64,000 bases of DNA, taken from Fibrobacterota bacterium. Its GTDB lineage: Bacteria; Fibrobacterota; Chitinivibrionia; Chitinivibrionales; FEN-1185. Shown piece after piece: positions 1 through 64,000 of the stretch. The stretch is taken from assembly GCA_003165595.1 (NCBI GenBank), contig PLWQ01000041.1, positions 57,517-121,516 of the forward strand, written 5' to 3'. The translations under genes were made by a program, and so were the position numbers. Position 1 is the stretch's first letter; each line of letters starts with the position of its first letter. The notes beneath the pieces were generated by a model. It was not told the DNA's origin, searched no databases, and was given only the letters and a program-made list of their open reading frames with translations.

Positions 1-47
1 GGGACCGCGATTACAACCGGATGCACACCCCAGTGGGCAGCCTGTAA
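1..47 (+). CDS. Possible 3' end of an upstream gene (partial)
   Basis: The frame beginning at base 3 is open from the window edge to a TAA at 45-47 and reads DRDYNRMHTPVGSL. The Asp-Tyr-x-Arg-Met stretch loosely resembles the C-terminal part of the outer-membrane-like protein at 362-1777 (NDHMRMITYPN). This could be the tail of a paralogue. The fragment is too short to be sure it is coding. Confidence 0.2.
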   Translation, partial: DRDYNRMHTPVGSL

Positions 48-138
48 TGCGCTCGCTGTGGGATTCAGAAGACCCGGGATTACTCGTTCAAAAATAGGAA
101 AATACCCGGGAATCCACCCTTGTTTCTGCCGAAATATA

Positions 139-155
139 TCTTACTTGCGGTAAGA
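139..155. promoter_or_regulatory. Palindromic site A1, CTTAC-N5-GTAAG
   Basis: TCTTAC and GTAAGA flank a 5-base centre. The same arms and spacing recur at 5166-5180 and 7499-7513, each time in an upstream intergenic region. It looks like a dimeric regulator's operator; the regulator is unknown. Confidence 0.55.
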
Positions 156-231
156 AAAATGTTTTGGAAACGTAAGCGCCTGTTTTTATATTTATCGTCA
201 TAAAAAGCCCCTCCGTTCAAGCCCTATATTC

Positions 232-261
232 TTGACAACTGACAAGAAACAACGATATGAT
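232..261 (+). promoter_or_regulatory. Sigma70-like promoter for the gene at 362
   Basis: TTGACA (232-237), an 18-base spacer and TATGAT (256-261). The expected start of transcription is near 268. Palindrome A1 lies about 120 bases upstream of it. Confidence 0.45.
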
Positions 262-361
262 TTCCTTCGCCATGTTCATTCAGTTGCAACGTACCACGAT
301 GACTAGAACATAATCTCTTAGCTGCGAACTAAGCACTTTAATTTTAGAGGAGGGCATATAT

Positions 362-1777
362 ATGAAGCTTTTCACGGGCATTGTGTTGTGCGTCTTGGCG
401 GTTACGGTTTTTGGTCAGCCTGCAAGCGACTCATCCGCGGTTGAGCCCAAGTCTCTTGAGCCTGCACCCGACACATCCGTCATCGAGCGCAAGCCGCTTA
501 AAATTGCCGCGGGAATCGACGAAGGCCAGATTGTTTCAGGACAAGCCGGCCAGGGGGTTCCTGTGCAGGTCTCGCACAATTGGATCTCCCGTACCAATGT
601 GTTTCTGATACAGGAAGTAAACGTTGCCAAGCGCCTCGCTTTGAAGGTGGGGGTTGGCGGATTTATCTGGAACCCCTACCCAGACCCCACAACGTCCTCC
701 GATGTATTATTTCTCGCTCCCAAATTCGCCGCCGCGGTTTCCGAGGCCTCGGGAACATACAAAATCGGTGACCTGGCCAACCCGCTGTTTGAATTTCAAT
801 TCGGCTATTTTCCTTTCAAATACAATCCTGAAGCCTACGACATGGGCGAATATCTTTTGAAATCAGGAGCCTACCCGGGTTACCTGGTGAACGGCAGATG
901 GAATATCATTGGCGACAACCTTTACAGGGCCTTAGGAGTCCGGTTTAGCAATTACCTGCTCAACGGCGCCATAGAGCAGCATTTGCTTGCCACCATGGAG
1001 CGCGATTACCCGCCCATGTACGACATTTCTCCCACCTATATCATCAAAGGCAATGTCGCCAAGATGCTCTCTCTCGGAGGCGGCATCAGTTGGTCCCATT
1101 TGATTTCCATGAATGAAAACCTGACAACCCCAAAAGATAACTACAATCGATATGTTGGCGACAGTGCCCTTAGTGGTATGGATACAACAACCCAAGGCGT
1201 TCAATATTACACCTTCAGGGGCATTAAACTCATGGGCATGCTATCCTTTGACATTAAACCGGTGATCCCGACCACAATATTTGGCAAAGAGGACCTGAAG
1301 ATATTCGTTGAAGCGGCGGTACTTGGCGTTCAGAATTACCCTTTCTATTACGATGATATCACAAAACGCATTCCCGTCATGTTCGGCTTTAATTTCCCCA
1401 CGTTCAAACTTCTCGACGTATTGTCGTTCGAATGGGAATATTATGGGAGCCAATTCAGCAACAACATGTCGCTCGCTCAAAATCAGCAAGATCCTGTCTG
1501 GTTCATCAATAATGATTATGATCCAAAGGAATTCGACAGTACAGCTGCTTCTGCAGGGGCACCGCCAAAAGATAATTGGAAGTGGGCGATCTACGCAAAA
1601 AAGAGTCTGGGAAAGGCGGTTTCGCTGCATCTTCAATTGGCCAATGATCATATGCGCATGATTACTTACCCGAACACATACCCGGATTACAGCGACGCAA
1701 CTCGAGGGGTAGACAACTGGTATAGAATGTTCCAAAAAGATTGGTACTTCGATTTCAAGGTTCAAATTGGAATTTGA
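362..1777 (+). CDS. Exported outer-membrane-like protein, 471 residues
   Basis: The protein starts with a signal peptide (MKLFTGIVLCVLAVTVFGQ) and then has a long stretch rich in aromatic and alternating polar/apolar residues, as expected of a large outer-membrane beta-barrel or porin-like protein. No catalytic motif is visible. The start is fixed by AGAGGAGGG seven bases upstream. A hairpin terminator follows at 1821-1855, so it is probably transcribed alone from the promoter at 232-261. A CTTAC-N5-GTAAG palindrome lies further upstream and suggests specific regulation. I recognise no named family; the beta-barrel reading is inferred from composition and the signal peptide. Confidence 0.55.
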   Translation: MKLFTGIVLCVLAVTVFGQPASDSSAVEPKSLEPAPDTSVIERKPLKIAAGIDEGQIVSGQAGQGVPVQVSHNWISRTNVFLIQEVNVAKRLALKVGVGGFIWNPYPDPTTSSDVLFLAPKFAAAVSEASGTYKIGDLANPLFEFQFGYFPFKYNPEAYDMGEYLLKSGAYPGYLVNGRWNIIGDNLYRALGVRFSNYLLNGAIEQHLLATMERDYPPMYDISPTYIIKGNVAKMLSLGGGISWSHLISMNENLTTPKDNYNRYVGDSALSGMDTTTQGVQYYTFRGIKLMGMLSFDIKPVIPTTIFGKEDLKIFVEAAVLGVQNYPFYYDDITKRIPVMFGFNFPTFKLLDVLSFEWEYYGSQFSNNMSLAQNQQDPVWFINNDYDPKEFDSTAASAGAPPKDNWKWAIYAKKSLGKAVSLHLQLANDHMRMITYPNTYPDYSDATRGVDNWYRMFQKDWYFDFKVQIGI

Positions 1778-1820
1778 TTCTTACTTGTTACCATAATGCA
1801 ACAAGTTAAATGAGAAACTG

Positions 1821-1855
1821 GGCTTCCGGAAGACTTTTTCGGAAGCCTTTTTTCT
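1821..1855 (+). terminator. Rho-independent terminator
   Basis: GGCTTCCG (1821-1828) pairs with CGGAAGCC (1840-1847), followed by a run of T. It ends the gene at 362-1777. Confidence 0.8.
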
Positions 1856-1889
1856 TAAGAACTTCTTTCCTAGGAAGGAACATCATCAA

Positions 1890-3137
1890 ATGGCCTCGTC
1901 ACCAACAGCAATAAACAAGGGCGACACCCCCTGGGTCAACCTCACCGTTGCCTGGCTCGGGTGGCTGTTTGACGGAATGGAAATGGGGATATATTCCCTT
2001 ATCGCGGTGCCGGCGCTCAAGGAACTCCTGCAGCACACCCATTCCACCCGTCCGGTAGGATGGTGGGTGGGAGTCATGTTCGCGATGTTCCTGCTCGGCG
2101 CGGCGCTTGGCGGCTACGTGTTTGGCAGGCTGGGCGACAAGATCGGCAGGGTGAAGACGCTTGCGGCAACGATAGTCACGTACTCGCTGTTCACCGGCCT
2201 GAGCGCGCTATGCCAGGATCCGATTCAGTTTGCCGCGTGCCGTTTCCTTGGCGCGCTCGGGCTCGGCGGCGAATGGGGACTTGGAGTTGCGCTCGTGATG
2301 GAATCATGGTCCAACAAGAGCCGTCCTGCTCTTGCCGGCATTCTGGGCGCGGCCGCCAACATAGGATTCTTGGTTTGCGCCATTGTCGGCCTTTCCGTGG
2401 GATCACTTTCATGGCGCTGGATTCTGCTTATAGGCCTCATACCGGCAATCACCGTGCTTTTCCTGTTGCTTGGCGTTCGCGAACCGGAAGCATGGAAGAA
2501 GTCAAAGGAACGCGGCGAAAAACCCGACCTGAGAATTCTCTGGCAACCAGGGCTCCGCTACAGGACGGTCATGGGATGCCTTATATCGTCTGTTGTTGTG
2601 CTTGGCACGTGGGGTGTCTTTCAGTGGATACCTTCGTGGGTAAACCAAATGGTAGGAGGCAATGCGGCACACGAGCGCGCAACCACGCAGATGTTCATGG
2701 CTTTCGGGCAAATTGCAGGAGCATTCGTTGGCGGATTCATTGCGGAATGGATCGGACGGCGCTGGTCGTATGCAATCTTCTGCGCAGGCAGCCTTATCTT
2801 CTCTGTGGCCTTGTATGCTACCGTCCACTCCTATGGTCCTCAGCTCTGGGTGATGGCCGCGATAGCCGGCGTCTTTAGCACTGCGTTCTTCGGCTGGCTG
2901 CCCTTGTATCTTCCGGAACTGTTTCCCACGCGGATCAGGGCGACCGGCGAAGGCATAACCTACAACTTCGGCAGGATTCTTGCCGCCGTTGGCGTCTTTG
3001 TCGGAACGGGCAATCTCGTCGCGTACTTCGGTGGATCATTTGCCAAGGCCGGAGCAGTAATGGCCCTTGTCTATGTTGTAGGGCTCGTGCTCATATGGTT
3101 CCTGCCGGAAACCAAAGGCCAGACATTGCCGGAATAG
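1890..3137 (+). CDS. MFS transporter, sugar/acid:proton symporter type
   Basis: A 415-residue integral membrane protein with about twelve hydrophobic segments. The loop 2-3 motif GRLGDKIGRVKT and the GALGLGGEWGLG segment are hallmarks of the MFS sugar/aromatic-acid/sialate symporter branch. The C-terminal LPETKGQTLPE matches the PETKG signature of that branch. It likely imports an organic acid or sugar with protons, but the substrate cannot be read from sequence. AGGAAGG at 1872-1878 precedes the ATG. It is a single gene between terminators and convergent with 3255-3683. Confidence 0.85.
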   Translation: MASSPTAINKGDTPWVNLTVAWLGWLFDGMEMGIYSLIAVPALKELLQHTHSTRPVGWWVGVMFAMFLLGAALGGYVFGRLGDKIGRVKTLAATIVTYSLFTGLSALCQDPIQFAACRFLGALGLGGEWGLGVALVMESWSNKSRPALAGILGAAANIGFLVCAIVGLSVGSLSWRWILLIGLIPAITVLFLLLGVREPEAWKKSKERGEKPDLRILWQPGLRYRTVMGCLISSVVVLGTWGVFQWIPSWVNQMVGGNAAHERATTQMFMAFGQIAGAFVGGFIAEWIGRRWSYAIFCAGSLIFSVALYATVHSYGPQLWVMAAIAGVFSTAFFGWLPLYLPELFPTRIRATGEGITYNFGRILAAVGVFVGTGNLVAYFGGSFAKAGAVMALVYVVGLVLIWFLPETKGQTLPE

Positions 3138-3160
3138 CTCACGTCGGGTAAAGATGTTTA

Positions 3161-3201
3161 CAAAGCAAGAGCCCCTTCTAACAGAAGGGGCTCTTGCTTT
3201 G
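3161..3201. terminator. Bidirectional terminator hairpin
   Basis: A perfect 19-base inverted repeat (3161-3179 and 3183-3201) with a 3-base loop. It sits between the convergent MFS gene and the gene at 3255-3683. The arms contain AAAG/CTTT ends on both sides, which allow termination in either direction. Confidence 0.8.
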
Positions 3202-3254
3202 TACTGGAGGCGGGATTGCCGTTCCCGGACGCCGCGGTTGCAAACGGCCATGGT

Positions 3255-3683
3255 CTATCGCAGAATCGTCATGACCCTTATTTCCGAAGACCCGGAGGTT
3301 TGCAGCCGGTAGAAGTATTCTCCGGATTGCAACATGCCGACAGGGAAGACGACGCGGTACCACGCACCCTTGCTCTGCCGGTTCGCCGGGATTGCGAAGT
3401 AACCTATTTCTCTCCATGCGGCATCGTAGATCTTCAGACTTACCGCTCCGATTTCCCTGACAAAAAACCAAATGGTGGCGTTGGTTGAGGCCGGATTCGG
3501 CCAATTCTGAAGAAGGAAGGTTGCTCCGGAGTATGTTCGGTCAGGCTCGAATGGAATGACCCTGGTCGGTCCCGCCTGCTCCTTGTTTGCCCACGGGCGG
3601 CCGGAAACCGTGGAATCCATCGAAGGAGACGAGGTGGCCCTTCCGGCGAAAAGTGCAAGAAACAGGAACGGGATAAATCGCAT
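3255..3683 (-). CDS. Small exported protein consisting mainly of a sorting-type domain
   Basis: A 142-residue product with a signal peptide (MRFIPFLFLALFAGRATS), a roughly 30-residue linker, and then one FlgD/Por-secretion-like domain. That domain has LLQNWPNPASTNATIWF, VSLKIYD and SGEYFYRLQTSG in the usual order of T9SS type A sorting domains. Normally this domain sits at the end of a large secreted protein; here there is almost no passenger. It may be a remnant of a longer gene, a small surface adaptor, or an independent domain. It is monocistronic between two hairpins (3161-3201 and 3735-3774). Confidence 0.7.
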   Translation of the reverse strand: MRFIPFLFLALFAGRATSSPSMDSTVSGRPWANKEQAGPTRVIPFEPDRTYSGATFLLQNWPNPASTNATIWFFVREIGAVSLKIYDAAWREIGYFAIPANRQSKGAWYRVVFPVGMLQSGEYFYRLQTSGSSEIRVMTILR

Positions 3684-3734
3684 ATATCAACCCTGCCTCT
3701 GGCATGGTCATGCCGGGAACCGCGCCTCCGTACC

Positions 3735-3774
3735 CCGATAAAGAATCCCCGCCAGGGCGGGGATTCTTTATCGG
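3735..3774 (-). terminator. Terminator hairpin downstream of 3814-5022
   Basis: 19-base perfect arms (3735-3753 and 3756-3774) with a 2-base loop. It lies just after the minus-strand gene ending at 3814, with an A-run on the plus strand (T-run on the transcript side) next to it. Confidence 0.7.
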
Positions 3775-3813
3775 TAAAAATAGTTTACGTTTCGGTGAAG
3801 TGGACGCGAGTTC

Positions 3814-5022
3814 CTACTTGTAGGAAATCACCACGTCGGTGAGACCGTCAACGCTGGCGGTGGCGTCCTTGGAGGGGACATAGGTAAGAAGCGGCGTCCG
3901 CACCAGCGGCTGGCTTCCCAGGGTCATACTGTCTGCAAAAAGGATGTTGTATTGATTGTCAACATTCATCTCGATGCAGAACCGGTAAGGAGTCCCTTGT
4001 GTGAGTGAGACAAGATTATTAGGATTGAATTCGAACGAATTGTTGCCCACAATCGGCGTGGCCCTGCTTACCGCATCCACCAGTGTGGTATCGGTGGTTC
4101 TTAAATTGCTCCAACGCGTGCTGTCCGGCCCTCTCCAGTCCGGGCAAATGGCGTAATTCGGATACGCGTATCCGGTGGTGGAAAGCCAGTCGCTCACGAA
4201 CATGGTATTCACGTAATTCTTGTTCATGTCCTGAATAAAGATTGCGGTGCAAAGCGTAACCTGCGGATCGTTATCCGTGGCACCTTGATTCATATTGCAG
4301 GTGATACTCAGGACCTTGTTCTGGGCCTGGGCAGCAGTGCGCAGGATGACATAATGCGATCCTACGTACGATTGAAGCGGCCAACTGCCCGTAACATAAT
4401 TAGGCGCGGAAACAACCAGACTTTCTACGACCGCCGCCTTCTTGGCCAAAGAACCCGCATACGTGTTACTGGAGAGTGCTTGCACAATTGTGGACGTTGC
4501 AACGCGGTTTCCAACAAGTGGCAGCCTGAAACAGGAGGTCTGGCCGCCGATGCAGGCACGCAGCACGTAGGTCTGCGACGAGGTCTTCACGCCGGAATAA
4601 GGATTTACCCTGTAATTGCCCGGCTTCATGTTCGTGTTGACAATTCCAACTGCTTTCCTGCCCGAAATGGTGAACAGATCGATCGTCACCTGCTGGGTCT
4701 TCTGGGGCACGGTAAAATACAGCCCGTCGGGCCTGAGGAATGGTTTGGAGGCAACCGCCGACTTCCGGACAGGCACCATGACGGCACTGGGAATGAGAGC
4801 GTTGAACGCGAAGAATCCCGGATATTCACCGGATGTATTCGTCGTGGTGTCCAATTTGGCGTACTTGAGATGGCACGCTGCGCCGGTGATGGGCTTCCCG
4901 TTCCAGTCGCTCACGTATCCCATTAGTTGCACCAGCGTAGAGTTGGAATCCTGTGCGAAAGACGACGCCGCGAGCACCAGAGCCAAAACAAATGATGCAA
5001 GAACCTTGGAGATACCAATCAT
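3814..5022 (-). CDS. Exported protein: shared N-terminal module plus DUF2271-like domain
   Basis: About 402 residues. I chose the start at 5022 because AGGAGG (5028-5033) precedes it and it gives a clean signal peptide (MIGISKVLASFVLALVLAAS). Residues about 25-75 look like a carboxypeptidase-regulatory beta-sandwich (GYVSDWNGKPITGAACHL). About 95-180 form a sorting-like module (VTIDLFTISGRK, PGNYRVNP, TYVLRACIGG). The C-terminal half (TAIFIQDMNKNYVNTMFVSDW, then CPDWRG) resembles periplasmic DUF2271 proteins. The first ~200 residues are homologous to those of the three GH3 enzymes in this window. Promoter at 5059-5088; divergent from 5263-6162. Confidence 0.6.
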   Translation of the reverse strand: MIGISKVLASFVLALVLAASSFAQDSNSTLVQLMGYVSDWNGKPITGAACHLKYAKLDTTTNTSGEYPGFFAFNALIPSAVMVPVRKSAVASKPFLRPDGLYFTVPQKTQQVTIDLFTISGRKAVGIVNTNMKPGNYRVNPYSGVKTSSQTYVLRACIGGQTSCFRLPLVGNRVATSTIVQALSSNTYAGSLAKKAAVVESLVVSAPNYVTGSWPLQSYVGSHYVILRTAAQAQNKVLSITCNMNQGATDNDPQVTLCTAIFIQDMNKNYVNTMFVSDWLSTTGYAYPNYAICPDWRGPDSTRWSNLRTTDTTLVDAVSRATPIVGNNSFEFNPNNLVSLTQGTPYRFCIEMNVDNQYNILFADSMTLGSQPLVRTPLLTYVPSKDATASVDGLTDVVISYK

Positions 5023-5058
5023 GAACGCCTCCTTGTGTGAAATTTCCGGGTTTATCCC

Positions 5059-5088
5059 ATTATACTCTGGTTTCAGGTGAAATTTCAA
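5059..5088 (-). promoter_or_regulatory. Sigma70-like promoter for 3814-5022
   Basis: On the minus strand, TTGAAA (complement of 5083-5088), an 18-base spacer and TATAAT (complement of 5059-5064). The start codon at 5022 is about 37 bases beyond the -10 box. Confidence 0.6.
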
Positions 5089-5121
5089 CCAAAACCCGAT
5101 CAAAAAAATACATGCCTGTCC

Positions 5122-5137
5122 TTGATAAATTTATCAA
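5122..5137. promoter_or_regulatory. Perfect 16-base palindrome in the divergent region
   Basis: TTGATAAATTTATCAA is a perfect inverted repeat between the two divergent promoters of 3814-5022 and 5263-6162. It is a candidate operator. It is distinct from the CTTAC site 30 bases away. Confidence 0.4.
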
Positions 5138-5165
5138 ATTATTTCATGCCCTATGGCGATATTTT

Positions 5166-5180
5166 CTTACCCGGGGTAAG
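5166..5180. promoter_or_regulatory. Palindromic site A2, CTTAC-N5-GTAAG
   Basis: CTTACCCGGGGTAAG, preceded by TTTT and followed by GAAG as in site A3. It lies between two divergent promoters, about 73 bases upstream of the predicted plus-strand start of transcription and about 120 upstream of the minus-strand one. Confidence 0.6.
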
Positions 5181-5210
5181 GAAGGTAAAGGGAGCCGCCA
5201 GCTATTGGGA

Positions 5211-5239
5211 TTGAAATTCTTTCGGTATCAGGGTATAAT
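5211..5239 (+). promoter_or_regulatory. Sigma70-like promoter for 5263-6162
   Basis: TTGAAA (5211-5216), a 17-base spacer and the consensus TATAAT (5234-5239). AAGGAG at 5252-5257 provides the ribosome binding site for the ATG at 5263. Confidence 0.65.
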
Positions 5240-5262
5240 TGTGTTAGGGGGGAAGGAGTGAA

Positions 5263-6162
5263 ATGAAGAAATCCGCATCTTTGGCGCTCCTGATCGGCTA
5301 CGGACTCCTGATGCCGTGCTTTGCCGCGTCCAAACCCATTGTCGCCATGGATTGCTACCACAACACGGCATCTCCCCCGCATTACACCTGGCAAAAAGTA
5401 AACCTCGGAGGATATTCGATATTCGCCCAGCTGCTTTTGACCCTCGGAGCCGACACGTCCACCATTGCGGCGCCGCTGGACTCGGCAACCCTTTCGCCGG
5501 CGAGCGTCCTCATCATCGTCAATCCCGGCACCACACACCTCATCGCGGCAGCCGAAATCGATGCTGTTGACAAATGGGTGCAGCAGGGCGGGAAGCTCAT
5601 GTGCTTTGCCAACAATACCGGCAATGTCGAATTCGTCCATTACAATCAGCTTGTGAATCGTTTCGGCATCACCTTCAACGACACCACGCAGCCTGGCGGC
5701 TCAAATTTCGGGCCCGTGCCGCAGAACGCGGTGTTCTCCGCCTGCACCACCTTCTACATTGTTGACATGTGCAACCTTTCACTCGCTTCACCGGCAACCT
5801 CCATTTTCACGTTTCAGGGTGGCGTGCTCATGGCCACCGCCGTCAAGGGCAAAGGCGCGGTGTTTGCAATGGGAGATCCGTGGGTTTACGACGAGCATAT
5901 CGCAGCCAAGGATAATACAAAAGGGATTACCGAGGTGATGAACTGGCTGCTCGGCAACCAGACTCCTGTTTCGCAAGCAGCGCAGCCGGCGCGACGGCCG
6001 ATTTCAAAAACGGCAAATGGCGTCCATCAAGCGGTTTTGCCGAATGGCAGAGCGGTGTGCCATTCTCACGCCTTCACGGCTTCGGCTTCAAAAGCTTTGG
6101 GGGTTGTCTACATCAACGGCTCTTCGGGCAAGGTCGAGGAACAGACTACGGGAGGACATTAG
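5263..6162 (+). CDS. Exported stand-alone DUF4350-like protein
   Basis: 299 residues with a signal peptide (MKKSASLALLIGYGLLMPCFA). The body (HYTWQKVNLGGYSIFAQLLLT, VLIIVNPGTT, WVQQGGKLMCFANNTGN, VHYNQLVNRFGITF, GKGAVFAMGDPWVYDEH) follows, block by block, the DUF4350/GATase-like domain often found at the C-terminus of unsaturated rhamnogalacturonyl hydrolases (GH88/GH105). No hydrolase domain is attached here. The fold is class I glutamine amidotransferase-like, but no catalytic triad is evident. The last 60 residues are basic and low in pattern. A role in polysaccharide handling is inferred from family context only. Confidence 0.65.
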   Translation: MKKSASLALLIGYGLLMPCFAASKPIVAMDCYHNTASPPHYTWQKVNLGGYSIFAQLLLTLGADTSTIAAPLDSATLSPASVLIIVNPGTTHLIAAAEIDAVDKWVQQGGKLMCFANNTGNVEFVHYNQLVNRFGITFNDTTQPGGSNFGPVPQNAVFSACTTFYIVDMCNLSLASPATSIFTFQGGVLMATAVKGKGAVFAMGDPWVYDEHIAAKDNTKGITEVMNWLLGNQTPVSQAAQPARRPISKTANGVHQAVLPNGRAVCHSHAFTASASKALGVVYINGSSGKVEEQTTGGH

Positions 6163-6216
6163 TGGGAATCCCCGTTTCCCTCAACGTTGTTCCAGCGGCA
6201 CGGAATCGGCGGTCAG

Positions 6217-7413
6217 CTATTTGACATACGCAAGCTTCCTCGTAAGCGTATTAATCCCATCGGAACATTTGATCAAATACGTACCTGACTTTGAAACGGC
6301 GAGCACTGCATTGCCTGTTCCCCGAAAGGTCTGAGCACACCTTCCGGCAAGGTCGTAAATTGCGGCGGTATACACATTTGCAAATAACGGCATTATCGAA
6401 ATCGATCGGGCGGCTTGTACGAGTCTAAACGAACACGAATTTTCGGGCAGCGACTTGCTTTGCACAAGGTTGGCGACGGTGCCGATTGGTTCCATTATGC
6501 CATTGCGTTCGTCGTATAGTAAGGAGGTGTTGAGGCTGTCGATAACAAGGATACCTTGCAACGAAGAAATCATGTCGGCCCTGCTCCATTGCCAGACGAT
6601 TGCACCTGTCTTGTCGAACTCAAGAAGCTGAATGCCCGAAGCGCCGTGCCCATCGCCGTGTCCCTGCCAGTTTGCAACAACCACATCCCCATTATTCAAC
6701 AGTTGAAACATCGCGTAGAAATACGGATGCACTGCCGTCGGGACTGCTGTCTTGTCACCGAATTTCCTCACAATGGCCCCGGACGGATCAATTTCGACCA
6801 TGAACGCCCCGTACCCGGCTGATATGAGCGTGTTGCCGGTTGGCAGCCGTACGGCTTTCCACATGTGGGAAAATCCCGCGACAGGAGCTTTCCAGAAGAA
6901 TGTCCCTGTTTTGTCGCCTTCCTGGATCATGGTATCGCTTGCAATAAGATAGGTCCCTTTTGCGGTCTGTCGCATGAGGCGGGAATAACTTCCGGGATAG
7001 ACGATTTTGCCTACCACCGCGTTCAACGAATCAACTTCAGCAACAACAACACCCGTCGATTTGGCCAGGTTCACGCCGGTTAACAGCGTGTGGCCATTTT
7101 CCAATCGCCTCGCCGAGGTGGCCCCGCTGAACCCGGTCACTGTCTTGAGAATCTTTCCGGTTGCGAGATCGACCTCAAGATACCCGTCCGCATGCCCGAC
7201 GAGCACCCGGTTGCTGCCGATAAGCTGCAAATCACGCGGTGTATTCTGACTGATTGGAACGGTCCAGTTTTTCGTAGAATCGGCCTCATTCACATACAGC
7301 AGATTGCTTCTTCCCTCGTCAATGGCCACGAATTTGTGCATGATCGTTGCCGAATGCGAAGAAACAACTATCCCGCACACTGTCAGCAAAATCCAGGAAC
7401 CGGCTTTTTTCAT
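6217..7413 (-). CDS. Exported PQQ-like beta-propeller protein with C-terminal sorting-like domain
   Basis: 398 residues from the start at 7413, chosen because it gives a signal peptide (MKKAGSWILLTVCGIVVSSHSA) and is preceded by a G-rich ribosome binding site. The body has repeated blades of the type GNTLISAGYGAFMVEIDPSG and NNGDVVVANW, typical of PQQ-like/arylsulfotransferase-like propellers. The C-terminal ~80 residues (IYDLAGRCAQTF, SGTYLIKCSDG) resemble a degenerate T9SS-type sorting domain. The upstream G9 run (7423-7431 on the plus strand as C9) is part of the Shine-Dalgarno region. Function is unknown; it may be a secreted binding protein or enzyme. Confidence 0.6.
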   Translation of the reverse strand: MKKAGSWILLTVCGIVVSSHSATIMHKFVAIDEGRSNLLYVNEADSTKNWTVPISQNTPRDLQLIGSNRVLVGHADGYLEVDLATGKILKTVTGFSGATSARRLENGHTLLTGVNLAKSTGVVVAEVDSLNAVVGKIVYPGSYSRLMRQTAKGTYLIASDTMIQEGDKTGTFFWKAPVAGFSHMWKAVRLPTGNTLISAGYGAFMVEIDPSGAIVRKFGDKTAVPTAVHPYFYAMFQLLNNGDVVVANWQGHGDGHGASGIQLLEFDKTGAIVWQWSRADMISSLQGILVIDSLNTSLLYDERNGIMEPIGTVANLVQSKSLPENSCSFRLVQAARSISIMPLFANVYTAAIYDLAGRCAQTFRGTGNAVLAVSKSGTYLIKCSDGINTLTRKLAYVK

Positions 7414-7498
7414 GGAAAATCTCCCCCCCCCGTGGTTTGTCACAAGCTAATATACAAACAAAAGAGCCTTGACACGTCCGGATAAATCACGGCATTTT

Positions 7499-7513
7499 CT
7501 TACCTCGAGTAAG
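7499..7513. promoter_or_regulatory. Palindromic site A3, CTTAC-N5-GTAAG
   Basis: CTTACCTCGAGTAAG with flanking ATTTT and AAG, closely matching A2. It lies between the divergent genes at 6217-7413 and 7668-8669. Confidence 0.6.
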
Positions 7514-7565
7514 AAGTCCGATGACTGATGTTTTCCGCTGCCCGTTCACCGGGCGCAAGCCGCGA

Positions 7566-7595
7566 TTGCAATCTCTCTTATCCACCGTCTATTAT
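7566..7595 (+). promoter_or_regulatory. Possible promoter for 7668-8669
   Basis: TTGCAA (7566-7571), an 18-base spacer and TATTAT (7590-7595). Site A3 lies about 96 bases upstream of the predicted start of transcription. Confidence 0.35.
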
Positions 7596-7667
7596 TTTCT
7601 ACCTGGTACCAAGTAAACGCCCGGGGTCATAGATACAGCAGCAACAAGGAATTCAAGGCAGCAGGCA

Positions 7668-8669
7668 ATGAAACCCAGCTCTCACCCGCTTCGAACCTCC
7701 CTGTTTGCAATCTGTACGCTTATTTTCGCCTGTTCCAGGGAGGTGAGCAAGCCGAGCCCTGCGCTTCCGGTGATTTCCGACTCCGTCTCGATGGAACGGG
7801 CGTGCCTGGTCGTCTCACGCTATCTTGCATTCGGGGCGCCTGGTGCGGACACGAACTCCCTCGGGTGCTTTTACCGCACCCTCGACTCCTCCGCAAATGA
7901 ACTGGTGCGCTCCTGCAGCGGCCGTGGAGCCGAGCCTGCAACAGCCGATTCAATTATCGCACTTGTCTATAAACGCTGGAACATTGCCTTTGACGCCCGC
8001 GACACGGTCTTTGAAACACTGCTTCCCCACCTCGTGTACAAGAACAGGAAAGGCGCCTGCCTCGGCGTCTCCCTGATTGTGCTTATGCTTGCGGAAAAGC
8101 TGAACTGCCCGCTCTACGGCGTTATGCTGCCCGGGCACTTTTTCATGCGGTTCGACAACGGGACGCGGAGATTTAATTTAGAACCGAACAAATCGGGATT
8201 CACCCACCCCGACAGCTACTATCGGGAACGATACCCGGTTGCACATCGCGCGTGGTATGATCTTGGGAACTTGACTAAATCGCAATCCATCGGCATGCTC
8301 TGCTATAACGCGGGAGTGTTGTGTCTGCGGCACAACACCTGCAATCAGGCCATTTCTCTTTTCAACGAAGCGACCCGGCGGATTCCCGCGCTTGCAGAGG
8401 CGCGGGGCAATCTCGCCCTGGCCTACGTGCAGGCTGGCCTTACGGATTCTTCGCTCTCTATATTTGAGCGCCTATTCGCTACGGATCCCGACATGCCCGG
8501 TCTTGCCGCAAATTATGGGGCTGTTGCGCTTGCGGCGCAGCGCTATTGCCAATCCGCCGACGTGTTCCGCGCTGGCCTTCGGGATTATCCGGGCGATTCA
8601 ACGCTTATGCGAGGGCTCTCACAGGCATCCGCAAATGCCGGGTCCTGTGCTCCCCGAAAGGCGCGGTAA
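7668..8669 (+). CDS. SirB1/transglutaminase-like lipoprotein with TPR repeats
   Basis: 333 residues. A lipoprotein signal ends at Phe-Ala-Cys (LIFACS), which suggests envelope anchoring. Residues about 120-170 (RKGACLGVSLIVLMLAEKL, then YGVMLPGHFFMRF) match the SirB1/UPF0162 transglutaminase-like fold, including the Cys and His of that fold. About 210-325 form TPR-type helical pairs (NEATRRIPALAEARGNLALA, FRAGLRDYPGDSTL). The next gene starts three bases after the stop, so the two are probably co-transcribed. Whether it is a protease, a transglutaminase or non-enzymatic cannot be told. Confidence 0.7.
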   Translation: MKPSSHPLRTSLFAICTLIFACSREVSKPSPALPVISDSVSMERACLVVSRYLAFGAPGADTNSLGCFYRTLDSSANELVRSCSGRGAEPATADSIIALVYKRWNIAFDARDTVFETLLPHLVYKNRKGACLGVSLIVLMLAEKLNCPLYGVMLPGHFFMRFDNGTRRFNLEPNKSGFTHPDSYYRERYPVAHRAWYDLGNLTKSQSIGMLCYNAGVLCLRHNTCNQAISLFNEATRRIPALAEARGNLALAYVQAGLTDSSLSIFERLFATDPDMPGLAANYGAVALAAQRYCQSADVFRAGLRDYPGDSTLMRGLSQASANAGSCAPRKAR

Positions 8670-8672
8670 CCC

Positions 8673-10355
8673 GTGCGCATCGCCAAGTTTCTTCCCATAG
8701 TTCTCTGCGCCGGCCTTGCCGCCTTCTTCTGTTGGTTTCCCATAACCGATACCGACATCTTCTGGCACCTTGCGGCAGGCAGGGAGATGGTTCGCACCGG
8801 CCATTTCCTGTATGCCGACCCCTTCAGCTTTACACTTGCGCTGCCGCAATGGATCGATGTTCACTGGCTTTTCCAGCTGCTCGTATACGGCCTGTTTCTT
8901 CTCGGCGGGCTGGAGGCGCTCCTGTGGTTCAAGGTGGTGGCCGTGGCCGTTGCCTGCGCACTCCTGTGCTTCGCAGTCCGGTCGTTTCGGTATGCGTACA
9001 CGTGCGCGCTTCTGTGCGCGCTTTTCTTCTACGAGGCGCGATACCTGGTATGCGAGCGGCCGGTACTCATAACCATGCTGTGCATGGCCGCATACGTGTT
9101 CTTGTTTGAGCGGGTAAAGCAGGGCATGAGCAAGCGATTCTTGTGGCTGTGCGTGCCCCTGCAACTGCTCTGGGCGAATTCGCAAGGTCTGTATCCGCTC
9201 GGCATCTTAATCGTCGCCGCGTATTGGGTCGAGAGCGTTATGTTCCGGCCGGCAGGCAGGGGCAGGCGTTCCCTTATGACAACCGGAGTCCTGCTGGCAT
9301 GCGCCGTCTCGTGCCTCGTCACGCCCTACGGTGTCCAGGGGCTGCTGCTTCCCTTCAGGCTGCTGGGCAGCATCGCCCCCGTCGCGCACAGCCTTTACTC
9401 TCTTAACATATCGGAAAACGTACCGCTGCTCGCCCTTTCGGGCTTTGAGGCGCGCTACCGGGTTGCGGTGATTGCAACGGCGATCGGCGTTTGCGTACTG
9501 TTTTTTGTCAACAGACGCATGGTGAGACCGGCCCACGTCATCCTGTTCGCGGGGTTTCTGTTCCTGGCCTACAGCGCGGTGCGCAACGTACTGCTTTTCT
9601 TCCTGATGGCGGCGCCGATCGCGGGATTCGGCATCATGCAGTTACGGTTACCCAGACGGGTCGCCGCGTTTGTGGAATCGGGGAAGATACGTTCCTCTCT
9701 CTTTGCGGCCGCCGGCATCGCAGTCCTCCTCGCGTGGCCGGTGACCGGTCACCTGGCCACTCTTGCGGTGTGCCCTCCCGGCAAAACCCTGTCCCCATTC
9801 CGATTTCCGGAGAAAATCGCCGAACACCTCACGGCGCATCCCGTGAGCGGGGAAATGTTCAACGACATACGGTACGGCGGGTATCTGATATGGACACTGT
9901 ACCCGCAGAAAAGGGTTTTTGCCGACGGCAGGATCATCATCCGGTCGCCCCGGTTCTTTTCGGACTATCTTGCTCTATGCGACCAGCCTGAGCTGTTTTC
10001 TTTTGCGGCGCAGAAGTTCAACCTGACCAGCGCAATCCTGCCATCGGCGATTTTCCCGCAATACCGGAAGCTTATCCGCTGGCTGTACCATTCGCCGGAC
10101 TGGCACCTCGAATATACCGACGGATCGTCATTCCTTCTTGTTAAGAACCGCGCCTCCAAGATGCGGGCGGTCGACCTGGCCGATTCCGGGACCGTTTCCT
10201 CGATTGCGGACAGCATCTGCGTACAATGGCGCTACGCGCCCTACGTGCGGAAGGAGGCGCTCGGATATTTTGCGGATGAATTGGAGGATCTGGGGTTTGC
10301 CGGTTCGGCGGAGACGGTGAGACAGAAAGAATTCACCACAGGGGCACAGAGATAA
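8673..10355 (+). CDS. Multispanning membrane protein, GT-C glycosyltransferase-like
   Basis: 560 residues starting at GTG (8673), with about ten to twelve hydrophobic segments. The first loop reads DTDIFWHLAAGREMVRTG and continues with ADPFSFT and HWLFQLLVYG. This acidic-pair plus W-H-L-A-G pattern is typical of GT-C lipid-linked sugar transferases and related unassigned membrane proteins. The C-terminal ~170 residues are soluble. The final codons (EFTTGAQR) coincide with the dispersed repeat at 10332-10352, which appears to have replaced the original end of the gene. It is adjacent to, and likely translated with, the SirB1/TPR lipoprotein. Confidence 0.55.
   Translation: MRIAKFLPIVLCAGLAAFFCWFPITDTDIFWHLAAGREMVRTGHFLYADPFSFTLALPQWIDVHWLFQLLVYGLFLLGGLEALLWFKVVAVAVACALLCFAVRSFRYAYTCALLCALFFYEARYLVCERPVLITMLCMAAYVFLFERVKQGMSKRFLWLCVPLQLLWANSQGLYPLGILIVAAYWVESVMFRPAGRGRRSLMTTGVLLACAVSCLVTPYGVQGLLLPFRLLGSIAPVAHSLYSLNISENVPLLALSGFEARYRVAVIATAIGVCVLFFVNRRMVRPAHVILFAGFLFLAYSAVRNVLLFFLMAAPIAGFGIMQLRLPRRVAAFVESGKIRSSLFAAAGIAVLLAWPVTGHLATLAVCPPGKTLSPFRFPEKIAEHLTAHPVSGEMFNDIRYGGYLIWTLYPQKRVFADGRIIIRSPRFFSDYLALCDQPELFSFAAQKFNLTSAILPSAIFPQYRKLIRWLYHSPDWHLEYTDGSSFLLVKNRASKMRAVDLADSGTVSSIADSICVQWRYAPYVRKEALGYFADELEDLGFAGSAETVRQKEFTTGAQR
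10332..10352. repeat. Dispersed intergenic repeat (CACAG..GCACAGAGA type) at a gene end
   Basis: TTCACCACAGGGGCACAGAG, at 10332. Relatives occur at 59654-59680 and, inverted, at 59722-59751. Here it overlaps the last codons of 8673-10355. Confidence 0.55.
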
Positions 10356-10396
10356 AAACAGATGAGGTCTTTTGCATCATCGGCAGGATTTAAGAA

Positions 10397-10426
10397 TTGA
10401 CTTTTTCTTACATCATCATTTAATAT
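10397..10426 (+). promoter_or_regulatory. Promoter for the toxin-antitoxin remnant
   Basis: TTGACT (10397-10402), an 18-base spacer and TAATAT (10421-10426), 43 bases before the antitoxin ATG. The spacer contains a TTTTTCTTAC half-site but no second GTAAG arm. Confidence 0.5.
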
Positions 10427-10469
10427 ATGAGATATATTTCCTGCATCACCTCATCCCGGGGATTGTTCT

Positions 10470-10700
10470 ATGATTTCAGACAAGATAACCATCCGTGTCA
10501 AGCCCTCCATTGCAAAGGCATTCAGAAGGGCACCAGCCCGCAAAAAACGAAATCTCGAAATGCTCGTCAACCTCAGATTATTGGAAGCGACGAATACAAC
10601 ATCGTCCCTCAGTGAAATCATACGTGAAACGAGTCGGAGTGCGCGTGCAAGGGGCTTGACGCCTGAAATCCTGCGGGAAATACTAAATGAAGAAAAGTGA
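10470..10700 (+). CDS. Antitoxin of a PIN-type toxin-antitoxin pair
   Basis: 76 residues, basic N-terminal half and helical throughout (MISDKITIRVKPSIAKAFRR; SLSEIIRETSRSARARGLTP; ILREILNEEK). The position, size and overlap with a PIN-domain gene (the toxin start at 10687 lies inside this gene) match VapB-like antitoxins that bind DNA and neutralise the toxin. The partner is decayed, so this is probably an orphan. It reads through cleanly with no stop or frameshift. The exact antitoxin family is not recognised. Confidence 0.6.
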   Translation: MISDKITIRVKPSIAKAFRRAPARKKRNLEMLVNLRLLEATNTTSSLSEIIRETSRSARARGLTPEILREILNEEK

Positions 10701-10876
10701 GCGCTTTGTTTTTGACACAAATGTGCTTATTAGTGCCTTGCTCACAGATGGCTCAACCTCAAGCAAAGCTTTTCAACTCGCAACGAATATCGGCATCATC
10801 CTCGCATCTTCCGCAACCCTCCAGGAAAAAAACGCGAATCGTGAAACCGGCAGAATTCATTTCTATTTATCAATAA
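10687..10876 (+). pseudogene. Decayed PIN-domain toxin
   Basis: The first 45 codons encode a good PIN N-terminus (RFVFDTNVLISALLTDGSTSSKAF) with the first catalytic Asp. After ASSATLQE the protein should continue for about 70 residues with the other acidic residues. Instead, a one-base shift at the A7 run (10825-10831) gives KTRIVKPAEFISIYQ and a stop at 10874-10876, which is the typical C-terminal end of such toxins. The catalytic core is therefore deleted and the remaining ends are out of frame. The open frame that runs on to 11094 has no PIN character and looks like chance read-through. Confidence 0.7.
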
Positions 10877-11224
10877 TCGTCCGGCGTACCCCCCCCTCTG
10901 TTTCTATTCCTGAGGCAATCGAGATCAATGCTCAAATCAACCTTCCCTTGAAATCGTTTCAAGCGCTGCAACCTGTCGACCCGGATTATTCGTTCGAGTT
11001 CATTAACAACAAGCGCTGTTTCTGTTTTTGCCCCGGAAATCTTCATAGCAGCGTTCAGCAGTCCCTTTGGGAAGGTCTAAAATCATTCGCATAAGACCCG
11101 CCTAATTGATTTTGAAGGGAGTTTGTCTGCACATGGAATAATAATTCTACGATTCGTGATGTGACAAGAAAAATAAGGGCGTCCCAACGGACGCCATTGC
11201 TGTTTTGACAACACAAAATCCGCG
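10877..11224. other. Non-coding stretch after the toxin remnant
   Basis: The frame open to 11094 shows no recognisable protein pattern and follows a decayed gene. Apart from the terminator at 11178-11195 nothing else is seen. Confidence 0.5.
11178..11195 (-). terminator. Terminator of the minor-pilin operon
   Basis: GGCGTCC and GGACGCC around a 4-base loop. On the minus strand it is followed by CTTATTTTTCTT. It lies 29 bases past the stop of 11225-13441. Confidence 0.75.
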
Positions 11225-13441
11225 TTAGTTAAGGGACCCATAGTCGCGCGACCAGTGACGCTGGGACGTGGTAACGGGCTGCAATTGGAGGATATTGGTC
11301 TGTATGTTTATCGTTGAATTTGAGGAATGGCGCTCACAATAGAAGAAATCGAAATTGTAGATTTGAAGATTCTGTAACCCGGGGATCGTGTCGATCAGCA
11401 CGGTCTCACTGGACGCTGTATGGGGACCGCCCAGATCCATCTGAAGCGTGTTGTTGATAAAAAGCCATATGTCATCGTCCCCGGTGAAGTCGAATCTGAG
11501 GTTCGGAACCTTGAGAAACGAGTACTTGATTTCCATGGTAAAACTGTAGTTGTGAGACCATGACCCGTCTGCATTTTTAGATATTTCATTTGGATTGTTG
11601 GCTTTCTGATCATTTGTATTCCATTCATTTCCAAACCCCCTGTTGTCCAGAATAAAGAAGCCTCCGTTGTTGTATTGATAGGTTCCGGTGGCAGCGTTGG
11701 TGAGTTTGAACGGAAGAGAGTCGAGAAGCACGACATTTGCATATGCCCCATCATAGAGTGGTGACGTAGTTTCCGTCTTTGGATTTGTGCAGTTTGCAAA
11801 CGCGGTCACTTCATTGGCACTGCAATTTCCCCATTCCCCACTATTCCAGGCTCCAGGCCGGAGCCACCGTACAAGGGTTTTTGTGTTAGCAGTACTATCA
11901 ACCGTGGTATATTGCAAAGTGGTGTAGTGATAAACGGGTATGGTATAGTCTCCCGGCTGCCAGGGTCGGAACCATTTCGCAATAAAGTAATTCAGACACG
12001 GCGACGTGCCCACAACCGGTTTGCGTTCCGAATCAAGATGTACGCCCACCATGTTCTTGTTCACCTGACTTACGCACGGCTGCTCAAACTCCGGGTTTCT
12101 CCTGTCCGAATGATAATCATAAAACGTCACCGGAACAAATTTTACCGCACCGCCGTTGACAAGGCCGCCGCCGCCCCGGGAAATAAACTGCCGCAGCGGA
12201 GTCTGGAAAATCGTGCCCCATTTCGAGTTCTGCATGTAGGCGCGAGTCTGCAAATTGAACTGATTTGTGCCCAGATTGGTGAGAGTCCATGCAACCGGAA
12301 CCCCTCCAAAATAGGAAGTGGATGAGAGCGTTGGCGTGTAGGATGCGTAGAGGTTGAATTCGTTGATTCCGTAGCCGTTTGCGGTATTGCGGGTCACGCC
12401 GTTTACGCCGATAAACTCGTACGAACCGGAAAGGCCCTTTATCGTATCCATGCGGTGCGCGGTTGTGCCGTAATCCGTGTGCTCGGCCAGGTCGATCCAG
12501 TTCACCGCGTCGTTTGATCCCTGGATCATGTAGGTCTTTGCGGATTCCACATCCCAATCGATCACCACCTTGCTGATGTTCACCTTGTTGCCGCAATCGG
12601 CATACAGGCGCTGAGGATCGGAGTAGCTGCTCTCCCATTTTGTGCCGGAGTTGTTGTCGATTGAATTCGAGGCCCCGTTGCCGCCATGAGTTGAGGTTGC
12701 AGACATAGTCATGGAGGATTTTGGAAATAACGTGTCGACTATGGTGGACGAGGTGGCCGACGGATACTTCCATACCTGAAAGTCAATGATGCTGAACCAT
12801 CCGTTGTTGTTGCTGTTTGCAAACATCTTCACCTTGACAAACCGGCCGACGGTCACCGGCAAGGGTTGTATCCAATAGTCCGAAGTTCTGACAAGCGATG
12901 TCCACCCGCTCCATGCCGTGGTGTATGATGCCGTGGCATACGATGATCCCGTCCCGATGTCGATATGGATCTGATAGAGCTCGGTGGTGTAGCTCTCAAA
13001 TCTTACCCGAACCTGGCTTATGGTGTCGGCCGAACCGAGATCATATTCGATCGAGTCTCTTGAGAGAGTTCCGTTCGATGCCCACCTGCTTGCCGTGGTA
13101 TCCGAGTCGTACGATTTGGGGCCCTCGTTACCGGTCTGTTGTTCACCAGGCCGGCAATCCACGATCGTGTTCTTCGTGACGGCGCCCGAACTTCCTACGT
13201 TTACAGGGAAGAAGAAGTGCGGTTCCAGTGAATCAAGCACCACTTGCCCGAGCACGGTCATCTGCCCGTCGGCGGCATAGAACGACTGCAGCTTGCTCTT
13301 GTAGTTCTTTCCAATGGTCGAACTCATGCCCGCATTGGTGATCATGCCGAGGCCGACCGCGGTAATGGCCAGCAGGACCAGCATGGCGATAACCATGACA
13401 ACACCCTTTGAGTTCTTCAGATTTCCGAGCAGCGATTTCAT
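11225..13441 (-). CDS. PilX-like minor pilin fused to two discoidin-like domains and a fibro-slime domain
   Basis: 738 residues. Residues 1-60 are a PilX-type prepilin start (NSKGVVMVIAMLVLLAITAVG, then FYAADG). About 85-230 and 235-370 resemble F5/8 type C (discoidin) carbohydrate-binding domains (e.g. ISKVVIDWDVESAKTYMIQG and INEFNLYAS). About 430-725 are a fibro-slime domain: FYDYHSD, FNNGGFF-type block (YNNGGFFILDNRG), then FDFTGDDDIWLFINN and DLGGPH. It is the last gene of a FimT-PilV-PilW-PilX-like operon. It should be displayed at the tip or surface of a type IV/II-like pilus and could attach cells to polysaccharide. The binding role is inferred; the domain order is read from sequence. 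Confidence 0.75.
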   Translation of the reverse strand: MKSLLGNLKNSKGVVMVIAMLVLLAITAVGLGMITNAGMSSTIGKNYKSKLQSFYAADGQMTVLGQVVLDSLEPHFFFPVNVGSSGAVTKNTIVDCRPGEQQTGNEGPKSYDSDTTASRWASNGTLSRDSIEYDLGSADTISQVRVRFESYTTELYQIHIDIGTGSSYATASYTTAWSGWTSLVRTSDYWIQPLPVTVGRFVKVKMFANSNNNGWFSIIDFQVWKYPSATSSTIVDTLFPKSSMTMSATSTHGGNGASNSIDNNSGTKWESSYSDPQRLYADCGNKVNISKVVIDWDVESAKTYMIQGSNDAVNWIDLAEHTDYGTTAHRMDTIKGLSGSYEFIGVNGVTRNTANGYGINEFNLYASYTPTLSSTSYFGGVPVAWTLTNLGTNQFNLQTRAYMQNSKWGTIFQTPLRQFISRGGGGLVNGGAVKFVPVTFYDYHSDRRNPEFEQPCVSQVNKNMVGVHLDSERKPVVGTSPCLNYFIAKWFRPWQPGDYTIPVYHYTTLQYTTVDSTANTKTLVRWLRPGAWNSGEWGNCSANEVTAFANCTNPKTETTSPLYDGAYANVVLLDSLPFKLTNAATGTYQYNNGGFFILDNRGFGNEWNTNDQKANNPNEISKNADGSWSHNYSFTMEIKYSFLKVPNLRFDFTGDDDIWLFINNTLQMDLGGPHTASSETVLIDTIPGLQNLQIYNFDFFYCERHSSNSTINIQTNILQLQPVTTSQRHWSRDYGSLN

Positions 13442-13571
13442 AGGGAACCTCCCCCAAAAGTAAACGTGCGCCCCAGTCCCGTATGCATCAGGCGAATCAT
13501 TCTTTCATCCCGGACATCCCGATTTCTCTTTATCCCGGTAACCCTGGTTGTCTTTATATCGTGCATCCCGA

Positions 13572-14363
13572 TCAGAACCTGTTCCTGAACCGCAAGTCCA
13601 TGGTGAGCGCGAGCCGGTGATACCCGTCGCCAAAGCCGGGGCACTTGTATTTCGGATCAGGCGTAGCCGTTCTTGCACGCACGTACAGGGTAACGGATGA
13701 CATCTGGCTCCAGTTTGTCGTGGGCGCGTAGTTCTTGTCGCGGAACGTCATGCTCAGGGAATCGATGTTCTCCGCCTGCACGTTGGCAGCCGAGTCGACG
13801 CAAAAATTGGTTCCGCTCAGGAAATACCGCGTCGTGGAAGCCGCGAAAATAAGATTTGTCGCATGGAAAGTCATGTTGCTGTGGATCAGGATTGTGTCCG
13901 GATTGATGCCGGTCTTCACGTTGTCGATCCCGACGCTTCCGGCCCACCCCCCAGTGTCGAGCAGAAGGGAATCCGCGCCTGCAAACGCGAGCCCCACCGA
14001 GTCCGGAAACAGGGGAATCTTGGCGTAGGCGGTGTCCTTGATAATGGCGAACATGCCGCCCTTCTTGTTGATTCGCACCGTAACGTCGCTCGACGTGGCG
14101 CTTGCGGTGAAAATCACCGTGTAATATTGCTCGGGCAGGTCCGCGCCCACCTGGGCCAAGTCCTCGCTTAACCGTTTGATGGTGTAGGTTGCGTTCTGGT
14201 ACATATCGGTGGTCTGGTTCTGAAGGTTGTAGCTCCATATGCTTGACATCAGCAAATTGTACACACCAAGGATCACCAATGCGCCCGCGGCAATGGCGAT
14301 AAGCAGCTCTAGCAGCGTCACGCCCCTTGCGTTCAGGGGTGTTTCCTGCAGATTTTTCTTCAC
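13572..14363 (-). CDS. PilW-like minor pilin
   Basis: 263 residues with a class III-type prepilin cleavage/methylation motif (ARG-VTLLELLIAIAAGALVILG, Glu at +5). The transmembrane helix is followed by YNLLMSSIWSYNLQNQTTDMYQNATYT-type coiled alpha-1 and a beta-rich C-terminal domain. The length and operon position (after a PilV-like and before a PilX-like gene) fit PilW. It would be processed by a prepilin peptidase and inserted in the inner membrane before pilus assembly. No peptidase or assembly ATPase gene is nearby. Confidence 0.75.
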   Translation of the reverse strand: MKKNLQETPLNARGVTLLELLIAIAAGALVILGVYNLLMSSIWSYNLQNQTTDMYQNATYTIKRLSEDLAQVGADLPEQYYTVIFTASATSSDVTVRINKKGGMFAIIKDTAYAKIPLFPDSVGLAFAGADSLLLDTGGWAGSVGIDNVKTGINPDTILIHSNMTFHATNLIFAASTTRYFLSGTNFCVDSAANVQAENIDSLSMTFRDKNYAPTTNWSQMSSVTLYVRARTATPDPKYKCPGFGDGYHRLALTMDLRFRNRF

Positions 14364-14387
14364 GGCAGATTACCCCTGCTTCGGTTC

Positions 14388-14825
14388 CTAAAAATTCTTT
14401 GAAATGGCCGTCACCACTTTGAGCGTGTCGGCCGGACCGCTTCCGTAGCCCGCCGAAATCTGCACCTTCCGGACATTGTTGAGGTTGTTCCCCGTCTGCG
14501 GGTCCTTCAGGCTGTCCGGAGCATATATCGTCCACAGAACCGTGATATAGGGCGTAACGCTTGAATCAACAACCACCATGGTACTGTTCTGAACAAAGGA
14601 AGCGAAATTGGCGGAAGGATTCTCGGCTATCGTCATCCGCTGCTTTTCCAGCTGCTTTTCGATGACGTGCCCGGCAACCATGAGCCTGTTTGTTGTTGAC
14701 GTTTGAGACCACGACGTCTTTTGCCACATGAGAACCGACGTCGCGCTCACCATGACAATGATCATTGCGAGGAGCACTTCGATAAGCGTGAATCCCTTTT
14801 CCTCAGCATCCGGATTGTTCGTCAT
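14388..14825 (-). CDS. PilV-like minor pilin
   Basis: 145 residues with a short leader and the motif EKG-FTLIEVLLAMIIVMVSATSV, the standard type IV pilin N-terminus with Glu at +5. A helix (WSQTSTTNRLMVAGHVIEKQL) and a small beta-domain follow. It lies 24 bases before the PilW-like gene and 10 bases after the FimT-like gene. Size and order fit PilV. It is assumed to help prime or cap the pilus, as in known FimT/PilVWX sets. Confidence 0.75.
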   Translation of the reverse strand: MTNNPDAEEKGFTLIEVLLAMIIVMVSATSVLMWQKTSWSQTSTTNRLMVAGHVIEKQLEKQRMTIAENPSANFASFVQNSTMVVVDSSVTPYITVLWTIYAPDSLKDPQTGNNLNNVRKVQISAGYGSGPADTLKVVTAISKNF

Positions 14826-14835
14826 TTGCCCGCTC

Positions 14836-15339
14836 CTATTGCAGTTTCACTCGTCCCGTACTCGCCAGAACACTTATCGTACGCGTCTTGCCGTACCTGT
14901 TGACCACAATAACATTGCCGCCGTTTTTTGCCGAGCCGTCCCCGCGGAATACGACAACGCTGTCCTGAATGCCTCCTGCCGCGACGGGCGGAATGCTGTC
15001 CCGAATGTTACTTGGCGCTATGTACACGCCCATATAGACAGGATCCGTTGCGTCACAATGGTACGCGGTGCCGGAGGCAACGTCAAAGAAGACAAATGAC
15101 CTGTTGGGATTTGACCGGGCATCTATGCACACGCCGACATGAGTGTTGGGATCGGAAAGCGCGCGTGTTCTTGCGACGATCATCTGCCGCTTGACGGCAT
15201 TCGCCGCGGTGCGCAATTTCATTGTCTCGACCATTGGAGAAATGTTAGGCACAGCCAGGGTGGCTAAGAGGCCCACAATGACAATGACTACCATCACCTC
15301 TATTAAGGTAAACCCTTTGCAGCCCTTGGCAGGCTTCAT
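14836..15339 (-). CDS. FimT/GspH-like minor pilin
   Basis: About 167 residues from the ATG at 15339, which puts the motif KGCKG-FTLIEVMVVIVIVGLL nine residues from the start as usual; the open frame extends further upstream to 15420. The mature part (NISPMVETMKLRTAANAVKRQMIVARTRALS) and a C-terminal beta-domain ending VLASTGRVKLQ fit FimT/GspH. It is the first gene of the four-gene minus-strand operon. The ribosome binding site is weak (GGGCGG). Confidence 0.75.
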   Translation of the reverse strand: MKPAKGCKGFTLIEVMVVIVIVGLLATLAVPNISPMVETMKLRTAANAVKRQMIVARTRALSDPNTHVGVCIDARSNPNRSFVFFDVASGTAYHCDATDPVYMGVYIAPSNIRDSIPPVAAGGIQDSVVVFRGDGSAKNGGNVIVVNRYGKTRTISVLASTGRVKLQ

Positions 15340-15664
15340 ACAATACCGCCCGGTGTATCTTGTTCGAACCAGGTATCCCCCGCAACAAATTATACAATTC
15401 TTTCCGGAATAAGGCAACATATGTAAGCTTTACGCATTGCCTCAAATTAAATGTACTGTCGGGCGAAAGGAATCCGGTTGTCAGGTCCGCCGCCGGTGGA
15501 GGAATCCGAACTGGATCAGCTTCGGAGGCAGCAACGGCTCGACGAAAGGATACGGACCTGAGTTCCGGGGACGAAATCAAGAGGGTATTAAGTGGCCCTT
15601 CGATAATTTTGCGACAATACACTTTTTTTTCGGTATATTTAGTTCTCAAGGGGTGGGAGAGGTA

Positions 15665-15724
15665 ATGCAACAGCTTGTTAAAGCGATTAAAATTGGCGCA
15701 TGGATGTTTTCTAACGCAACTTAA
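15665..15724 (+). CDS. Possible leader peptide upstream of GH81 (19 codons)
   Basis: ATG at 15665 is preceded by GGGAGAGG and encodes MQQLVKAIKIGAWMFSNAT before TAA. It ends 45 bases before the GH81 start. The size and place fit a leader peptide, but there is no run of regulatory codons. It may be chance. Confidence 0.25.
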   Translation: MQQLVKAIKIGAWMFSNAT

Positions 15725-15752
15725 TCGATAAACTAAAACAACCCTTACACCC

Positions 15753-15766
15753 TGAGGAGAACCTCA
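15753..15766 (+). promoter_or_regulatory. Hairpin covering the GH81 ribosome binding site
   Basis: TGAGG-AGAA-CCTCA. The left arm and loop contain the GAGGAGA ribosome binding sequence of the gene starting at 15770. The stem is only five base pairs. Confidence 0.3.
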
Positions 15767-15769
15767 TTT

Positions 15770-18178
15770 ATGCGGATAACCAGGTTCCTTAAGATAACTG
15801 CGATAATGCTTATCAGCCTCCTGGCACTTGCGAGCAGACCTGTTTTTCCGCAAACTCAAGTGGGCAAAGGATCCTACGTCACTTCAGGAAATTTTTCGGT
15901 CCCGACTTTCAATCCATACATCACTTCAGATTTCAGCCAGAAAGTGATATCCGACAAATGGTGGGCCACCCTTATGACCCAACAATTCTCATCCGGAATG
16001 TGGGCCCATCCGCTCGACTACCAGACAACCGCATCAGGCCTCCAAATGGGGTATCCCGGCGCCGCAACGGTGCAGGGAGACGGGCTCTATTGCTCATATG
16101 TCAACGATCTCACCGTTGGGATAGACGGCTTGAACGCTGCGTCGACGGCAGTGGCGTCCTATTCCCATTTCGGCGTCACCGCCCGCTGGACATCAGGCGC
16201 CATTCTTATGGAAGCCACCCTGTGCCAGGGAATACCGTTCGCTTATTTCAAGATAACCGGTGGCAATGCCAAGATCGCATTTAGCGGCAACCCGACCATC
16301 TGGTACAATCAGGGCGGCGTTGTTGGCGCGACGATTGGCGGCCACAATTACGGCATATTCGCGCCAACGGGTGCGGCTTGGAGCGGCACGGCATCCATGA
16401 CGTCCTCGCTAGCGGGCAAAAACTACCTTTCCGTGGCGCTCCTTCCCGATAACACGGCCCAGACCCTTTCTTTCTTCCAGCAATACGCTTATTCATTCGT
16501 AACGGACACCCGCGTCAGCTGGACCTACAACGAGCAAACAGCAATCCTCACGGACCTTTTTAGCGTTGTCACACAGGCCAAGGAAGGAAGTCAGACCGGC
16601 ACAATTTTCGCCGCATTCCGTCATCAATGGAAAGAGATGCCCGGGCCGTTCCTGCAGTACACCTATCAAAGCGCGCGCGGCGTGATGAAGGTGGTTGCTG
16701 GACAGAGTTTCACCGTCCCCATGAAGTTCAACGGCATTCTCACCACCATGCCGGACTCCGGGGTGAACATGAATACTCTAAACGGGCTTGTTAATGGCGA
16801 AAATATTCCCAGTTCCATAGGCTCCGGCTCATGCACCTACAACAAGGATCTTGGCAGGTTTGCCCAGTTGTGTGAAGAGGCCAACCTCGCAGGCAACACC
16901 GCCAAACGCAGCGCAATAGTCACCAGCCTCGAGTCGAGCCTTCAAAACTGGTTTACTGCCGACGGCAACCCGGAGTTCTATTACCACAAGCCATGGAACA
17001 GGCTCATCGGATATCCTACTTGCTTTTACGCAGACACGCGCTTCGCCGATCACCATTTCCACTACGGTTACTACCTCCGCGCGGCGTCGGTCGTTGCGGA
17101 ATACGACACAACTTGGGCAAAACTCCAGAACTGGGGCGGCATGGTCCAGATGCTTATCCGGGATGTCAACTCCTGGGACGACAATGACTCGCTGTTCGGA
17201 AGATTCGCCTACTTTGAGCCCTACGAAGGCCATGGCTGGGCCGACGGCATGGGCTTCGCAAACGGCTCCAATCAGGAATCATCGTCCGAGTCGATGAACT
17301 TCAACGCCGGCCTCATCCTTTGGGGCGTAATGACGGGTAACAAGACGCTTCGCGACGAGGGGATCTTCATGTACGTCAACGAAGCGCGCGCCATCGAACA
17401 GTATTGGTGGGACGTTGATCACGTTACGTTTCCGTCCGGATATACCCACACTTGTGTTGGCCAGGTCTGGAGCAATGGCGGTGCCTACGGCACGTGGTTC
17501 TCAGGTGACGTGTCCGCTATCCATGGCATAAACTTCCTGCCGAACACCTCCGGCCACATGTACTACGGACGCTGCCCGGACTACATTCCGTCAAACTACA
17601 AGGAAGGCTTCAACGGCGGCTGGTCCGATCTTTTCTACGAATTCCTGGCGTATTCCGATGCGACAACGGCGATGCAGAAATACAACTCGGGCACCGGCAT
17701 TGAAGGCGGTAACACCAAGGCGGCGTGCTACAACGAGATTGCGTCGCTCAACACGGTGGGAAGGCTCGACACTACCATAACCGGCAGCACGCCCACGTAT
17801 GGCGTATTCGACAATGGCAATACGCGCACCTACTGCGCCTATAATCCCGAATATACCGATTTGACCGTTATGTTCAACGACGGATTCAGCATGGTAGTGC
17901 CTTCACGCAAGCAGATCTGCGCCAGCGGGCCGGTGCGGCCGGTTTCGGTGAAAACAGAGCCTTTGACAAAACAGTACTCCGTGCCGGGATCGTGCAGGAT
18001 CCTTTACTCGGGCGGCGCTTTCCGCATGCCGCGTCTTGACGGGGGAACGCGCAGCGTCGCCGTGTTCAATGCTAGCGGCAAGGAAACGTGGGAATCGGCC
18101 GTTTGTTCGGGAAAGCTTGTGCCCGCCGCGCCGGAGAATCTCGCAAAAGGAGTATATTTCATCAAGCAGTTCAGGTGA
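15770..18178 (+). CDS. GH81 endo-beta-1,3-glucanase with C-terminal sorting-like domain
   Basis: 802 residues with a signal peptide (RFLKITAIMLISLLALASRP). The N-terminal beta-domain (KWWATLMTQQFSSGMWAHPL) and the catalytic part match GH81. ADHHFHYGYYLRAASVVAEYD lies near residues 425-445, GRFAYFEPYEGHGWADGMG follows near 480-495, and NQESSSESMNFNAGLILWG near 500-520. The Asp of DHHFHYGY and the Glu residues of QESSSE are the expected catalytic positions. It hydrolyses internal beta-1,3-glucosidic bonds of laminarin or callose. The last ~80 residues (VAVFNASGKETWE, KGVYFIKQF) are a sorting-type domain. It is monocistronic, ending in a hairpin at 18205-18242. Confidence 0.85.
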   Translation: MRITRFLKITAIMLISLLALASRPVFPQTQVGKGSYVTSGNFSVPTFNPYITSDFSQKVISDKWWATLMTQQFSSGMWAHPLDYQTTASGLQMGYPGAATVQGDGLYCSYVNDLTVGIDGLNAASTAVASYSHFGVTARWTSGAILMEATLCQGIPFAYFKITGGNAKIAFSGNPTIWYNQGGVVGATIGGHNYGIFAPTGAAWSGTASMTSSLAGKNYLSVALLPDNTAQTLSFFQQYAYSFVTDTRVSWTYNEQTAILTDLFSVVTQAKEGSQTGTIFAAFRHQWKEMPGPFLQYTYQSARGVMKVVAGQSFTVPMKFNGILTTMPDSGVNMNTLNGLVNGENIPSSIGSGSCTYNKDLGRFAQLCEEANLAGNTAKRSAIVTSLESSLQNWFTADGNPEFYYHKPWNRLIGYPTCFYADTRFADHHFHYGYYLRAASVVAEYDTTWAKLQNWGGMVQMLIRDVNSWDDNDSLFGRFAYFEPYEGHGWADGMGFANGSNQESSSESMNFNAGLILWGVMTGNKTLRDEGIFMYVNEARAIEQYWWDVDHVTFPSGYTHTCVGQVWSNGGAYGTWFSGDVSAIHGINFLPNTSGHMYYGRCPDYIPSNYKEGFNGGWSDLFYEFLAYSDATTAMQKYNSGTGIEGGNTKAACYNEIASLNTVGRLDTTITGSTPTYGVFDNGNTRTYCAYNPEYTDLTVMFNDGFSMVVPSRKQICASGPVRPVSVKTEPLTKQYSVPGSCRILYSGGAFRMPRLDGGTRSVAVFNASGKETWESAVCSGKLVPAAPENLAKGVYFIKQFR

Positions 18179-18447
18179 TCTTGCGTTGAGAGAAACACAA
18201 TGCAAACGGCCCGGCCATCTCGTGCGAGATGGCTGGGCCGTTGTCATATCCGGTTGCGGCACAGTAAAGAACCACGGCCACAGGCCGTGGCTTTAATGAG
18301 GGGTACAACCCCGAAATCAAAGAAAGCACGTCAGTGCTTTTTCGTAACGTTGTGCTCCACGCCCCAGGGCGTGGCCTCTTTTCAAGAAAACGCCGCAGGC
18401 TTCTCTCTCTCGCCTATACATGCAGCACAAAATGAACCGCGCTGCCG
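18179..18447. repeat. Cluster of four hairpins in an intergenic region
   Basis: Four stem-loops follow one another: 18205-18242 (18-base arms, one G-T pair, the probable GH81 terminator), 18272-18290 (CCACGGCC/GGCCGTGG followed by CTTTAATGAGG), 18323-18342 (AAAGCAC/GTGCTTT plus T-run) and 18357-18374 (CCACGCCC/GGGCGTGG). The second to fourth look like the subterminal hairpins of IS200/IS605-type or REP-like elements. No transposase is present. Confidence 0.5.
18205..18242 (+). terminator. Terminator hairpin after GH81
   Basis: 18-base arms (18205-18222 and 18225-18242) with a 2-base loop. The following TTGTCAT is only weakly T-rich. Confidence 0.55.
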
Positions 18448-18786
18448 TCAGGCAGCCACTTCCACCGCCGACTTTCTCAGGTCTCTCTTGAGAAAATGTA
18501 TCCTGCGGCGAAGATGCTTGAGATCCTCATGTTTTCCCGCTTTTAGGGCCTCGTCGCGTTTTGCCTTGAGCGCCTTGATTTTGTCTTTGAGCGAGATCTT
18601 GGCACCTCCAGCCGCAACCTTGTGATGGACCTGCATGGGAATGGCGAGCGCGGTGCAGAGTTTCTCCAGCAGATGCTCTTTGTTGAGCTGGGAGTATCCC
18701 TGCAAGGCATCGTGCTGAATGCCGGCGGCTATGTCGCGAAGTTCGGCAACGGTTTTCTTCTTGAGTTCTTCATAGGTGTGGGACAT
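18448..18786 (-). CDS. Small Rho_N/SAP-like protein
   Basis: 112 residues from the ATG at 18786, which has AGGAGGAGA just upstream; an alternative ATG at 18831 has no such site. Residues about 4-50 (YEELKKKTVAELRDIAAGIQ, then LQGYSQLNKEHLLEKLC) match the Rho N-terminal/SAP-like helix-extended-loop-helix fold that binds nucleic acid. The C-terminal half is basic and helical (KDKIKALKAKRDEALKAGK, RRRIHFLKRDLRKS). It may be a small nucleic-acid-binding protein. It is a single gene with no clear partner. Confidence 0.65.
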   Translation of the reverse strand: MSHTYEELKKKTVAELRDIAAGIQHDALQGYSQLNKEHLLEKLCTALAIPMQVHHKVAAGGAKISLKDKIKALKAKRDEALKAGKHEDLKHLRRRIHFLKRDLRKSAVEVAA

Positions 18787-18902
18787 GAGCCTATCTCCTC
18801 CTGTAGGGGTGTGCGAGTAATACGGTACCACGTTTCACCATTAAAGTAAAATCCGCACAGTAAGAAAACAATACCTTGTGCCCCGTGCTGCGCAAAACAA
18901 GA

Positions 18903-18939
18903 GCCGGCGCCCCCGGAATCACTCCGACCCGGCGCCGGC
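18903..18939 (-). terminator. Terminator of the VIT/VWA gene
   Basis: GCCGGCGCC (18903-18911) and GGCGCCGGC (18931-18939). Read on the minus strand it is followed by TCTTGTTTTG. It lies 47 bases past the stop at 18987. Confidence 0.6.
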
Positions 18940-18986
18940 CCTGCAGTCACGGCAACTGTACGGACCGCCTTGCGCGGCCGATTGTA

Positions 18987-21092
18987 TCACCTGATGTGGC
19001 GCATGGTGATCATCTGACGCGTTTGCCCGATTTCCAGGACCGCAAGGTAGATGCCTGCGCACAGCTGCCTGCCGCCATCGTCGGTTGCATTCCACCGCAC
19101 CACGTAGTTGCCGCCCATCGTCACCTCGTTCACCAGGGTTCGAACCAGCGCGCCGCGCGCGTCGTAGATCCTGATCGTCACGCGTTGCGGAGTCGAAAGC
19201 GCCGGGACGCTGTACCGTATCTGGGTCGTGAATGTAAACGGGTTGGGCAAGTTCGCATGCAGGGTAACCCTTGTTGCGAGCTTGTCGGTCTTGTCGAGCA
19301 ATGTGTTCCCGACGGGTGGTTCGGTTACGACGGCCGAGGTGTACTTGGTGATAATGCTGTATTTCTTCCCGAGCACTTTCACCGCGTCAACAAGCTCCGG
19401 CAGCTCGCCGTAAATACCGATTTCATTGAGGAGATAGTCGATTTTGGACGAAGCCCACATGCGGGGAACAAACGGCTGGTTTCCGGCGGTGGACGGAAAA
19501 GCAAGCGTCTGTTTGAGCATGAGCGAATCACTACCCCGCGATCCGCGGAAGGTAATGGGAAACTGTCCCGAGGTGCGATACCTTCCGAGCACCGAAAGCT
19601 GGGCGCCCAGGTACAGGTTCGGCAGCGGATTCGGATACATGTCGTAGGCGGAAATACCGCCGTAGTCGATTGACAGATTCTTGAGGAGCGGGAAGGATAT
19701 CTTGTTCAGGAAGCTCTGCATCATCACGTTGATGCTGTCGTCGGCCAGGATCATGGTGGCGAACCCGCTGTTCTGTTTGGCGAGAAGCTTGAGGAAATCA
19801 ACGCCCACCTGGTCGCCTATGCCGAATGTGAAGATCTCCACCCCGCCCGAGTTGTGCGCCGCGACCGTGTCGATGATGCTTGCCGAAGTGGAAGTTGCGG
19901 GCCAGGTCGGCTGGCCATCGGTAAGGAAAACGATTGCATTCACCATAGAAGAGATCCAAGTGCTCTTGAGTGCCGCCTTGAGAGCGTCTTCGATATCGGT
20001 GAGGCCGGCCTCCGAAAGTTGATTGATAAAGGCATGAGCCGCGGCCCTGTCTGCCGAATCGGCGGGCACGAGATCCGCGGAAAACGGCCGGACCGCGGTG
20101 CTGAACGCGATAATGTTGAACTTGTCCCCGGGATTCAGTTTGTCAACCATGGCATTGAGCGATGCGCGCAACTGGATTATCCTTGTACCCGACATCGAGC
20201 TGGATATGTCGGCAACCAGGACCACGTTCTTGTTGAGCGCATGTGCCGTATCGGGCGGCGTCACCCACAGAAGAAAATAGGGGTTGTCGCCCAACGTATC
20301 GAAGAAAAGCATGGAATCCGGCTTCACGGTGTAGGTAAGGTGATTCATCGCGTAATCGGTGAGCCCCAGGGTATACACCAGCTGGAGATCCTTTTCGGAA
20401 TAGGAGTTCTCGTTGCCGAATGTCGCCGTGTAATGATAGTCGGACAGTTTGGTAATGGCAAGCTCGGGACTCCCGGCATGCGAAGGCGATACGAGAGACA
20501 GAATCTTGTTCTGCGCCGTGAGGTCGAAGGTGAGGGATGTCACCAGAACCGGTTTCGGCGAGAGATTGACCGTTTTCATGAAGAACGCATACTCGACGCT
20601 TGCTGCATCGTAGGGCAGGAGTTCGGCATACGTAATTTCGATGCGACGCTCGCACATCGGCGAACCAACCGGGTCTATGGGAAAAACCGAGAGCTTGAAG
20701 ACGTTGTTGCCCATGTCCTGAAGAAGCGCAGGATCGATGGATCGGCGAACGATCGAATCGTACTTCATGGAAGCTGTATCGGAATCCATTACCTTGGCAA
20801 CGACGCGCTGCCCGTTGATCCACAAAGCCAGTTCGGTGATGACCGCATTATCCGGAAGCGGAAAAACGAAAACGCCTTCCAGACGGTTGCTTGTTTCATT
20901 CTTGAACGTCTGGTCCACGTGGGTCACCGCAATCTGATCGGTTATCTTGACATCCGCATTATACTTTTCCAGCCAGAGCGCGGTGCCCGAATCGTTGGAC
21001 AAGGCCCGCCGGGCATACAACGCTCCTACCGCATGCGTTGAGCTTGCAAACGCCAGCAGCACCAGAACAAGGCACATCAGTTTCTTCATCAT
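18987..21092 (-). CDS. VIT and VWA domain surface protein with sorting-type C-terminus
   Basis: 701 residues with a signal peptide (LMCLVLVLLAFASSTHA). About 30-165 form a VIT domain (VDQTFKNETSNRLEGVFVFPL, ALWINGQRVVAKVM). About 265-435 form a von Willebrand A domain with a complete-looking MIDAS (VADISSSMSG, FLTDGQPTW). The end (LHANLPNPFTFTTQIRYS, IRIYDARGALVRTL, AGIYLAVLEIGQ) is a FlgD/Por-type sorting domain. This arrangement suggests a metal-dependent adhesion protein on the cell surface. Site B1 (21207-21223) lies 114 bases upstream, and the terminator is at 18903-18939. Confidence 0.8.
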   Translation of the reverse strand: MMKKLMCLVLVLLAFASSTHAVGALYARRALSNDSGTALWLEKYNADVKITDQIAVTHVDQTFKNETSNRLEGVFVFPLPDNAVITELALWINGQRVVAKVMDSDTASMKYDSIVRRSIDPALLQDMGNNVFKLSVFPIDPVGSPMCERRIEITYAELLPYDAASVEYAFFMKTVNLSPKPVLVTSLTFDLTAQNKILSLVSPSHAGSPELAITKLSDYHYTATFGNENSYSEKDLQLVYTLGLTDYAMNHLTYTVKPDSMLFFDTLGDNPYFLLWVTPPDTAHALNKNVVLVADISSSMSGTRIIQLRASLNAMVDKLNPGDKFNIIAFSTAVRPFSADLVPADSADRAAAHAFINQLSEAGLTDIEDALKAALKSTWISSMVNAIVFLTDGQPTWPATSTSASIIDTVAAHNSGGVEIFTFGIGDQVGVDFLKLLAKQNSGFATMILADDSINVMMQSFLNKISFPLLKNLSIDYGGISAYDMYPNPLPNLYLGAQLSVLGRYRTSGQFPITFRGSRGSDSLMLKQTLAFPSTAGNQPFVPRMWASSKIDYLLNEIGIYGELPELVDAVKVLGKKYSIITKYTSAVVTEPPVGNTLLDKTDKLATRVTLHANLPNPFTFTTQIRYSVPALSTPQRVTIRIYDARGALVRTLVNEVTMGGNYVVRWNATDDGGRQLCAGIYLAVLEIGQTRQMITMRHIR

Positions 21093-21206
21093 TCCCTCCC
21101 TCGTTTAAGGCCTTTTGTGCTCAAGACAGGTTCGGAACCCATCGTGACCGTCACAAACAAATATACCCTGCATCGCCGCGTGCGGCAACAGGCCCCGCGT
21201 AAAAGT

Positions 21207-21223
21207 GTTTTCTGGCAGAAAAC
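21207..21223. promoter_or_regulatory. Palindromic site B1, GTTTTCY-N3-RGAAAAC
   Basis: GTTTTCT-GGC-AGAAAAC, upstream of the VIT/VWA gene. Matching sites are at 26799-26815 and 47785-47801. The flanks AAGTG and GTC are shared with B2. Confidence 0.6.
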
Positions 21224-21287
21224 GTCTCTGCATCGAGGGAAAATTATTTACACAGGGGAACTCAACCGGGACGCGCGGCCCCGCACA

Positions 21288-23051
21288 TTAGCGAACGAGA
21301 AGAATGGACCGGTACTGGGAGGACCCGTCCGAAAAGAAGTACCTTGCGTACACGACGCCGGCCGAGCCGAGGCCGGGCGCAACCAGGCTCGACTGGTTCC
21401 CCACCGGAAGCGTTGCCAGCGTTCGCCCGGCAACATTGTACAGCGCAATGCGGGTGATAGCGCAGGCAGGCGCCTGCCTGACGAAGAAAACCAGGGCGTT
21501 GCCTACAAATTTGCAGGTTATGGAAGAACGGCCGTCGCGGGAGAAAACCGGTCCCGTCGATGCGACGGTGGAATTGGCTTCGTTTACGATCCTCAGCCTG
21601 CCGGCGCCCGCGGTAAGGGTGAGGACATCGCCGCGCTGCCAAGCGTGATTCGCGACAAACGCGTAATCGACCATCATGCACTTGAATTCGGGGCACGACA
21701 AGTCCCGTTTCCCGAGTTCACAGGAGGCAAAGACCTGCAGGCTTGACTGACTCAGCACCAGGTTGATCGCGCCGGATTTGAGCAGCAGAGAATCTACCAT
21801 GCACTGCGAATCGGGCGGCAGCGAGCCGATGGTGTATTTCCCGTCGCTCTTAAGGTTGTAGGTGGACCCGCCTGTTGACAAATTGATAGCCACATCGGTA
21901 TAGCTTCCGTCCGTGTCTTTGAGCTGAACGGTATAGTTGGAATTGTTGGGGCCAACAAAGGTAAAAGCTCCTTTGTTGACAGAATCCATGAGAGCCGTGG
22001 GCGCCGTGGATGCTATTGAGGAAGGATTGAGCCGGAAGGTGGCTGCCGTCCTGTTCCATTGGTTGTCGAGCAGTTCAACGCCGAATCCGTCCCACCGGTT
22101 GATGAAATTTGCCATCCTGTAGTTGGCGGTGCCGATGGTATGCAATGTCCACGCGGCGCCGTTATGATCGATAAACGTGCCCTTCCTGCCCACGGCGCCG
22201 CGAGAGGAAATGTACGTGAGGGCGCCTGCTCCCTGCGGCTGGCTGCTGAAGACATACTTGGCACCCAGCTTGCCGTAAATGGAACCGGTTGAAGTTCCGG
22301 CAAAGCCGTTGTTCACGCACAGGACAGTATCGGTGACACCGGTGCCCAAATCGTAGTTGGTCTCGGTCCAGGCGCCGGCATTGATCCGGAAATACCGGAG
22401 GAGACCGTTGGAACCGAGGAGCCACTCGGCCGTGTCTTTCTGGACCGTTGAATCGTACGCACCCTGTATCGCGAGAACTTCCTGGCCCGCCAGCAGCCCG
22501 CTCGTCTTGAGCGTATCGACATGGAGCGCGGCCAGCGTTGCCGTGGAAAGACTCACCGCCAGGACATTCTTCTGGCTGGTCTTGACCATCAGCTTGACGC
22601 TGTCGCCACCGTAGGCCGGGCTCTTGACAAGATACACCGGCGAATTTGAAGCGAGAGTGATGCCCGTAAGCGTGACCTTCAAAGGATCGAGATAGTCGAG
22701 AAAGCAGCTCGTGCATGGCGGCTTGGGGGTCGGGCAGTCGTAGTGCGTTTGCATGAGGTACAGGTCGTTTGTCGCAGTCGTGAACATTGCCGTCGCCCCG
22801 GCGGCCGGCCCGCAGATGTCGTACTGCGCGGGCTTGAGCCCGCCGCACAAAGTGTCGGGTATGCTGATGCTGACGCTGTCGTAGGCGGCCTTGCCCCAAT
22901 TTCTGCCTGTGAAGGCGGGATGGAGATAGACATACCCGTTACTATCCGGATCGCATTGCGGCAGCGCAGGTGCGGAAAGCAAAAGAAGGCCAAGCACGGC
23001 GACAACGCATCGCCGCGCAGGGTTTCTCTTTTGCAAATTTTCCCGTTTCAT
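21288..23051 (-). CDS. Exported protein of unknown function with sorting-like C-terminus
   Basis: 587 residues from the ATG at 23051, chosen because a GGAG lies about ten bases upstream and the signal peptide (RRCVVAVLGLLLLSAPALPQ) follows; the frame opens at 23081. The N-terminal part is Cys-rich (YDCPTPKPPCTSCFLDYLDP). The middle is beta-rich with no recognised fold. The C-terminal ~100 residues (RIALYNVAGRTLATLPVG, VVYARYFFSDGSSQ) resemble a sorting domain. It starts 48 bases after the Kelch lipoprotein and is probably in the same transcript as the TIGR02147 regulator. Confidence 0.6.
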   Translation of the reverse strand: MKRENLQKRNPARRCVVAVLGLLLLSAPALPQCDPDSNGYVYLHPAFTGRNWGKAAYDSVSISIPDTLCGGLKPAQYDICGPAAGATAMFTTATNDLYLMQTHYDCPTPKPPCTSCFLDYLDPLKVTLTGITLASNSPVYLVKSPAYGGDSVKLMVKTSQKNVLAVSLSTATLAALHVDTLKTSGLLAGQEVLAIQGAYDSTVQKDTAEWLLGSNGLLRYFRINAGAWTETNYDLGTGVTDTVLCVNNGFAGTSTGSIYGKLGAKYVFSSQPQGAGALTYISSRGAVGRKGTFIDHNGAAWTLHTIGTANYRMANFINRWDGFGVELLDNQWNRTAATFRLNPSSIASTAPTALMDSVNKGAFTFVGPNNSNYTVQLKDTDGSYTDVAINLSTGGSTYNLKSDGKYTIGSLPPDSQCMVDSLLLKSGAINLVLSQSSLQVFASCELGKRDLSCPEFKCMMVDYAFVANHAWQRGDVLTLTAGAGRLRIVNEANSTVASTGPVFSRDGRSSITCKFVGNALVFFVRQAPACAITRIALYNVAGRTLATLPVGNQSSLVAPGLGSAGVVYARYFFSDGSSQYRSILLVR

Positions 23052-23099
23052 CGTGTTCACTCCAGGCCTTATCGGCCGCACCGTTTCCCGCGCAAAGTT

Positions 23100-25862
23100 T
23101 TAGGGATAAAAGACCAGAACGGAACTTGTTTCCTTGTTGCCCCCGGCCCCGCCCTCAACGCCGCCAAGAACGTAGATAAGCCCATCCCACGAAACCGCAG
23201 CGCAGCCGTAGCGACCATTGGGCATGTCTTGCCGCGGAGTCCAGGCATTCTGCACCGGATCGAATTCTTCCACGGAGGCATGCGCCGTGTCGGAAAGGTC
23301 GGTTGTAAAAAGACCGCCGATTGCGTATATCTTGCCATTGGCTTGCGCCGCGGCAAAGGACCATCGGGCATGATTGAGCGAAGCTGCGGTACCCATGGAA
23401 TTGGTTGACGGATCGTATACTTCGACGCCCTGAAGCGACCCGTTGTCGCCGGAATTCGGCGCCCCGCCCACGCCTCCTATGATGTAGATCTTGCCGTTCA
23501 GGGCGATTGCCTGATGATCGCTTCGCAGCATATTCATCCACGTCTTGGGCGTCCACGTGCCCGAGACCGGATCCCACGCGTCTATTTCGGAGCTTGCCTC
23601 AAAGTCCGTGCCGTTATACACCATCCCTCCAATAAGGTATACCGTATTCCCCAATGTGCAAGCCGCGGCGTTATACCGGTAAACCGGCAATTGCCCTGCC
23701 AAGCCCCATGATCCGCCGAAGCCACCAAGCGAATCTACAACGTTGAAGTATCCATGGTCGCTCTCGCCGCCAAAGGTGTAGATTTTATTGTTGACCGTCG
23801 CGCACCCCATCCAGTAGCGTGCACTTGGAAGCGGAGAGGCAAGCGTCCAGGACCCGTTTGAGCCTGCGGCATAGGTCTCCACGGTGGCATACGGGGTTAT
23901 GGTGGCGCCCGTTGCAATACTCTTGGAAGCTTCGCCCCCTATTGCATAGATAATGCCGTTCACCGCGGCAGCCGACAACAGCCGTCTTGGCTTTGACAAA
24001 GACGCAATATACGACCATACATTTTTAGGGGTCACGCTCACGTTCCACGCAACGGTATCGACCCCGCCGAAGCCGTCGGACACATTCACCACGATATGTT
24101 TCTTTCCGGTATCGAGAACCGTGGGAATCCAGATAACCGAGTCGCCGATAATTGACAAACTCGAAATGGACGACACCTGCCCGAGCGTCAGTTTGTCGCT
24201 GTTGACATCGGTCGCCGAGAGAATCTGGACATACCGGACTCCGACATTCGCGGTTTTCGGAATGGAAGAGGTGTCGGTGGTAAACCTGGGTGGCGTGTTC
24301 TTGATGGCGCCGGCAGCAGACGTGCCGGCCAGAGACAGAAGCCCGCTCGCTCCCGCCACAATCACCTGGTACCTGGCCGGGCCGTTCTTGCGGGTGATCA
24401 CGGTATAGGTAGTGTCTGCCGCATGTGCCTTGTGTGCGACCACGGCAAAAGCGGCGCCGGATGCGGTGTCGGCCGCGCAGACCCGATACTCGGCAAAGCC
24501 GGGGTCCTGCGACTGGCGCCACAGAACGGTAACGCTGCTGTCGGTGGATACGACGGCCGCAACATTGACAGGCGGCGGCCGCACAAACACGGCGATGCTG
24601 TCGGACCACAGGCTGCCGCGTTCGTCAAGTGCATCAACGTAGAGTTTCTGCGGGCCGGAAACATTCCATGCGTAGGCCAGCGTGTCGGTCCCCTGCGCCG
24701 TGTCGAAGGCCGTCTTCTGGATAAATACGGAGTCGGGATTTTTTGCAAACCAGACGATCGAGGTTGTTTTTGTCAACCTGCTTGAGAATGCGGCGCACAT
24801 CCTTACGCCGTCGCCCGCGGAAAGGGTGTCGCCGGAGCCGCTGATCGCTGCGATCCTAAATACGGTCCTCACATAGTATGGAGGAAGGGTATGAACACGG
24901 AGGAGCGTGGTGAAATTAACCGTATTGCCACTACTGTCCAATGCGCCCACCTTGTAGGAATAGGAATGCTCGGCGCTGTCAAACGAATTTCGATACACAT
25001 AATCCACGAAGCTGGTGTCGCTCACGGTATCGAGGTGAACCACGCCCGGGATTGCAGAGTCCATTGTGCCGACAACATATCCGGCCAGGTCCGAGACATG
25101 CACCGCAGACCAGGTAAGCTTGACAAGGCCGGAAGCTGTGTCGGCCGCTGCCGTGAACCCGGAGGGAGCCGGAAGCGGCGCCGAGGGATCAAGATTGAGG
25201 AGAACGCTCGGAAGAGTCGTCTGCTGTCCCGACACGACGTTCACTTGCGAATCGATAACGGCGGTATAGCCCTGAGCATAAAAGTAAACCCTGTAACCGT
25301 CTGCCTGAGGAACACCCGAGATCACAAACGCGCCTGTTCCGGGGTCGGCAACGGCGAGAAACGATGTACCGGGAATATAGCAGAACACCATTGCCGACGT
25401 TGAACTGCCCAAAACGACTTTCCCTGCGATTGTTCCCGGCGTCAGCATGGGGACTTTGTGAAGGTCGATCGGGTAAACGCCTTTCCAGTCTCTGGGCCGG
25501 TCGTTCTTTACATTGGCAACGAACCCGACAAGGGATACGCCGTTCACATTGCTTGTGCAGGCAAGATTATAGGTGCCGCCATCAAACTGGGATGGAATGG
25601 GTATGAAAAAATTGCCGGCACCGTCCGTCGTATCTGTCCCCCGGTGAATTGCGGAGGTGTCGGGAACAGCGACGGAGTCTCCGGCAACTGCGGTGTCGAG
25701 CCTTACATAGGCACCTTTGACGGGCTTCCCGCTTTTGTCAACAAGCGTTCCCACCACTTCGGAGCCCGATCCGCCAAGTGAAACGGATTGCTTTGTGCAA
25801 TACAGGAATACGGCCGCGAGGCAACTCACCAGAAGGAACACCGGAACTCGAAAGCGCGTCAT
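23100..25862 (-). CDS. Lipoprotein with carboxypeptidase-regulatory, FN3-like and six-blade Kelch domains
   Basis: 920 residues. The N-terminal signal ends LYC, a lipobox. About 35-100 are a carboxypeptidase-regulatory-like domain (GTLVDKSGKPVKGAYVRLD). About 230-330 and 400-540 are FN3-like (APSGFTAAADTASGLVKLTW). About 545-610 is cadherin/Ig-like. About 614-920 is a Kelch beta-propeller with six repeats, each with I/V-Y-x-x-G-G (e.g. IIYAIGG, KIYTFGG, TVYLIGG, KIYIIGG, KIYAIGG, LIYVLGG). It begins seven bases after the TIGR02147 gene, so the two are surely co-transcribed. It is probably envelope-anchored and ligand binding; the ligand is unknown. Confidence 0.75.
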   Translation of the reverse strand: MTRFRVPVFLLVSCLAAVFLYCTKQSVSLGGSGSEVVGTLVDKSGKPVKGAYVRLDTAVAGDSVAVPDTSAIHRGTDTTDGAGNFFIPIPSQFDGGTYNLACTSNVNGVSLVGFVANVKNDRPRDWKGVYPIDLHKVPMLTPGTIAGKVVLGSSTSAMVFCYIPGTSFLAVADPGTGAFVISGVPQADGYRVYFYAQGYTAVIDSQVNVVSGQQTTLPSVLLNLDPSAPLPAPSGFTAAADTASGLVKLTWSAVHVSDLAGYVVGTMDSAIPGVVHLDTVSDTSFVDYVYRNSFDSAEHSYSYKVGALDSSGNTVNFTTLLRVHTLPPYYVRTVFRIAAISGSGDTLSAGDGVRMCAAFSSRLTKTTSIVWFAKNPDSVFIQKTAFDTAQGTDTLAYAWNVSGPQKLYVDALDERGSLWSDSIAVFVRPPPVNVAAVVSTDSSVTVLWRQSQDPGFAEYRVCAADTASGAAFAVVAHKAHAADTTYTVITRKNGPARYQVIVAGASGLLSLAGTSAAGAIKNTPPRFTTDTSSIPKTANVGVRYVQILSATDVNSDKLTLGQVSSISSLSIIGDSVIWIPTVLDTGKKHIVVNVSDGFGGVDTVAWNVSVTPKNVWSYIASLSKPRRLLSAAAVNGIIYAIGGEASKSIATGATITPYATVETYAAGSNGSWTLASPLPSARYWMGCATVNNKIYTFGGESDHGYFNVVDSLGGFGGSWGLAGQLPVYRYNAAACTLGNTVYLIGGMVYNGTDFEASSEIDAWDPVSGTWTPKTWMNMLRSDHQAIALNGKIYIIGGVGGAPNSGDNGSLQGVEVYDPSTNSMGTAASLNHARWSFAAAQANGKIYAIGGLFTTDLSDTAHASVEEFDPVQNAWTPRQDMPNGRYGCAAVSWDGLIYVLGGVEGGAGGNKETSSVLVFYP

Positions 25863-25869
25863 AGTTTTT

Positions 25870-26706
25870 CTAGTGCGGCTTTGGCAACGCTACCGGGTTG
25901 GACATGGGAAAAACATGGAAATTTATGTGATACACCCTGTCGATATCTTTGTCGGAACACACGATCTCCAGAACCTCCCGCCTGAACCGCTTGAGCCTCT
26001 CCTCGATCTGCGCATACCCCTCGGCCGAGCAACTGAACGTGAGCGTGGACATGCTGCGCTTCTCCCGCGGGTACCGGTCTATGGCCTGCCGCGCGAGCTC
26101 GGTTGTGGAGATAAGAAAGTTGTTTATCGCCAGCGATTTCGCTTCGTATCCCGTGGTAATGATATCGTCGACAAGCTGGTAATACCCGCGCTCGCTTTTC
26201 TTGATGAACCCCATGTCTTCGAGCAGGCTCACCGCTTTCTTCGCCTCCGCCGGCGTTATTGCGGGCGAAACACTTTTCGCAAGCTCGGCAAAGTTGCCTT
26301 CGAACTTGTAAAAGTTAAGCACCTCGCGCACAGCGGTGTAATACCATTTGCTGTAAAACTCGTACTGCTGCGCATCAGTGACTTTTATTTTCGACTTCTT
26401 TGACGCGAGAATCTTCTCAAAATAATACTTCTTCTGATCGTGATTCTTTGCCTGATCGAAGAAAACGAGCAGTTCGAAGTACTCGGTCTCGGCGCGTTTC
26501 AGTTTGAAAACCTGGGCAAACTTAAATATAAATTCCGACGAGATGTTTCGCTTTCTTTGCACAACATTTATAAAAAACCCGGCGGAGCTGAACCCGACTT
26601 TCTGGGCAATATAGCGGTACGAGAAGAAAGAGAATTCCTTCTTCCTGTCTTCATACAAGTCCTTAAGCAGTTTCCGGTAATCGATGTACTCGTAAACGTC
26701 GATCAT
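25870..26706 (-). CDS. TIGR02147-family regulator
   Basis: 278 residues from the ATG at 26706, which gives the family's usual start (MIDVYEYIDYRKLLKDLYED); an ATG seven codons upstream at 26727 is the alternative. It contains SYRYIAQKVGFSSAGFFINV, KAVSLLEDMGFIKKSERGYYQ and REVLEIVCSDKDIDRVYHIN, as in this paralogous family first named from Fibrobacter succinogenes. The family is thought to be transcriptional regulators, with a helix-turn-helix-like N-terminal segment. It heads an operon with the Kelch lipoprotein and the gene at 21288-23051. Site B2 lies 92 bases upstream, consistent with autoregulation. Confidence 0.85.
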   Translation of the reverse strand: MIDVYEYIDYRKLLKDLYEDRKKEFSFFSYRYIAQKVGFSSAGFFINVVQRKRNISSEFIFKFAQVFKLKRAETEYFELLVFFDQAKNHDQKKYYFEKILASKKSKIKVTDAQQYEFYSKWYYTAVREVLNFYKFEGNFAELAKSVSPAITPAEAKKAVSLLEDMGFIKKSERGYYQLVDDIITTGYEAKSLAINNFLISTTELARQAIDRYPREKRSMSTLTFSCSAEGYAQIEERLKRFRREVLEIVCSDKDIDRVYHINFHVFPMSNPVALPKPH

Positions 26707-26798
26707 ACCCTTGTGTGTTCCTTCCAAAGACTATGCCGTCCCCTGCTCGAAAATATACCGGAAAGGGGGGTCTGTTTCAAGGGAATTCGGCACAAAGT

Positions 26799-26815
26799 GT
26801 TTTCCTGGGGAAAAC
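26799..26815. promoter_or_regulatory. Palindromic site B2, GTTTTCY-N3-RGAAAAC
   Basis: GTTTTCC-TGG-GGAAAAC, 92 bases upstream of the TIGR02147 regulator's start. This is the best site in the window linking the palindrome family to a specific regulator. Confidence 0.6.
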
Positions 26816-26957
26816 ATCGAGACGTGGCGAGGATTGCAAGTCTTTGTATTATATGGCTAAGCAAGGTTGATTCCGAGTCGTTCCATGCCGTATTCGTTCC
26901 CGACACAATTTCGCCCCGATGTCCGGAGCCGACAAGCAGGAAAAGCGCAGGCAGACC

Positions 26958-26990
26958 GTAAAAAGGCCCCGCGCGGGTGCGCGGGGCCTT
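26958..26990 (-). terminator. Terminator of the CBM-like lipoprotein gene
   Basis: AAGGCCCCGCGC (26963-26974) and GCGCGGGGCCTT (26979-26990) with a 4-base loop. On the minus strand the stem is followed by a run of five T. Confidence 0.85.
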
Positions 26991-27049
26991 GACAAATTCT
27001 CCTTGGCTTTCGATAGGGTGCCCGGGAGAACCCCCGGACTCCGTTGCTT

Positions 27050-28951
27050 TTACTTGCTGAGCCTCTTGGCTGTTGGAGTGACAGTCGCGGCAGGCAAGGT
27101 CCAGTACAAATCGTCGATAACTATGTATTGACCGGCTACATAGGGATCAAAAGTCGCTCCCATGAAATATGAAACGCCGGACAAATCGCAGGTTGCCGCC
27201 CAGGCTGAGAGGGGTATCACGATCTCGTGCCATTGTTCATCATTCACATACCCGTAGTTGGCGGCAGGAATAAATGTCTGGCCCGTGTGGACGGCATTTT
27301 CGACAAGGATTTTGATGCCGCTCGCATTGCCTTTCAGCCTTACATGAAGACTGGACGAATCATATGCGGTCATGTTTATTCCCGTTAGGGCGCCGGTGTT
27401 ATCCACCTGGGTCCAGCCAAATCCTGCCCAGCCTACAGTACCTGCGGTTATCCTGACCGTGTTTCCGTTACCCGCAAAATTCGGGGCGGAATCCACGGTG
27501 CATGTACCCGACCAGGTAAAAAACCCTGGATTGAAAGCGGGAACCTGGGTCGCTCCGGGTGTAGCGTTCGTGCCCAGGATACCGAGCGCCGCTATCTGCG
27601 TCGAGTACCAGTTCGCCGAAACGCTCGGCGTGTCGTTCTTGACATTGTCTACATAGGAAACCGTCACCAGATCGCTGTCCTTCACGCCGACGGCCGTTGC
27701 GGTCTTCGCGCCCATGCTGAAGCCGACTTTGCCGCTGAAATTTGAAGTGGAGTCGAGGCGAAGCGTGATTTGGACGGTGTCGGCCGCCAATTTGCTGATC
27801 ACATTGACAACAATGGAATCGGCGGTCGTATGGTCGTCTGCGGCGGTAATCATCATCGTCTCCGCCGTTCCGTGATACGCGCTGGAGTCAAGCGAAATGC
27901 TGACCGGAGCTGCCTGCCACTGAAGGGCCGTTCCAAGAATCGGCGCGGCGATCGCCGGATCAACGTAGGTGATTGTCATCGTGTCGTTCGGCGGCAATAC
28001 GGCGATCACGGAACCCTGGACGGACTGAGTAAGAGAAACGCCGACCATTGCAGTGTAGGAACCCGTGCTTCCCTTGACAGCCTTGAGAACGACGTCGATA
28101 CCGGCAGTGTCTTTCGCGGATTTGAGGTGCACGGTTACGGACGGAACCGACACGTTCGAATCCAGAACATTGATGACTATCTTATCCTTCACTCCCGTAT
28201 AAACAGGTGCACCGGGAGCAACCATGGGCATGATGGCTGTCCACTTCGCTGCGGCCGGAGCAAGGGTGACGGGAACCAACGCATCGGAATACGAAACGAA
28301 AACCGAATCTCCGCTCTTGACATGAACCGTATCCTTGCCCGTGAGCGAAGTGCTTGCCGTAAAGTAGACCGTATCCACGTACACTCCATAGCTGCCGGCA
28401 AGCAGCTTGCAGGTCAGCAGCATCGGATTCGGATAGGATGTGGTGGCGACGGTGACGGTGACCGAGGGCTTGTCGATGTTCGTATCGGTAACCGTGATCA
28501 CCATCGGCTTGTAGATGGCCTTATATGACGTATTGTCAAGCTTGACGCTCATCGTACCGGCTTTCCAGAAGAGAGTCTGCGTTTTGGTTCCGGCCGGGAA
28601 TGCGTCCTTGTAGGTGACCGTCACCAGGCAGTTGTTGCTCACTTGGATTGCATTGCCGGAGGATGCATCGGTGGTAAACGCGAGGGAGCCCGTGTAGACG
28701 CCGTTCTTGCCGGTAAGCTTGAGCGTGATTCCAAGCTGATCTGCGGTGCTGATAACTTTCACGGTTGCCACCGTGTCGGTAAGATCCGCATCCTTGAGCG
28801 TAACCGTTACCGCGCCTTTTGTGCCCACGTGAAGGGAATCGCTCAACGAAATCTTCCCCTCAGTCCCTCTCGGCTCTGTTCCGCATCCGCTGACGCAAAG
28901 AGCGGCCAGGACTGCGCCCACGCTGAGAACTGACAACAGAATCTTCTTCAT
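27050..28951 (-). CDS. Lipoprotein with repeated beta-sandwich domains and a CBM-like C-terminus
   Basis: 633 residues from the ATG at 28951, preceded by GGGGGAAGAG. The signal ends VSGC, a lipobox. About 35-450 consist of four similar ~105-residue units, each containing a V-T-V-x-D segment, a G-x-Y-x-G segment, a D-x-V-x-V-x-Y-x-D segment and ending in a Trp. About 470-620 (GNGNTVRITAGTVGWAGFGW, SSLHVRLKGNASGIKILVEN, EQWHEIVIPLSAW) resembles a galactose-binding-like/CBM fold of the type found on some GH3 enzymes. It is likely an outer-membrane-anchored binding protein. A terminator follows at 26958-26990. Confidence 0.6.
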   Translation of the reverse strand: MKKILLSVLSVGAVLAALCVSGCGTEPRGTEGKISLSDSLHVGTKGAVTVTLKDADLTDTVATVKVISTADQLGITLKLTGKNGVYTGSLAFTTDASSGNAIQVSNNCLVTVTYKDAFPAGTKTQTLFWKAGTMSVKLDNTSYKAIYKPMVITVTDTNIDKPSVTVTVATTSYPNPMLLTCKLLAGSYGVYVDTVYFTASTSLTGKDTVHVKSGDSVFVSYSDALVPVTLAPAAAKWTAIMPMVAPGAPVYTGVKDKIVINVLDSNVSVPSVTVHLKSAKDTAGIDVVLKAVKGSTGSYTAMVGVSLTQSVQGSVIAVLPPNDTMTITYVDPAIAAPILGTALQWQAAPVSISLDSSAYHGTAETMMITAADDHTTADSIVVNVISKLAADTVQITLRLDSTSNFSGKVGFSMGAKTATAVGVKDSDLVTVSYVDNVKNDTPSVSANWYSTQIAALGILGTNATPGATQVPAFNPGFFTWSGTCTVDSAPNFAGNGNTVRITAGTVGWAGFGWTQVDNTGALTGINMTAYDSSSLHVRLKGNASGIKILVENAVHTGQTFIPAANYGYVNDEQWHEIVIPLSAWAATCDLSGVSYFMGATFDPYVAGQYIVIDDLYWTLPAATVTPTAKRLSK

Positions 28952-29512
28952 TTTCTCTTCCCCCTGCAAATGTAGGATTGGTTTGATTGTATAGGAAATT
29001 TCTTTGTTCTCTCTGGAACCCAGTGCGATCTTGTCGGAATCTTGCCCCGCTCCACCACCCCCTTCTCGAACAGCTTTTCCCGGTAGAGCCGTTTTGTCTA
29101 ATTTCCTTTATAATAGTCTTGTATAATCTTGGATATGTCCACTACGTCACGAAATCGAGGTTTCCGGGGACTCCGGGTTCCTAAACAATCGGAATCGGTT
29201 GGCATCAGGAAATCCGAGAGGTCCAGTCCTCGGTTAGAATTTTAATATAGGTAGGTTAAATCAGCTTAAGCAAGAGAAAAAAACGTGGGTTGCATAATTA
29301 CCCGGACGCTTCCGGTGCCCGATATCCTTCTTTTCTTCGCAGCCACGAATTTTCTCTCGTGCGCGCTTTTATTTTGTATATTATGAATAGTTGGGGGGGT
29401 ATGATCATTCAAACGATCATCACTAAAGGAGGAGGCCCATGAAGTAACGCGGTGCGGATACAATCATTTCACCATATACAGTTACTAGAAACATCCAAGG
29501 AGGATTCTTGTT
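28952..29512. other. Intergenic region upstream of the first GH3 gene
   Basis: No gene of normal size is seen. A hairpin (CCGAGAGG/CCTCGG, near 29208-29227) is present. A G7 run (29393-29399) is followed by an ATG at 29401 opening a 13-codon frame, and a strong AAAGGAGGAGG precedes an overlapping two-codon frame (ATG-AAG-TAA, 29439-29447). The GH3 gene starts at 29513 behind its own AAGGAGG. Confidence 0.4.
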
Positions 29513-31888
29513 ATGCGAAGTGCAAAAAAGATTTCCATGCTCATTGCCGCTCTTGTGGCATACGCCACAGTTTTCGGACAAAGCGGCGATTTCCAGACAG
29601 CGGGAATCGTTAAGTTCAACGGCCAGCCGTTGCAAATGGCGACCGTCACCTACACCAGTGTCGCGCAGCGTCTGTCGTGGGATTTTTCCAGGTCGGACGG
29701 ATCGTTTGGCGGCCCCACTTCCACCCTTCCCCAAATGCGGGACCAACGGATCACGCTGCCTGCGGACGGCCCGGTCACGATTGATATTTTTGATGTCGGC
29801 GGGAAGAAAATTACCACGGTGAACGGCAAGCTTGACAAAGGATCATATCTCCTCCAGCCGTTTTCGGCGAAACTTGCACAGACTATGTATGTCCTCAAGA
29901 TCAAGGCGGGCGATGTGGTGACCTACCAGAAAATGATGGCCACCGGCAATGCCAGGAACGGAATCGCTATTGCGGTTTCCTCATCGAATGCACCCACTGT
30001 TCTGGCCAAGAAGATGGCGTACATCGACACGGTGCGTGTCGGCAAGACAGGCTTCACGCCGGTGTTCATTCCGATCACCACCTATGCCGACAATGTCGGC
30101 ACCGTGAACCTGGATTCCATCGACATAGAAGGTTTGGTCAATACGGTCTTTGGCCAGATGACTCCGGCCCAAAAATACGGGATATGTGCCATGCCGGCCT
30201 TTCAGAACGACAACGCGGCGCAATGTGCAGCAGATTTCTGCGGCCTCACTTTTGGCGGCGGCGGCTGTTTTCAAAACTCTGCTAACGCATCTGATGTCGC
30301 AAACACGGTCGACAGTTACCAGAGTGCCGCTATGGGCACCACTCTGAAGATCCCGATGTTGTTCGGATATGATGCGGTACATGGCGCCAGCGCTGTTCCG
30401 GGCGTCACCCTTTTCCCCCACAATCTTGGAATGGGCGCGATTCAGGATACGCTGCTAATTCAAAAGGCCTTCCGCGTTGGGGCCTTGGAAGTTCGCGGAT
30501 CCGGAGCAAACTTCGGCTTTGGACCCTGCATTGCCGTGATTCGCGACGACCGCTGGGGACGGGCGTATGAAGGCTTTTGCGAAACGCCGGAGCGCACCAA
30601 GATAATGGCCAACAACGCCGTTTTAGGCCTTCAGACCTCCGATTTGTCCCTGCCCCGTGCCTATGCCGCATGTGCTAAACATTTTGCCGGCGACGGCAAC
30701 ACGGTAAACGGCAGCAATGGAGGAACAACACAGGGGCCCGATTCCGCGGCTCGTGCTATCAATCTGCCCGGTTACGTTGCAGCTGTTAACGCCGGCGTGG
30801 CAACGATCATGCCTTCATTTTCCTCCTGGTGTGCTGGAGTTATACCTTCAACAATAATGTCCAAGGAAACGCCCCTCCTCACGAACTGGCTGAAACTCGG
30901 GCAGGCGCCCCCTTATCCTCCGAATCCTCCGAATCCGCCTTTCAAGGGTTTTCTTGTGAGCGACTGGGATGCGGTGGGTACCCTTGACTTTTTGAACGCG
31001 GGCGGCGATGTTCTGATGTCTCCTGAATACGGCTTGGGCGTTATCAACGATTTCACTACCTATTATGGCACCATTCAGGCGAGGGTTACCGATGCCATGA
31101 AACGCGTGCTCCGCGTAAAAGCCTGGATGGGCATGCTCAGCTATTATCAAAACCAGAAAACACCCGCCTATTTGACAGATCGGAGTTTGACCACCGTGGT
31201 CTACTCCCAGGCGCACCGGGACGTGGCCCGCGCATGCGTGAGGGCCTCGCTTGTTCTTCTCAAGAACAACTCTGTTGGCGGCACGCCGGTGCTGCCGATT
31301 CCCGCAACCGCGAATGTCGCGATATGGGGCGTTGCGGGTGATAATGTTGGTATCCAGTGCGGCGGCTGGGCAGTGAGCTGGCAAGGTCAGGTCGGGGGCA
31401 TTCCGGGCGGCGCCGGCACCTCCATCAGAACCGGCATTCAATCGATTTGCAGCAACGTCAGCTACACCGCAAGCCCGGCTTCAGCGGGGACTTCCGACTA
31501 TGTCATCGCATTTCTCAGCGAAAATCCCTATGCTGAAACGGACTTCCCTGACATCAGCCTGACCGATAAGGATGCAAGCTCCTCGAACAGCGCCGTCATA
31601 GCGCAAATCGCGGCAGCGCATACAGCCGGAAAAAAGGTGATCGGGGTTCTCCTTGCCGGAAGAGTACTTGACATTTCAACAGTTCTTCCCAATTGCGACG
31701 CGTTTGTGTGGGCCAGTTTGCCTGGCACCGAAGGACTGGGCGTCGGGGAAATGCTGTTCGGCGTGAATGGCTACAAGTTTACCGGCAAGCTCCCTGTTAC
31801 CTGGCCGCAGAACCTGGCTCAGGAACCCATCAATGTCGGCGATGGAAAAACAGGATTGTTCGCCTACGGCTACGGATTGACAGACTAA
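29513..31888 (+). CDS. GH3 beta-glucosidase, first of a tandem pair
   Basis: 791 residues with a signal peptide (KISMLIAALVAYATVFGQ). About 25-75 are carboxypeptidase-regulatory-like and about 85-145 the sorting-like module (VTIDIFDVGGKK, TMYVLKIKAG) shared with other proteins here. GH3 follows: YDAVHGAS, KHFAGDGNT, the nucleophile in FLVSDWDAV (Asp about 484) and, in the second domain, SENPYAET (Glu about 670, the expected acid/base position). It should release glucose from beta-glucan oligosaccharides outside the cytoplasm. A terminator is at 31918-31954. It is about 60 percent similar by eye to the gene at 32547. Confidence 0.85.
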   Translation: MRSAKKISMLIAALVAYATVFGQSGDFQTAGIVKFNGQPLQMATVTYTSVAQRLSWDFSRSDGSFGGPTSTLPQMRDQRITLPADGPVTIDIFDVGGKKITTVNGKLDKGSYLLQPFSAKLAQTMYVLKIKAGDVVTYQKMMATGNARNGIAIAVSSSNAPTVLAKKMAYIDTVRVGKTGFTPVFIPITTYADNVGTVNLDSIDIEGLVNTVFGQMTPAQKYGICAMPAFQNDNAAQCAADFCGLTFGGGGCFQNSANASDVANTVDSYQSAAMGTTLKIPMLFGYDAVHGASAVPGVTLFPHNLGMGAIQDTLLIQKAFRVGALEVRGSGANFGFGPCIAVIRDDRWGRAYEGFCETPERTKIMANNAVLGLQTSDLSLPRAYAACAKHFAGDGNTVNGSNGGTTQGPDSAARAINLPGYVAAVNAGVATIMPSFSSWCAGVIPSTIMSKETPLLTNWLKLGQAPPYPPNPPNPPFKGFLVSDWDAVGTLDFLNAGGDVLMSPEYGLGVINDFTTYYGTIQARVTDAMKRVLRVKAWMGMLSYYQNQKTPAYLTDRSLTTVVYSQAHRDVARACVRASLVLLKNNSVGGTPVLPIPATANVAIWGVAGDNVGIQCGGWAVSWQGQVGGIPGGAGTSIRTGIQSICSNVSYTASPASAGTSDYVIAFLSENPYAETDFPDISLTDKDASSSNSAVIAQIAAAHTAGKKVIGVLLAGRVLDISTVLPNCDAFVWASLPGTEGLGVGEMLFGVNGYKFTGKLPVTWPQNLAQEPINVGDGKTGLFAYGYGLTD

Positions 31889-32546
31889 AGCCCGTCAGTT
31901 AGTTCCCACCGTCCGATGCAGCCGCGGAATCCTCTCCGCGGCTGCTTTTATTTTGCGGCAGGGAAAAGACTTTTTCAACCGCCTGCAAGGATGATCGAAC
32001 GCTATTCCTCATTTCAAAAAGCATTCTATTTCCCTGGAGAATATTGTTCCGGGCCCCGCTTTGGTCTCCCCCACCTGCACAATCTATTCTTCTCAATGCC
32101 GGAATGGTAAAAATGAGTACCCAATCGGTATCTACAATTGTATCATTTCCTATGTAATGTTTTTTGATAGGTGACGAGCTCGCCGAAGTGAATACCATTG
32201 CGGGTATTATGTATCCGTACTAATTGACTGCCCGACAAAACCATAGGAACTTGATTCCATGGCACATAACCAAATCGTTTCGTCGACCAAACGCATCCGT
32301 ATTTCAAACAAATCGCGACCGGTGCCATCGGCCATAATTGGCCTCTCCGCAAGTGAAACAATGCGCAATTGTGATCGAAACCCGCCGAAGCAGCATGCTG
32401 ACAAACGATTTTTTCAATACCCGTTACTCCTGGACATTATTTTTCTGAGGCTAAAATCTGGATCGGGACGGGTCAACCATAAAGGGATAAGCCTGCTCTT
32501 GCTTTTTAAAAAGGGTAAGACCGGATAACACTGAGAGGTTCAAACT
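31889..32546. other. Intergenic region between the tandem GH3 genes
   Basis: Apart from the terminator at 31918-31954 nothing is recognised in about 590 bases. Short open frames on both strands lack ribosome binding sites and protein-like composition. Confidence 0.4.
31918..31954 (+). terminator. Rho-independent terminator after the first GH3 gene
   Basis: GCAGCCGCGGA (31918-31928) and TCCGCGGCTGC (31935-31945), followed by TTTTATTTT. Confidence 0.85.
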
Positions 32547-34904
32547 ATGAGAAGCGTCAGACGTGTGTCAGTTGTATTTACGGCGCTCCTGGCATACGCC
32601 ACTGTCTCCGCGCAAAGCGGCGATTTTTCGGTTTCCGGGAAAGTTGTTGATTCCACAGGACAACCCATCGTCAATGCAACCATCACCTACACCAGCATCG
32701 CGCAGCGGCTGTCCTGGGACTTCTCAAGGTCGGACGGAGTCTTCGGCGGCCCGACTACCAGGGTTCAACCTGTTCAGCAAAATGCAGCCATCACGCTGCA
32801 GCGAGAAGGTCCGGTTTCCATAGATATCTTTGATATCAACGGAAGAAAACTGGGAGAGGTGAATAATGCCAAGATCGACAAAGGCACCTATACGCTGGAG
32901 CCCGTCGCCTCCAGACTTTCCAACTCCATCTATGTGCTAAAAATCAAGGCGGGGAACCAGGTGATCTATCGGAAACTGCTCAACACGGGCATCAGGAGCA
33001 GTTCCACTTTTATCAATCAGCTCTCGTCTTTGAATGCGCCACTGGCTCTGTCAAAAAGGTCCGCGGTCATCGATTCGATCCGGGTTGGGAAGACCGGCTA
33101 TGCCGCAAAGTATGTTCGCATCCAATCATATATCGACAACGTGGGAAATGTGACGCTTGTTCCGGTTAACATCGAAGGCGAGGTCGATTCGGTTTTCGCC
33201 ATAATGACCCAGCTCCAGAAATGCGGCCAGCTTTGCATGCCGACAATTCCTATAACCTCGGCAACCGTTGCCGGCAATTTCTGCGGGAGCATCTTTGGCG
33301 GAGCCGGCTCTTTGACCGGGTATACCCCTTCAACGGTCGCCAACATGGTCGACAGCTTTCAGACCGCAATGATGGGCACTTCGTTGAAGATCCCGATCTT
33401 GGCAACCTTCGACTTTGTACATGGTGCAAGTGATGTCCCGGGAGCCACCATATTTCCGCATAATCTGGCCATGGGCGCGATACAGGACACGCTGCTGGTT
33501 CAAAAGGCGTTTCGCGCGCAGGCATTGGAGGTGCGGGGTTCCGGATGCAACTGGGGATTAGGACCATGCATTGCCGTTATCCGCGACGACCGGTGGGGAC
33601 GCGCCTACGAAGGATTTTGCGAAACTCCAGAGCGCACACAGATAATGGCCAGGCATGCGATTCTTGGCATCCAGACCACCGATCTGTCTATGCCTACATC
33701 CTATGCTGCCACCTGCAAACATTTTGCCGGTGACGGAAATACCACGAACGGTGTTAACGCGGGGACCACCGCGGGACCCGATTCCGTCGCGAGGGCGATC
33801 AATCTGCCCGGCTATGCCTCAGCGGTTGCCGCAGGCGTGGCAACCATCATGCCCTCATTTTCGAGTTGGTGCGACGGTACTCCTATGCATAATAACGCAA
33901 CACTCATGACCGGCTGGTTGAAATCACCTGCAGCGGGCAATCCCAATTTCCAGGGTTTCATCGTAGGCGATTGGGATGGAGCCACTCTTCCGGGCAGCAT
34001 CCTTGCAGGCTTGGATGTGCCCATGGCACCTGAGGCCGGACTCGGGACCATAGCAACCATTAACGGTTTTTATGCAGCGAACCAGGCGCGCCTCGATGAT
34101 GCTGTCAAGCGCGTGCTTCGCGTAAAGGCCTGGATGGGCTTGCTCAATCCATCGCCCCAATACTTGACGGACCGCAGGCTCACCGCGCTTGTCGGATGCG
34201 CAGCCCACCGTGACGTGGCCCGCGCATGTGTGAGGGCCTCGCTTGTCCTGCTCAAGAACGATACCGTTGGAGGCACGCCGGTACTTCCGATTCCCACATC
34301 GGCAAATGTCGCGATATGGGGTACCGCCGGGGACAATATCGGAATTCAGTGCGGCGGTTTCACGGTGAGCTGGCAGGGTCAGAGTGGAGCTATTCCCGGC
34401 GGCGGCGGCACCTCCGTCCGGACAGCCGTTCAATCGATTTGCAGCAATGCGAGCTACATCGCATCACCCACCGGATCTGGGACTTCCGATTATATCATCG
34501 CATTTCTCAGCGAAAATCCCTATGCCGAGGTATCCTTCCCGGACATCAACATGGTAAACGACGCCACTAACAATGGCACCAGCGGCAATATGGCTACAGC
34601 CACGAACTCGACGGTGGTAACCCAGATTCAGACTGCGCATGTCGCCGGGAAGAAGGTGATTGTGGTGTTGATCGCGGGAAGGCCGCTTGACATTTCGACA
34701 GTCATTCCCAATTGCGACGCATTTGTCTGGGCAGGTTTGCCGGGAACTGAAGGCGAAGGCGTTTCCGACGTCTTGTTTGCAACAGGGTATAAATTCTCCG
34801 GCAAACTCCCGTTTACATGGCCCACAGGTTTGTCCCAGGAACCGATTAATTACGGTGATGGGCAAACCGGGCTCTTTGCCTACGGCTATGGCCTAACCGA
34901 CTAA
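32547..34904 (+). CDS. GH3 beta-glucosidase, second of a tandem pair
   Basis: 785 residues with the same architecture as the enzyme at 29513: signal peptide, carboxypeptidase-regulatory-like segment, sorting-like module (VSIDIFDINGRKLGEV, SIYVLKIKAGNQ), then GH3. FDFVHGAS, KHFAGDGNT, the nucleophile in FIVGDWDG (Asp about 475; Gly replaces the usual Ser) and SENPYAEV (Glu about 656) are present. It is a clear duplicate of the upstream gene, diverged at the DNA level. A CsgG-like/PEGA protein follows 28 bases later, so they may share a transcript. Confidence 0.85.
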   Translation: MRSVRRVSVVFTALLAYATVSAQSGDFSVSGKVVDSTGQPIVNATITYTSIAQRLSWDFSRSDGVFGGPTTRVQPVQQNAAITLQREGPVSIDIFDINGRKLGEVNNAKIDKGTYTLEPVASRLSNSIYVLKIKAGNQVIYRKLLNTGIRSSSTFINQLSSLNAPLALSKRSAVIDSIRVGKTGYAAKYVRIQSYIDNVGNVTLVPVNIEGEVDSVFAIMTQLQKCGQLCMPTIPITSATVAGNFCGSIFGGAGSLTGYTPSTVANMVDSFQTAMMGTSLKIPILATFDFVHGASDVPGATIFPHNLAMGAIQDTLLVQKAFRAQALEVRGSGCNWGLGPCIAVIRDDRWGRAYEGFCETPERTQIMARHAILGIQTTDLSMPTSYAATCKHFAGDGNTTNGVNAGTTAGPDSVARAINLPGYASAVAAGVATIMPSFSSWCDGTPMHNNATLMTGWLKSPAAGNPNFQGFIVGDWDGATLPGSILAGLDVPMAPEAGLGTIATINGFYAANQARLDDAVKRVLRVKAWMGLLNPSPQYLTDRRLTALVGCAAHRDVARACVRASLVLLKNDTVGGTPVLPIPTSANVAIWGTAGDNIGIQCGGFTVSWQGQSGAIPGGGGTSVRTAVQSICSNASYIASPTGSGTSDYIIAFLSENPYAEVSFPDINMVNDATNNGTSGNMATATNSTVVTQIQTAHVAGKKVIVVLIAGRPLDISTVIPNCDAFVWAGLPGTEGEGVSDVLFATGYKFSGKLPFTWPTGLSQEPINYGDGQTGLFAYGYGLTD

Positions 34905-34932
34905 AACCAAAAACCATTTTTCCGGAGCCGGT

Positions 34933-35979
34933 ATGCGCATTCGATCAAGAAGATTCTCCAACGTTCTGCTTGTTCTCAACCTGTTTGCCACGCTTGCAGT
35001 ATCGCAAACGAAGACCAATATTGCGGTTGCCGACCTGGCGGGACAAGGGATCGACGCTTCTACGGCGGCGATTATTTCCGACAGGCTGCGCAGCGAACTG
35101 TTTACAACCGGCACCGTTACGGTCTTAGAACGATCACAGATGCAGGAGATTCTCAAAGAGCAAGGCTTCCAGCAGGCAGGCTGCACATCAGACCAGTGTG
35201 CGATTGAAACGGGTCAAATGCTGGGAGTGAAATATATGGTGGTTGGATCCATAGGGCTTGTGGGACACACGTACACTATTTCGTGCAGGCTTATAGACGT
35301 GTCTACGGGCAAAATGGTTGCTACCGCGCATGTCGATTGCAAATGCGAGATCGACGACATCTTGTCGCGGTCAACGGTTGATCTTTCGCGGAAGCTGGTG
35401 CAGTCTTTTTCCAGTGTCCAAACCAATGCTTCTCCGCCATCTTCGCCCCTTACCGCCGAGACGGGATCACTCAAAATCTCTTCAAGCCCCTCGGGTGCAG
35501 CTCTTCTCGTAAACGATACCGCCAAAGGCAACACTCCGGCGAACATAGACAGCCTTAAGCCCGGCAAATACCAGATAGCCTTGGCGCTGCCGGGATATAG
35601 GAACATTACCGATAATCTTCAGGTTTCCGCGGGAGGGATCCTGGAAAAGACTTATTCTCTTAATTCTTTAACCGGTTCTCGCAACAACAACGGAAAAAAG
35701 CTTTTCCCAATGTGGTCCAAAATTGCGCTCGGCGCCGCAACTGTTGTTGTGGCCGGGACCGGCATCGGAATGGATCGACTTGTAGACCGTGAAGCAACCA
35801 GTTGCGCATCAATTTCCTCGCAATATGCCAATTCCGGTTCCAACGCCTCCTACTCATCGTTCAGCCAGGACTATGCAAACCATTACAACAACGAAACAAA
35901 GTATTCGCTTTACAGAAATGTTTTGTATGGCGTGGCAGGCGTGCTCGCGGCGGGATTCGTTGTTTCATTTTTGTACTGA
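34933..35979 (+). CDS. CsgG-like and PEGA domain envelope protein
   Basis: 348 residues with a signal peptide (FSNVLLVLNLFATLAVSQ). About 28-150 resemble the CsgG/TolB-N-like domain (IAVADLAGQGIDASTAAIIS, VLERSQMQEILKEQGFQ, GVKYMVVGSIGLVGHTYTIS). About 175-240 are a PEGA domain (GSLKISSSPSGAALLVNDTA, PGKYQIALALPGY). Two hydrophobic stretches follow near 255-275 and 330-347. It may act in assembling or anchoring outer-membrane material. It lies 25 bases before the FISUMP lipoprotein gene and after the second GH3 gene. Confidence 0.7.
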   Translation: MRIRSRRFSNVLLVLNLFATLAVSQTKTNIAVADLAGQGIDASTAAIISDRLRSELFTTGTVTVLERSQMQEILKEQGFQQAGCTSDQCAIETGQMLGVKYMVVGSIGLVGHTYTISCRLIDVSTGKMVATAHVDCKCEIDDILSRSTVDLSRKLVQSFSSVQTNASPPSSPLTAETGSLKISSSPSGAALLVNDTAKGNTPANIDSLKPGKYQIALALPGYRNITDNLQVSAGGILEKTYSLNSLTGSRNNNGKKLFPMWSKIALGAATVVVAGTGIGMDRLVDREATSCASISSQYANSGSNASYSSFSQDYANHYNNETKYSLYRNVLYGVAGVLAAGFVVSFLY

Positions 35980-36004
35980 TACCACCAAGGGGGAGCATTC
36001 AATT

Positions 36005-39000
36005 ATGTTGAGAAATGCCGCAGGGCTCACGTGTCTTGTGTTAATGGTGGCCGTGTTGTGTCTGTGCACGCAACTCTCCCCCAATACGCTGAAGATGATC
36101 TCCTTTAGCGACAACTCCAATCCGCCATCGGCTCCGGTAATCAAATCCGCTATTGCAGGAGTGGGCAGCATTACTGTAAGCTGGGATACGGTGAGCGGCG
36201 CTCAATCGTACAACTTGTTTTACCATACAGGACCCACGGTAGACACCACAACCGGAACAAAGATGGCAGGCGTGACATCCCCCGTGCAGATCCCTGGATT
36301 GACAAACGATACGCAGTACGCCATTGCCGTGTGCGCAGCGAACGCGAGCGGAGAATCGGGCCCGAGCAACACAGTAACCGCCATTCCGCAGATGGCTCCG
36401 AGCATTTCCACGCAACCGCAATCGCAGACCGCAACAGTGGGACAAAACGTTACCTTTTCCATTGCCGCCGACGGCACCGCTCCGCTGAGCTACCAATGGA
36501 AAAAGAACGACAGTGTCATTGTTGGAGCGACCAAAGATAGTTTGAGCCTGGCAACCGTGCAGAATTCCAATTCCGGCGCCTACACCGTGGTCGTAAGCAA
36601 TGCTGCCGGGAGCATCGTGAGCAACGCGGCTACGCTTACGGTCACCGCCGCAGCCGTTTCGCCGAGTATTGCAACCCAGCCAGCGTCGCAGACGGCCATG
36701 GCGGGTTCCCGCGTAACCTTTACCGTTGTGGCAACGGGGACCGGCCCGCTAATTTACAAATGGAAGAAAAATGGCGCGACCCTGGCGGATTCGACTTCAA
36801 ACAGCTATACAATCGCATCGGTGGCAAATTCCGATGCGGGCACCTATTCGGTGGTTGTGTCCAACAGCGTAGGGAATGTGGTCAGCCTCGACGCAGTGCT
36901 AACCATTACGTCAACGCCGGTTGCTCCAACGATAACGACACAGCCCCAATCTCAAACCATAACGGTTGGACAAACAGTAACGTTCAGCGTTGCCGCAACC
37001 GGTACCGGGCTGCTTGCCTATCAATGGAAGAAGGACACAACCACCATTTCCGGCGCCACGTCGAGCACCTATTCAATCACCAATGTTCAAAGCGGCAATG
37101 CCGGCAAATATTCCGTATTGGTAAGTGACAGCGTCGGAAAAGTATTAAGCGACAGCGCGGTTCTCACGGTGACTGCAGCTCCGGTTGCGCCAAGCATTTC
37201 GACGCAGCCGCTCGCCCAGACAGTAATTGCCGGCCAAAATGTTACACTGTCGGTAATCGCGGGCGGCACGGCTCCGTTCACCTACCAATGGAAGAAAGAC
37301 ACGGTCTCTATTTCCGGCGCAACATCCAGCAGCCTGTTTCTCTCCGGAGTTCAAGCGGCCAGTGCCGGTACCTATACTGTGGTTGTGTCGAATGCCGTCG
37401 GAAGCGTAGTCAGTAACGGGGCGCTTTTGACGGTCAATGACGCACCCACGACGCCCAGTATAACGACACAGCCGAAATCGCAGAGCGTAACAGCCGGGCA
37501 AAGCGTTACATTCTCCGTTGCAGCAATCGGAACTCCGCCGCTATCCTATCAATGGAAAAGGAACGGGGCGCTCTTAGCCGGCGACACGGCATCTTCGTTC
37601 ACGATCAGCGCGGTAGCGGTATCGGATACAGGAAGCTACACCTTAACGGTTACCAACAACGCGGGAAATGCGGTGAGCATTCCGGCTGTGTTAACGGTGA
37701 CTCAGGCGCCAGTTGCCCCGAACATCACCACACAACCTGCGTCGGACTCCGCAGTTGCCGGGCAGACCGTTACCTTCAGCGTAGTTGCAACCGGAACCGC
37801 ACCGCTTGTCTATCAGTGGTATGTTGGCAGCACCGCAATTTCCGGCGCAACCTCATCAAGTTATGTATTGCCGAATGTGCAAATAGCAAACGCGGGAACC
37901 TACACGGTTGTCGTGTCCAATGGTACTTTACCAAACGCTACAAGCAGCGGCGCTGTGCTCGCGGTAAGTTCGGCGGCGGTGGCGCCAAGCATAACTGCGC
38001 CGCCAAAATCAGATTCAATAACAGCGGGGCAAAGCGTTACCTTTACCGCAACGGCAACCGGAACGGCGCCGCTTTCGTATCAGTGGTATTTGGGCGGAAC
38101 AGCTATTTCCGGGGCCACATCGTCAAGCTATTCAATTCAGAATGCCCAGGCAGCCAATGCGGGAACCTACACCGTTACCGTATCCAACGGCACCTTGCCA
38201 AATGCAACAAGCAGCGGCGCAGTACTTGTTGTAAATCCCCCTCCTGTTGCTCCGAGTATTGCAACCCAACCGCCCACACAAACCGTAACAGCCGGACAAA
38301 ACGTAACTTTCACCGTGGCTGCAACCGGAACCGCACCGCTTGCCTATCAGTGGTATCTCGGCGCTGCCGTAATTTCGGGCGCAACTTCGGCAAGCTACAC
38401 AATCTCGAATGTCCAGGCTTCAAATGCGGGAACCTACACTGTTACCGTATCCAACGGCACTTTGCCTAATGCAACAAGCACTGGCGCAGTACTTACCGTA
38501 AATCCTGCTCCGGTTGCTCCAAGTATCACAACGCAGCCGCTCACGCAAACCGTTACTGCGGGACAAAACGTAGCTTTCACCGTGGCTGCAACCGGAACCG
38601 CACCGCTTGCCTATCAGTGGTATCTCGGCGCTGCCGCAATTTCGGGCGCAACTTCGGCAAGCTATGCCATAACCAACGTCCAGTCTGCCAATGCGGGAAC
38701 CTACACCGTTACCGTATCCAACGGCACCTTGCCGAATGCAACAAGCACCGGCGCAGTACTTACCGTAAATCCTGCTCCTGTTGCTCCGAGCATTACAACT
38801 CAACCGCTCACACAAACCGTTACCGCAGGTCAAAACGTGACATTCACCGTGGTTGCAACCGGAACCGCACCGCTTGCCTATCAGTGGTATCTCGGCGCTG
38901 CCGCAATTTCGGGCGCAACTTCGGCAAGCTATGCCATAACCAGCGTCCAGTCAGCCAATGCGGGAACCTACTCCGTTACCGTATCCAACGGCACCTTGCC

Positions 39001-39640
39001 CAATGCAACAAGCACCGGCGCAGTGCTTACCGTAAATCCCACAGCAGGCACCGTTTTGGACACGGATGGAAACATTTACCATACGGTTACAATAGGAACT
39101 CAAGTGTGGATGGTGGAAAACCTCAAAACCACGCGCTACAACGACGGAACCTCAATTCCACTTATAACGGATGCATCTTCTTGGAGCAGCCTCGCCTCTG
39201 CGGGATTTTCTCGATACAACAACGATTCGACAACCTATGGGAGCACCTACGGTGCACTTTACAATTGGTATGCCGTCAACACGGGCAAGCTTGCTCCAGC
39301 GGGCTGGCATGTGCCGACAGATGCGGAATGGGCAGCGCTTGACACGTATCTTGGCGGCGACGCTGTTGCCGGGGGCACACTCAAAGAAGCAGGAACGACA
39401 CATTGGTTGGCACCCAACACCGGCGCCACGAACTCGTCGGGTTTTTTCGCGCTTCCGGGCGGTTACCGCAGCGACGACGGCACATTCAACAGCATCGGCT
39501 ACGGCGGAGTCTTGTGGTCATCCTCGGCAAACGATGCTGCAAGCTCCTGGTCCCGCAGCATGAGCATCTGTACAATTAATGTCCTGCGCTACAACTATCT
39601 GAGGGGGTATGGGCTTAGCGTCCGGTGCATCAAAAATTAG
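36005..39640 (+). CDS. Giant lipoprotein: FN3, ten Ig-like repeats and a FISUMP domain
   Basis: 1211 residues from the ATG at 36005, preceded by AAGGGGGAG. The signal ends LCLC, a lipobox. About 40-125 are FN3 (SAPVIKSAIAGVGSITVSW). About 130-1014 hold ten Ig-like repeats of ~87 residues, each starting P-S-I-x-T-Q-P and having Y-Q-W-K/Y and G-T-Y-T/S-V-x-V-S-N. The last three are 267-base near-identical DNA repeats. About 1015-1211 are FISUMP (DTDGNIYHTVTIGTQVWMVE, NLKTTRYNDG, WSSSANDA, GLSVRCIK). It is a long stalk carrying a FISUMP head and is likely surface displayed; its ligand is unknown. Confidence 0.85.
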   Translation: MLRNAAGLTCLVLMVAVLCLCTQLSPNTLKMISFSDNSNPPSAPVIKSAIAGVGSITVSWDTVSGAQSYNLFYHTGPTVDTTTGTKMAGVTSPVQIPGLTNDTQYAIAVCAANASGESGPSNTVTAIPQMAPSISTQPQSQTATVGQNVTFSIAADGTAPLSYQWKKNDSVIVGATKDSLSLATVQNSNSGAYTVVVSNAAGSIVSNAATLTVTAAAVSPSIATQPASQTAMAGSRVTFTVVATGTGPLIYKWKKNGATLADSTSNSYTIASVANSDAGTYSVVVSNSVGNVVSLDAVLTITSTPVAPTITTQPQSQTITVGQTVTFSVAATGTGLLAYQWKKDTTTISGATSSTYSITNVQSGNAGKYSVLVSDSVGKVLSDSAVLTVTAAPVAPSISTQPLAQTVIAGQNVTLSVIAGGTAPFTYQWKKDTVSISGATSSSLFLSGVQAASAGTYTVVVSNAVGSVVSNGALLTVNDAPTTPSITTQPKSQSVTAGQSVTFSVAAIGTPPLSYQWKRNGALLAGDTASSFTISAVAVSDTGSYTLTVTNNAGNAVSIPAVLTVTQAPVAPNITTQPASDSAVAGQTVTFSVVATGTAPLVYQWYVGSTAISGATSSSYVLPNVQIANAGTYTVVVSNGTLPNATSSGAVLAVSSAAVAPSITAPPKSDSITAGQSVTFTATATGTAPLSYQWYLGGTAISGATSSSYSIQNAQAANAGTYTVTVSNGTLPNATSSGAVLVVNPPPVAPSIATQPPTQTVTAGQNVTFTVAATGTAPLAYQWYLGAAVISGATSASYTISNVQASNAGTYTVTVSNGTLPNATSTGAVLTVNPAPVAPSITTQPLTQTVTAGQNVAFTVAATGTAPLAYQWYLGAAAISGATSASYAITNVQSANAGTYTVTVSNGTLPNATSTGAVLTVNPAPVAPSITTQPLTQTVTAGQNVTFTVVATGTAPLAYQWYLGAAAISGATSASYAITSVQSANAGTYSVTVSNGTLPNATSTGAVLTVNPTAGTVLDTDGNIYHTVTIGTQVWMVENLKTTRYNDGTSIPLITDASSWSSLASAGFSRYNNDSTTYGSTYGALYNWYAVNTGKLAPAGWHVPTDAEWAALDTYLGGDAVAGGTLKEAGTTHWLAPNTGATNSSGFFALPGGYRSDDGTFNSIGYGGVLWSSSANDAASSWSRSMSICTINVLRYNYLRGYGLSVRCIKN
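38246..39046 (+). repeat. Three tandem 267-base repeats inside the Ig-repeat gene
   Basis: Units start at 38246, 38513 and 38780 and each encodes one 89-residue Ig-like repeat. They are nearly identical over long stretches, so they were duplicated or homogenised recently. Earlier Ig repeats in the gene are much more diverged. Confidence 0.8.
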
Positions 39641-39841
39641 AATTGACCGTGCGTCAGTTTTTCCATCCGGTCTTGGCGCACCTGGCAGCTGCAATGTGAG
39701 GAACAGGCCCTGGATACACCGGTGCCGATAATTGATATTTGCGATCACAACGCAGATGTGTGGAGGTACTTTTTCGTTACCGGGGCCTAGGTTCACGGGC
39801 GCATGGGACAGCATCGTGTTTATTGCCCGCTTCTTTGGGTC

Positions 39842-40978
39842 TTAGAAACCCTTTACCGCGTCCACCTCGATCTCAAAGAGAAGATCGTCTCTGCATACGT
39901 CATTCTCGGCGATTATCCACGGCAATTGGGGAAACGATCGCTCTCGCAGGAATCCCGTAAATGTCCCCGCGTCGCCGGGGTTCTTTACATAAGCGATAGC
40001 CCGAACAGTGTCGGCCCAATCCATTGACCTGGACTCAAGGATCGCCTGAACCACCTTTATGGTCTGGTCTATCTGGGCGGCAGTGTCGCCTTTAAACACC
40101 GTCTCTCCCCGCTCGTTGATACTTGCCGTTCCGGAAATGAGAAGACGCCGCAGGCCCGGCGTTTCGATTTCCACGGCCCTCGAAAACGCGCTTCCGTATC
40201 CAAGGGCTTGATTCTGGAGCGGAGAGGAAATTTCCCGTGCCGACGCGCCGTTGACCTTGAAGGCAATGGCCTCCGCGGCGGCGACGAGTGCAGTTTCGTG
40301 CGGATTCCGCCCGCCTATGCCGGTACTTGCCGGAAGAAGCTTTTCGAAAATACCGCGGTCCCGGTAGAAACGTGTCCTCACCGCGTTGAACGCTCCATAC
40401 CATTCGAGAAGTCGATCGTTGTAGAACCACGTGCGAACAAGGTTCGTAGTATCCATGCCGGCGGCGTTAAGGGCGGACTCCAAAGCCTCAAGAGTGAGCT
40501 GCGTCTGCTGCGCGGGCATGATGCCGGGCGCGCCGGAATTGATGCCTCCCACAATGCAATAGCGCCCTGTTGCGTCTTCCCACGCTCTCGCAACCGGGCC
40601 CGCATCGAGGCACACCGTGTCCACCCGGGCTCCGGCGACCGAACGAACAAGAATCCCGGCTAGCGGCGCGCCGTTGCAGCTGAGCCCCTCCACCCAGGTA
40701 ACCGGCGGGCAGGGCGGCGGAAGATGGGCGGCGAGGGCGCGAACGAATTGTTTGTACCGGACGCATGGACCAAAGACGTCGCACTTTACAATTGCAGTTC
40801 CGGACTCGCGGAGGAACGCGGCGCATCTTCCGGCAAGCGCCGCTTCGGTTTCGTCGCCGTCGGGCCAGAGGGCGGCATATACGGTCGAGACACCGCTCTG
40901 CTCAATAACCGTTGTCTGGAGGCCGCGTTCAGTTGCGCGGCGGATGGCGGCGGGCATTCGGGGATTCCCTTTTTCCAT
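39842..40978 (-). CDS. RidA-superfamily (chorismatase-like) protein
   Basis: 378 residues, no signal peptide. The second half is a YjgF/RidA-type domain (LLISGTASINERGETVFKGD, QIDQTIKVVQAILES, VRAIAYVKNPGD), and the middle part (LVRTWFYNDRLLEWYGAFNA, LPASTGIGG) matches the dual-RidA layout of chorismatase-like enzymes. It may hydrolyse or deaminate a small cytoplasmic metabolite; the substrate is unknown. It starts 22 bases after the TolB/TPR gene and is probably in the same transcript. Confidence 0.6.
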   Translation of the reverse strand: MEKGNPRMPAAIRRATERGLQTTVIEQSGVSTVYAALWPDGDETEAALAGRCAAFLRESGTAIVKCDVFGPCVRYKQFVRALAAHLPPPCPPVTWVEGLSCNGAPLAGILVRSVAGARVDTVCLDAGPVARAWEDATGRYCIVGGINSGAPGIMPAQQTQLTLEALESALNAAGMDTTNLVRTWFYNDRLLEWYGAFNAVRTRFYRDRGIFEKLLPASTGIGGRNPHETALVAAAEAIAFKVNGASAREISSPLQNQALGYGSAFSRAVEIETPGLRRLLISGTASINERGETVFKGDTAAQIDQTIKVVQAILESRSMDWADTVRAIAYVKNPGDAGTFTGFLRERSFPQLPWIIAENDVCRDDLLFEIEVDAVKGF

Positions 40979-41000
40979 TTTTTAACGACCGGCGGATTTT

Positions 41001-42950
41001 CTATTCGTATTGGAGCGCCTTCTGGTCTTTTACTGTTTTCTGATTCTTCCGCGCCTTCGCGAGATTGAGCTGCGTTGTACTGTCGGGGTGCAGAGCATAT
41101 GCTTTTGTCAACTCTTTGACTGCGTCGTTGAATTTTCCTTCGTTCAGGAGATACACGGCGTAATTGGTGTGCGCCTGATAGTGGTCTTGATCGTCTATTT
41201 TGAGATTGATTGCCGCAAGGAATTCCTTGACGGCGTCCTGTTGCTTCCCCTTTTCCCAGAGAAGCGCGCCCAGATTGTTGTGCGCGAAGTAATCCTTGGG
41301 GTTGTACTTTATGGCCAGACGATATGCGGGAATCGCCTTGTCGAAGTCGCCGCATTGATGAAGAATGTTGGCGATCCGGTAGTACGAATAGGCGTCGAGA
41401 TAGTCTGCGCGAATTTTGACGAGCGCGTCGGCCGAATTATTGACAAATTCAGGTATGTTTGCCGCCCTGTCCTGGCTGGTAAAATTTTCGAGCACCACGG
41501 CCGGACTGCTGTTGCCCTGCTCGTCGATGTGGGTGAGGAAGAGCTGTGTGTACGGTCCGTTTACCTTAGAAGAAAATACCAGCCACCGGCCGTTGGGAGA
41601 CCAGCTGTGCCAAGAATTCATCATGGGAGTGTTGCAGGCAAGCTCACGCGCCTCGCCCCCCTGCGCGGGCATAATACACAAACGAGAATCCGGCTGCAGG
41701 AGCATGTAGTTGTTCGCCTTGCAGAACACGATCCATTTCCCGTCGGGAGAATACTTCGCGAAGTAGTTGCTCTTGCCGTTATCCGACGCGCCCGGAATGG
41801 GAACGGCCGTCCCTCCCTTGCCGCCGTTGAACGGAATACGGTACAGGTCGTACTTGAAGGACTTACCCTGATGCGCAATGAAGTCTTCGGCTTCGGGTCC
41901 GTTGATAAGGGCCCGGCGCTGCCTCGTAAAGACATCGAGGTTGTAGGCCTTACTCCTGGGGTACACCAGATCCTTGCCGTCCGGGCTCCATGTAGCGTTG
42001 GTTTGCACGAAGTTCTTGTCGTCGGCGCCGTGCAGCGCAAAGAAACTCCTGGTCTCCCGGTCGTAGATGGCGACGATTCCCTTGATAAGAAAGAATAGCT
42101 GCGAAAACATGAGGTTGGGGCGATACACGGCGAGCGCCTGGTCTTTTACCGTTCCCGCAATGTACCTGCCGTCGGGAGAGACCTGGCACAGCAGGCCGAA
42201 CGTGGGATCCTTGTCTTCCTTGCGGTAATTGGCCCAGCTTATGATCTTGGTTCTGTCGAGGAGAATATCCTGGATGATGGGCATAACGGCATACGCGCCC
42301 TTGTCGTTGCCCGAATCAACCTCCATGCACAGGAGTTTGCCGTCTTTAGAGACGGAGTGGCAGTTGCCGCATACGGGGAGCTTCTGCAGCACGATCCTGG
42401 GTTGTTCGTCCGACGACACAACGCCGTAGCGCCAGCGTATGGTGCTGGGATCCTTCACCGCCTCCTCGAACGGGAGGTTCACTTCGCGATAAAAAATGGG
42501 GGCATTTACAGAATCGGAAGAAACGGAGAAAACGACCTGCGCTCCCGAGAGCGTCTTCCTCCAGTGGTCCTTGTTGATGCCCCGGAATTCGACCACCACC
42601 TGTTTTCCGATCGCCCGCTGCTTGATCTGCTCCCAGCTTTCCCTCGGGGGTTTCCACATCTTCTTTTCCGAGGTGAACCGAAGCACATCCTGGCCGTCTG
42701 GAAACCGGAAGACTATATGCCACTTGTCGGCATTGAGCCGCGAATCCTGCCAGCGGAATACCGGAGCGGCGATATCGGGAGGGAACATCGCACCCTTGTA
42801 CGGATATTCCACCGTTATGCCGGTTTTCCCGGCTTGCTCTTCGGCTCGCAATTGTTCGGTATGCCAGTATACTATACCGATACACAGCGCCATGGCAGCC
42901 AATACCGACACGAGAGTGGCAAGATACCTTTGCGAAAGACTCACCGGCAT
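41001..42950 (-). CDS. TolB-like propeller and TPR protein with one CxxCH motif
   Basis: 649 residues with an N-terminal membrane anchor (YLATLVSVLAAMALCIGIVYW). A single CGNCH motif (Cys194, Cys197, His198) is the usual covalent haem c site. About 230-510 have TolB/PD40 blades (CQVSPDGRYIAGTV, ATWSPDGKDLVYP, AKYSPDGKWIVFC, HSWSPNGRWLVFS). About 520-640 are TPR repeats (SYYRIANILHQCGDFDKAIP, AHNNLGALLWEKGKQQDAVK). It is probably periplasmic, inner-membrane tethered and possibly a monohaem cytochrome. The family is common as an unassigned PD40/TPR protein. It is co-transcribed with the RidA-like gene. Confidence 0.65.
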   Translation of the reverse strand: MPVSLSQRYLATLVSVLAAMALCIGIVYWHTEQLRAEEQAGKTGITVEYPYKGAMFPPDIAAPVFRWQDSRLNADKWHIVFRFPDGQDVLRFTSEKKMWKPPRESWEQIKQRAIGKQVVVEFRGINKDHWRKTLSGAQVVFSVSSDSVNAPIFYREVNLPFEEAVKDPSTIRWRYGVVSSDEQPRIVLQKLPVCGNCHSVSKDGKLLCMEVDSGNDKGAYAVMPIIQDILLDRTKIISWANYRKEDKDPTFGLLCQVSPDGRYIAGTVKDQALAVYRPNLMFSQLFFLIKGIVAIYDRETRSFFALHGADDKNFVQTNATWSPDGKDLVYPRSKAYNLDVFTRQRRALINGPEAEDFIAHQGKSFKYDLYRIPFNGGKGGTAVPIPGASDNGKSNYFAKYSPDGKWIVFCKANNYMLLQPDSRLCIMPAQGGEARELACNTPMMNSWHSWSPNGRWLVFSSKVNGPYTQLFLTHIDEQGNSSPAVVLENFTSQDRAANIPEFVNNSADALVKIRADYLDAYSYYRIANILHQCGDFDKAIPAYRLAIKYNPKDYFAHNNLGALLWEKGKQQDAVKEFLAAINLKIDDQDHYQAHTNYAVYLLNEGKFNDAVKELTKAYALHPDSTTQLNLAKARKNQKTVKDQKALQYE

Positions 42951-43156
42951 CCCCCTTGGCGGGAATAAAGAATTAGCGCGGTCCCCCAGGGGGCCGTAAA
43001 CGACAAATATACATCACCTCTTTGCGGCGCTGCCACGGAGCCTCTCAAAAAAAGCCCGGCCGATTGTCCTTTTCCCCGCGATATATTTTTAGGGATCGGA
43101 GGTCATGGAAGGGCCAGGGACCCCGCTGGCTGCCCGTTGTCCACAAGGACCGGTTG

Positions 43157-43711
43157 ATGGCAACACTCGCGCTCGCCTTTCTCTATTACTTCTATAATGC
43201 GTTCGTCACCCATGTGCCGTTGTACGGGGTTCGTCATTGCTATTTACGCAATGTACTCGGTATCAAGCTCGGCGTGAGAAGCGCCGTCCACATGGGATGT
43301 TTTTTTTCCGGCAAACACATCGCCATCGGAAAGAGCACCGTTGTCAACCGCAACTGCTACCTTGACGGCCGCGTTGGAATCGACATCGGCGACAACGTGA
43401 GCATCTCCGCGGAAACCTGCATCATATCGCTCGGGCACGACCCGCAGTCCGCGGATTTTGCCGCAACGGGAGCTCCGGTAGCGCTTGGCGATTATGTGTG
43501 GACCGGTATGCGCACCGTCATTCTGCCCGGCGTGCGGCTGGGCGCCGGGTGCGTGGCCGGGGCCGGCAGCGTCGTGACAAGAAGCTTTGACGATTTCACG
43601 ATCGTGGCCGGTAATCCCGCTAGAAAAATAGGCGAAAGAAACGCATCCATCCACTACGATCCGTCGTACTTTCCCTTTTTCAATACCGACATTGTCTCCG
43701 GTACGCGATGA
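43157..43711 (+). CDS. Left-handed beta-helix acyltransferase
   Basis: 184 residues from the ATG at 43157, preceded by AAGGA at eight bases; an upstream in-frame start at 43022 has no ribosome binding site. The body is hexapeptide repeats (IAIGKSTVVNRNCYLDGRVG, DIGDNVSISAETCIISLGHD, VILPGVRLGAGCVAGAGSVV) with the catalytic-type His in SLGHDPQS. It belongs to the WcaF/maltose O-acetyltransferase-like group and likely acylates a sugar on a surface glycan. It overlaps the GT4 gene by four bases. Confidence 0.8.
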   Translation: MATLALAFLYYFYNAFVTHVPLYGVRHCYLRNVLGIKLGVRSAVHMGCFFSGKHIAIGKSTVVNRNCYLDGRVGIDIGDNVSISAETCIISLGHDPQSADFAATGAPVALGDYVWTGMRTVILPGVRLGAGCVAGAGSVVTRSFDDFTIVAGNPARKIGERNASIHYDPSYFPFFNTDIVSGTR

Positions 43712-44871
43712 AAATCCTTTTTGTCTCTTCGTATTACCTTTTTCCGGGTACCCGTTTCGGCGGATCAAAACGATTGTATTACTTTGCAAAGGAGCTTGAG
43801 AAATACGGCGCCGTCCATGTTATTTGCCACGACGGGTGCGGGGAATTAGAGGGCGGCGCCGAGCCTCCGCCTCCCGACCTTAAAAACTTTCTGTATCTTC
43901 CGCTTGTCAGGAAGAGAAACTTCTTCACAAAAGTGCTTGAGCCCGGCTATGATACCCGCCGGTTCCTCGCTGCAAACAGGGGCAGGATCAGCGACTTCAT
44001 TGGAGAATCGCACATCGATGCGGCAATTCTCGCGTTTCCCCTTGCACTTTCCTTTATCGAGACAATTATTCCGCGCTCAGCGAAACCCGTGCTCTATCTT
44101 GAAGACGACCTGCTGCTGGAGACCATTCTCTCGAAAAAGAGCCGCAACGCGTTCGACCTGTACCGATGGGTGAGACTCGCCCAACTGCGCTCCTATTACG
44201 CCGAGAGATTGTCCCGTGTCGACACCTTTGTCACGATTTCCGTTCAGGAGCAGGCGCTGGTGAAACGGCATTTCCCCGGTGTGCGATCGCGCATCGTCAA
44301 GTACGGAGTCCCGCTCCACGACTACCCCTTTTCACCTTCGCGTGCCGAACATTTTACCGTAGGGTTTGTCGGGAACTTCCGGCATGTTCCGAATGCGGAT
44401 GCGTTGGCATGGTTTCTCAGCAGCGTACTGCCTGTTCTCAAACAGCTAGTACCTTATGTCAAGACGCTTGTGGCGGGGAAGGACATCCCGGCCGGCATCA
44501 GGAACGAGCACGAAGGCAACGGCTCCATCGCGTGGGCCGAAGACATCCCGCGCGTGTGCGATTTCTACGAGCGTATCTCCGTTTTTGTCAATCCTATCGT
44601 CTCCGGCCGCGGCCTCAGGACAAAACTCGTGGAGTCGGCGGCATGCGGCAGGCCGATGGTTTCCACAACCCTCGGCGCGGAAGGGTTCGAGGATCTGTCG
44701 ATTTTGATCGCCGACACGCCCGCGGGGTTCGCTGAGCATTGCAAGGCCCTCAAGGATGATCCCCTGCTGTATGCCCGGATCGCGGAGGGAAACCGGAAAA
44801 CGGTGGAGCGGTCCTATTCGCTGGAGGCCGTCGGCGGGCAGCTGCGCAGCCTCATCGAAGGCAAACCCTGA
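43708..44871 (+). CDS. GT4-type glycosyltransferase
   Basis: 387 residues with a GT-B layout. The N-terminus (MKILFVSSYYLFPGTRFGGS) is the acceptor domain. The C-terminal domain (VGFVGNFRHVPNADALAWFL, VLVAGK-type block LVAGKDIPAGI, VFVNPIVSGRGLRTKLVESA, GRPMVSTTLGAEG) carries the donor-binding features of GT4, including the Glu of the K-L-x-E motif. It transfers an activated sugar to a lipid or glycan acceptor at the cytoplasmic membrane. ATGA overlaps couple it to the acyltransferase before it and, at 44871, to the GT2 gene after it. Confidence 0.8.
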   Translation: MKILFVSSYYLFPGTRFGGSKRLYYFAKELEKYGAVHVICHDGCGELEGGAEPPPPDLKNFLYLPLVRKRNFFTKVLEPGYDTRRFLAANRGRISDFIGESHIDAAILAFPLALSFIETIIPRSAKPVLYLEDDLLLETILSKKSRNAFDLYRWVRLAQLRSYYAERLSRVDTFVTISVQEQALVKRHFPGVRSRIVKYGVPLHDYPFSPSRAEHFTVGFVGNFRHVPNADALAWFLSSVLPVLKQLVPYVKTLVAGKDIPAGIRNEHEGNGSIAWAEDIPRVCDFYERISVFVNPIVSGRGLRTKLVESAACGRPMVSTTLGAEGFEDLSILIADTPAGFAEHCKALKDDPLLYARIAEGNRKTVERSYSLEAVGGQLRSLIEGKP

Positions 44872-45836
44872 TGCCCTCCCCTCTTGTATCGCTTGTCGTC
44901 CTCAACTGGAACGGCGCCCCCATCATCGGCGAATGCATCGCGTCCCTCAAACGGCTCGTCTATTCCCCGGTCGAAATCATCGTGGTCGATAACGGGTCAA
45001 CCGACGGCTCGCTGCCGCTGCTGCAGGGCATTCCAGGAATATCGATTGTCAAGAATGCGGCGAACATGGGGTTCGCTGCGGGGATGAATGCCGGATTCAG
45101 GGCGGCGCGGGGCGCCTACGTCGCGGCGCTCAACAACGATATCACGGTAGCCGAAACGTGGCTCAACGAGGCAATTGACATGATGGAACACGATACGGCC
45201 ATCGGCATCGTGAGCTCCCGGCAGATGAACTATTTTGACCGCGACACCATCGACTCTCTGTATTGCTACCTCCATCCGAGCCTGATTTTTTTCCAGGAGG
45301 GATTTCGCGACCGGTACACGCCCGGCACCGCGCGCGCCGTGCCCGCGCGTGTGCTCGGCGTGAGCGGCGCCTCGGCTCTGTACAGAAAGCAAGTGCTGAG
45401 CGAGATGCAGGGTTTCGACGAACGTCTTGGTTCCTACCATGAGGAATCGGACCTGTGCATGAAGGCATTTCTGGCCGGATGGAAATGCGTCTATGTTCCA
45501 TCCGCAGTTGTCTATCACCGCAGGAGCGCGAGCTTTGGGACCATCAAAGACACCATGTTCTACCTCCAGACAAGAAACCGCCTCTGGTTCATCCACAGAT
45601 ACTCGCCGCTTTCACTGGTTATCGCCAACATCGGCTGGATTCTGTTCACCGAGCTGCGCATCCTGCGCGTGGTGATCTTTAGGGAGCGGGTGCTGTTCTC
45701 CTATTGCAAGGGCCTCGCGCACGGGTTCGCGGGAATGAGAGGCCAGCGCGAGGCACGGCGTGAGAGCATGCGGAAGCTTGCGCTCAGGTCCGACCAGTAC
45801 CGCGCGCTTCGCAAGCAGAAGGCGATTCCGCTCTAA
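44871..45836 (+). CDS. GT2 family glycosyltransferase
   Basis: 321 residues. VSLVVLNWNGAPIIGECIAS and VEIIVVDNGSTDGS are the nucleotide-binding start of the GT-A fold; ALNNDITVAETWL holds the DxD-equivalent; GVSGASALYRKQVLSEMQGFDERLG and SYHEESDLCMKAFLAGWKCV follow the WbbL/rhamnosyltransferase-like GT2 pattern. A hydrophobic segment near 235-255 suggests membrane association. It is the last gene of the acyltransferase-GT4-GT2 operon and overlaps the GT4 stop by one base. Confidence 0.85.
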   Translation: MPSPLVSLVVLNWNGAPIIGECIASLKRLVYSPVEIIVVDNGSTDGSLPLLQGIPGISIVKNAANMGFAAGMNAGFRAARGAYVAALNNDITVAETWLNEAIDMMEHDTAIGIVSSRQMNYFDRDTIDSLYCYLHPSLIFFQEGFRDRYTPGTARAVPARVLGVSGASALYRKQVLSEMQGFDERLGSYHEESDLCMKAFLAGWKCVYVPSAVVYHRRSASFGTIKDTMFYLQTRNRLWFIHRYSPLSLVIANIGWILFTELRILRVVIFRERVLFSYCKGLAHGFAGMRGQREARRESMRKLALRSDQYRALRKQKAIPL

Positions 45837-45871
45837 TACGAATTTGCTTTCAAGATGATTCTGAGCGTGGA

Positions 45872-45942
45872 TGTCATCGCGAGCGCAGCGCGGCGATCTC
45901 ATACGGTTGAGATTGCTTCGTCGCGGACTCCTCGCAATGACA
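45872..45942. repeat. Dispersed palindromic repeat, TGTCATYGCGAG type
   Basis: An imperfect inverted repeat that begins TGTCATCGCGAG and ends CTCGCAATGACA, with GATTGCTTCGTCGCGGA in the right half. Elements of this kind (TGTCATTGCGAG ... CAATCTC) are scattered between genes in many bacterial phyla. It lies in a 280-base gap after the GT2 operon. Confidence 0.7.
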
Positions 45943-46060
45943 TACAATCAACTGAACGCAACTTAGTATAGGATCGTTCGTCCCCGCGACTGTTCTTCTT
46001 TGTCCCGTTCCCCGTGCGCCATCGAAGCAACCCGTATCCTCCGTGCTCCGGAAAAACAGA

Positions 46061-46092
46061 GCGGGCATGCAGATTGTAAACTGCACGCCCGC
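46061..46092 (-). terminator. Terminator of the LRR lipoprotein gene
   Basis: GCGGGCATGCAG (46061-46072) and CTGCACGCCCGC (46081-46092). On the minus strand it is followed by TCTGTTTTTCC. Confidence 0.75.
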
Positions 46093-46117
46093 GTTGTAAA
46101 TCGGCTCTAAACGGAAA

Positions 46118-47737
46118 TCAGTTGAACAGATAGCCCGGCAGGATAACGCCTTTTGCAGCGAGCGCCTGCGCCTGCGTCACGTTCACCTGATCGCTGGAAC
46201 AGAACAGCGTATCTCCCGAATCCATGTCTCCCACTATCCCGGCGATGCTCGCCGAATCGAGTCCGTTGTAGCGGATATCGACCCAGCTCAGGTTCTTAAG
46301 GCCCGCAAGCGACGGCGCGCTCTTGAGCGAGGAGCATCCATTGATGTTCAGATGCGTGAGAGCGGTAAGGCCGGAGAAATCCGAAAGGAGCGAATCGAGC
46401 CCCTGGCAGTAATGCAGATCGACATACTTGAGTTTTGTCAAGCCGTCGAGGGCCGCAACGGACGTAATCGGCTTGTCGTTGTGGGCATCGAACCATTCCA
46501 GGTTCGCAAGCGAGGAGAGCTTGGAAATGTCGGCAATCCCGCCGCAGTTGTAAATCTGAAGCTGCGTGAGGGTGGTGAGGCTCGCGATTGGGGAAATATC
46601 GGTGAGTCCGTCGCCATGAATCGTGAGGCTCTTGATATTGGTGAGGCCGGCAACGTCGGAAATGTCGGTGAGGTTCTGTGACGCGATGCTGAAGGTGTCG
46701 ATCGATGTGATTCCCTTGAGGAACGACAGCGACGTGCTGAGGCACCCGTCGATGGTAAAGGTGCTCAGGCTCGACAACCCGCTCAACTGGATTGTGTCAA
46801 AAGCGCCGCTCGATCCGAGCGAAAGCACCTTGAGTCCGGGAAGGCTTGAGAGCTTAAGGGAAACAATCTGGCCCAGTCTGCCGAGGTCGATGGTGTCGAT
46901 GACCGCGAGGTTGGTAAGAACAACGGATTTTACCGAGTCGCAGTAGCCGAAATCGATCTTCTTGACCTTGGGCAAATTGGACAGCGTCACCGTCGGCAGC
47001 GCATTATTCGCAATCAGCAAGGTCTGGAGATTGGGAAGTCCGGAAAGACCGGCAACGGTCGTGGTGCTCTGGCCGGCAACCCGCACCCATTGCAGTTTGG
47101 AGAGCGTCGACAGCGCAGAAAAATCCTGGATGCCGTTGGCCCAGCCAAGATCGAGCCAGGTAAGATTGGTAAGTTTCGACAATGCGGAAATGTTGGTAAC
47201 GCCATTGGCGCTGTGAAGACTCAGGCGCTGCAGCGTGGTGAGGTTTGCAAGCGAATCGATGTTCGTGATCTGCCAGCAGCCCTCCAGATCAAGCGTTGAG
47301 ATGTTGGGCAGGTGGCAAATGGGGTTGATGCTGGTGATTCCAAAACAATTGTAACAATCGAGCTCCTGGAGACTGTCGAGCTTGGACAGCGCCGTGAGAT
47401 CCATGAAGCCGGAGCATTCATTGAGGTTGAGATACTTGAGTTTTGTCAGGTGTGACAAAGGGGTAATATCGGTGAAAAGGTTCGAATCGAGATTGAGCCA
47501 CTCCAGCGAGGCGGCACCCTGCAGGAAGGAAAGGTCGCTTAATCCCGACTTGGCAAAATTGGCGTATACCTGGGATCCGATTCCGACCGTGTCGTATTTG
47601 ATAGCGTACGTCGTGTCCCGCTGGACGGCATAGGTGGTGTCCCGTTGGACCGAGGTGGTCTGGGTACATCCGAAGAACTGGGTGCTGGCCGTGAGCATGG
47701 GAACCAACAGAGCAAGTGAGAGAAGAAGTTTTTTCAT
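46118..47737 (-). CDS. Leucine-rich-repeat lipoprotein
   Basis: 539 residues. The signal ends FFGC, a lipobox. Residues about 28-50 repeat QRDTTYA. The rest is a long series of LRRs of about 22 residues (e.g. LEWLNLDSNLFTDITPLSHL, LKYLNLNECSGFMDLTALSK, LTWLDLGWANGIQDFSALST) of the internalin/SDS22-like type. It is probably an outer-membrane-anchored protein-binding or adhesion scaffold. The ribosome binding site is AGGAGGG. Site B3 lies 47 bases upstream, which links it to the same regulon as the VIT/VWA gene and the regulator operon. Confidence 0.8.
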   Translation of the reverse strand: MKKLLLSLALLVPMLTASTQFFGCTQTTSVQRDTTYAVQRDTTYAIKYDTVGIGSQVYANFAKSGLSDLSFLQGAASLEWLNLDSNLFTDITPLSHLTKLKYLNLNECSGFMDLTALSKLDSLQELDCYNCFGITSINPICHLPNISTLDLEGCWQITNIDSLANLTTLQRLSLHSANGVTNISALSKLTNLTWLDLGWANGIQDFSALSTLSKLQWVRVAGQSTTTVAGLSGLPNLQTLLIANNALPTVTLSNLPKVKKIDFGYCDSVKSVVLTNLAVIDTIDLGRLGQIVSLKLSSLPGLKVLSLGSSGAFDTIQLSGLSSLSTFTIDGCLSTSLSFLKGITSIDTFSIASQNLTDISDVAGLTNIKSLTIHGDGLTDISPIASLTTLTQLQIYNCGGIADISKLSSLANLEWFDAHNDKPITSVAALDGLTKLKYVDLHYCQGLDSLLSDFSGLTALTHLNINGCSSLKSAPSLAGLKNLSWVDIRYNGLDSASIAGIVGDMDSGDTLFCSSDQVNVTQAQALAAKGVILPGYLFN

Positions 47738-47784
47738 TAAACCCTCCTGGGAAATAGGTGAAATTGGTTCATGATAAGGCGGTA

Positions 47785-47801
47785 GTTTTCCTAGAGAAAA
47801 C
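47785..47801. promoter_or_regulatory. Palindromic site B3, GTTTTCY-N3-RGAAAAC
   Basis: GTTTTCC-TAG-AGAAAAC, in the 189-base gap between the divergent LRR lipoprotein and GH16 genes. It is 47 bases upstream of the former and 125 upstream of the latter. Confidence 0.6.
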
Positions 47802-47849
47802 CTCGTGAAATAATTGATTAATATATGTAGATCGGAACTGGAGGCGCAA

Positions 47850-47865
47850 GGGAAAAATTGTTCCC
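47850..47865. promoter_or_regulatory. Palindrome GGGAAAAATTGTTCCC
   Basis: Arms GGGAA and TTCCC with a 6-base centre, upstream of GH16. A similar sequence (GGAAAATTGTTCC) is at 61466-61478. Confidence 0.3.
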
Positions 47866-47926
47866 GAAAGTACGCAAAATTGCCGCCTTGGGAGTATATT
47901 CTAGATGATATTTACAGGAGGAATAG

Positions 47927-49012
47927 GTGCGGACGACGGCGGCGTTTTGGTTGATACTGCTATCCGCGGCATCCCTGTGCCGTGCGCAGGATGGCGACTG
48001 GTCCCTGGTCTGGTCGGATGAATTCAACGGACATTTTCTGGATACCTCCTCCTGGAATTACGATGTTGGAACCGGGAGTAACGGCTGGGGCAACAACGAA
48101 CTTCAGTATTATACGCCGGGCAACAACATCCTGTTCAACGACAGTTGCCTCGTTATAGAACTGCGCAACCAAATCATGGGTACTGCGCAGTACACCTCGG
48201 CGCGCATCAACACCCGCAAAAAAGTCGAATTCCGGTATGGAAAGATCCAGGCCAGGATCCAGGCTCCCTATTCCCAGGCGGTATGGCCTTCGTTCTGGAC
48301 CCTTGGATCAAACTACGATGCGGTCGGGTGGCCGGCCTGCGGCGAAATTGACATTTTTGAAATGGCCTGCGGAGACTTCTACCCGGACAACAGGGGCGAC
48401 AATACGAATTTCGCGGTTGTCCACAGCGACGACGCCGGCGGTTTTCCGGTTGAACAAAAAGGGTATGTCACGATTCAGCGCAGGATGGCCGACGACTTCC
48501 ACATCTTCACGCTGGTGTGGGACCAGGATTCGGTGCGGTTCTTCTTCGATTCATCCTCGACACCCTATTACAAAGCCGACATTTCCAAAGCCTATCTCGA
48601 TGCATTTCGCCAGCCCCAAAGCCTTGTGTTGGACATGGCGCTCGGCGGAACCGGATTCGCCGGTTCTCCGGATGGGTCAACTGTGCTGCCGCAGCGTCTG
48701 GCCGTCGACTGGATCAGATGGTATCAGCGGAAGACGGCAGTGAGCCGGCCTTTGCCGGATCAGAAGGGCCAATCGCATGATGTTCCCGGAATGGTTGCCG
48801 GCGGAATCCGGATAACCGTGGCAAACCCGGGGCGCTCATTCCTGGAAATTTACAGTTGCGATGGCAGGCTGGTGCAGGATCTGACGCAACGGGTCCGCAG
48901 CCTTTCCGCGGGCAGCCACGTTGTGCCGCTTTCCCGCCTGCAGGGCATGTATGCAGTGCGCTTCGACAGCGGCAAGGACATGTTTACAGGCATGATGAAT
49001 CTCGGGAGATAG
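47927..49012 (+). CDS. GH16 beta-1,3-glucanase (laminarinase-like) with sorting-like C-terminus
   Basis: 361 residues from a GTG at 47927, with GGAGG seven bases upstream. A signal peptide (FWLILLSAASLCRAQ) precedes the GH16 domain: LVWSDEFNG, NNELQYYTPGNN, YTSARINTRKKVEFRYGKIQ, WPSFWTLGSN, then the catalytic GEIDIFEM with Glu140, Asp142 and Glu145. These match the laminarinase branch, which cuts internal beta-1,3 (or mixed 1,3/1,4) bonds. The C-terminal ~75 residues (LEIYSCDGRLVQDLTQ, GMYAVRFDSGKD) are a sorting-type domain. Confidence 0.85.
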   Translation: MRTTAAFWLILLSAASLCRAQDGDWSLVWSDEFNGHFLDTSSWNYDVGTGSNGWGNNELQYYTPGNNILFNDSCLVIELRNQIMGTAQYTSARINTRKKVEFRYGKIQARIQAPYSQAVWPSFWTLGSNYDAVGWPACGEIDIFEMACGDFYPDNRGDNTNFAVVHSDDAGGFPVEQKGYVTIQRRMADDFHIFTLVWDQDSVRFFFDSSSTPYYKADISKAYLDAFRQPQSLVLDMALGGTGFAGSPDGSTVLPQRLAVDWIRWYQRKTAVSRPLPDQKGQSHDVPGMVAGGIRITVANPGRSFLEIYSCDGRLVQDLTQRVRSLSAGSHVVPLSRLQGMYAVRFDSGKDMFTGMMNLGR

Positions 49013-49087
49013 ATTATATCACCATAAGAGTTGGCGCCCCGCGCCGTAATGCAGAAATCGGAGATCGTCAATTCTCAAAACTCTTCC

Positions 49088-49117
49088 GCTGTCAACTTTC
49101 AACTTTGAACTTTCACA
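49088..49117. repeat. Iterated TTTCAAC-type heptamers
   Basis: The stretch around 49091-49116 repeats the unit AACTTTC/AACTTTG. A longer version is at 53281-53408. Confidence 0.4.
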
Positions 49118-49124
49118 GATTTAG

Positions 49125-49604
49125 CTAATAGATCTTGCAGAATACTATCCAGGCATGCGCCCCTGCGGAGTCCGTTTCGTGAATCTTTACAGTCGGGGCT
49201 TCCGCAGATTTCTTCCCCGCGATTTCGGACGATATCGCGACGCGCAAAAATTCCTGCCATGTGGCGGACGAGACCTGAGTGTTTGTCGCAATTGCCAACC
49301 TGCCCCCGTCAATATGCCCCAATGAAAGCAGCTCGGCGAACCTCCGGATGTAATTCCGGAATACCCTGCCGCTGTCCCCGGATGGAAGGTCGGTTGCCGG
49401 TTTTGCATCGCCCACAAATACCAGCCGTAGTGCCGGGAACGAGAGAACAACATCGGGATTGATCCCGTGATCTCCCGCACCAAACAGATCGTAGGGAAGT
49501 TTATATCCCCGCATACCGGCCCACTCGATCAGTGCCGTTTGCAGGCTGTCGCGGTTGTCTGCAACTGCCGGAACCGCATCGTCCATAACCGTTTCAATGA
49601 TCAT
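49125..49604 (-). CDS. Small PD-(D/E)xK-like protein
   Basis: 159 residues from the ATG at 49604, preceded by AGGAG; the open frame runs further upstream but has no good start. NPDVVLSFPALRLVFVGDAK gives a Pro-Asp followed 14 residues later by Asp-Ala-Lys, the motif of the PD-(D/E)xK nuclease fold, with a helix-rich flank (DSLQTALIEWAGMRGY). The lack of a neighbouring methylase or helicase leaves its role open: a repair or restriction-like nuclease, or a non-enzymatic relative. No signal peptide. Confidence 0.45.
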   Translation of the reverse strand: MIIETVMDDAVPAVADNRDSLQTALIEWAGMRGYKLPYDLFGAGDHGINPDVVLSFPALRLVFVGDAKPATDLPSGDSGRVFRNYIRRFAELLSLGHIDGGRLAIATNTQVSSATWQEFLRVAISSEIAGKKSAEAPTVKIHETDSAGAHAWIVFCKIY

Positions 49605-49969
49605 AAAATTCTCCTGTCTGTTCGCCCTGACAACGCAACCCTGATTGCTCCTGCGGGAAACAATTGCAAGATGTATGCCATTGCGGTCCCAAGCCCTTCC
49701 TCTGGGATATCTCCGCGGGTGATTAACACAACTTTGTATTACAAGACCAGCAAAACACGATTTTGTATCATGCACTCCTTGCCACAACCTGTTCCGCAGA
49801 GGCAGGGACCGCTGGTACGCAGTTTGCGATATCCATATGTTGGGCATTTATCAAGTGTATTACCGGGCCCGCGCGCGGGCTCCGGAGAGCTGTTTGTCAA
49901 ATGTCGCGGTGGTTTTATCCGATGCTGCTCGTGCATCTGAGAGAAATAAACCATGACAAGGGAGGATAT
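49605..49969. other. Intergenic region before the cupredoxin-like gene
   Basis: Frames that extend through this stretch lack ribosome binding sites and protein-like patterns. Nothing else is recognised, apart from GGAGG just before the ATG at 49970. Confidence 0.4.
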
Positions 49970-50314
49970 ATGTACGCTCGCTGGTTAGTACCCGTGCTCC
50001 TTGGTCTTGTGATGTGTTCGGGAGCCAGTGCCGTCACCCATGTGATTTACTTCGGCGGCAATTATACACCGGTGTACAATCCATCATCGACCACTGTCGC
50101 CGTGGGCGATACCATTTCGTGGCGGGGCGACTTCGACCGTCACCCGTTCTGCTTTGTGTCGGTTCCGGCCGGTGCGGCAACGGCGACAATTCCGTCCGGC
50201 GATCAAATCGATTACGTGGTTACAACCGTCGGGACCTATAGATACCAGTCCAACCTGCCGCATTCATTGGCGATGGTGGGCTCGTTTGTCGCGACGTCAA
50301 AGTTGCGCCCGTAA
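49970..50314 (+). CDS. Exported cupredoxin-like protein lacking the copper Cys
   Basis: 114 residues from the ATG at 49970 (GGAGG nearby), with a signal peptide (MYARWLVPVLLGLVMCSGASA). The mature part fits the plastocyanin/azurin fold: VTHVIYFGGNY, VAVGDTISWRGDFDRHPFCF, GTYRYQSNLPHSLAMVGSFV. The first His is present in DRHPF. In the usual Tyr-x-Cys-x-x-His-x-x-x-x-Met loop the Cys is replaced, while His and Met remain (NLPHSLAM). It may have lost copper binding or use another site. It is monocistronic. Confidence 0.6.
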   Translation: MYARWLVPVLLGLVMCSGASAVTHVIYFGGNYTPVYNPSSTTVAVGDTISWRGDFDRHPFCFVSVPAGAATATIPSGDQIDYVVTTVGTYRYQSNLPHSLAMVGSFVATSKLRP

Positions 50315-50653
50315 AGTAGGATTGGTTGGTTGCCGTTGCAAGGGGGAAAGTTCCGTTCTTTGTGGTGGGGATGGGCATACAGCCTGGTGCCGCCTACCCT
50401 ATGCCTGCGGCCTGGTTAGGCGGCACTTTGCTTCGGCAAACCCGCCGGTCCACGTAAGGCGTGGACTACGCTGAGGCGTTTTCGCGGACCTTTTCGAATA
50501 TGACAACGGCTGGTTCACTTGTTTATCCTGATGAAAGTATTATTACCGACCCCCGCATTCGTTACCTATGTGGGACCCCTTGTATGGTTCAAAAACAAGA
50601 GAGCCCCCGGAAGCTTCCGGAGGCTCTCTTTGTGTAAAGAAGAAAGATCCAGC
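50315..50653. repeat. Structured intergenic region with nested inverted repeats
   Basis: GTGCCGCCTA and TAGGCGGCAC (10-base arms, near 50379-50427) enclose a GC-rich centre, followed by GTCCACG-taagg-CGTGGAC-type arms (near 50449-50466). No gene or transposase is present. A terminator lies at 50594-50634. Confidence 0.45.
50594..50634. terminator. Bidirectional terminator
   Basis: CAAGAGAGCCCCCGGAAG (50596-50613) and CTTCCGGAGGCTCTCTTTG (50614-50632). It separates the convergent cupredoxin-like and GH3 genes. Confidence 0.8.
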
Positions 50654-53134
50654 TTAGTACGTCAGGCCAAACCCATACGCGAACAGCGGAGTTCCGCCGC
50701 TTCCGGTAAAATCGCCATAGGGCTGACCGGGCGTGACGGCGTACGGCGAGCCGGCCGGCGCATTGGCATTTATCGGAACCTGCGCATACGTCGCGGGCCA
50801 GGTGTGCGACAGCTTTCCCGTGAAGTTTTCACCGTTGACGGCAAAGAGAAGGTCGGCAATGCCCTCGCCTTCGGGTCCTGGCAGCCAGGCGGCCACCCAT
50901 GCATCGGCATTTGCGAGGTCGTCGGTGATGATAAGCGGCCGTCCCGAGTACATCACAACAACAACAGGTTTTCCCGTTGCATGTGCCGCTGAAATAAGCG
51001 TCTTGTGCGCGGCCGTAAGCGTCGACGGCTGACCGCCGGTAGTGCCTATGTCCCCGCCGCCTTCGGCATAGGGCTGTTCGCCCACGCAGACCACGATGAC
51101 ATCGGTATTCGCGGGGATATTTGTGGCAGCCGCCAAGTAGGTGACGTTGGCGTCCACTGCCGCGATCGCGCCGCGAAGCGTGGTTCCGGAAGGCGGGGTA
51201 GGACGTGTCCGGCCGTTAGTGGTATCATCGTAGGCGCTCGGCCAATCCAGACACCATCCCCCGCACTGCATATACATGTTGTCGGCGAAGTCGCCCAAAA
51301 CGCACACATGCGCGGTGGGGCTTATCGGAAGCGGTTTTGTTCCGCCGACGGCATTGTTCTTGAGCAGAACCAGGGACCTTCTCACGCACTCGCGCGCAAT
51401 CGCCGTATGCGCGGCGCACTTGACAAAAGGCAGATACGCCCGGTTTGCAAGCGGATTCTGCATCAGGTTGAGGCGCAGCTTGACGCGAAGGATGCGTTTG
51501 CATGCGTCGGCGAGGCGGCCTGCGGCAGCGCCTTGAACAGCGGTGTACACGCCGGCAGGGCCAACGCCGTCCGGCTGCATGATGTTGTCCAGACCGTCGT
51601 TGAAGCTGTTGACAAGACTGTTTTGGGATGCGTCCCAGTCGCCAACGACAAACCCGTCGAATTTCCATGCGGTCTTAAGCGTATCGGTGAGGAGCGGCTT
51701 GTTGAAATGCATCCCAGTGCCGAGCCACGAACACATGCCGGCCATAGTGGTTGCAAGACCGTTTTGAATAGCGGCCTTGAATGGCGGAAGATGAATACTG
51801 CACAAAATGTTTTGAGCATTCGCGCCACTCGCGGTCGCGCAGTTGCCCGCATTTGCGCCGTTCACCGCACCGCCGCCGCCCGCAAAATGCTTTGCCGTTG
51901 CGGCCACAACGCAGGGTGCGGAAAGATCCGTTCCCTGGAAACCGCGAACCGCGCCGACAACCATGGGAACGGTTCCGTCGGGCGATTCATCCCAGCCCTC
52001 GTAGAAACGCCCCCAGTTAATGCTTCTCGGAACATCCACAACCGGGGCAAAAGCCCAGTTTATTCCCATGCTGCGAAGTTCGATGGCGGTGATTCTTTCT
52101 TCAAGTTCGGCAAGAAGCGGGTTGTGCGTGCATCCCATGCCGATGTTATGCGGGAACATGGTTCCGCTGGGCGGCGAGATGAAGCCGTGTACGGCGTCAA
52201 TTCCAATCATCTTGGGCGTGCCCTGCAATCCGATAGTGCCTGTTTGCCATCCATCGGAAGTATTGGCGTTATCCGTACAGGTGGGACCGCCATTTCCAAC
52301 GCCGTAGAAAACGGTTCCCCACGTATTGGCCGTGGCGTATTGAATTCCCTGGCATACCTCATAGGCTTGCCACGAGGGCGTATTGTGGGCGTTCATTATG
52401 GAGTCGACCTGCGCATCGACGTCACGGGTCGCGATGGCAATGTCTCCAACGTCACCGGTATATGAGTCGATGGCCTTGAGAGTCGCGAAGTAATTGGTCT
52501 TGCCCGCGCGAATGGTGTCGACGGAGGCCATCATTTTCGGCATGGCCCGGGTCTGCACGAAGTTGTCCGACTCGGTCATTGTTCCATTGCCGGATTTTCC
52601 CGTGTAAAGAAGCGTCTTTGACTCCACCTGTGAACCGTTTGCCACCTGCACCACATATGCCTGACGGGCAACACGCTGCCGGAGCAGAGCAAAAGGAGAT
52701 ACCTGGTAGTTACCCTTTTTCAGAACGTCGTTGAAAACCGTTTGCACTTTTTGACCGCCAAGGGTAAAAAGATTGACGGTGATCCTCTGGGTCCCGGAAA
52801 CATGGAAGTGAATCATGCTGCCCTGGGCACCCAGGTTCAGCGACGAAACCAAGCCGTTTTCGCCGGCATTCTTGGCATTAATAACCCCCGTACCCGAGCA
52901 GTTGTACATCTGAAGGTTCTTAACATCAAACTTGGCAGGATCAATGAGTGTGAACCGCCCGTTGGGACAGGTGTAGGCCCACACAAGCCTGCTATTGAGG
53001 TTGGTGTACATTACCATCGCGTCGGCAACCGGCGTACCGGTACCATCCACTACTCTTCCGGTTACCTGTGCAAATGCCGCCTGCGATGACAGAAGCGTAC
53101 ATGCAAGGAAAAAAAGACAAAGACGTCGTACCAT
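50654..53134 (-). CDS. GH3 beta-glucosidase, third copy
   Basis: 826 residues with a signal peptide (LCLFFLACTLLSSQAAFAQ). About 25-70 are carboxypeptidase-regulatory-like (TGRVVDGTGTPVADAMVMYT) and about 100-175 the sorting-like module (RITVNLFTLGGQKVQTVF, QAYVVQVANGSQ). GH3 follows: IDAVHGF, AKHFAGGGG, nucleophile in FVVGDWDAS (Asp about 499) and VGEQPYAEGGGD (Glu about 686, expected acid/base). It is more diverged than the tandem pair at 29513 and 32547. It is monocistronic with a strong GGGGGGAG ribosome binding site. Confidence 0.85.
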   Translation of the reverse strand: MVRRLCLFFLACTLLSSQAAFAQVTGRVVDGTGTPVADAMVMYTNLNSRLVWAYTCPNGRFTLIDPAKFDVKNLQMYNCSGTGVINAKNAGENGLVSSLNLGAQGSMIHFHVSGTQRITVNLFTLGGQKVQTVFNDVLKKGNYQVSPFALLRQRVARQAYVVQVANGSQVESKTLLYTGKSGNGTMTESDNFVQTRAMPKMMASVDTIRAGKTNYFATLKAIDSYTGDVGDIAIATRDVDAQVDSIMNAHNTPSWQAYEVCQGIQYATANTWGTVFYGVGNGGPTCTDNANTSDGWQTGTIGLQGTPKMIGIDAVHGFISPPSGTMFPHNIGMGCTHNPLLAELEERITAIELRSMGINWAFAPVVDVPRSINWGRFYEGWDESPDGTVPMVVGAVRGFQGTDLSAPCVVAATAKHFAGGGGAVNGANAGNCATASGANAQNILCSIHLPPFKAAIQNGLATTMAGMCSWLGTGMHFNKPLLTDTLKTAWKFDGFVVGDWDASQNSLVNSFNDGLDNIMQPDGVGPAGVYTAVQGAAAGRLADACKRILRVKLRLNLMQNPLANRAYLPFVKCAAHTAIARECVRRSLVLLKNNAVGGTKPLPISPTAHVCVLGDFADNMYMQCGGWCLDWPSAYDDTTNGRTRPTPPSGTTLRGAIAAVDANVTYLAAATNIPANTDVIVVCVGEQPYAEGGGDIGTTGGQPSTLTAAHKTLISAAHATGKPVVVVMYSGRPLIITDDLANADAWVAAWLPGPEGEGIADLLFAVNGENFTGKLSHTWPATYAQVPINANAPAGSPYAVTPGQPYGDFTGSGGTPLFAYGFGLTY

Positions 53135-53424
53135 ACTCCCCCCTGCTGCGTTGAAGATTGGTGAGATTTGAAAATGAAGCTCGTTATATTCTCTTCCCCT
53201 CAGAACCTATGCAATCAATATATGAAAAAATAATTGGCCCGTCCACATAATATAAGAAAATAATCCGCTTAGATTAAGTATGAAAGTTGAAAAGTTTATA
53301 AGTTGAAGAGTTACGCGGGGAACTAACGGTTCCAAGCTACCAGTTGAAAGTTGAAAAGCGCAAAGTCTGTTTTTCAACTTTCAACTTTCAACTTGGAACT
53401 TGGAACTTGTAACACCTTTTTCGT
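53135..53424. repeat. Intergenic region with heptamer repeats forming an inverted pair
   Basis: TGAAAGTTGAAAAG at 53281 and AGTTGAAAGTTGAAAAG at 53342 face TTTTCAACTTTCAACTTTC at 53371, followed by GGAACTTGGAACTTG. The pair can fold into a hairpin and may terminate the gene at 53425-54966. The rest (53135-53280) shows nothing. Confidence 0.45.
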
Positions 53425-54966
53425 TCAGAATCCCATCCTCAGCGAGAAATTGGCAACCGGAAGCGATGGTCCAAGGTTGTACTCGTATGCCGCGTCTGCC
53501 GCAAAGTACTTCCCCCCCATCCATTCCAGAGGGATCTTGAGGCCGAAGCCGGCGGTGAGTATCCAGGGCTGATCGAATGCGGGGTCTTTCTTGGCGCCGG
53601 CCCGGATGAGCAGCACCTGCCACACCTCCTGCTCGATGCCGCCGGCGAATTTCCACGGCTGATCGCTGTACAGCGGAATTTGACCTTCACAAATAAGAAA
53701 CGTCGAATATCCCGCCTGATAGGTGCCGCCGACGAGCAAAACCGGCGGCTGCGATTCCAGATATTGATCGGAACCATTATTGACTTTTACGTATGTCGGC
53801 AGGTCCTTGCATACAACGCCCAGCCGTATGTGGTCGGCAAGCTCGGCCTGCATTCCCACATCGAGCCCGGCTCCCAGGCTGTTCTGGCTCACGTCCCCGT
53901 CGGCCCGCGCGGGCGTGTTGATGTTGATGAGTTTGACGGTAACTCCCAGAGAAATGGGCCTGAGAAACGGCAGGAGCCTGTTGAACTTGTAGGCGTACGA
54001 AGAGAGGAAATACATTTCGTTCTGCAGGTGGTCGTAATCCGAGATGTAATACAGCGCATGGCCAAACCCGAAATCACGCGTCGCCTTGTTTGCGAAGGAG
54101 GCGGCAAAGAGGTTGAGCTGCTCGAACCGGTACTGATAGGCAAGGGCGATATCCATGTTGGGAACCCAGGCAATTCCCGCCGGATTGTAGAACACGCCGG
54201 TGGCATCATCCGAGGCGGCAACGTAGCATTCGCCCATCGCGCTTGGCCGGGCAAAAAGCGGAATGTTGAGCGAGCTTGAATTCCTGTGGCTCGCGGAGGA
54301 CGTGTCGAAATTGGCCTGATGGCTAAAATTGGAGAGCGTTCCGTTTGCCGCGGCCCAGACCAGACCTGCGGCGAGCACCGCAACAGTCGAAATCACCGGC
54401 TGTATCTCGTTGTGAACCTGCGGACCAAAATAGGGGCCGGCCTTTACCGAATCTTTCCCCGCCGATAATCCGTGCAGCTTGTAGGTGGCCGCTTTTACCA
54501 CGCCGGCAAGCGTGGCCCCGGCCTCCGCCTCCATGCTCACGCGCCGAGACACCTGGGTACTCTGCACGTCCAGCAGGACCAGTGAAATGCCGATGCGGCT
54601 CCCGTTTTTGTCAAGCTCGCCGTACACCATGCGATCGAGCCCGAGGGCCGAGCCGATGGCCGCGACGCAGCGAGGGTCCCTGCAATGCGAGGGAAATTTC
54701 TGTTTGATGCCGGCAAACGCCGTCTCGAGGTCGGCCTGCGGATACACTTTGTAAAACCCGATGTCTCCCAGCGTCTGGGCCACCGCTTCATTCGCTTTGG
54801 CCGCGGTCGCCGCGTCGGCCCCGGTGATGTCGAGGTTAATCACGCCCACGCGGATCTTCGACTGGCTGGCGTCGGGAGCCGGATTCGTCGATTCGTCCTT
54901 TGCGGAAACGCCAAGGGCCGCCACGCACATCCACACGACGAGGCCGGAAATAGCAAACGATTTCAC
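53425..54966 (-). CDS. CsgG-like domain fused to a PorV-like outer-membrane barrel
   Basis: 513 residues from a GTG at 54966 with GGAGG upstream. Signal peptide MKSFAISGLVVWMCVAALGV (20). About 35-180 resemble a CsgG-like domain (IRVGVINLDITGADAATAAK, IGSALGLDRMVYGELDKNGS). About 235-513 match PorV/UPF0164 outer-membrane proteins (LFARPSAMGECYVAASDDAT then GVFYNPAGIAW). The end is ...VANFSLRMGF, a C-terminal Phe typical of outer-membrane barrels. PorV proteins shuttle T9SS cargo; a role in surface attachment is inferred. It is the last gene of a three-gene operon (61237-53425). Confidence 0.7.
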   Translation of the reverse strand: MKSFAISGLVVWMCVAALGVSAKDESTNPAPDASQSKIRVGVINLDITGADAATAAKANEAVAQTLGDIGFYKVYPQADLETAFAGIKQKFPSHCRDPRCVAAIGSALGLDRMVYGELDKNGSRIGISLVLLDVQSTQVSRRVSMEAEAGATLAGVVKAATYKLHGLSAGKDSVKAGPYFGPQVHNEIQPVISTVAVLAAGLVWAAANGTLSNFSHQANFDTSSASHRNSSSLNIPLFARPSAMGECYVAASDDATGVFYNPAGIAWVPNMDIALAYQYRFEQLNLFAASFANKATRDFGFGHALYYISDYDHLQNEMYFLSSYAYKFNRLLPFLRPISLGVTVKLININTPARADGDVSQNSLGAGLDVGMQAELADHIRLGVVCKDLPTYVKVNNGSDQYLESQPPVLLVGGTYQAGYSTFLICEGQIPLYSDQPWKFAGGIEQEVWQVLLIRAGAKKDPAFDQPWILTAGFGLKIPLEWMGGKYFAADAAYEYNLGPSLPVANFSLRMGF

Positions 54967-55018
54967 ACAATCCTCCGGGTTAATTATCCGTGCACGAACT
55001 CAGTGGCGCCGCCGCCTG

Positions 55019-58000
55019 CTATTTGACAAGTACAACCTGCCGCATGTAGTTCTTTTCCTTGCCGCCGGAGTCCTGCACCGTCAGCACGACAAAGTATCTG
55101 CCGTTCTTGCACATCAGCCGGCCATTGACCGGAAACGTTTTCGAATTTTCGTCGGGACCGTCGGAAAGGGTTTCCCATTTCATTTCACCCGACGTGGTGC
55201 GCCCGTCCCACCACAGCCTGTACTGCACCATCTTGGGGGCGCCTTGGTTGACAACCGAGCACACGAGATCGCCAAGCACGCTGTAGATCTTGATCCTGAT
55301 GTTGCGCAGCTGCTGGTCGGGAACGTCGGGTGTAAACGAAATGCACGTGCCCTTGGGCGCGCCGGGCCCGAATTTCGCGGCAAGCAGCGGAAAATCGGAT
55401 GGGCTGCGCAGCGGCGAGAACGGGTTCGGAAGCACAGAAAGGGTGGTCTGTAAGGCACCCGACAGTGACAGCACCGCGTACCGGGAAAAATGGGTGGTGG
55501 TCGCGTTGATTGTCTTCTTGTCAAGCGACAGTTGCGAACTGCCGAGCGCCGTCCACAACAGGCTGTCCTCGCTCCAGGTGCCAACCGCCAGGGGATTGGC
55601 GAGATTGGCCCCCTGCGGGATAGTGAGGGTGATCTGAATGCTGTCGCGCCCATCCTGGCGGAACGTGACGCCATTCAGCTCGGTGATGTCGTACACCGAG
55701 CCCACCACCGTCCGAAGGCCCGTCATCCTGGCAATCTGGTTTGTCAGTGAAGGCGTCAGCATCTGAAACAGCGCCGATTTGTCGATTGGAGCGACGCTGT
55801 CGGGAATGACAATAGTGCATCCGGCGAGGTTGGACATTGTGTCGGCCCCTGTCCCGGATACCAACAGATGCTGGACCGCCAACCCGTATTGCGCCGGATC
55901 GGAGGCTGCGGGATTGAATTCGCCCGAGAGGGAACCGACCTGCGCCCAGATTCTCACGTTGCCCACGAATTTCCTTGCCGGCTTGAATACGCCGTCCGCC
56001 GACATGACGCCCGCGCCTGTCGGCGAGATATTCCACGCGGGCGTTATGACGAACACGTTTTTGCCCGTGTCGAGGCCCTCGGCAATAAATTCGGCCTTCG
56101 ACAGAGACGAGGTAGTGATAGGAAACGGATTCTGGGCGTCTATCCGGCGTACCCGAACCGAGGAAATCCTGGTGCCCGAAACGCGAAGAAACACGGCAAT
56201 CAGCGGAGACGGTATGTACCTTTTGTCAATTCTGATCCTGGTAGTGTCGATGCCGGCCACCAGCCGCAGCGCGCCGGCGGAAGCCGAGGCCCCGGTCCCT
56301 ACGACGGTCGAAAGTCCCCGATTGCTCGTAAGGGTGCCGCCCTGTCCAGAAAGCTGCCACGAAATGCCGTTGGAATCCATCCGAGTCGCCGCAATGAACT
56401 GCGACCCGTAATATCCCTTTATCGTGAATGTTACTTGGGCGCCGGAGGGAAGCAGCGTGGTGTCGCCCGCCGAAGGGGTTATTTCCAACTTTGTCAATTT
56501 TGACGAGTCGGGCGCCACATAGACGCCAAAGGTCTCTTGCGTATATCCATAAATGTCGGCGCCCCGGTAGCCGCGGAAATAATACACGAGCGTGCTTCCG
56601 TCCTTCTGCGGCCGTACCCGGAACGAATAGACCTTAAGCGAATCCTTTATCGTTGCAACGGAAAAGGACTGAGAAGTCGCATCTTTGAAGTAGACGGAAG
56701 CGGAATCCATCGAAAGTGATGATCTCATGACCAGAGAAATCGAATCATTGCTCAGGGCAAGCGTTTCGGCCGTGGCATTGTATGCCGGCAGAGAGACGCT
56801 GTCGACATGGATGGTGGTCTCGGCGGCCGCGATAGACATGGTGTGATAAGCAAGATCCACAATCGAATCCGCCGCGCCGTCCACCGATACGATGTAAGGG
56901 CCCGCTCCCACGCCGCGGACCGTGTCGCGCACCGACAGCGTCTTTACAAGAGGCGACAGGATCTTGATGGACGCGGTCTGGTCGGCGCCCCCGTTCACCA
57001 CCCACCTGCAGGATTTTGAGCCGGGACTCATGTACACGGCAAGGTTGGAAGCATCGTTTTGACCTTCGATGGTGGTCCTTCCCGAACTTACGTAGACCGT
57101 GTCGTTCGGCGAGACCGAGTCGGTGACATAGCCGCTACCGCCGGCCCGTATCACAAAACCGCCGTCGGGCAGGTTGCGCATCTCAAAATAGCCGTTTGCC
57201 TGGCTCGTGGCCGACGCAGTGACCTGGTTGGCGGGTTTGTCGATCAGATTGACAGTTGCGCCAGCCACGGGCGCCTTTGACGCGCTCGACTTGACAATCC
57301 CGTTCACCATGCCGAGGGCCATGAGCGTGTCGGCGCACGCGGTGGTTATCCCGCCGCGCGTGGTGTCGGCCAGGAACCGCGAGTGCGCCACGAAACCGGC
57401 GGCGCTCGAAATCATCTTGTACGTATGGCCGCCGGGAACGCTCGCCGAAAAGTCGCCGTAGGTGGCGCCGCTTGCGGTTGTAAATGTGTCGGTCGATGCG
57501 GTATCGGTGAACCGTACAGTCGCATTCGTGATGGGAGCAATCGCGCTGCTCGCGCCCACCCAGGTCCGTCCGTACACGTACCCGGTGAGCAGCGCCGCGC
57601 CCGCGGGCATCACAACCGACAGCTGCATGGAACTTGACACGTTGATAAGCTTGCTGTACGTTGTAAACCCAATTCTGGATGCGTAGACGGTGTAGGTGCC
57701 GGGGCTCAGCGAAAACGAGAACGAGCCGTCCTGCGACGTGGCGGGGCATTCGTCGATCACCTGGCTTCCGTTAAGGATTTTGACATCAGCGCCTATTATC
57801 GGCGAACCCGTGCCGTTCTTGACGACGCCGGAGACGGTGAACGGATTGGCCTTAAGAACAATGGTCCCGAAATTCAAATTTTGCCCGTAGGCTACGGTCG
57901 TCTTCTTGGGCAGCGAGGCGACATACGACGTTTTGGCCGCGCCCACCGTCCAATCGGCCGCGTAGCACGAAAGCACGAAGTTTCCCAGCGCGTCGGTTGC

Positions 58001-59599
58001 GGCGCGCACGGTGTCGCCGCGGTCCGATACGGCCGTGACGGTCGCCGCGCCGATGCCCGCGTTTGCTTCGTCGAGTACCTTGCCGTACACGGTAGCGTCG
58101 GGCCGCTTCAGAAAGAACGTGTCGACAAGGGTCGCGCCCGAGTCGAGCGTGAGGGTCTGGACAAGCGGCTGGTAGCCCGTCTTGTTTGCCGTGAGGCGGT
58201 ACGTGCCCGCAGGCCTGTCGCGGTACAGGTTACCGTTGAGGTCGGTGTAGAACAGCACCGGCGCCTCAAGCGATCCGCTCAGCACCTCAACATCCATTTC
58301 TACCGCGGCGACCGGGCTTTTCACCGTGTCCAGCCCCGAGGTACCCGAGGTAATGATCCTTTCTCTTGTGAACAACTGCATGGTCCCCATGGCCGGCGCG
58401 CTGTACGTGAAATTGGCAAGGTCGCTTGCCGTGCTGGCTCCCTTGCTGTCGATGGCGAACACTTTCCATGCGTAATGATTGTTGGTGAGCACGGTGTGCG
58501 AGTTGATGGAAACGCGGCCGGTGTCGGTGGCGTCAATGACGCCGTTCTTTCCCGCAAAGTCTCCGGCGGTCACTTCGTTTTGCCACACCACGAGCTGCGC
58601 ATCCGCGCTCTGGGCGCCGGTGGCCGAATAGCTCATGTAAAGGTACACCTTGTAGGTGTTCGCCTTGGCATCAAGATTGGTCCAGGTGAACGTGATGATG
58701 CTGTCTTTCTGATACGTGCGCACCGTATCGCCCCCGAGTCCCGGAGAAATCAGGCGCGGTTTTGCAAGCGAAACGCCCTGGATGGTGAAGCTCTTGGGCA
58801 ACCCGTACCGCGTTGACGTATAGGCCATCTGATTTCCATAATTGTTAAGCACCACCCACGAATAGGTCTGGCCGGGCGATAGCGGGGGCGGGCTGGCCGT
58901 GATGGTGCCCGAAGGGTCGGGCGCCCCGTACACGATCTGCGTCTTGGGGGTTATAGCCTGCCAGATAATGCTCAGGCCGGAAATCTTGATACCGCCCCCC
59001 GCGGTCGAATCGACCGAGAGCGGTTCGTCCGAGAGAATAACGTGATAATAGGGAACGCCGGGGTTTGCGTCCCAGGTAAACGTGGGTGTGAGATCGGTGA
59101 TGTTTCCAATGGGAGTGCGGGTATTAACCGGCTGGTCGGTCTCGACGATCATCTCCATTTCATTCGAGGCGAACACCGTGTCGTGCCCCTGGATGCTTGT
59201 CTTGAACGCTACCACATAGTAATAAACGCCCGGGCCCATACCGGTCTGATCCTTGGGCCGGAATCGGATACCGCGCTTGGGCGGATATCCTCCCAGGAAC
59301 CGGTTGCTTTCCTGCTGAATGGTGCCGTCTTGCAGCGTGTCGACACAAAATTTGTCAACCTTGTAGTTGTAGTTGCTGATGTTCCCGCCGCCCGGCGACT
59401 TGTCAAAATAGAGGACACCCGAATCGGGCGCGGTAAAGCCCGGACGCGCCAGGCCGGTCCATTGCACCCAGACCTGGCTATCGGCTGCAATGGCGGCCAG
59501 CGGAAACTGGGTGAGGATATACGCGGAAGACTGCTGGGCCATGCCGGCAGAAGCCGCGCACAGGACAAGGGCCATCGCGAACCGAAGATTGACGATCAT
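55019..59599 (-). CDS. 1526-residue multidomain surface protein with sorting-type C-terminus
   Basis: Signal peptide (FAMALVLCAASAGMAQ). About 30-470 are FN3-like/Ig-like segments (TPTFTWDANPGVPYYHVILS, IITFTWTNLDAKANTYKVYL). About 500-850 hold four carboxypeptidase-regulatory-like repeats (VYGKVLDEANAGIGAATVTA; VSGVVKNGTGSPIIGADVKI; LLTGYVYGRTWVGASSAIAP; VNGIVKSSASKAPVAGATVN). About 1390-1526 are FlgD-like (SVLPNPFSPLRS, IRIKIYSVLGDLVCSVVN, WWDGRTTSGE, NGRYFVVLTVQDSGG). It lies between a beta-barrel gene and the CsgG/PorV fusion gene in one operon. It is probably a large cell-surface protein; no catalytic domain was seen. Confidence 0.75.
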   Translation of the reverse strand: MIVNLRFAMALVLCAASAGMAQQSSAYILTQFPLAAIAADSQVWVQWTGLARPGFTAPDSGVLYFDKSPGGGNISNYNYKVDKFCVDTLQDGTIQQESNRFLGGYPPKRGIRFRPKDQTGMGPGVYYYVVAFKTSIQGHDTVFASNEMEMIVETDQPVNTRTPIGNITDLTPTFTWDANPGVPYYHVILSDEPLSVDSTAGGGIKISGLSIIWQAITPKTQIVYGAPDPSGTITASPPPLSPGQTYSWVVLNNYGNQMAYTSTRYGLPKSFTIQGVSLAKPRLISPGLGGDTVRTYQKDSIITFTWTNLDAKANTYKVYLYMSYSATGAQSADAQLVVWQNEVTAGDFAGKNGVIDATDTGRVSINSHTVLTNNHYAWKVFAIDSKGASTASDLANFTYSAPAMGTMQLFTRERIITSGTSGLDTVKSPVAAVEMDVEVLSGSLEAPVLFYTDLNGNLYRDRPAGTYRLTANKTGYQPLVQTLTLDSGATLVDTFFLKRPDATVYGKVLDEANAGIGAATVTAVSDRGDTVRAATDALGNFVLSCYAADWTVGAAKTSYVASLPKKTTVAYGQNLNFGTIVLKANPFTVSGVVKNGTGSPIIGADVKILNGSQVIDECPATSQDGSFSFSLSPGTYTVYASRIGFTTYSKLINVSSSMQLSVVMPAGAALLTGYVYGRTWVGASSAIAPITNATVRFTDTASTDTFTTASGATYGDFSASVPGGHTYKMISSAAGFVAHSRFLADTTRGGITTACADTLMALGMVNGIVKSSASKAPVAGATVNLIDKPANQVTASATSQANGYFEMRNLPDGGFVIRAGGSGYVTDSVSPNDTVYVSSGRTTIEGQNDASNLAVYMSPGSKSCRWVVNGGADQTASIKILSPLVKTLSVRDTVRGVGAGPYIVSVDGAADSIVDLAYHTMSIAAAETTIHVDSVSLPAYNATAETLALSNDSISLVMRSSLSMDSASVYFKDATSQSFSVATIKDSLKVYSFRVRPQKDGSTLVYYFRGYRGADIYGYTQETFGVYVAPDSSKLTKLEITPSAGDTTLLPSGAQVTFTIKGYYGSQFIAATRMDSNGISWQLSGQGGTLTSNRGLSTVVGTGASASAGALRLVAGIDTTRIRIDKRYIPSPLIAVFLRVSGTRISSVRVRRIDAQNPFPITTSSLSKAEFIAEGLDTGKNVFVITPAWNISPTGAGVMSADGVFKPARKFVGNVRIWAQVGSLSGEFNPAASDPAQYGLAVQHLLVSGTGADTMSNLAGCTIVIPDSVAPIDKSALFQMLTPSLTNQIARMTGLRTVVGSVYDITELNGVTFRQDGRDSIQITLTIPQGANLANPLAVGTWSEDSLLWTALGSSQLSLDKKTINATTTHFSRYAVLSLSGALQTTLSVLPNPFSPLRSPSDFPLLAAKFGPGAPKGTCISFTPDVPDQQLRNIRIKIYSVLGDLVCSVVNQGAPKMVQYRLWWDGRTTSGEMKWETLSDGPDENSKTFPVNGRLMCKNGRYFVVLTVQDSGGKEKNYMRQVVLVK

Positions 59600-59653
59600 G
59601 GAAAAATCCTTTCGGAAACCGAAGACTCACCGTTTGCAAACCGAGAAACTCAA

Positions 59654-59751
59654 TGACTCACTACAGAGGCACAGAGAAAATCAAGTGGGAAGCACGAGAG
59701 ACCCCTTTTTTAGTCTTCTTCTTCTCTGTGTTCTCTGTGACTCCGCGGTGA
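59654..59751. repeat. Dispersed CACAGAG repeat, inverted pair
   Basis: TGACTCACTACAGAGGCACA at 59654 and, on the other strand, TTCTCTGTGTTCTCTGTGAC at 59722. They match the repeat at 10332-10352 and could form a stem between two operon genes. Confidence 0.55.
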
Positions 59752-59770
59752 ATGCATTTTTTCATCCCGC

Positions 59771-61237
59771 CTAGAAATGATAGTACACTCCAACTTTGAA
59801 CGCCGGGAGCGGAACGACGTCGAGTTCGAACGCCAATTGAGTTTTTGTTCCCAGGGCCGCGCCGAGATTGAGAATGGGAATCATGGCCGCGTCGCCCATC
59901 CTCATCCAGCTGATCTGCTTGTTGTTGCGCACGGCGTTGCCGAGAATGTGATTCTGATCGCCCACGCGCATATCCATCGAAAAGACTCCAAGGTTGATAA
60001 ATGCGCCATACAGCTGTCCCGACAGAATGATGACGTTGTCCACGGTGATAGCCGCATCGAGGTCCACGACACGGCTCACGGAACCCGCGCTGTCGGTGAT
60101 GGTGTGCACGTGGTATGCCTCAATGTCTCCAAACAGTTTTGTATATGAGAGAGACAGGCCGCTCGGGATGATGTCGAACGTGAGGGTATGTCCCTGGGGA
60201 AGCTTCCAGGTGGCGTCTTCGTTCGAGGTGTAGACCACGCTGTCGACGCTGTTCTGCTGAAAATTATTGAGCATGTCCGATGAGGCAAGGTTGGCTGGAT
60301 TCTGAAGATCAAGGTTTACCTTGAATGTCTTTGGATCGACAAAGAACGGCAGGTAGTATTTGGCGACGGTGGACCCTTGTGCCTTTGTGTCAACGCCGAA
60401 CCTTGACGTAAGCGTAAACCGCCAGTACTTTATGCCAAACGACGTGGACCACGCCTCTGCCTGGTAATGGCCGATTGCCTCGCCGTACACCTTGTCCGAA
60501 CCGTAGTCTATGGGCTCCCGGGGGAGCGAAGCCGCGGCGGGGCCGCTTTGTTCCAGCTTGAAATACCCCAGCATGTCGACATCCATTTTCGCCTGCATGT
60601 CGAGCCGGAAAATGTGCCGGTGCAGGTTCGCGGCAACCACGAGATCCTTGGTGATTCTATACGCGTAGCCGAAGGTCATGGTTTCCCATCCAAGCGTCGC
60701 ATCAACCGGCACGTTGATGGCGCCCCGCAGAAACAGCATGGCGTGGGTGCTGGAGCCGTTGTTGTTCATGGTGGTGTCGTAACTGAGCAGCATATCGGCG
60801 TTTCCGAGGGTATTGACGTAGTTGAGGTACACGTTCTGGACATCCGAGAAACTGGCTACGCCGCCGAGCATGGGGACATCCACGCGGATCGTTGTGTTGG
60901 CGAACTGGGCGGCGCCGGCCTGAGGCTGGAATTCCTGTCCGCCCGACTGTTGCTGACCCAATTGATCGGAGATTTTGGTCCACAGGTCGGAGGCCAGGCC
61001 CTTGGAAATCAGATTACCTTGCTCATAAGGAAAATTGACGGCCGCATAGCCCTGGCCGTAATCGAACGAGACGTCGGTGGGCGCATGCAGAAGATCGTAA
61101 TTGAATCCAAACGTCAGTTTTGCATTGAGGGTCGGCGGATTCACCGAGGCATTCAATCCGCCGGGCATGCTGCTCTGCGCCTGGGTCAAAACAACCAGGA
61201 CGCATGCCACCAAGAATGCGGCAATTCTCGTTCTCAT
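59771..61237 (-). CDS. Outer-membrane beta-barrel-like protein, first gene of the envelope operon
   Basis: 488 residues from the ATG at 61237, with AAGGTGG seven bases upstream; the frame opens two codons earlier at a TTG. Signal peptide RIAAFLVACVLVVLTQAQ. The body has many aromatic-ended beta-strand-like segments (TFGYAYRITKDLVVAANLHR, TSFGIKYWRFTLTSRFGVDT, AFELDVVPLPAFKVGVYYHF) and ends in Phe, as outer-membrane barrels do. It is followed by the 1526-residue surface protein and the CsgG/PorV fusion. The three genes probably build one envelope structure. Confidence 0.6.
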   Translation of the reverse strand: MRTRIAAFLVACVLVVLTQAQSSMPGGLNASVNPPTLNAKLTFGFNYDLLHAPTDVSFDYGQGYAAVNFPYEQGNLISKGLASDLWTKISDQLGQQQSGGQEFQPQAGAAQFANTTIRVDVPMLGGVASFSDVQNVYLNYVNTLGNADMLLSYDTTMNNNGSSTHAMLFLRGAINVPVDATLGWETMTFGYAYRITKDLVVAANLHRHIFRLDMQAKMDVDMLGYFKLEQSGPAAASLPREPIDYGSDKVYGEAIGHYQAEAWSTSFGIKYWRFTLTSRFGVDTKAQGSTVAKYYLPFFVDPKTFKVNLDLQNPANLASSDMLNNFQQNSVDSVVYTSNEDATWKLPQGHTLTFDIIPSGLSLSYTKLFGDIEAYHVHTITDSAGSVSRVVDLDAAITVDNVIILSGQLYGAFINLGVFSMDMRVGDQNHILGNAVRNNKQISWMRMGDAAMIPILNLGAALGTKTQLAFELDVVPLPAFKVGVYYHF

Positions 61238-61595
61238 AGGCAAACCACCTTGTGCAAAAACCAGTTTGGGGCATCTCGACGGGAAACCGACGGGCGAAGA
61301 CAGGGCGTTTTATCAATATTTCTTGTGAGTGAGGGACACAGGTTATTATATCCCCACAGAAAGATGCCTGTCAAGGCCAAATCGGGGACGAACCGGGATT
61401 GCGGTTGCAGTCGCCGGGAAGAGAAAAACGAAAGCGTTCCCTATTCTGCCGGCGCACTTAGTTCGGGAAAATTGTTCCGAGGATTGTTGACCCGACGGCA
61501 GCCAATGCGGCAGCGACTTGCGCGGACATTGAATCCTCGCTTCCCTTCTGGTATTTTTGCCTCAGGCCGACCTGACCTTGGGCACCGAGGCATCA
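61238..61595. other. Intergenic region before the methyltransferase
   Basis: Divergent region. GGAAAATTGTTCC at 61466-61478 resembles the palindrome at 47850-47865. No other signal or gene is seen. Confidence 0.35.
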
Positions 61596-62225
61596 ATGAT
61601 TCCTGTTCCGCATATCCGCCGCTCCTTTCCCGCCATGAAGCGGCTGTACAATCGCATCTGCCGTTTCTACGGTTTCATCGAAAAGAGTCTTGATCCGAAA
61701 ATCGAGGCGATCGCGGCCCGGAAAATCGCCACTATCCCCGGTGTCTCGTCGATGCACGCGCTGGAATACGCCTGCGGTACGGGCCTTTTGTCGTTCAAAC
61801 TGGCCCGGCATTTCGGGTCGGTTACCGCGCGTGACAGTTCCGCGGGGATGCTGTCCCGGGCGCGGGCGCGCGCCGCACAGGAAGGCGTGAAAAAAATTGA
61901 TTTCCAGGAAGGCACGATACTTGACATAAAGGATCCTGCCGGTTCATTCGACTGGGCCTTTGTGGAATTCGCCCTGCACCTGTTCCCGCCGGACGTCGAG
62001 ATGAAAATCCTCGGACGCCTGGCGGACGTTGCTCGGCAGGGGGTGGTTGTCATCGACCACGGGCGACGCTGAAGCCTTCCCGCGGCGATCGTGGAATGGC
62101 TGGAGGGCGGCTACTACGACAAATTCATCCGGCTCGATTTTGCGCCTGTTGCCCGCAACATGGGCTGCCGCACGTTTACGGAAGAAGAAATAGAAGAGTG
62201 CATGGTTTTGTCTTTTATCAAGTAA
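61596..62225 (+). pseudogene. SAM-dependent methyltransferase interrupted by an in-frame TGA
   Basis: I chose the ATG at 61596 (GAGG upstream); the frame opens at a TTG at 61557. The class I SAM fold is clear: HALEYACGTGLLSFKLARHF (motif I) and FDWAFVEFALHLFPP. A TGA at 62070-62072 follows VVVIDHGRR. The same frame then continues with AAIVEWLEGGYYDKFIRLDF and FTEEEIEECMVLSFIK to TAA at 62223-62225, which is typical methyltransferase C-terminus. So one stop codon splits an otherwise intact gene. It is most likely a nonsense mutation. A hairpin (AGCCTTCC/GGAA-T-GGCT, 62073-62101) begins right after the TGA, so recoding is not excluded. Confidence 0.7.
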
Positions 62226-62236
62226 CAGACGGACAT

Positions 62237-62602
62237 ATGGTGAGATTTGCACCGCTCAATATTTCGGCATATTCTCCGGGCCGTTTCGCCTATCTGATGG
62301 AATCGCCCTTTGCCAGGAACGTGTGGGCGTTCCTCACCGACAACGACAATCTTTCGACCATGCTTTCCGCGGTGGATTCGGGTATGCCGGCCATCCTCCC
62401 CCTGCGCGATGAAATCGAAGTGCGGTTCGGGCCGGACCTCGCATCTGCGGATTATCGCGACGATGATGCTGTCGTTTTGGTCAACAACATGATCAAACAG
62501 ATTATGGAGCTTTGCGGCTACGAGTTCGTGGCGTGCGGCATCGTCCATGGGGCGCGCTTCTTCACGAGCTCGGGCGTGTACCGCAAACTCGGGGAGGCAT
62601 GA
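62237..62602 (+). CDS. Hypothetical protein, 121 residues
   Basis: The start at 62237 follows the methyltransferase remnant by 12 bases; the longer frame from 62096 overlaps the remnant. It reads VRFAPLNISAYSPGRFAYLM, ESPFARNVWAFLTDNDNLST, VLVNNMIKQIMELCGYEFVA. No signal peptide, no motif recognised. It lies between two methyltransferase-type genes and may be co-transcribed with both. Function unknown. Confidence 0.45.
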   Translation: MVRFAPLNISAYSPGRFAYLMESPFARNVWAFLTDNDNLSTMLSAVDSGMPAILPLRDEIEVRFGPDLASADYRDDDAVVLVNNMIKQIMELCGYEFVACGIVHGARFFTSSGVYRKLGEA

Positions 62603-62644
62603 TGCCCCGTATTTCCGCGTCCACCTACCCCCCGGTTTTCAACT

Positions 62645-63514
62645 ATGAGCACTGATTCCAGATATTCGGTCGTTCTTTCGCACTGTGAGACCCGCAACCT
62701 CGTTGCCGCCAGGAATGCGGCAAGAACAGCCGCGGTTTCGAGCCCCGATCTCGGCATAACGTCGGTTGAAGTGAAAATCGGCGAACACGGCGTACACTGG
62801 CCGGACGGTTCCTTTCTCTCGTGGGAGCATATCAGGATCATCACGACAAACGAGAATGCGTGCTTTCGCATCGTCGGCGGAACACCGCAGCCAATTCGCG
62901 GTTATTCCGAGTTTACGGGCCGCTCGTTTGGTCTCATGCCCACAAAGACCGCTCCCGCAATGATTGTCGCCGGGTTTCCCATGCATCGCGTCAAGGACAT
63001 AGACCCGCTCTCGGCCGCCCGGCTCATGATCGATTCCATCGCGCCCGTTCGCGGTCGCGTGCTCGACACGGCCACCGGGCTCGGCTATACCGCGATTGAG
63101 GCGGCGAAAACCGCGCTGTCGGTTATCACCATAGAACTTGATCCCGTTGCGGAAGAAATTGCACGTGTCAATCCGTGGTCCATGGATTTGTTCAACAATC
63201 CCAGAATCACCCGCGTGGCCGGCGATGCCGCCGATAAGATCCGCGGGTTCGGACCTGGAGAATTCGACTGCATTATCCATGATCCGCCGGCGCAATGCCT
63301 TGCCGGAGACCTGTACTCAGGCGCGTTTTACAAACAGGCATACCGCGTGCTCGCGCCGACAGGACGCATGTTTCACTATATCGGCGATCCCCGGAGTCGG
63401 AGCGGGGCGCGGACGACAAAGGGTGTTGTGAAAAGGCTGATGGACGCGGGGTTTGCAAAGGTGATACCGCGGCCGAAGGCGTTCGGCGTGGTTGCGCACC
63501 GTTTATCACAGTGA
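62645..63514 (+). CDS. SAM-dependent methyltransferase-like (spermidine synthase-like) protein
   Basis: 289 residues. The N-terminal half is beta-rich (ITSVEVKIGEHGVHWPDGSF). The C-terminal half is a Rossmann fold: RVLDTATGLGYTAIEAAKTA (motif I), VITIELDPVAEEIARVNPWS (motif II acidic), and FDCIIHDPPAQCL (motif IV-like). This resembles predicted methyltransferases related to spermidine synthase. It is cytoplasmic. The start at 62645 is inferred from frame; the upstream ribosome binding site is weak. It follows the hypothetical at 62237 by 42 bases. Confidence 0.65.
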   Translation: MSTDSRYSVVLSHCETRNLVAARNAARTAAVSSPDLGITSVEVKIGEHGVHWPDGSFLSWEHIRIITTNENACFRIVGGTPQPIRGYSEFTGRSFGLMPTKTAPAMIVAGFPMHRVKDIDPLSAARLMIDSIAPVRGRVLDTATGLGYTAIEAAKTALSVITIELDPVAEEIARVNPWSMDLFNNPRITRVAGDAADKIRGFGPGEFDCIIHDPPAQCLAGDLYSGAFYKQAYRVLAPTGRMFHYIGDPRSRSGARTTKGVVKRLMDAGFAKVIPRPKAFGVVAHRLSQ

Positions 63515-63524
63515 GGACGTTTCA

Positions 63525-64000
63525 TTGATCCACCCAACACGATCCGCAACACTTCTCTTACTCATCTGCTGTGCCCTGCTCCTCAACAGCTGTTACCTAT
63601 GGAAGCAGGGCATACGCATGTTCTCCTACGCCATTGACGCAAAACCCACTGCGAAGCTTTCGCAGCGTCCGGAAACCGCGGATTCACTGAAACGGTTTTT
63701 TGCGCTGGTGAGTGACATCCGGACATTCGCGTTCGATTCCGTTGGACTGCGGCGCACGGCCAACTACACCACCTACGTACACATCGACAAGAAATATCTC
63801 ATCGACCTTGTATCCGCCACGGGGCAGGTGGACTTTACGCCTTATACCTGGTGTTATCCCCTGTTCGGGTGCTGGCCGCTGCGGGGCTATTTCGACAAGG
63901 CCGACGCCGACACCGAGGCCGCGCGGCTTTCACGAAAAGGCTACGATGTGTATGTCGGCCGCGCGGACGCGTTTTCCACGCTTGGATTCATAGCCGACCC
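63525..64000 (+). CDS. DUF2265-type aminopeptidase, 5' part
   Basis: It begins at a TTG (63525) with GAGG eight bases upstream and runs off the window; no ATG is suitably placed. MIHPTRSATLLLLICCALLL then NSC gives a lipoprotein signal. LVSDIRTFAFDSVGLRRTAN, YTTYVHIDKKYLIDLVSATG, WCYPLFGCWPLRGYFDKADA and YDVYVGRADAFSTLGF follow the predicted aminopeptidase family PF10023 (DUF2265) block by block. The zinc-binding region should lie beyond the window. It is 10 bases after the methyltransferase-like gene. Confidence 0.75.
   Translation, partial: MIHPTRSATLLLLICCALLLNSCYLWKQGIRMFSYAIDAKPTAKLSQRPETADSLKRFFALVSDIRTFAFDSVGLRRTANYTTYVHIDKKYLIDLVSATGQVDFTPYTWCYPLFGCWPLRGYFDKADADTEAARLSRKGYDVYVGRADAFSTLGFIAD

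Follow-up and report, generated by a model that had tools for sequence, protein, structure and literature searches.

A PilX-type minor pilin with discoidin and fibro-slime domains in Fibrobacterota: a candidate lectin-bearing tip of a type IV pilus

Why does the last gene of a minor-pilin operon in a Fibrobacterota bacterium (Chitinivibrionales; assembly GCA_003165595.1) encode a protein of 738 residues carrying lectin-type domains, and where would such a protein act? The window, by which we mean the whole stretch of DNA analyzed, comprises 64,000 nucleotides of contig PLWQ01000041.1 (positions 57,517 to 121,516). The initial annotation had put a 738-residue protein at the PilX position of a FimT-PilV-PilW-PilX operon, and both points held: the ORF is real, it is the last gene of the operon and three prepilin genes lie upstream of it. 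The extent given at that time (11225-13441) is likewise correct; the strand, which had not been stated, is minus. The operon and its surroundings contain the following features (window positions):

15770..18178, plus strand: GH81 beta-1,3-glucanase gene, divergent from the operon (PF17652, E=8.7e-46), with synteny kept in a same-genus genome (L050)
15389..15417, minus strand: sigma-70-like promoter match 5' of the minor pilin operon (consensus scan, 10/12; weak)
14836..15339, minus strand: FimT/GspH-like prepilin, 167 aa, with a GFTLIEV motif (N_methyl E=9.2e-9)
14388..14825, minus strand: PilV/GspI-like prepilin, 145 aa (N_methyl E=3.5e-6; TIGR01707 gspI E=1.1e-6, below cut-off)
13572..14363, minus strand: PilW/GspJ-like prepilin, 263 aa (N_methyl E=4e-5; TIGR01711 gspJ E=1.1e-4, below cut-off)
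13448..13455, minus strand: strong Shine-Dalgarno sequence GGGGGAGG, 6 nt upstream of the pilin ATG
11225..13441, minus strand: PilX-type modular minor pilin, 738 aa, with its ATG at 13441
11178..11195, minus strand: intrinsic-terminator-like hairpin 3' of the operon (consensus scan; weak, the count of such hairpins not exceeding that in shuffled sequence)

The FimT/GspH-like protein also matches GspH PF12019 weakly (E=0.008) and TIGR01708 at E=1e-10, below the cut-off of that profile. Promoter-like sites are barely more numerous in this region than in shuffled sequence, so the promoter match is weak. Elsewhere in the window, a PIN-domain-like ORF lies just 3' of the operon (10687-11094, plus strand), with a PF13470 match that is below cut-off and covers the first 44 profile positions only; it is preceded by a short ORF, and the pair resembles a decayed VapBC-type toxin-antitoxin. 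There are also three long secreted-type ORFs of about 785-826 aa (29513-31888 and 32547-34904, plus strand; 50654-53134, minus strand), whose similar starts make them look like paralogues.

Within the 738-residue protein, the following parts were distinguished:

13403..13441, minus strand: class III leader peptide, residues 1-13, ending in Gly13, which is invariant in relatives
13232..13411, minus strand: prepilin alpha-1 helix, residues 11-70 (PilX_N at 12-61; predicted helix, pLDDT about 67-85)
12785..13126, minus strand: first F5/8 type C (discoidin, CBM32-like) domain, residues about 106-219 (PF22633, 31.7 bits, cut-off 27.8)
12368..12706, minus strand: second F5/8 type C domain, residues 246-358 (PF00754, 56.0 bits, cut-off 28.2)
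12179..12331, minus strand: predicted four-stranded pilin beta-sheet, residues 371-421 (AlphaFold2 pLDDT about 74-85; conserved motif in relatives)
11285..12139, minus strand: extended fibro-slime (PA14-like) domain, residues 435-719, the region shared with Sec-type fibro-slime proteins
11471..11482, minus strand: G-D-D-D motif, residues 654-657, invariant in two alignments of relatives
11228..11260, minus strand: C-terminal tail R-x-W-x-R-D-Y-G, residues 728-738, kept in pilin-type fibro-slime proteins

The prepilin start that had been read from the sequence is supported by PilX_N (PF14341), which scores 31.4 bits on residues 1-75 (cut-off 25.5), 25.2 bits, slightly below that cut-off, on the whole protein, and 31.3 bits in a search of the genome, in which this locus is the only match. 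The mature protein would begin VVMVI and thus has no glutamate at position 5 (Glu5). Neither T2SSK (PF03934) nor the PilY1 beta-propeller profile (PF05567) matches here. The two F5/8 type C-like domains proposed earlier were recovered by profile search, their bit scores coming from separately tested fragments, and on the full protein the F5/8 type C match covers two stretches (E=5.6e-18 for the protein). The first domain matches the CBM32 of AlyQ (residues 104-223, E=2e-6), and the closest solved structures to the second are discoidin domains of a Paenibacillus glucanase/chitosanase (E=7e-13). A beta-1,3-glucanase of Paenibacillus has discoidin domains of this type that bind polysaccharides (PMC2789033).

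The fibro-slime domain, too, is secure, with 101.5 bits for the TIGR02148 core (residues 630-717; curated cut-off 45), and it is larger than had been thought: the conserved region, delimited by its overlap with secreted fibro-slime proteins from this genome and related ones, spans about 285 residues (435-719) and exceeds the 90-position core. In the profile match, the GDDD at residues 654-657 coincides with the position of the Asp-Asp calcium motif described for PA14 lectins (PMC8092209). The PA14 profile itself (PF07691) reaches 18-21 bits in the window protein, under its cut-off of 24, and passes the cut-off in several relatives.

How the pilin part and the modules are joined was addressed with an AlphaFold2 model built from 24 alignment rows, whose overall confidence is low (mean pLDDT 55). 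The model has a helix at residues 11-70, a middle in which the F5/8 region lacks a resolved fold, the four-stranded sheet, and then the fibro-slime part as a well-predicted beta-sandwich (mostly pLDDT 82-97 at residues 630-720). A related protein from the genome RYN_349, modeled separately (mean pLDDT 64), has its helix at 11-70, followed by a module, a sheet at 270-317 and the fibro-slime domain, so that two separate models give the same order. The succession of F5/8 and fibro-slime domains after the helix in the initial annotation stands, but with the predicted sheet intervening, the modules do not simply follow the pilin. In the models the pilin domain appears to be split by an insertion, its sheet coming after the F5/8 domains and before the fibro-slime domain, and we infer that this sheet is the pilin beta-sheet displaced by the inserted module. 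Structural comparison by Foldseek matched the window model to sugar-binding PA14 domains (MpPA14, Flo1/Flo5 and the Epa adhesins), with no pilin among the best 50 matches; with the RYN_349 model it returned a two-domain anti-sigma-factor protein with a weak global fit and no pilin.

A search for the same fusion in other Fibrobacterota, which the initial annotation had proposed, met at once with the difficulty that the best overall matches in other genomes could not be taken as orthologues, most of them being secreted fibro-slime proteins that have no pilin start. The C-terminal tail was therefore used as the probe: when six fusions were aligned, their extreme C-terminus (R-x-W-x-R-D-Y-G) proved invariant, and an alignment of the last 50 residues was run against 168 genomes of the phylum. 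The search did find the fusion elsewhere: 22 loci in 16 genomes (mostly metagenome-assembled, as are the genomes compared throughout) and four families match through the tail at 53.7 bits or more, and all other listed matches end inside the fibro-slime domain or just beyond it. Three of the 22 loci are interrupted by contig ends; the remaining 19 proteins are complete and every one has a PilX-type prepilin start. Among 138 distinct complete fibro-slime ORFs, the pilin start and the tail occur together in these 19 and are both missing from the other 119; the tail pattern W-x-R-[DE]-[YF]-G accordingly divides the pilin-type proteins (19/19) from the other fibro-slime proteins (0/119). Ten of the 19 were found via the C-terminal model only and were absent from the build of the N-terminal model, which nonetheless scores them at E<=9e-20, and this independent co-occurrence suggests that the N- and C-terminal parts function together. 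Glutamate at mature position 5 is absent from all 19, and at least one prepilin ORF lies just upstream in 18 of them (by motif count). A helix-end motif around A-[AS]-D-G is also conserved. Named carriers of the fusion are Chitinispirillaceae and Chitinivibrionales MAGs and the Fibrobacteres MAGs nzgw217, RYN_348 and RYN_349. A PDB search with the tail alignment gave no match. On the combined reading of alignments and predicted structures, the conserved frame is a PilX helix, a short beta-sheet, a fibro-slime/PA14-like domain and the C-terminal tail.

What lies between helix and sheet is not conserved. This slot of about 165-300 residues holds two F5/8 type C domains in the genus of the window, DUF1349 in Chitinispirillaceae-type genomes (one match passing the cut-off and two weak ones), PA14 in the RYN_348/RYN_349 family, GH115_C in two genomes of another family and no recognized domain in two proteins. 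The F5/8 domains are thus not a defining feature of the fusion: of all the fusions found, only those of the two genomes in this genus have them. In a tree built from the scaffold only, the proteins group by family in three of four families and module type tracks the clades; it places neither this genus nor the long-branched G002 row firmly. From this tree and the differing modules we conclude that the scaffold is old and that the slot has been refilled. The F5/8 domains thus fill, in one lineage, a slot whose content varies, and the fibro-slime domain and tail are the constant parts.

The wider search turned up several further arrangements of these genes. Two PilX-fibro-slime genes stand in tandem behind a single PilV/PilW pair (L256:4613-6355 and 6372-8096, minus strand), and other genomes of that family hold two or more copies at different loci. 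On contig 6 of the genome of the window (G000), three long secreted fibro-slime genes follow one another (L125:6665-10387, 10758-15497 and 16101-19004, plus strand, the third running past the end of the stretch); these are probably a paralogue pool of the domain in this genome. Two fibro-slime loci were also seen in a viral collection.

Large proteins at the PilX position are not confined to the fusions with this tail. In G002, a genome of the same family, another large PilX-type protein (650 aa; L116:1341-3293, minus strand) has a BNR/sortilin-like propeller region in place of the fibro-slime domain. PilX-type proteins of 545-786 aa with no extra domain recognized (L117:5926-8286 and L118:5672-7309, plus strand; L119:5535-7205, minus strand) are found in other members of the order, so large PilX proteins are common there. 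The Fibrobacteraceae have giant proteins in this position, 65 of the 69 PilX_N places lying in ORFs of 1,567-2,973 aa. Three of these were examined (L112:3067-10530 and L114:2800-10380, minus strand; L113:6011-13357, plus strand): they have 2,448-2,526 aa and 66-81 cysteines, and the W-x-RDYG tail is found in none of the three. Searches of two of them against Pfam (one also against NCBIfam, the other also against PDB sequences) gave nothing beyond PilX_N.

In the minor-pilin systems studied so far, a FimT/U-PilV-PilW-PilX complex starts assembly, a subunit without Glu5 caps it and PilY1 sits beyond (PMC7541494, PMC10191384). We think it probable that the window protein is a PilX of modular build which carries lectin-type modules on the tip of a type IV pilus that can be retracted, and that it replaces PilY1. 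In the FimT/PilV/PilW/PilX tip complex it would be the K subunit, the core minor pilin PilX. Cleavage by prepilin peptidase would fall after Gly13, and the Glu5-less PilX would then cap the minor-pilin complex that initiates assembly and so come to lie at the pilus tip. The capping role is proposed because absence of Glu5 is the mark of the capping subunit (PMC10191384, PMC7541494). The lineage-specific glycan-binding module (here, two discoidin domains) would sit between pilin helix and sheet, with the PA14-like fibro-slime domain and its probable calcium site after the sheet, and glycan binding may be calcium-dependent. The pilus would extend the modules, which would grip a polysaccharide or other glycan surface, and PilT would retract it; a single polypeptide would thus do the job that elsewhere falls to PilX and a separate adhesin, PilY1. 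A search of 41 genomes of the group with the PilY1 profile (PF05567) gave no match; the same profile matches two of four control genomes outside the group and gives no match in the other two, which may or may not have a PilY1. As to the target, a beta-glucan-like polymer is our guess, from the likeness to the Paenibacillus discoidin domains and from the GH81 gene that adjoins the operon in both genomes of the genus.

A different ligand would change the biology while leaving the pilus in place: the tip modules might bind exopolysaccharide of the cell itself or of its neighbors, serving aggregation or twitching on self-made polysaccharide, and not an insoluble food polymer. M. xanthus PilY1 proteins with a sugar-binding-type domain have been suggested to bind EPS (PMC13190605), and PA14 lectins have broad monosaccharide specificity (PMC8092209). 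The divergent GH81 gene beside the operon in both genus genomes and the origin of the closest solved discoidin domains in glucanases and chitosanases speak against this, both suggestively only, and we regard a self-made ligand as rather unlikely, perhaps one chance among several.

The pilus itself could be questioned, since the protein might instead act in type II secretion as a GspK-like pseudopilin at the tip, its large domains contacting secreted enzymes and not external glycans. GspK is likewise large and without Glu5 (PMC7541494), FimT, PilV and PilW match the GspH, GspI and GspJ profiles (below cut-off), and the genome does have a T2SS-like cluster, on contig 35. That cluster, however, has two N_methyl prepilins of its own, and beside two small pseudopilin-like ORFs it encodes a 534-aa candidate GspK-like protein (G000 contig 35, L134:6359-8928, minus strand). 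T2SSK has no match above cut-off in the whole genome and none of any kind at our locus, which instead holds the genome's sole PilX_N match. Together these points lead us to assign the operon to the type IV pilus system, as an inference, and on a periplasmic pseudopilus one would not expect lectin modules of an external type; we consider a GspK-like role improbable. The genome has two PilT-type ATPases and a PilM/PilN/PilO/secretin cluster, and the minor-pilin operon lies apart from these type IV pilus machine genes.

Still less probable, in our estimation, is that the prepilin segment does no more than anchor the protein in the inner membrane or direct its export, and that the protein is never polymerized. 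Assembly is so far a prediction and the modules are bulky, but the end-of-operon position is conserved along with the upstream prepilins, the A-[AS]-D-G helix-end motif and a predicted pilin sheet are retained, and a periplasmic lectin would have no obvious ligand. An artefact of misassembly or sequencing error, conceivable in a multi-contig assembly, has practically no probability left, because the one-piece architecture recurs in independent assemblies from the same genus, the same family and the same order and from another class; relatives with the gene in one piece, in four families, rule out misassembly or a separate gene for the start, the latter being one of the two outcomes that the initial annotation had named as counting against it, and the same-genus genome has the identical gene order throughout (GH81, FimT, PilV, PilW, a one-piece 736-aa fusion and a 567-aa membrane protein).

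Pilins that carry lectin modules, PA14 included, have been surveyed (PMC8179133), and for one of them, PilC of Streptococcus sanguinis, the lectin function has been proven (PMC9934059). Modular lectin pilins were thus already known, and what we did not find described, in the literature found on both subjects (mostly non-subscription papers), is a fusion of a fibro-slime domain with a pilin. The window protein is a modular pilin in the sense of a pilin joined to a domain not specific to pilus biology, here F5/8 type C and fibro-slime domains. In PilB and PilC of S. sanguinis, too, a type IV pilin is joined to a functional domain that is not specific to pili, and the filament displays it; PilC carries a lectin, and the tip location is argued from structure (PMC8179133, PMC9934059). 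Their modules, in contrast, are C-terminal grafts on minor pilins of a monoderm, and PilC has Glu5, whereas the carrier here is the Glu5-less PilX/K capping subunit of a diderm, with a conserved C-terminal tail, one module between helix and sheet and another after the sheet. With PilX, PilK and GspK the family shares the PilX_N start, the missing Glu5 and the last place in a FimT-PilV-PilW-PilX operon (PMC7541494, PMC10191384), yet these proteins measure about 570-740 aa from the PilX start and bear lectin-type domains, while GspK has an inserted alpha-domain instead (PMC8179133).

The PilY1/PilC adhesins are similar as modular tip effectors in which one part is conserved and the adhesive domains vary, and their proposed place is beyond PilX (PMC13190605), but PilY1 is not a pilin and has the PF05567 beta-propeller, of which none was detected here. 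Fibro-slime proteins of Fibrobacter succinogenes have the same TIGR02148/PA14-type domain and are linked to cellulose adhesion (PMC3079729, PMC4668043, PMC6851124); unlike the present proteins, they have secretion signals or no annotated signal and have been treated as separate from pilins. The PA14 lectins MpPA14, Flo1/Flo5 and Epa are the best fold matches of the fibro-slime part and have the Asp-Asp calcium motif (PMC8092209), although sequence similarity is low and calcium and sugar binding are putative in our protein. What is new, then, is the fusion itself, its carriage by a Glu5-less PilX, an apparent insertion within the pilin domain, a slot whose content is exchangeable, and a tail specific to the pilins.

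A bolder generalization, possible and in our view somewhat doubtful, is that in the Fibrobacterota the PilX cap itself is the tip adhesin platform in the place of PilY1: the pilin would be split and have a slot for exchangeable lectins, the fibro-slime/PA14 head would be constant, and assembly would require the conserved W-x-R-D-Y-G tail. The giant PilX proteins of the Fibrobacteraceae would be its extreme form and possibly part of the long-sought link between type IV pili and adhesion to cellulose.

Fibro-slime proteins and type IV pili have each been linked, separately, to polymer adhesion in Fibrobacterota (PMC4668043, PMC4704652, PMC6851124). Here the two are united in one molecule, on the pilin that is expected to cap the pilus, giving a concrete candidate for the attachment of Fibrobacterota polysaccharide degraders and an example of a diderm pilus that may dispense with PilY1. 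The natural swaps of modules in a constant scaffold offer a way to test what determines the specificity of a pilus tip, and the pilin-specific tail is a new and easily mutated target.

Follow-up and report, generated by a model that had tools for sequence, protein, structure and literature searches.

Three adjacent minus-strand genes of a Fibrobacterota bacterium, here named bar, big, and fus, encode two outer-membrane barrels and a giant protein of surface type, which together probably make up a dedicated complex for surface anchoring. They lie in the window (the whole 64,000-nt stretch of DNA that was analyzed), where an initial annotation had described three consecutive minus-strand genes; all three open reading frames are indeed present on that strand (Table 1). 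For bar, an in-frame ATG at 61237 is a likelier start than the TTG at 61243. The genes are separated by gaps of 171 nt (bar-big) and 52 nt (big-fus), and gaps in the orthologous cassettes are mainly short, with 4-nt overlaps in some. The cassette region contains six promoter-like sites against a mean of 3.8 after shuffling, a class of site that is not clearly enriched.

Table 1. Features of the bar-big-fus cassette, in coordinates of the window
Feature	Coordinates	Strand	Description
bar	59771..61243	minus	ORF, 490 aa; TTG start; predicted outer-membrane barrel
big	55019..59599	minus	ORF, ATG start, 1526 aa; carboxypeptidase-regulatory repeats and T9SS/FlgD-Ig-like C-terminal domain
fus	53425..54966	minus	ORF, GTG start, 513 aa; TolB-N/CsgG-superfamily domain and PorV/FadL-type barrel
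Perfect sigma-70-type consensus, TTGACA-18-TATAAT	61374-61345	minus	Upstream of bar; one 12/12 match, putative function
big most conserved block, residues 201-250	58850..58999	minus	Mean conservation 0.74 versus 0.41-0.62 elsewhere
big best carboxypeptidase-regulatory repeat, residues 588-655	57635..57838	minus	Pfam
big C-terminal domain, residues 1380-1526	55022..55462	minus	Related to T9SS type A sorting domains/FlgD Ig
fus N-terminal domain, residues 36-172	54451..54861	minus	TolB-N/LpoB/CsgG-superfamily fold
fus Cys95-x4-Cys100 pair	54667..54684	minus	In N-terminal domain; both Cys in 24/25 orthologues
fus hydrophobic helix, residues 188-207	54346..54405	minus	Between N-terminal domain and barrel
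fus PorV/FadL-type barrel, residues 223-513	53428..54300	minus	Contains NPAG motif, residues 261-264

The gene order in other Fibrobacterota had been set beforehand as a refuting test, and the bar-big-fus order was found to be kept far beyond chance. It was present in all 21 loci where the contig extended far enough. big lay directly upstream of fus in 26/26 loci compared; bar was present at 21 of these, and the remaining 5 contigs start at or inside big. Among 167 Fibrobacterota genomes, bar was found in 45, fus in 44, and both in 43. A scan of 84,980 species, which used two peptide patterns that missed divergent Fibrobacterota copies and so leaves other phyla possible, returned 26 cassette-type loci, all titled as Fibrobacteres-type organisms. 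The same scan returned 10 loci from other phyla that matched the barrel stretch alone. A limited literature search, on which we base no wider claim, found no description of the fusion or of the gene trio.

The fusion of a second domain to a PorV/UPF0164-like barrel, which had been proposed for fus, is real. The closest solved fold to the fus barrel was PorV in the type IX secretion system (T9SS) translocon (8gl6_F and 6h3i_F; Z of 29.9 over 276 and 274 residues), and comparison of the model indicates the 14-strand FadL-type barrel fold of PorV. The NPAG motif was invariant in 25/25 fus orthologues, and UPF0164 matched just above its cutoff (9.8e-5). The PorV_fam match, at 5.3e-14, was nevertheless below cutoff (52.5 of 90 bits), and fus scored far below the NCBI equivalog T9SS_OM_PorV (17.3 versus 250 bits required).

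Other FadL-family barrels also resembled fus. FadL gave a Z of 28.8, the range for FadL, TodX, and CymD was 25 to 29, and the Toluene_X (FadL) profile was matched by 7/25 fus orthologues. These near-equal matches, together with FadL as the best match of bar, would suit two FadL-type barrels that import hydrophobic substrates, with big as a surface substrate-binding protein. Such an uptake system is highly improbable in our judgment, given that no catabolic genes were recognized among the recurrent neighbor clusters and that known FadL systems include, to our knowledge, neither a TolB-N domain fused to the barrel nor a linked 1,500-aa Ig-type protein. BamG-type chains (9n2d_B, 9hjm_F, and 9hiv_F) were likewise among the best fold matches of the fus barrel (Z of 24.5 to 24.7), as might be expected if the cassette were an outer-membrane protein assembly accessory in the manner of BamG-BamH, in which a FadL-family barrel bound to BamA keeps a large extracellular subunit positioned above the site of folding. 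PMC12611786 describes BamG as holding extracellular BamH, reports the two proteins from the majority of FCB phyla, and finds that both behave as essential in Flavobacterium. We find a BamG-type role highly doubtful, since PorV and FadL fit fus better and since most Fibrobacterota genomes have no cassette, in contrast with the essentiality described for BamG and BamH.

The N-terminal domain of fus had been called CsgG-like. By profile relation and modeled fold, it is a member of the TolB-N/LpoB/CsgG superfamily, and neither comparison refuted that assignment. The model aligned with the TolB N-terminal domain with a Z of 11.9 (120 residues, 2.6 Å, 22% identity) and with LpoB in Foldseek at 9.3e-6. 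In hhalign, the domain matched the Pfam CsgG-scoring proteins of its own genome with a probability of 99.0 (E = 7e-18, 110 columns), versus 0.1 for an unrelated control. A Cys pair resembling Cys95-x4-Cys100, which is possibly a disulfide, also occurs in those proteins. The sequence profile of the domain matched the PDB weakly (LpoB, E = 0.048). Pfam CsgG had no match in this fus at E ≤ 1 or among the 25 fus orthologues at E ≤ 0.01, DUF3280 was the sole weak CsgG-kind Pfam match of fus (0.0056), and neither the FlgO nor the FlgT Pfam profile was matched by fus or its 25 orthologues. FlgO matches weakly in another CsgG protein of the window (34933-35979).

What did not stand was the pore part of the CsgG likeness. 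The membrane hairpins of CsgG form its 36-strand pore, and the fus domain is, as modeled, a soluble TolB-N/LpoB-type fold without hairpins or pore part, and so offers no grounds for predicting a channel of the CsgG kind. A CsgG-type secretion channel, in which fus N-terminal domains would oligomerize into a pore exporting big, could appeal to the relation with the genome's CsgG-scoring domains; those proteins, however, themselves match only about positions 33 to 102 of 210 (one from 7). Because the modeled domain has only the bare alpha/beta TolB-N elements and fus has no Pfam CsgG match, the channel is barely credible and was rejected. That no CsgG entry stood among the fold matches listed carries no weight in this rejection, as barrel structures took up those lists. 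Between this domain and the barrel lies a hydrophobic helix with a best-19-residue hydropathy of 1.82 in this fus; values of at least 1.6, in the transmembrane range, were found in 9/25 orthologues, which is an awkward fit with a simple outer-membrane topology.

big had been described as an FN3/carboxypeptidase-regulatory/FlgD-like protein, and the last two of these likenesses held. Pfam CarboxypepD_reg matched at 1.4e-37 in five stretches, whereas fn3 (PF00041) gave no Pfam match in big at E ≤ 1. FlgD_ig was found in 8/23 orthologues, and the C-terminal domain matched 20 T9SS sorting domains of its own genome with an hhalign probability of 97.1 (E = 6e-11). Two internal segments of big used as controls scored 0.1 and 0.3; a carboxypeptidase-regulatory segment scored 68, so that part of the C-terminal signal may reflect a general Ig-like fold. 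TIGR04183 was matched at E ≤ 0.05 by 3/23 orthologues, the big of the window not among them, and the last residue was Lys or Arg in 23/23. The orthologues are of near-constant length and share 28 to 44% identity over nearly the whole protein. The suggestion that big is cargo-like needs amending: it is one conserved protein and not variable cargo.

The beta-barrel-like character proposed for bar was borne out as a predicted outer-membrane barrel. The protein has a signal-peptide-like N terminus and a C-terminal Phe, the latter seen in 20/20 orthologues, none of which had a Pfam match at E ≤ 0.1. Its model was weak (mean pLDDT of 68) and consisted mostly of strands, with FadL as the best Foldseek match (3.8e-6).

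The genome that carries the cassette also encodes SprA (E = 2.3e-130) and has 142 matches to T9SS-type sorting domains at E ≤ 0.01. SprA was present in 167/167 Fibrobacterota genomes, 121 of which lack the cassette. Since SprA is universal, the cassette is best regarded as an accessory and not as a separate export machine; for the same reason, T9SS presence does not discriminate between genomes and was rejected as the factor deciding cassette presence. Of the dedicated export or surface-display unit proposed at the outset, display is plausible, given the PorV-type barrel, the T9SS-like C-terminal domain, and the conserved linkage, and any export role would pass to the T9SS.

In the T9SS, the pore is SprA, and PorV is a shuttle or anchor. 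The reading we favor, at a rough probability of 0.45, is that the cassette encodes a dedicated outer-membrane and surface complex that works with the T9SS of the phylum, fus being a private PorV-type acceptor that anchors big. big, which is probably exported by the T9SS, would cross the outer membrane via SprA, and its C-terminal domain would then be received and held by fus, much as SprF holds SprB. The N-terminal domain of fus would stay in the periplasm and may couple the barrel to a periplasmic partner in peptidoglycan synthesis, the Tol system, or the T9SS; in Bacteroidota, such a coupling role is filled by separate proteins such as PorE. bar would be the second barrel of the same complex, and together the genes would yield a fixed structure of the envelope rather than an enzyme cargo. 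As precedent, PMC9143113 describes PorP-like FadL-family barrels that bind and anchor a CTD protein, as SprF does for the adjacent giant SprB. This explanation is supported by the conserved order, by PorV as the closest fold, by the relation of the big C-terminal domain to sorting domains, and by the TolB-like N-terminal domain; it is weakened by the low PorV equivalog score, the scarcity of TIGR04183 matches, the Ig-like share that the C-terminal signal of big may contain, the many genomes without the cassette, the transmembrane-range helix of some fus orthologues, and the weak bar model.

The distribution of the cassette bears on a different reading, in which it builds an outer-membrane structure (collar, disk, or anchor) serving the flagellum or swimming cells, with the TolB-N-type domain acting like FlgO or FlgT, the flagellar ring proteins of Vibrio. 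bar or fus was found in 46/63 genomes with flagellin over cutoff versus 0/104 without. G031, a 96% complete genome from the same genus, has neither flagellin nor FlgH nor the cassette, and it has kept ParA-M23, an old neighbor gene; genus g37 has flagellin and the cassette, and its sister genus g38 has neither. All independent pairs differing in both traits go in the same direction, but such contrasts were too few for the association to reach significance (on average 2.5/5 independent pairs, median P of 0.25) on a tree for which RpoB was found in 58/71 genomes, with 13 absent (G010, G032, and G043 among them) and partial rows for G042 and G038. Moreover, 17/63 flagellin genomes lack the cassette, no flagellar gene was recognized among the recurrent neighbor clusters, and flagellin is also a proxy for lifestyle in general. 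A neighboring GAF-SpoIIE gene, taken as a control along with ParA-M23, shows the same distribution pattern as the cassette, so clade history may explain the flagellin association, and the flagellar reading is the weaker for it. On balance, we regard a flagellar role as unlikely. Distinctly less probable is the full proposal that a T9SS-type barrel, fused to a TolB/FlgO-type periplasmic domain and linked to a 1,500-aa surface protein and a second barrel, forms a fixed outer-membrane structure (flagellar collar or envelope anchor) serving flagellated Fibrobacterota; we know of no outer-membrane components shared by the T9SS and the flagellum. The flagellar and T9SS readings overlap, in that a flagellar structure could use T9SS-derived parts.

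Replacement of the flagellar L-ring by the cassette was also considered and rejected. FlgH was tested in 66 genomes, including all 45 with bar, and matched in 54 (53 over cutoff); 41/45 bar-bearing genomes have it, the exceptions being G010, G015, G032, and G034.

If the favored T9SS reading is true, the cassette gives a single giant protein an outer-membrane acceptor of its own, in which the domain for periplasmic coupling is part of the barrel protein itself, and it is conserved over much of Fibrobacterota, a phylum with little-studied envelope biology. A flagellar link, if true, would join the flagellum to components of type IX secretion. Under either reading, the three genes make a short list that can be tested.

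Compared with known systems, the N-terminal domain of fus shares its alpha/beta fold with the TolB N-terminal domain, LpoB, CsgG, and FlgO, and the CsgG-scoring proteins of the genome resemble it in profile and in their Cys-x4-Cys pattern; unlike the known members, it is fused to an outer-membrane barrel and has neither the CsgG hairpins nor the TolB propeller. With FadL/TodX transporters, fus shares the barrel fold and an NPA-type motif in the N-terminal plug, but the cassette has an extra domain, conserved partners, and no recognized catabolic context. In BamG-BamH of the Bacteroidota BAM complex, a FadL-family barrel holds a large extracellular protein, as proposed for the cassette, which differs in not being universal, in having an N-terminal TolB-N domain, and in fitting BamG less well than PorV. 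The T9SS proteins PorV and PorP-like/SprF, the latter with SprB, have the FadL-type barrel fold in common with fus, and, as for SprF-SprB, the gene beside the barrel encodes a giant protein whose C-terminal domain is of sorting type, in a genome with SprA. Unlike these systems, the cassette has a fused TolB-N-type domain and a second, unrelated barrel gene, fus falls far under the PorV equivalog, and big is conserved along its whole length.

The genes bar (encoding a predicted outer-membrane barrel), big (a giant protein) and fus (a fusion of an N-terminal domain to a PorV/FadL-type barrel) form a conserved three-gene envelope unit. In the window, intergenic gaps of 171 nt (bar/big) and 52 nt (big/fus) separate the genes, and a perfect match to the sigma-70 consensus lies ~100 nt 5′ of bar. 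A GH3 gene on the same strand follows 290 nt 3′ of the cassette; comparison of neighbors showed that it is not a recurrent 3′ neighbor in other genomes.

Genes of the cassette in the window
Gene	Position	Strand	Order in transcription
bar	59771-61243 (likely start, 61237)	minus	first
big	55019-59599	minus	second
fus	53425-54966	minus	third

The fus protein was searched against 167 Fibrobacterota genomes, and bar was searched there as a profile. Matches to fus below 1e-30 were found in 36 genomes, and 8 further genomes had matches of 1.6e-23 to 8.4e-14, mostly on the barrel half. The other listed matches were weaker, covered the N-domain alone or a short barrel stretch, and were located in different proteins. 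ORFs similar in size to L125, a 796-aa PorV-family protein on contig C20 of the window's genome, account for the short barrel hits in many of the other genomes; the barrel of L125 appears, on reading its sequence, to be interrupted by a long insert resembling a beta-propeller. The bar profile matched in 45/167 genomes, none of which held a second full-length copy. Both genes were present in 43 genomes and at least one in 46. Since the contig of G024 (fus without bar) starts at big and bar of G032 (bar without fus) is close to a contig end, these two single-gene cases are probably assembly gaps; the other genome with bar and without fus, G010, is 70% complete. Only G019 (8% contamination) carried an extra fus and the end of an extra big, on a short contig.

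The gene order described by the initial annotation is shared by other Fibrobacterota. The end of big was directly 5′ of fus in all of the first 29 other loci matched. Among 26 named loci, assigned by their titles to Chitinivibrionia/Chitinispirillia-type Fibrobacteres, big was 5′ of fus in 26 and bar was 5′ of big in 21, the contigs of the remaining 5 starting at or within big. The big protein was 1,470 to 1,578 aa long in 22 of these loci (the other 4 copies were truncated by a contig end or divided over two frames) and was 28 to 44% identical to that of the window across almost its full length.

Carboxypeptidase-regulatory repeats were found in 23/23 big orthologues, PEGA in 22 and FlgD_ig in 8, while TIGR04183, the type IX secretion system (T9SS) type A sorting domain, was found in just 3. 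In profile-profile comparison, the C-terminal domain of big scored 97.1% against 20 sorting domains taken from the window's genome; two controls scored 0.1 and 0.3, and a third, a carboxypeptidase-regulatory repeat, scored 68. In 17/20 of these reference proteins, no more than 6 residues separated the end of the matched domain from the stop. For bar, none of 20 orthologues had a Pfam match, and no profile relation to the fus barrel was detectable; the barrel model was weak, and its best match was FadL. All 20 end in Phe, and a terminal Phe is an expected feature of BAM substrates.

The predicted structure of fus (pLDDT 83, pTM 0.77) bore out the proposed fusion, with an alpha/beta domain (residues 38 to 165), a hydrophobic helix (188 to 207) and, after short plug helices, a PorV-like barrel (272 to 512). 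Among solved structures, the modeled barrel best matched the PorV subunit of the T9SS translocon (Z 29.9 over 276 residues at 19% identity), followed by FadL (Z 28.8) and BamG (Z 24.7). The modeled N-domain matched that of TolB (Z 11.9 over 120 residues at 22% identity) and also LpoB; by sequence profile alone, matches to solved structures were weak (LpoB, E 0.048). Against domains of the window's genome that score with Pfam CsgG, the N-domain gave a profile-profile probability of 99.0 (unrelated control, 0.1), indicating a relation. Those proteins have a similar Cys-x4-Cys pattern but they, too, align with the CsgG profile chiefly in its first half. The earlier term "CsgG-like" holds for the superfamily but is misleading as to function. 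One of the genome's nine CsgG matches is a CsgG-PEGA protein in the window (34933-35979, plus strand; CsgG 1.1e-11), and the end of its gene is overlapped by a 1,283-aa ORF encoding roughly ten Ig domains together with a Fib_succ_major domain (35789-39640, plus strand).

In many relatives, HU/IHF-like and XerC-like genes (named from sequence, without a search) are 5′ of the cassette, and a GAF-SpoIIE phosphatase gene convergent to fus (L157 to L160), a TPR protein gene and a ParA-M23 gene are 3′. The last encodes a conserved ~610-aa fusion of a ParA-type ATPase with an M23-peptidase-like domain (domains likewise named from sequence; L161, L162 and C36) and is present in 33/66 genomes. The window's genome carries the GAF-SpoIIE (C36:20013-21518) and ParA-M23 genes on contig C36 and the cassette on C28; the cassette has therefore been relocated as a unit.

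Flagellin was above the cutoff in 63/167 genomes, and bar or fus was present in 46 of these versus 0/104 others. The 17 flagellin genomes without the cassette were G002, G042, G044 to G055, G146, G164 and G165. The GAF-SpoIIE gene occurred in 41/66 genomes, none of them flagellin free, and its product is possibly a motility regulator. In G031, a 96%-complete genome of the window's genus, ParA-M23 is retained, but flagellin, FlgH, the cassette and the GAF-SpoIIE gene are all missing. PMC4704652 regards flagella as ancestral in the phylum, with a loss in Fibrobacteraceae, making clade history a real confounder. In pairs chosen from an RpoB tree of 58 genomes for differing in flagellin, the cassette differed in the same way in 2.5/5 on average and never in the opposite way (median p 0.25). 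The GAF-SpoIIE result was identical, and ParA-M23 followed flagellin in 0.5/5 pairs. The association of the cassette with flagellin is a lead, not a result.

The T9SS translocon protein SprA was found in 167/167 genomes (above the cutoff in 159), and the sorting-domain family had 142 matches at E≤0.01 in the window's genome, indicating that T9SS export is available. Use of T9SS by Fibrobacter succinogenes cellulases has been proposed (PMC6851124). A GH3 enzyme in the window (32547-34904, plus strand) has its sorting-type (Por_Secre_tail) domain near the N terminus (residues 75 to 144), not at the C terminus; a second GH3 (29513-31888) has a weak match at a comparable position. The window also encodes a 539-aa leucine-rich-repeat protein (46118-47737, minus strand; LRR_4, 3.4e-35).

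PMC9143113 describes PorV-type and PorP-type barrels of the FadL family that accept and anchor proteins bearing a C-terminal sorting domain; there, SprF holds the giant SprB, encoded next to it. The cassette shows the same pairing of a FadL-family barrel with an adjacent giant. This precedent and pairing, together with available T9SS export, favor a reading in which fus would accept and anchor big as its private partner, its N-domain serving as a putative built-in periplasmic coupler; the hydrophobic helix leaves room for more than one topology. No earlier description of the cassette was found among the entries listed by literature searches. Of the "dedicated export or surface-display unit" first suggested, surface display is the plausible part: the cassette is best regarded as a novel form of PorV/PorP-type surface anchoring and not as a new export channel.
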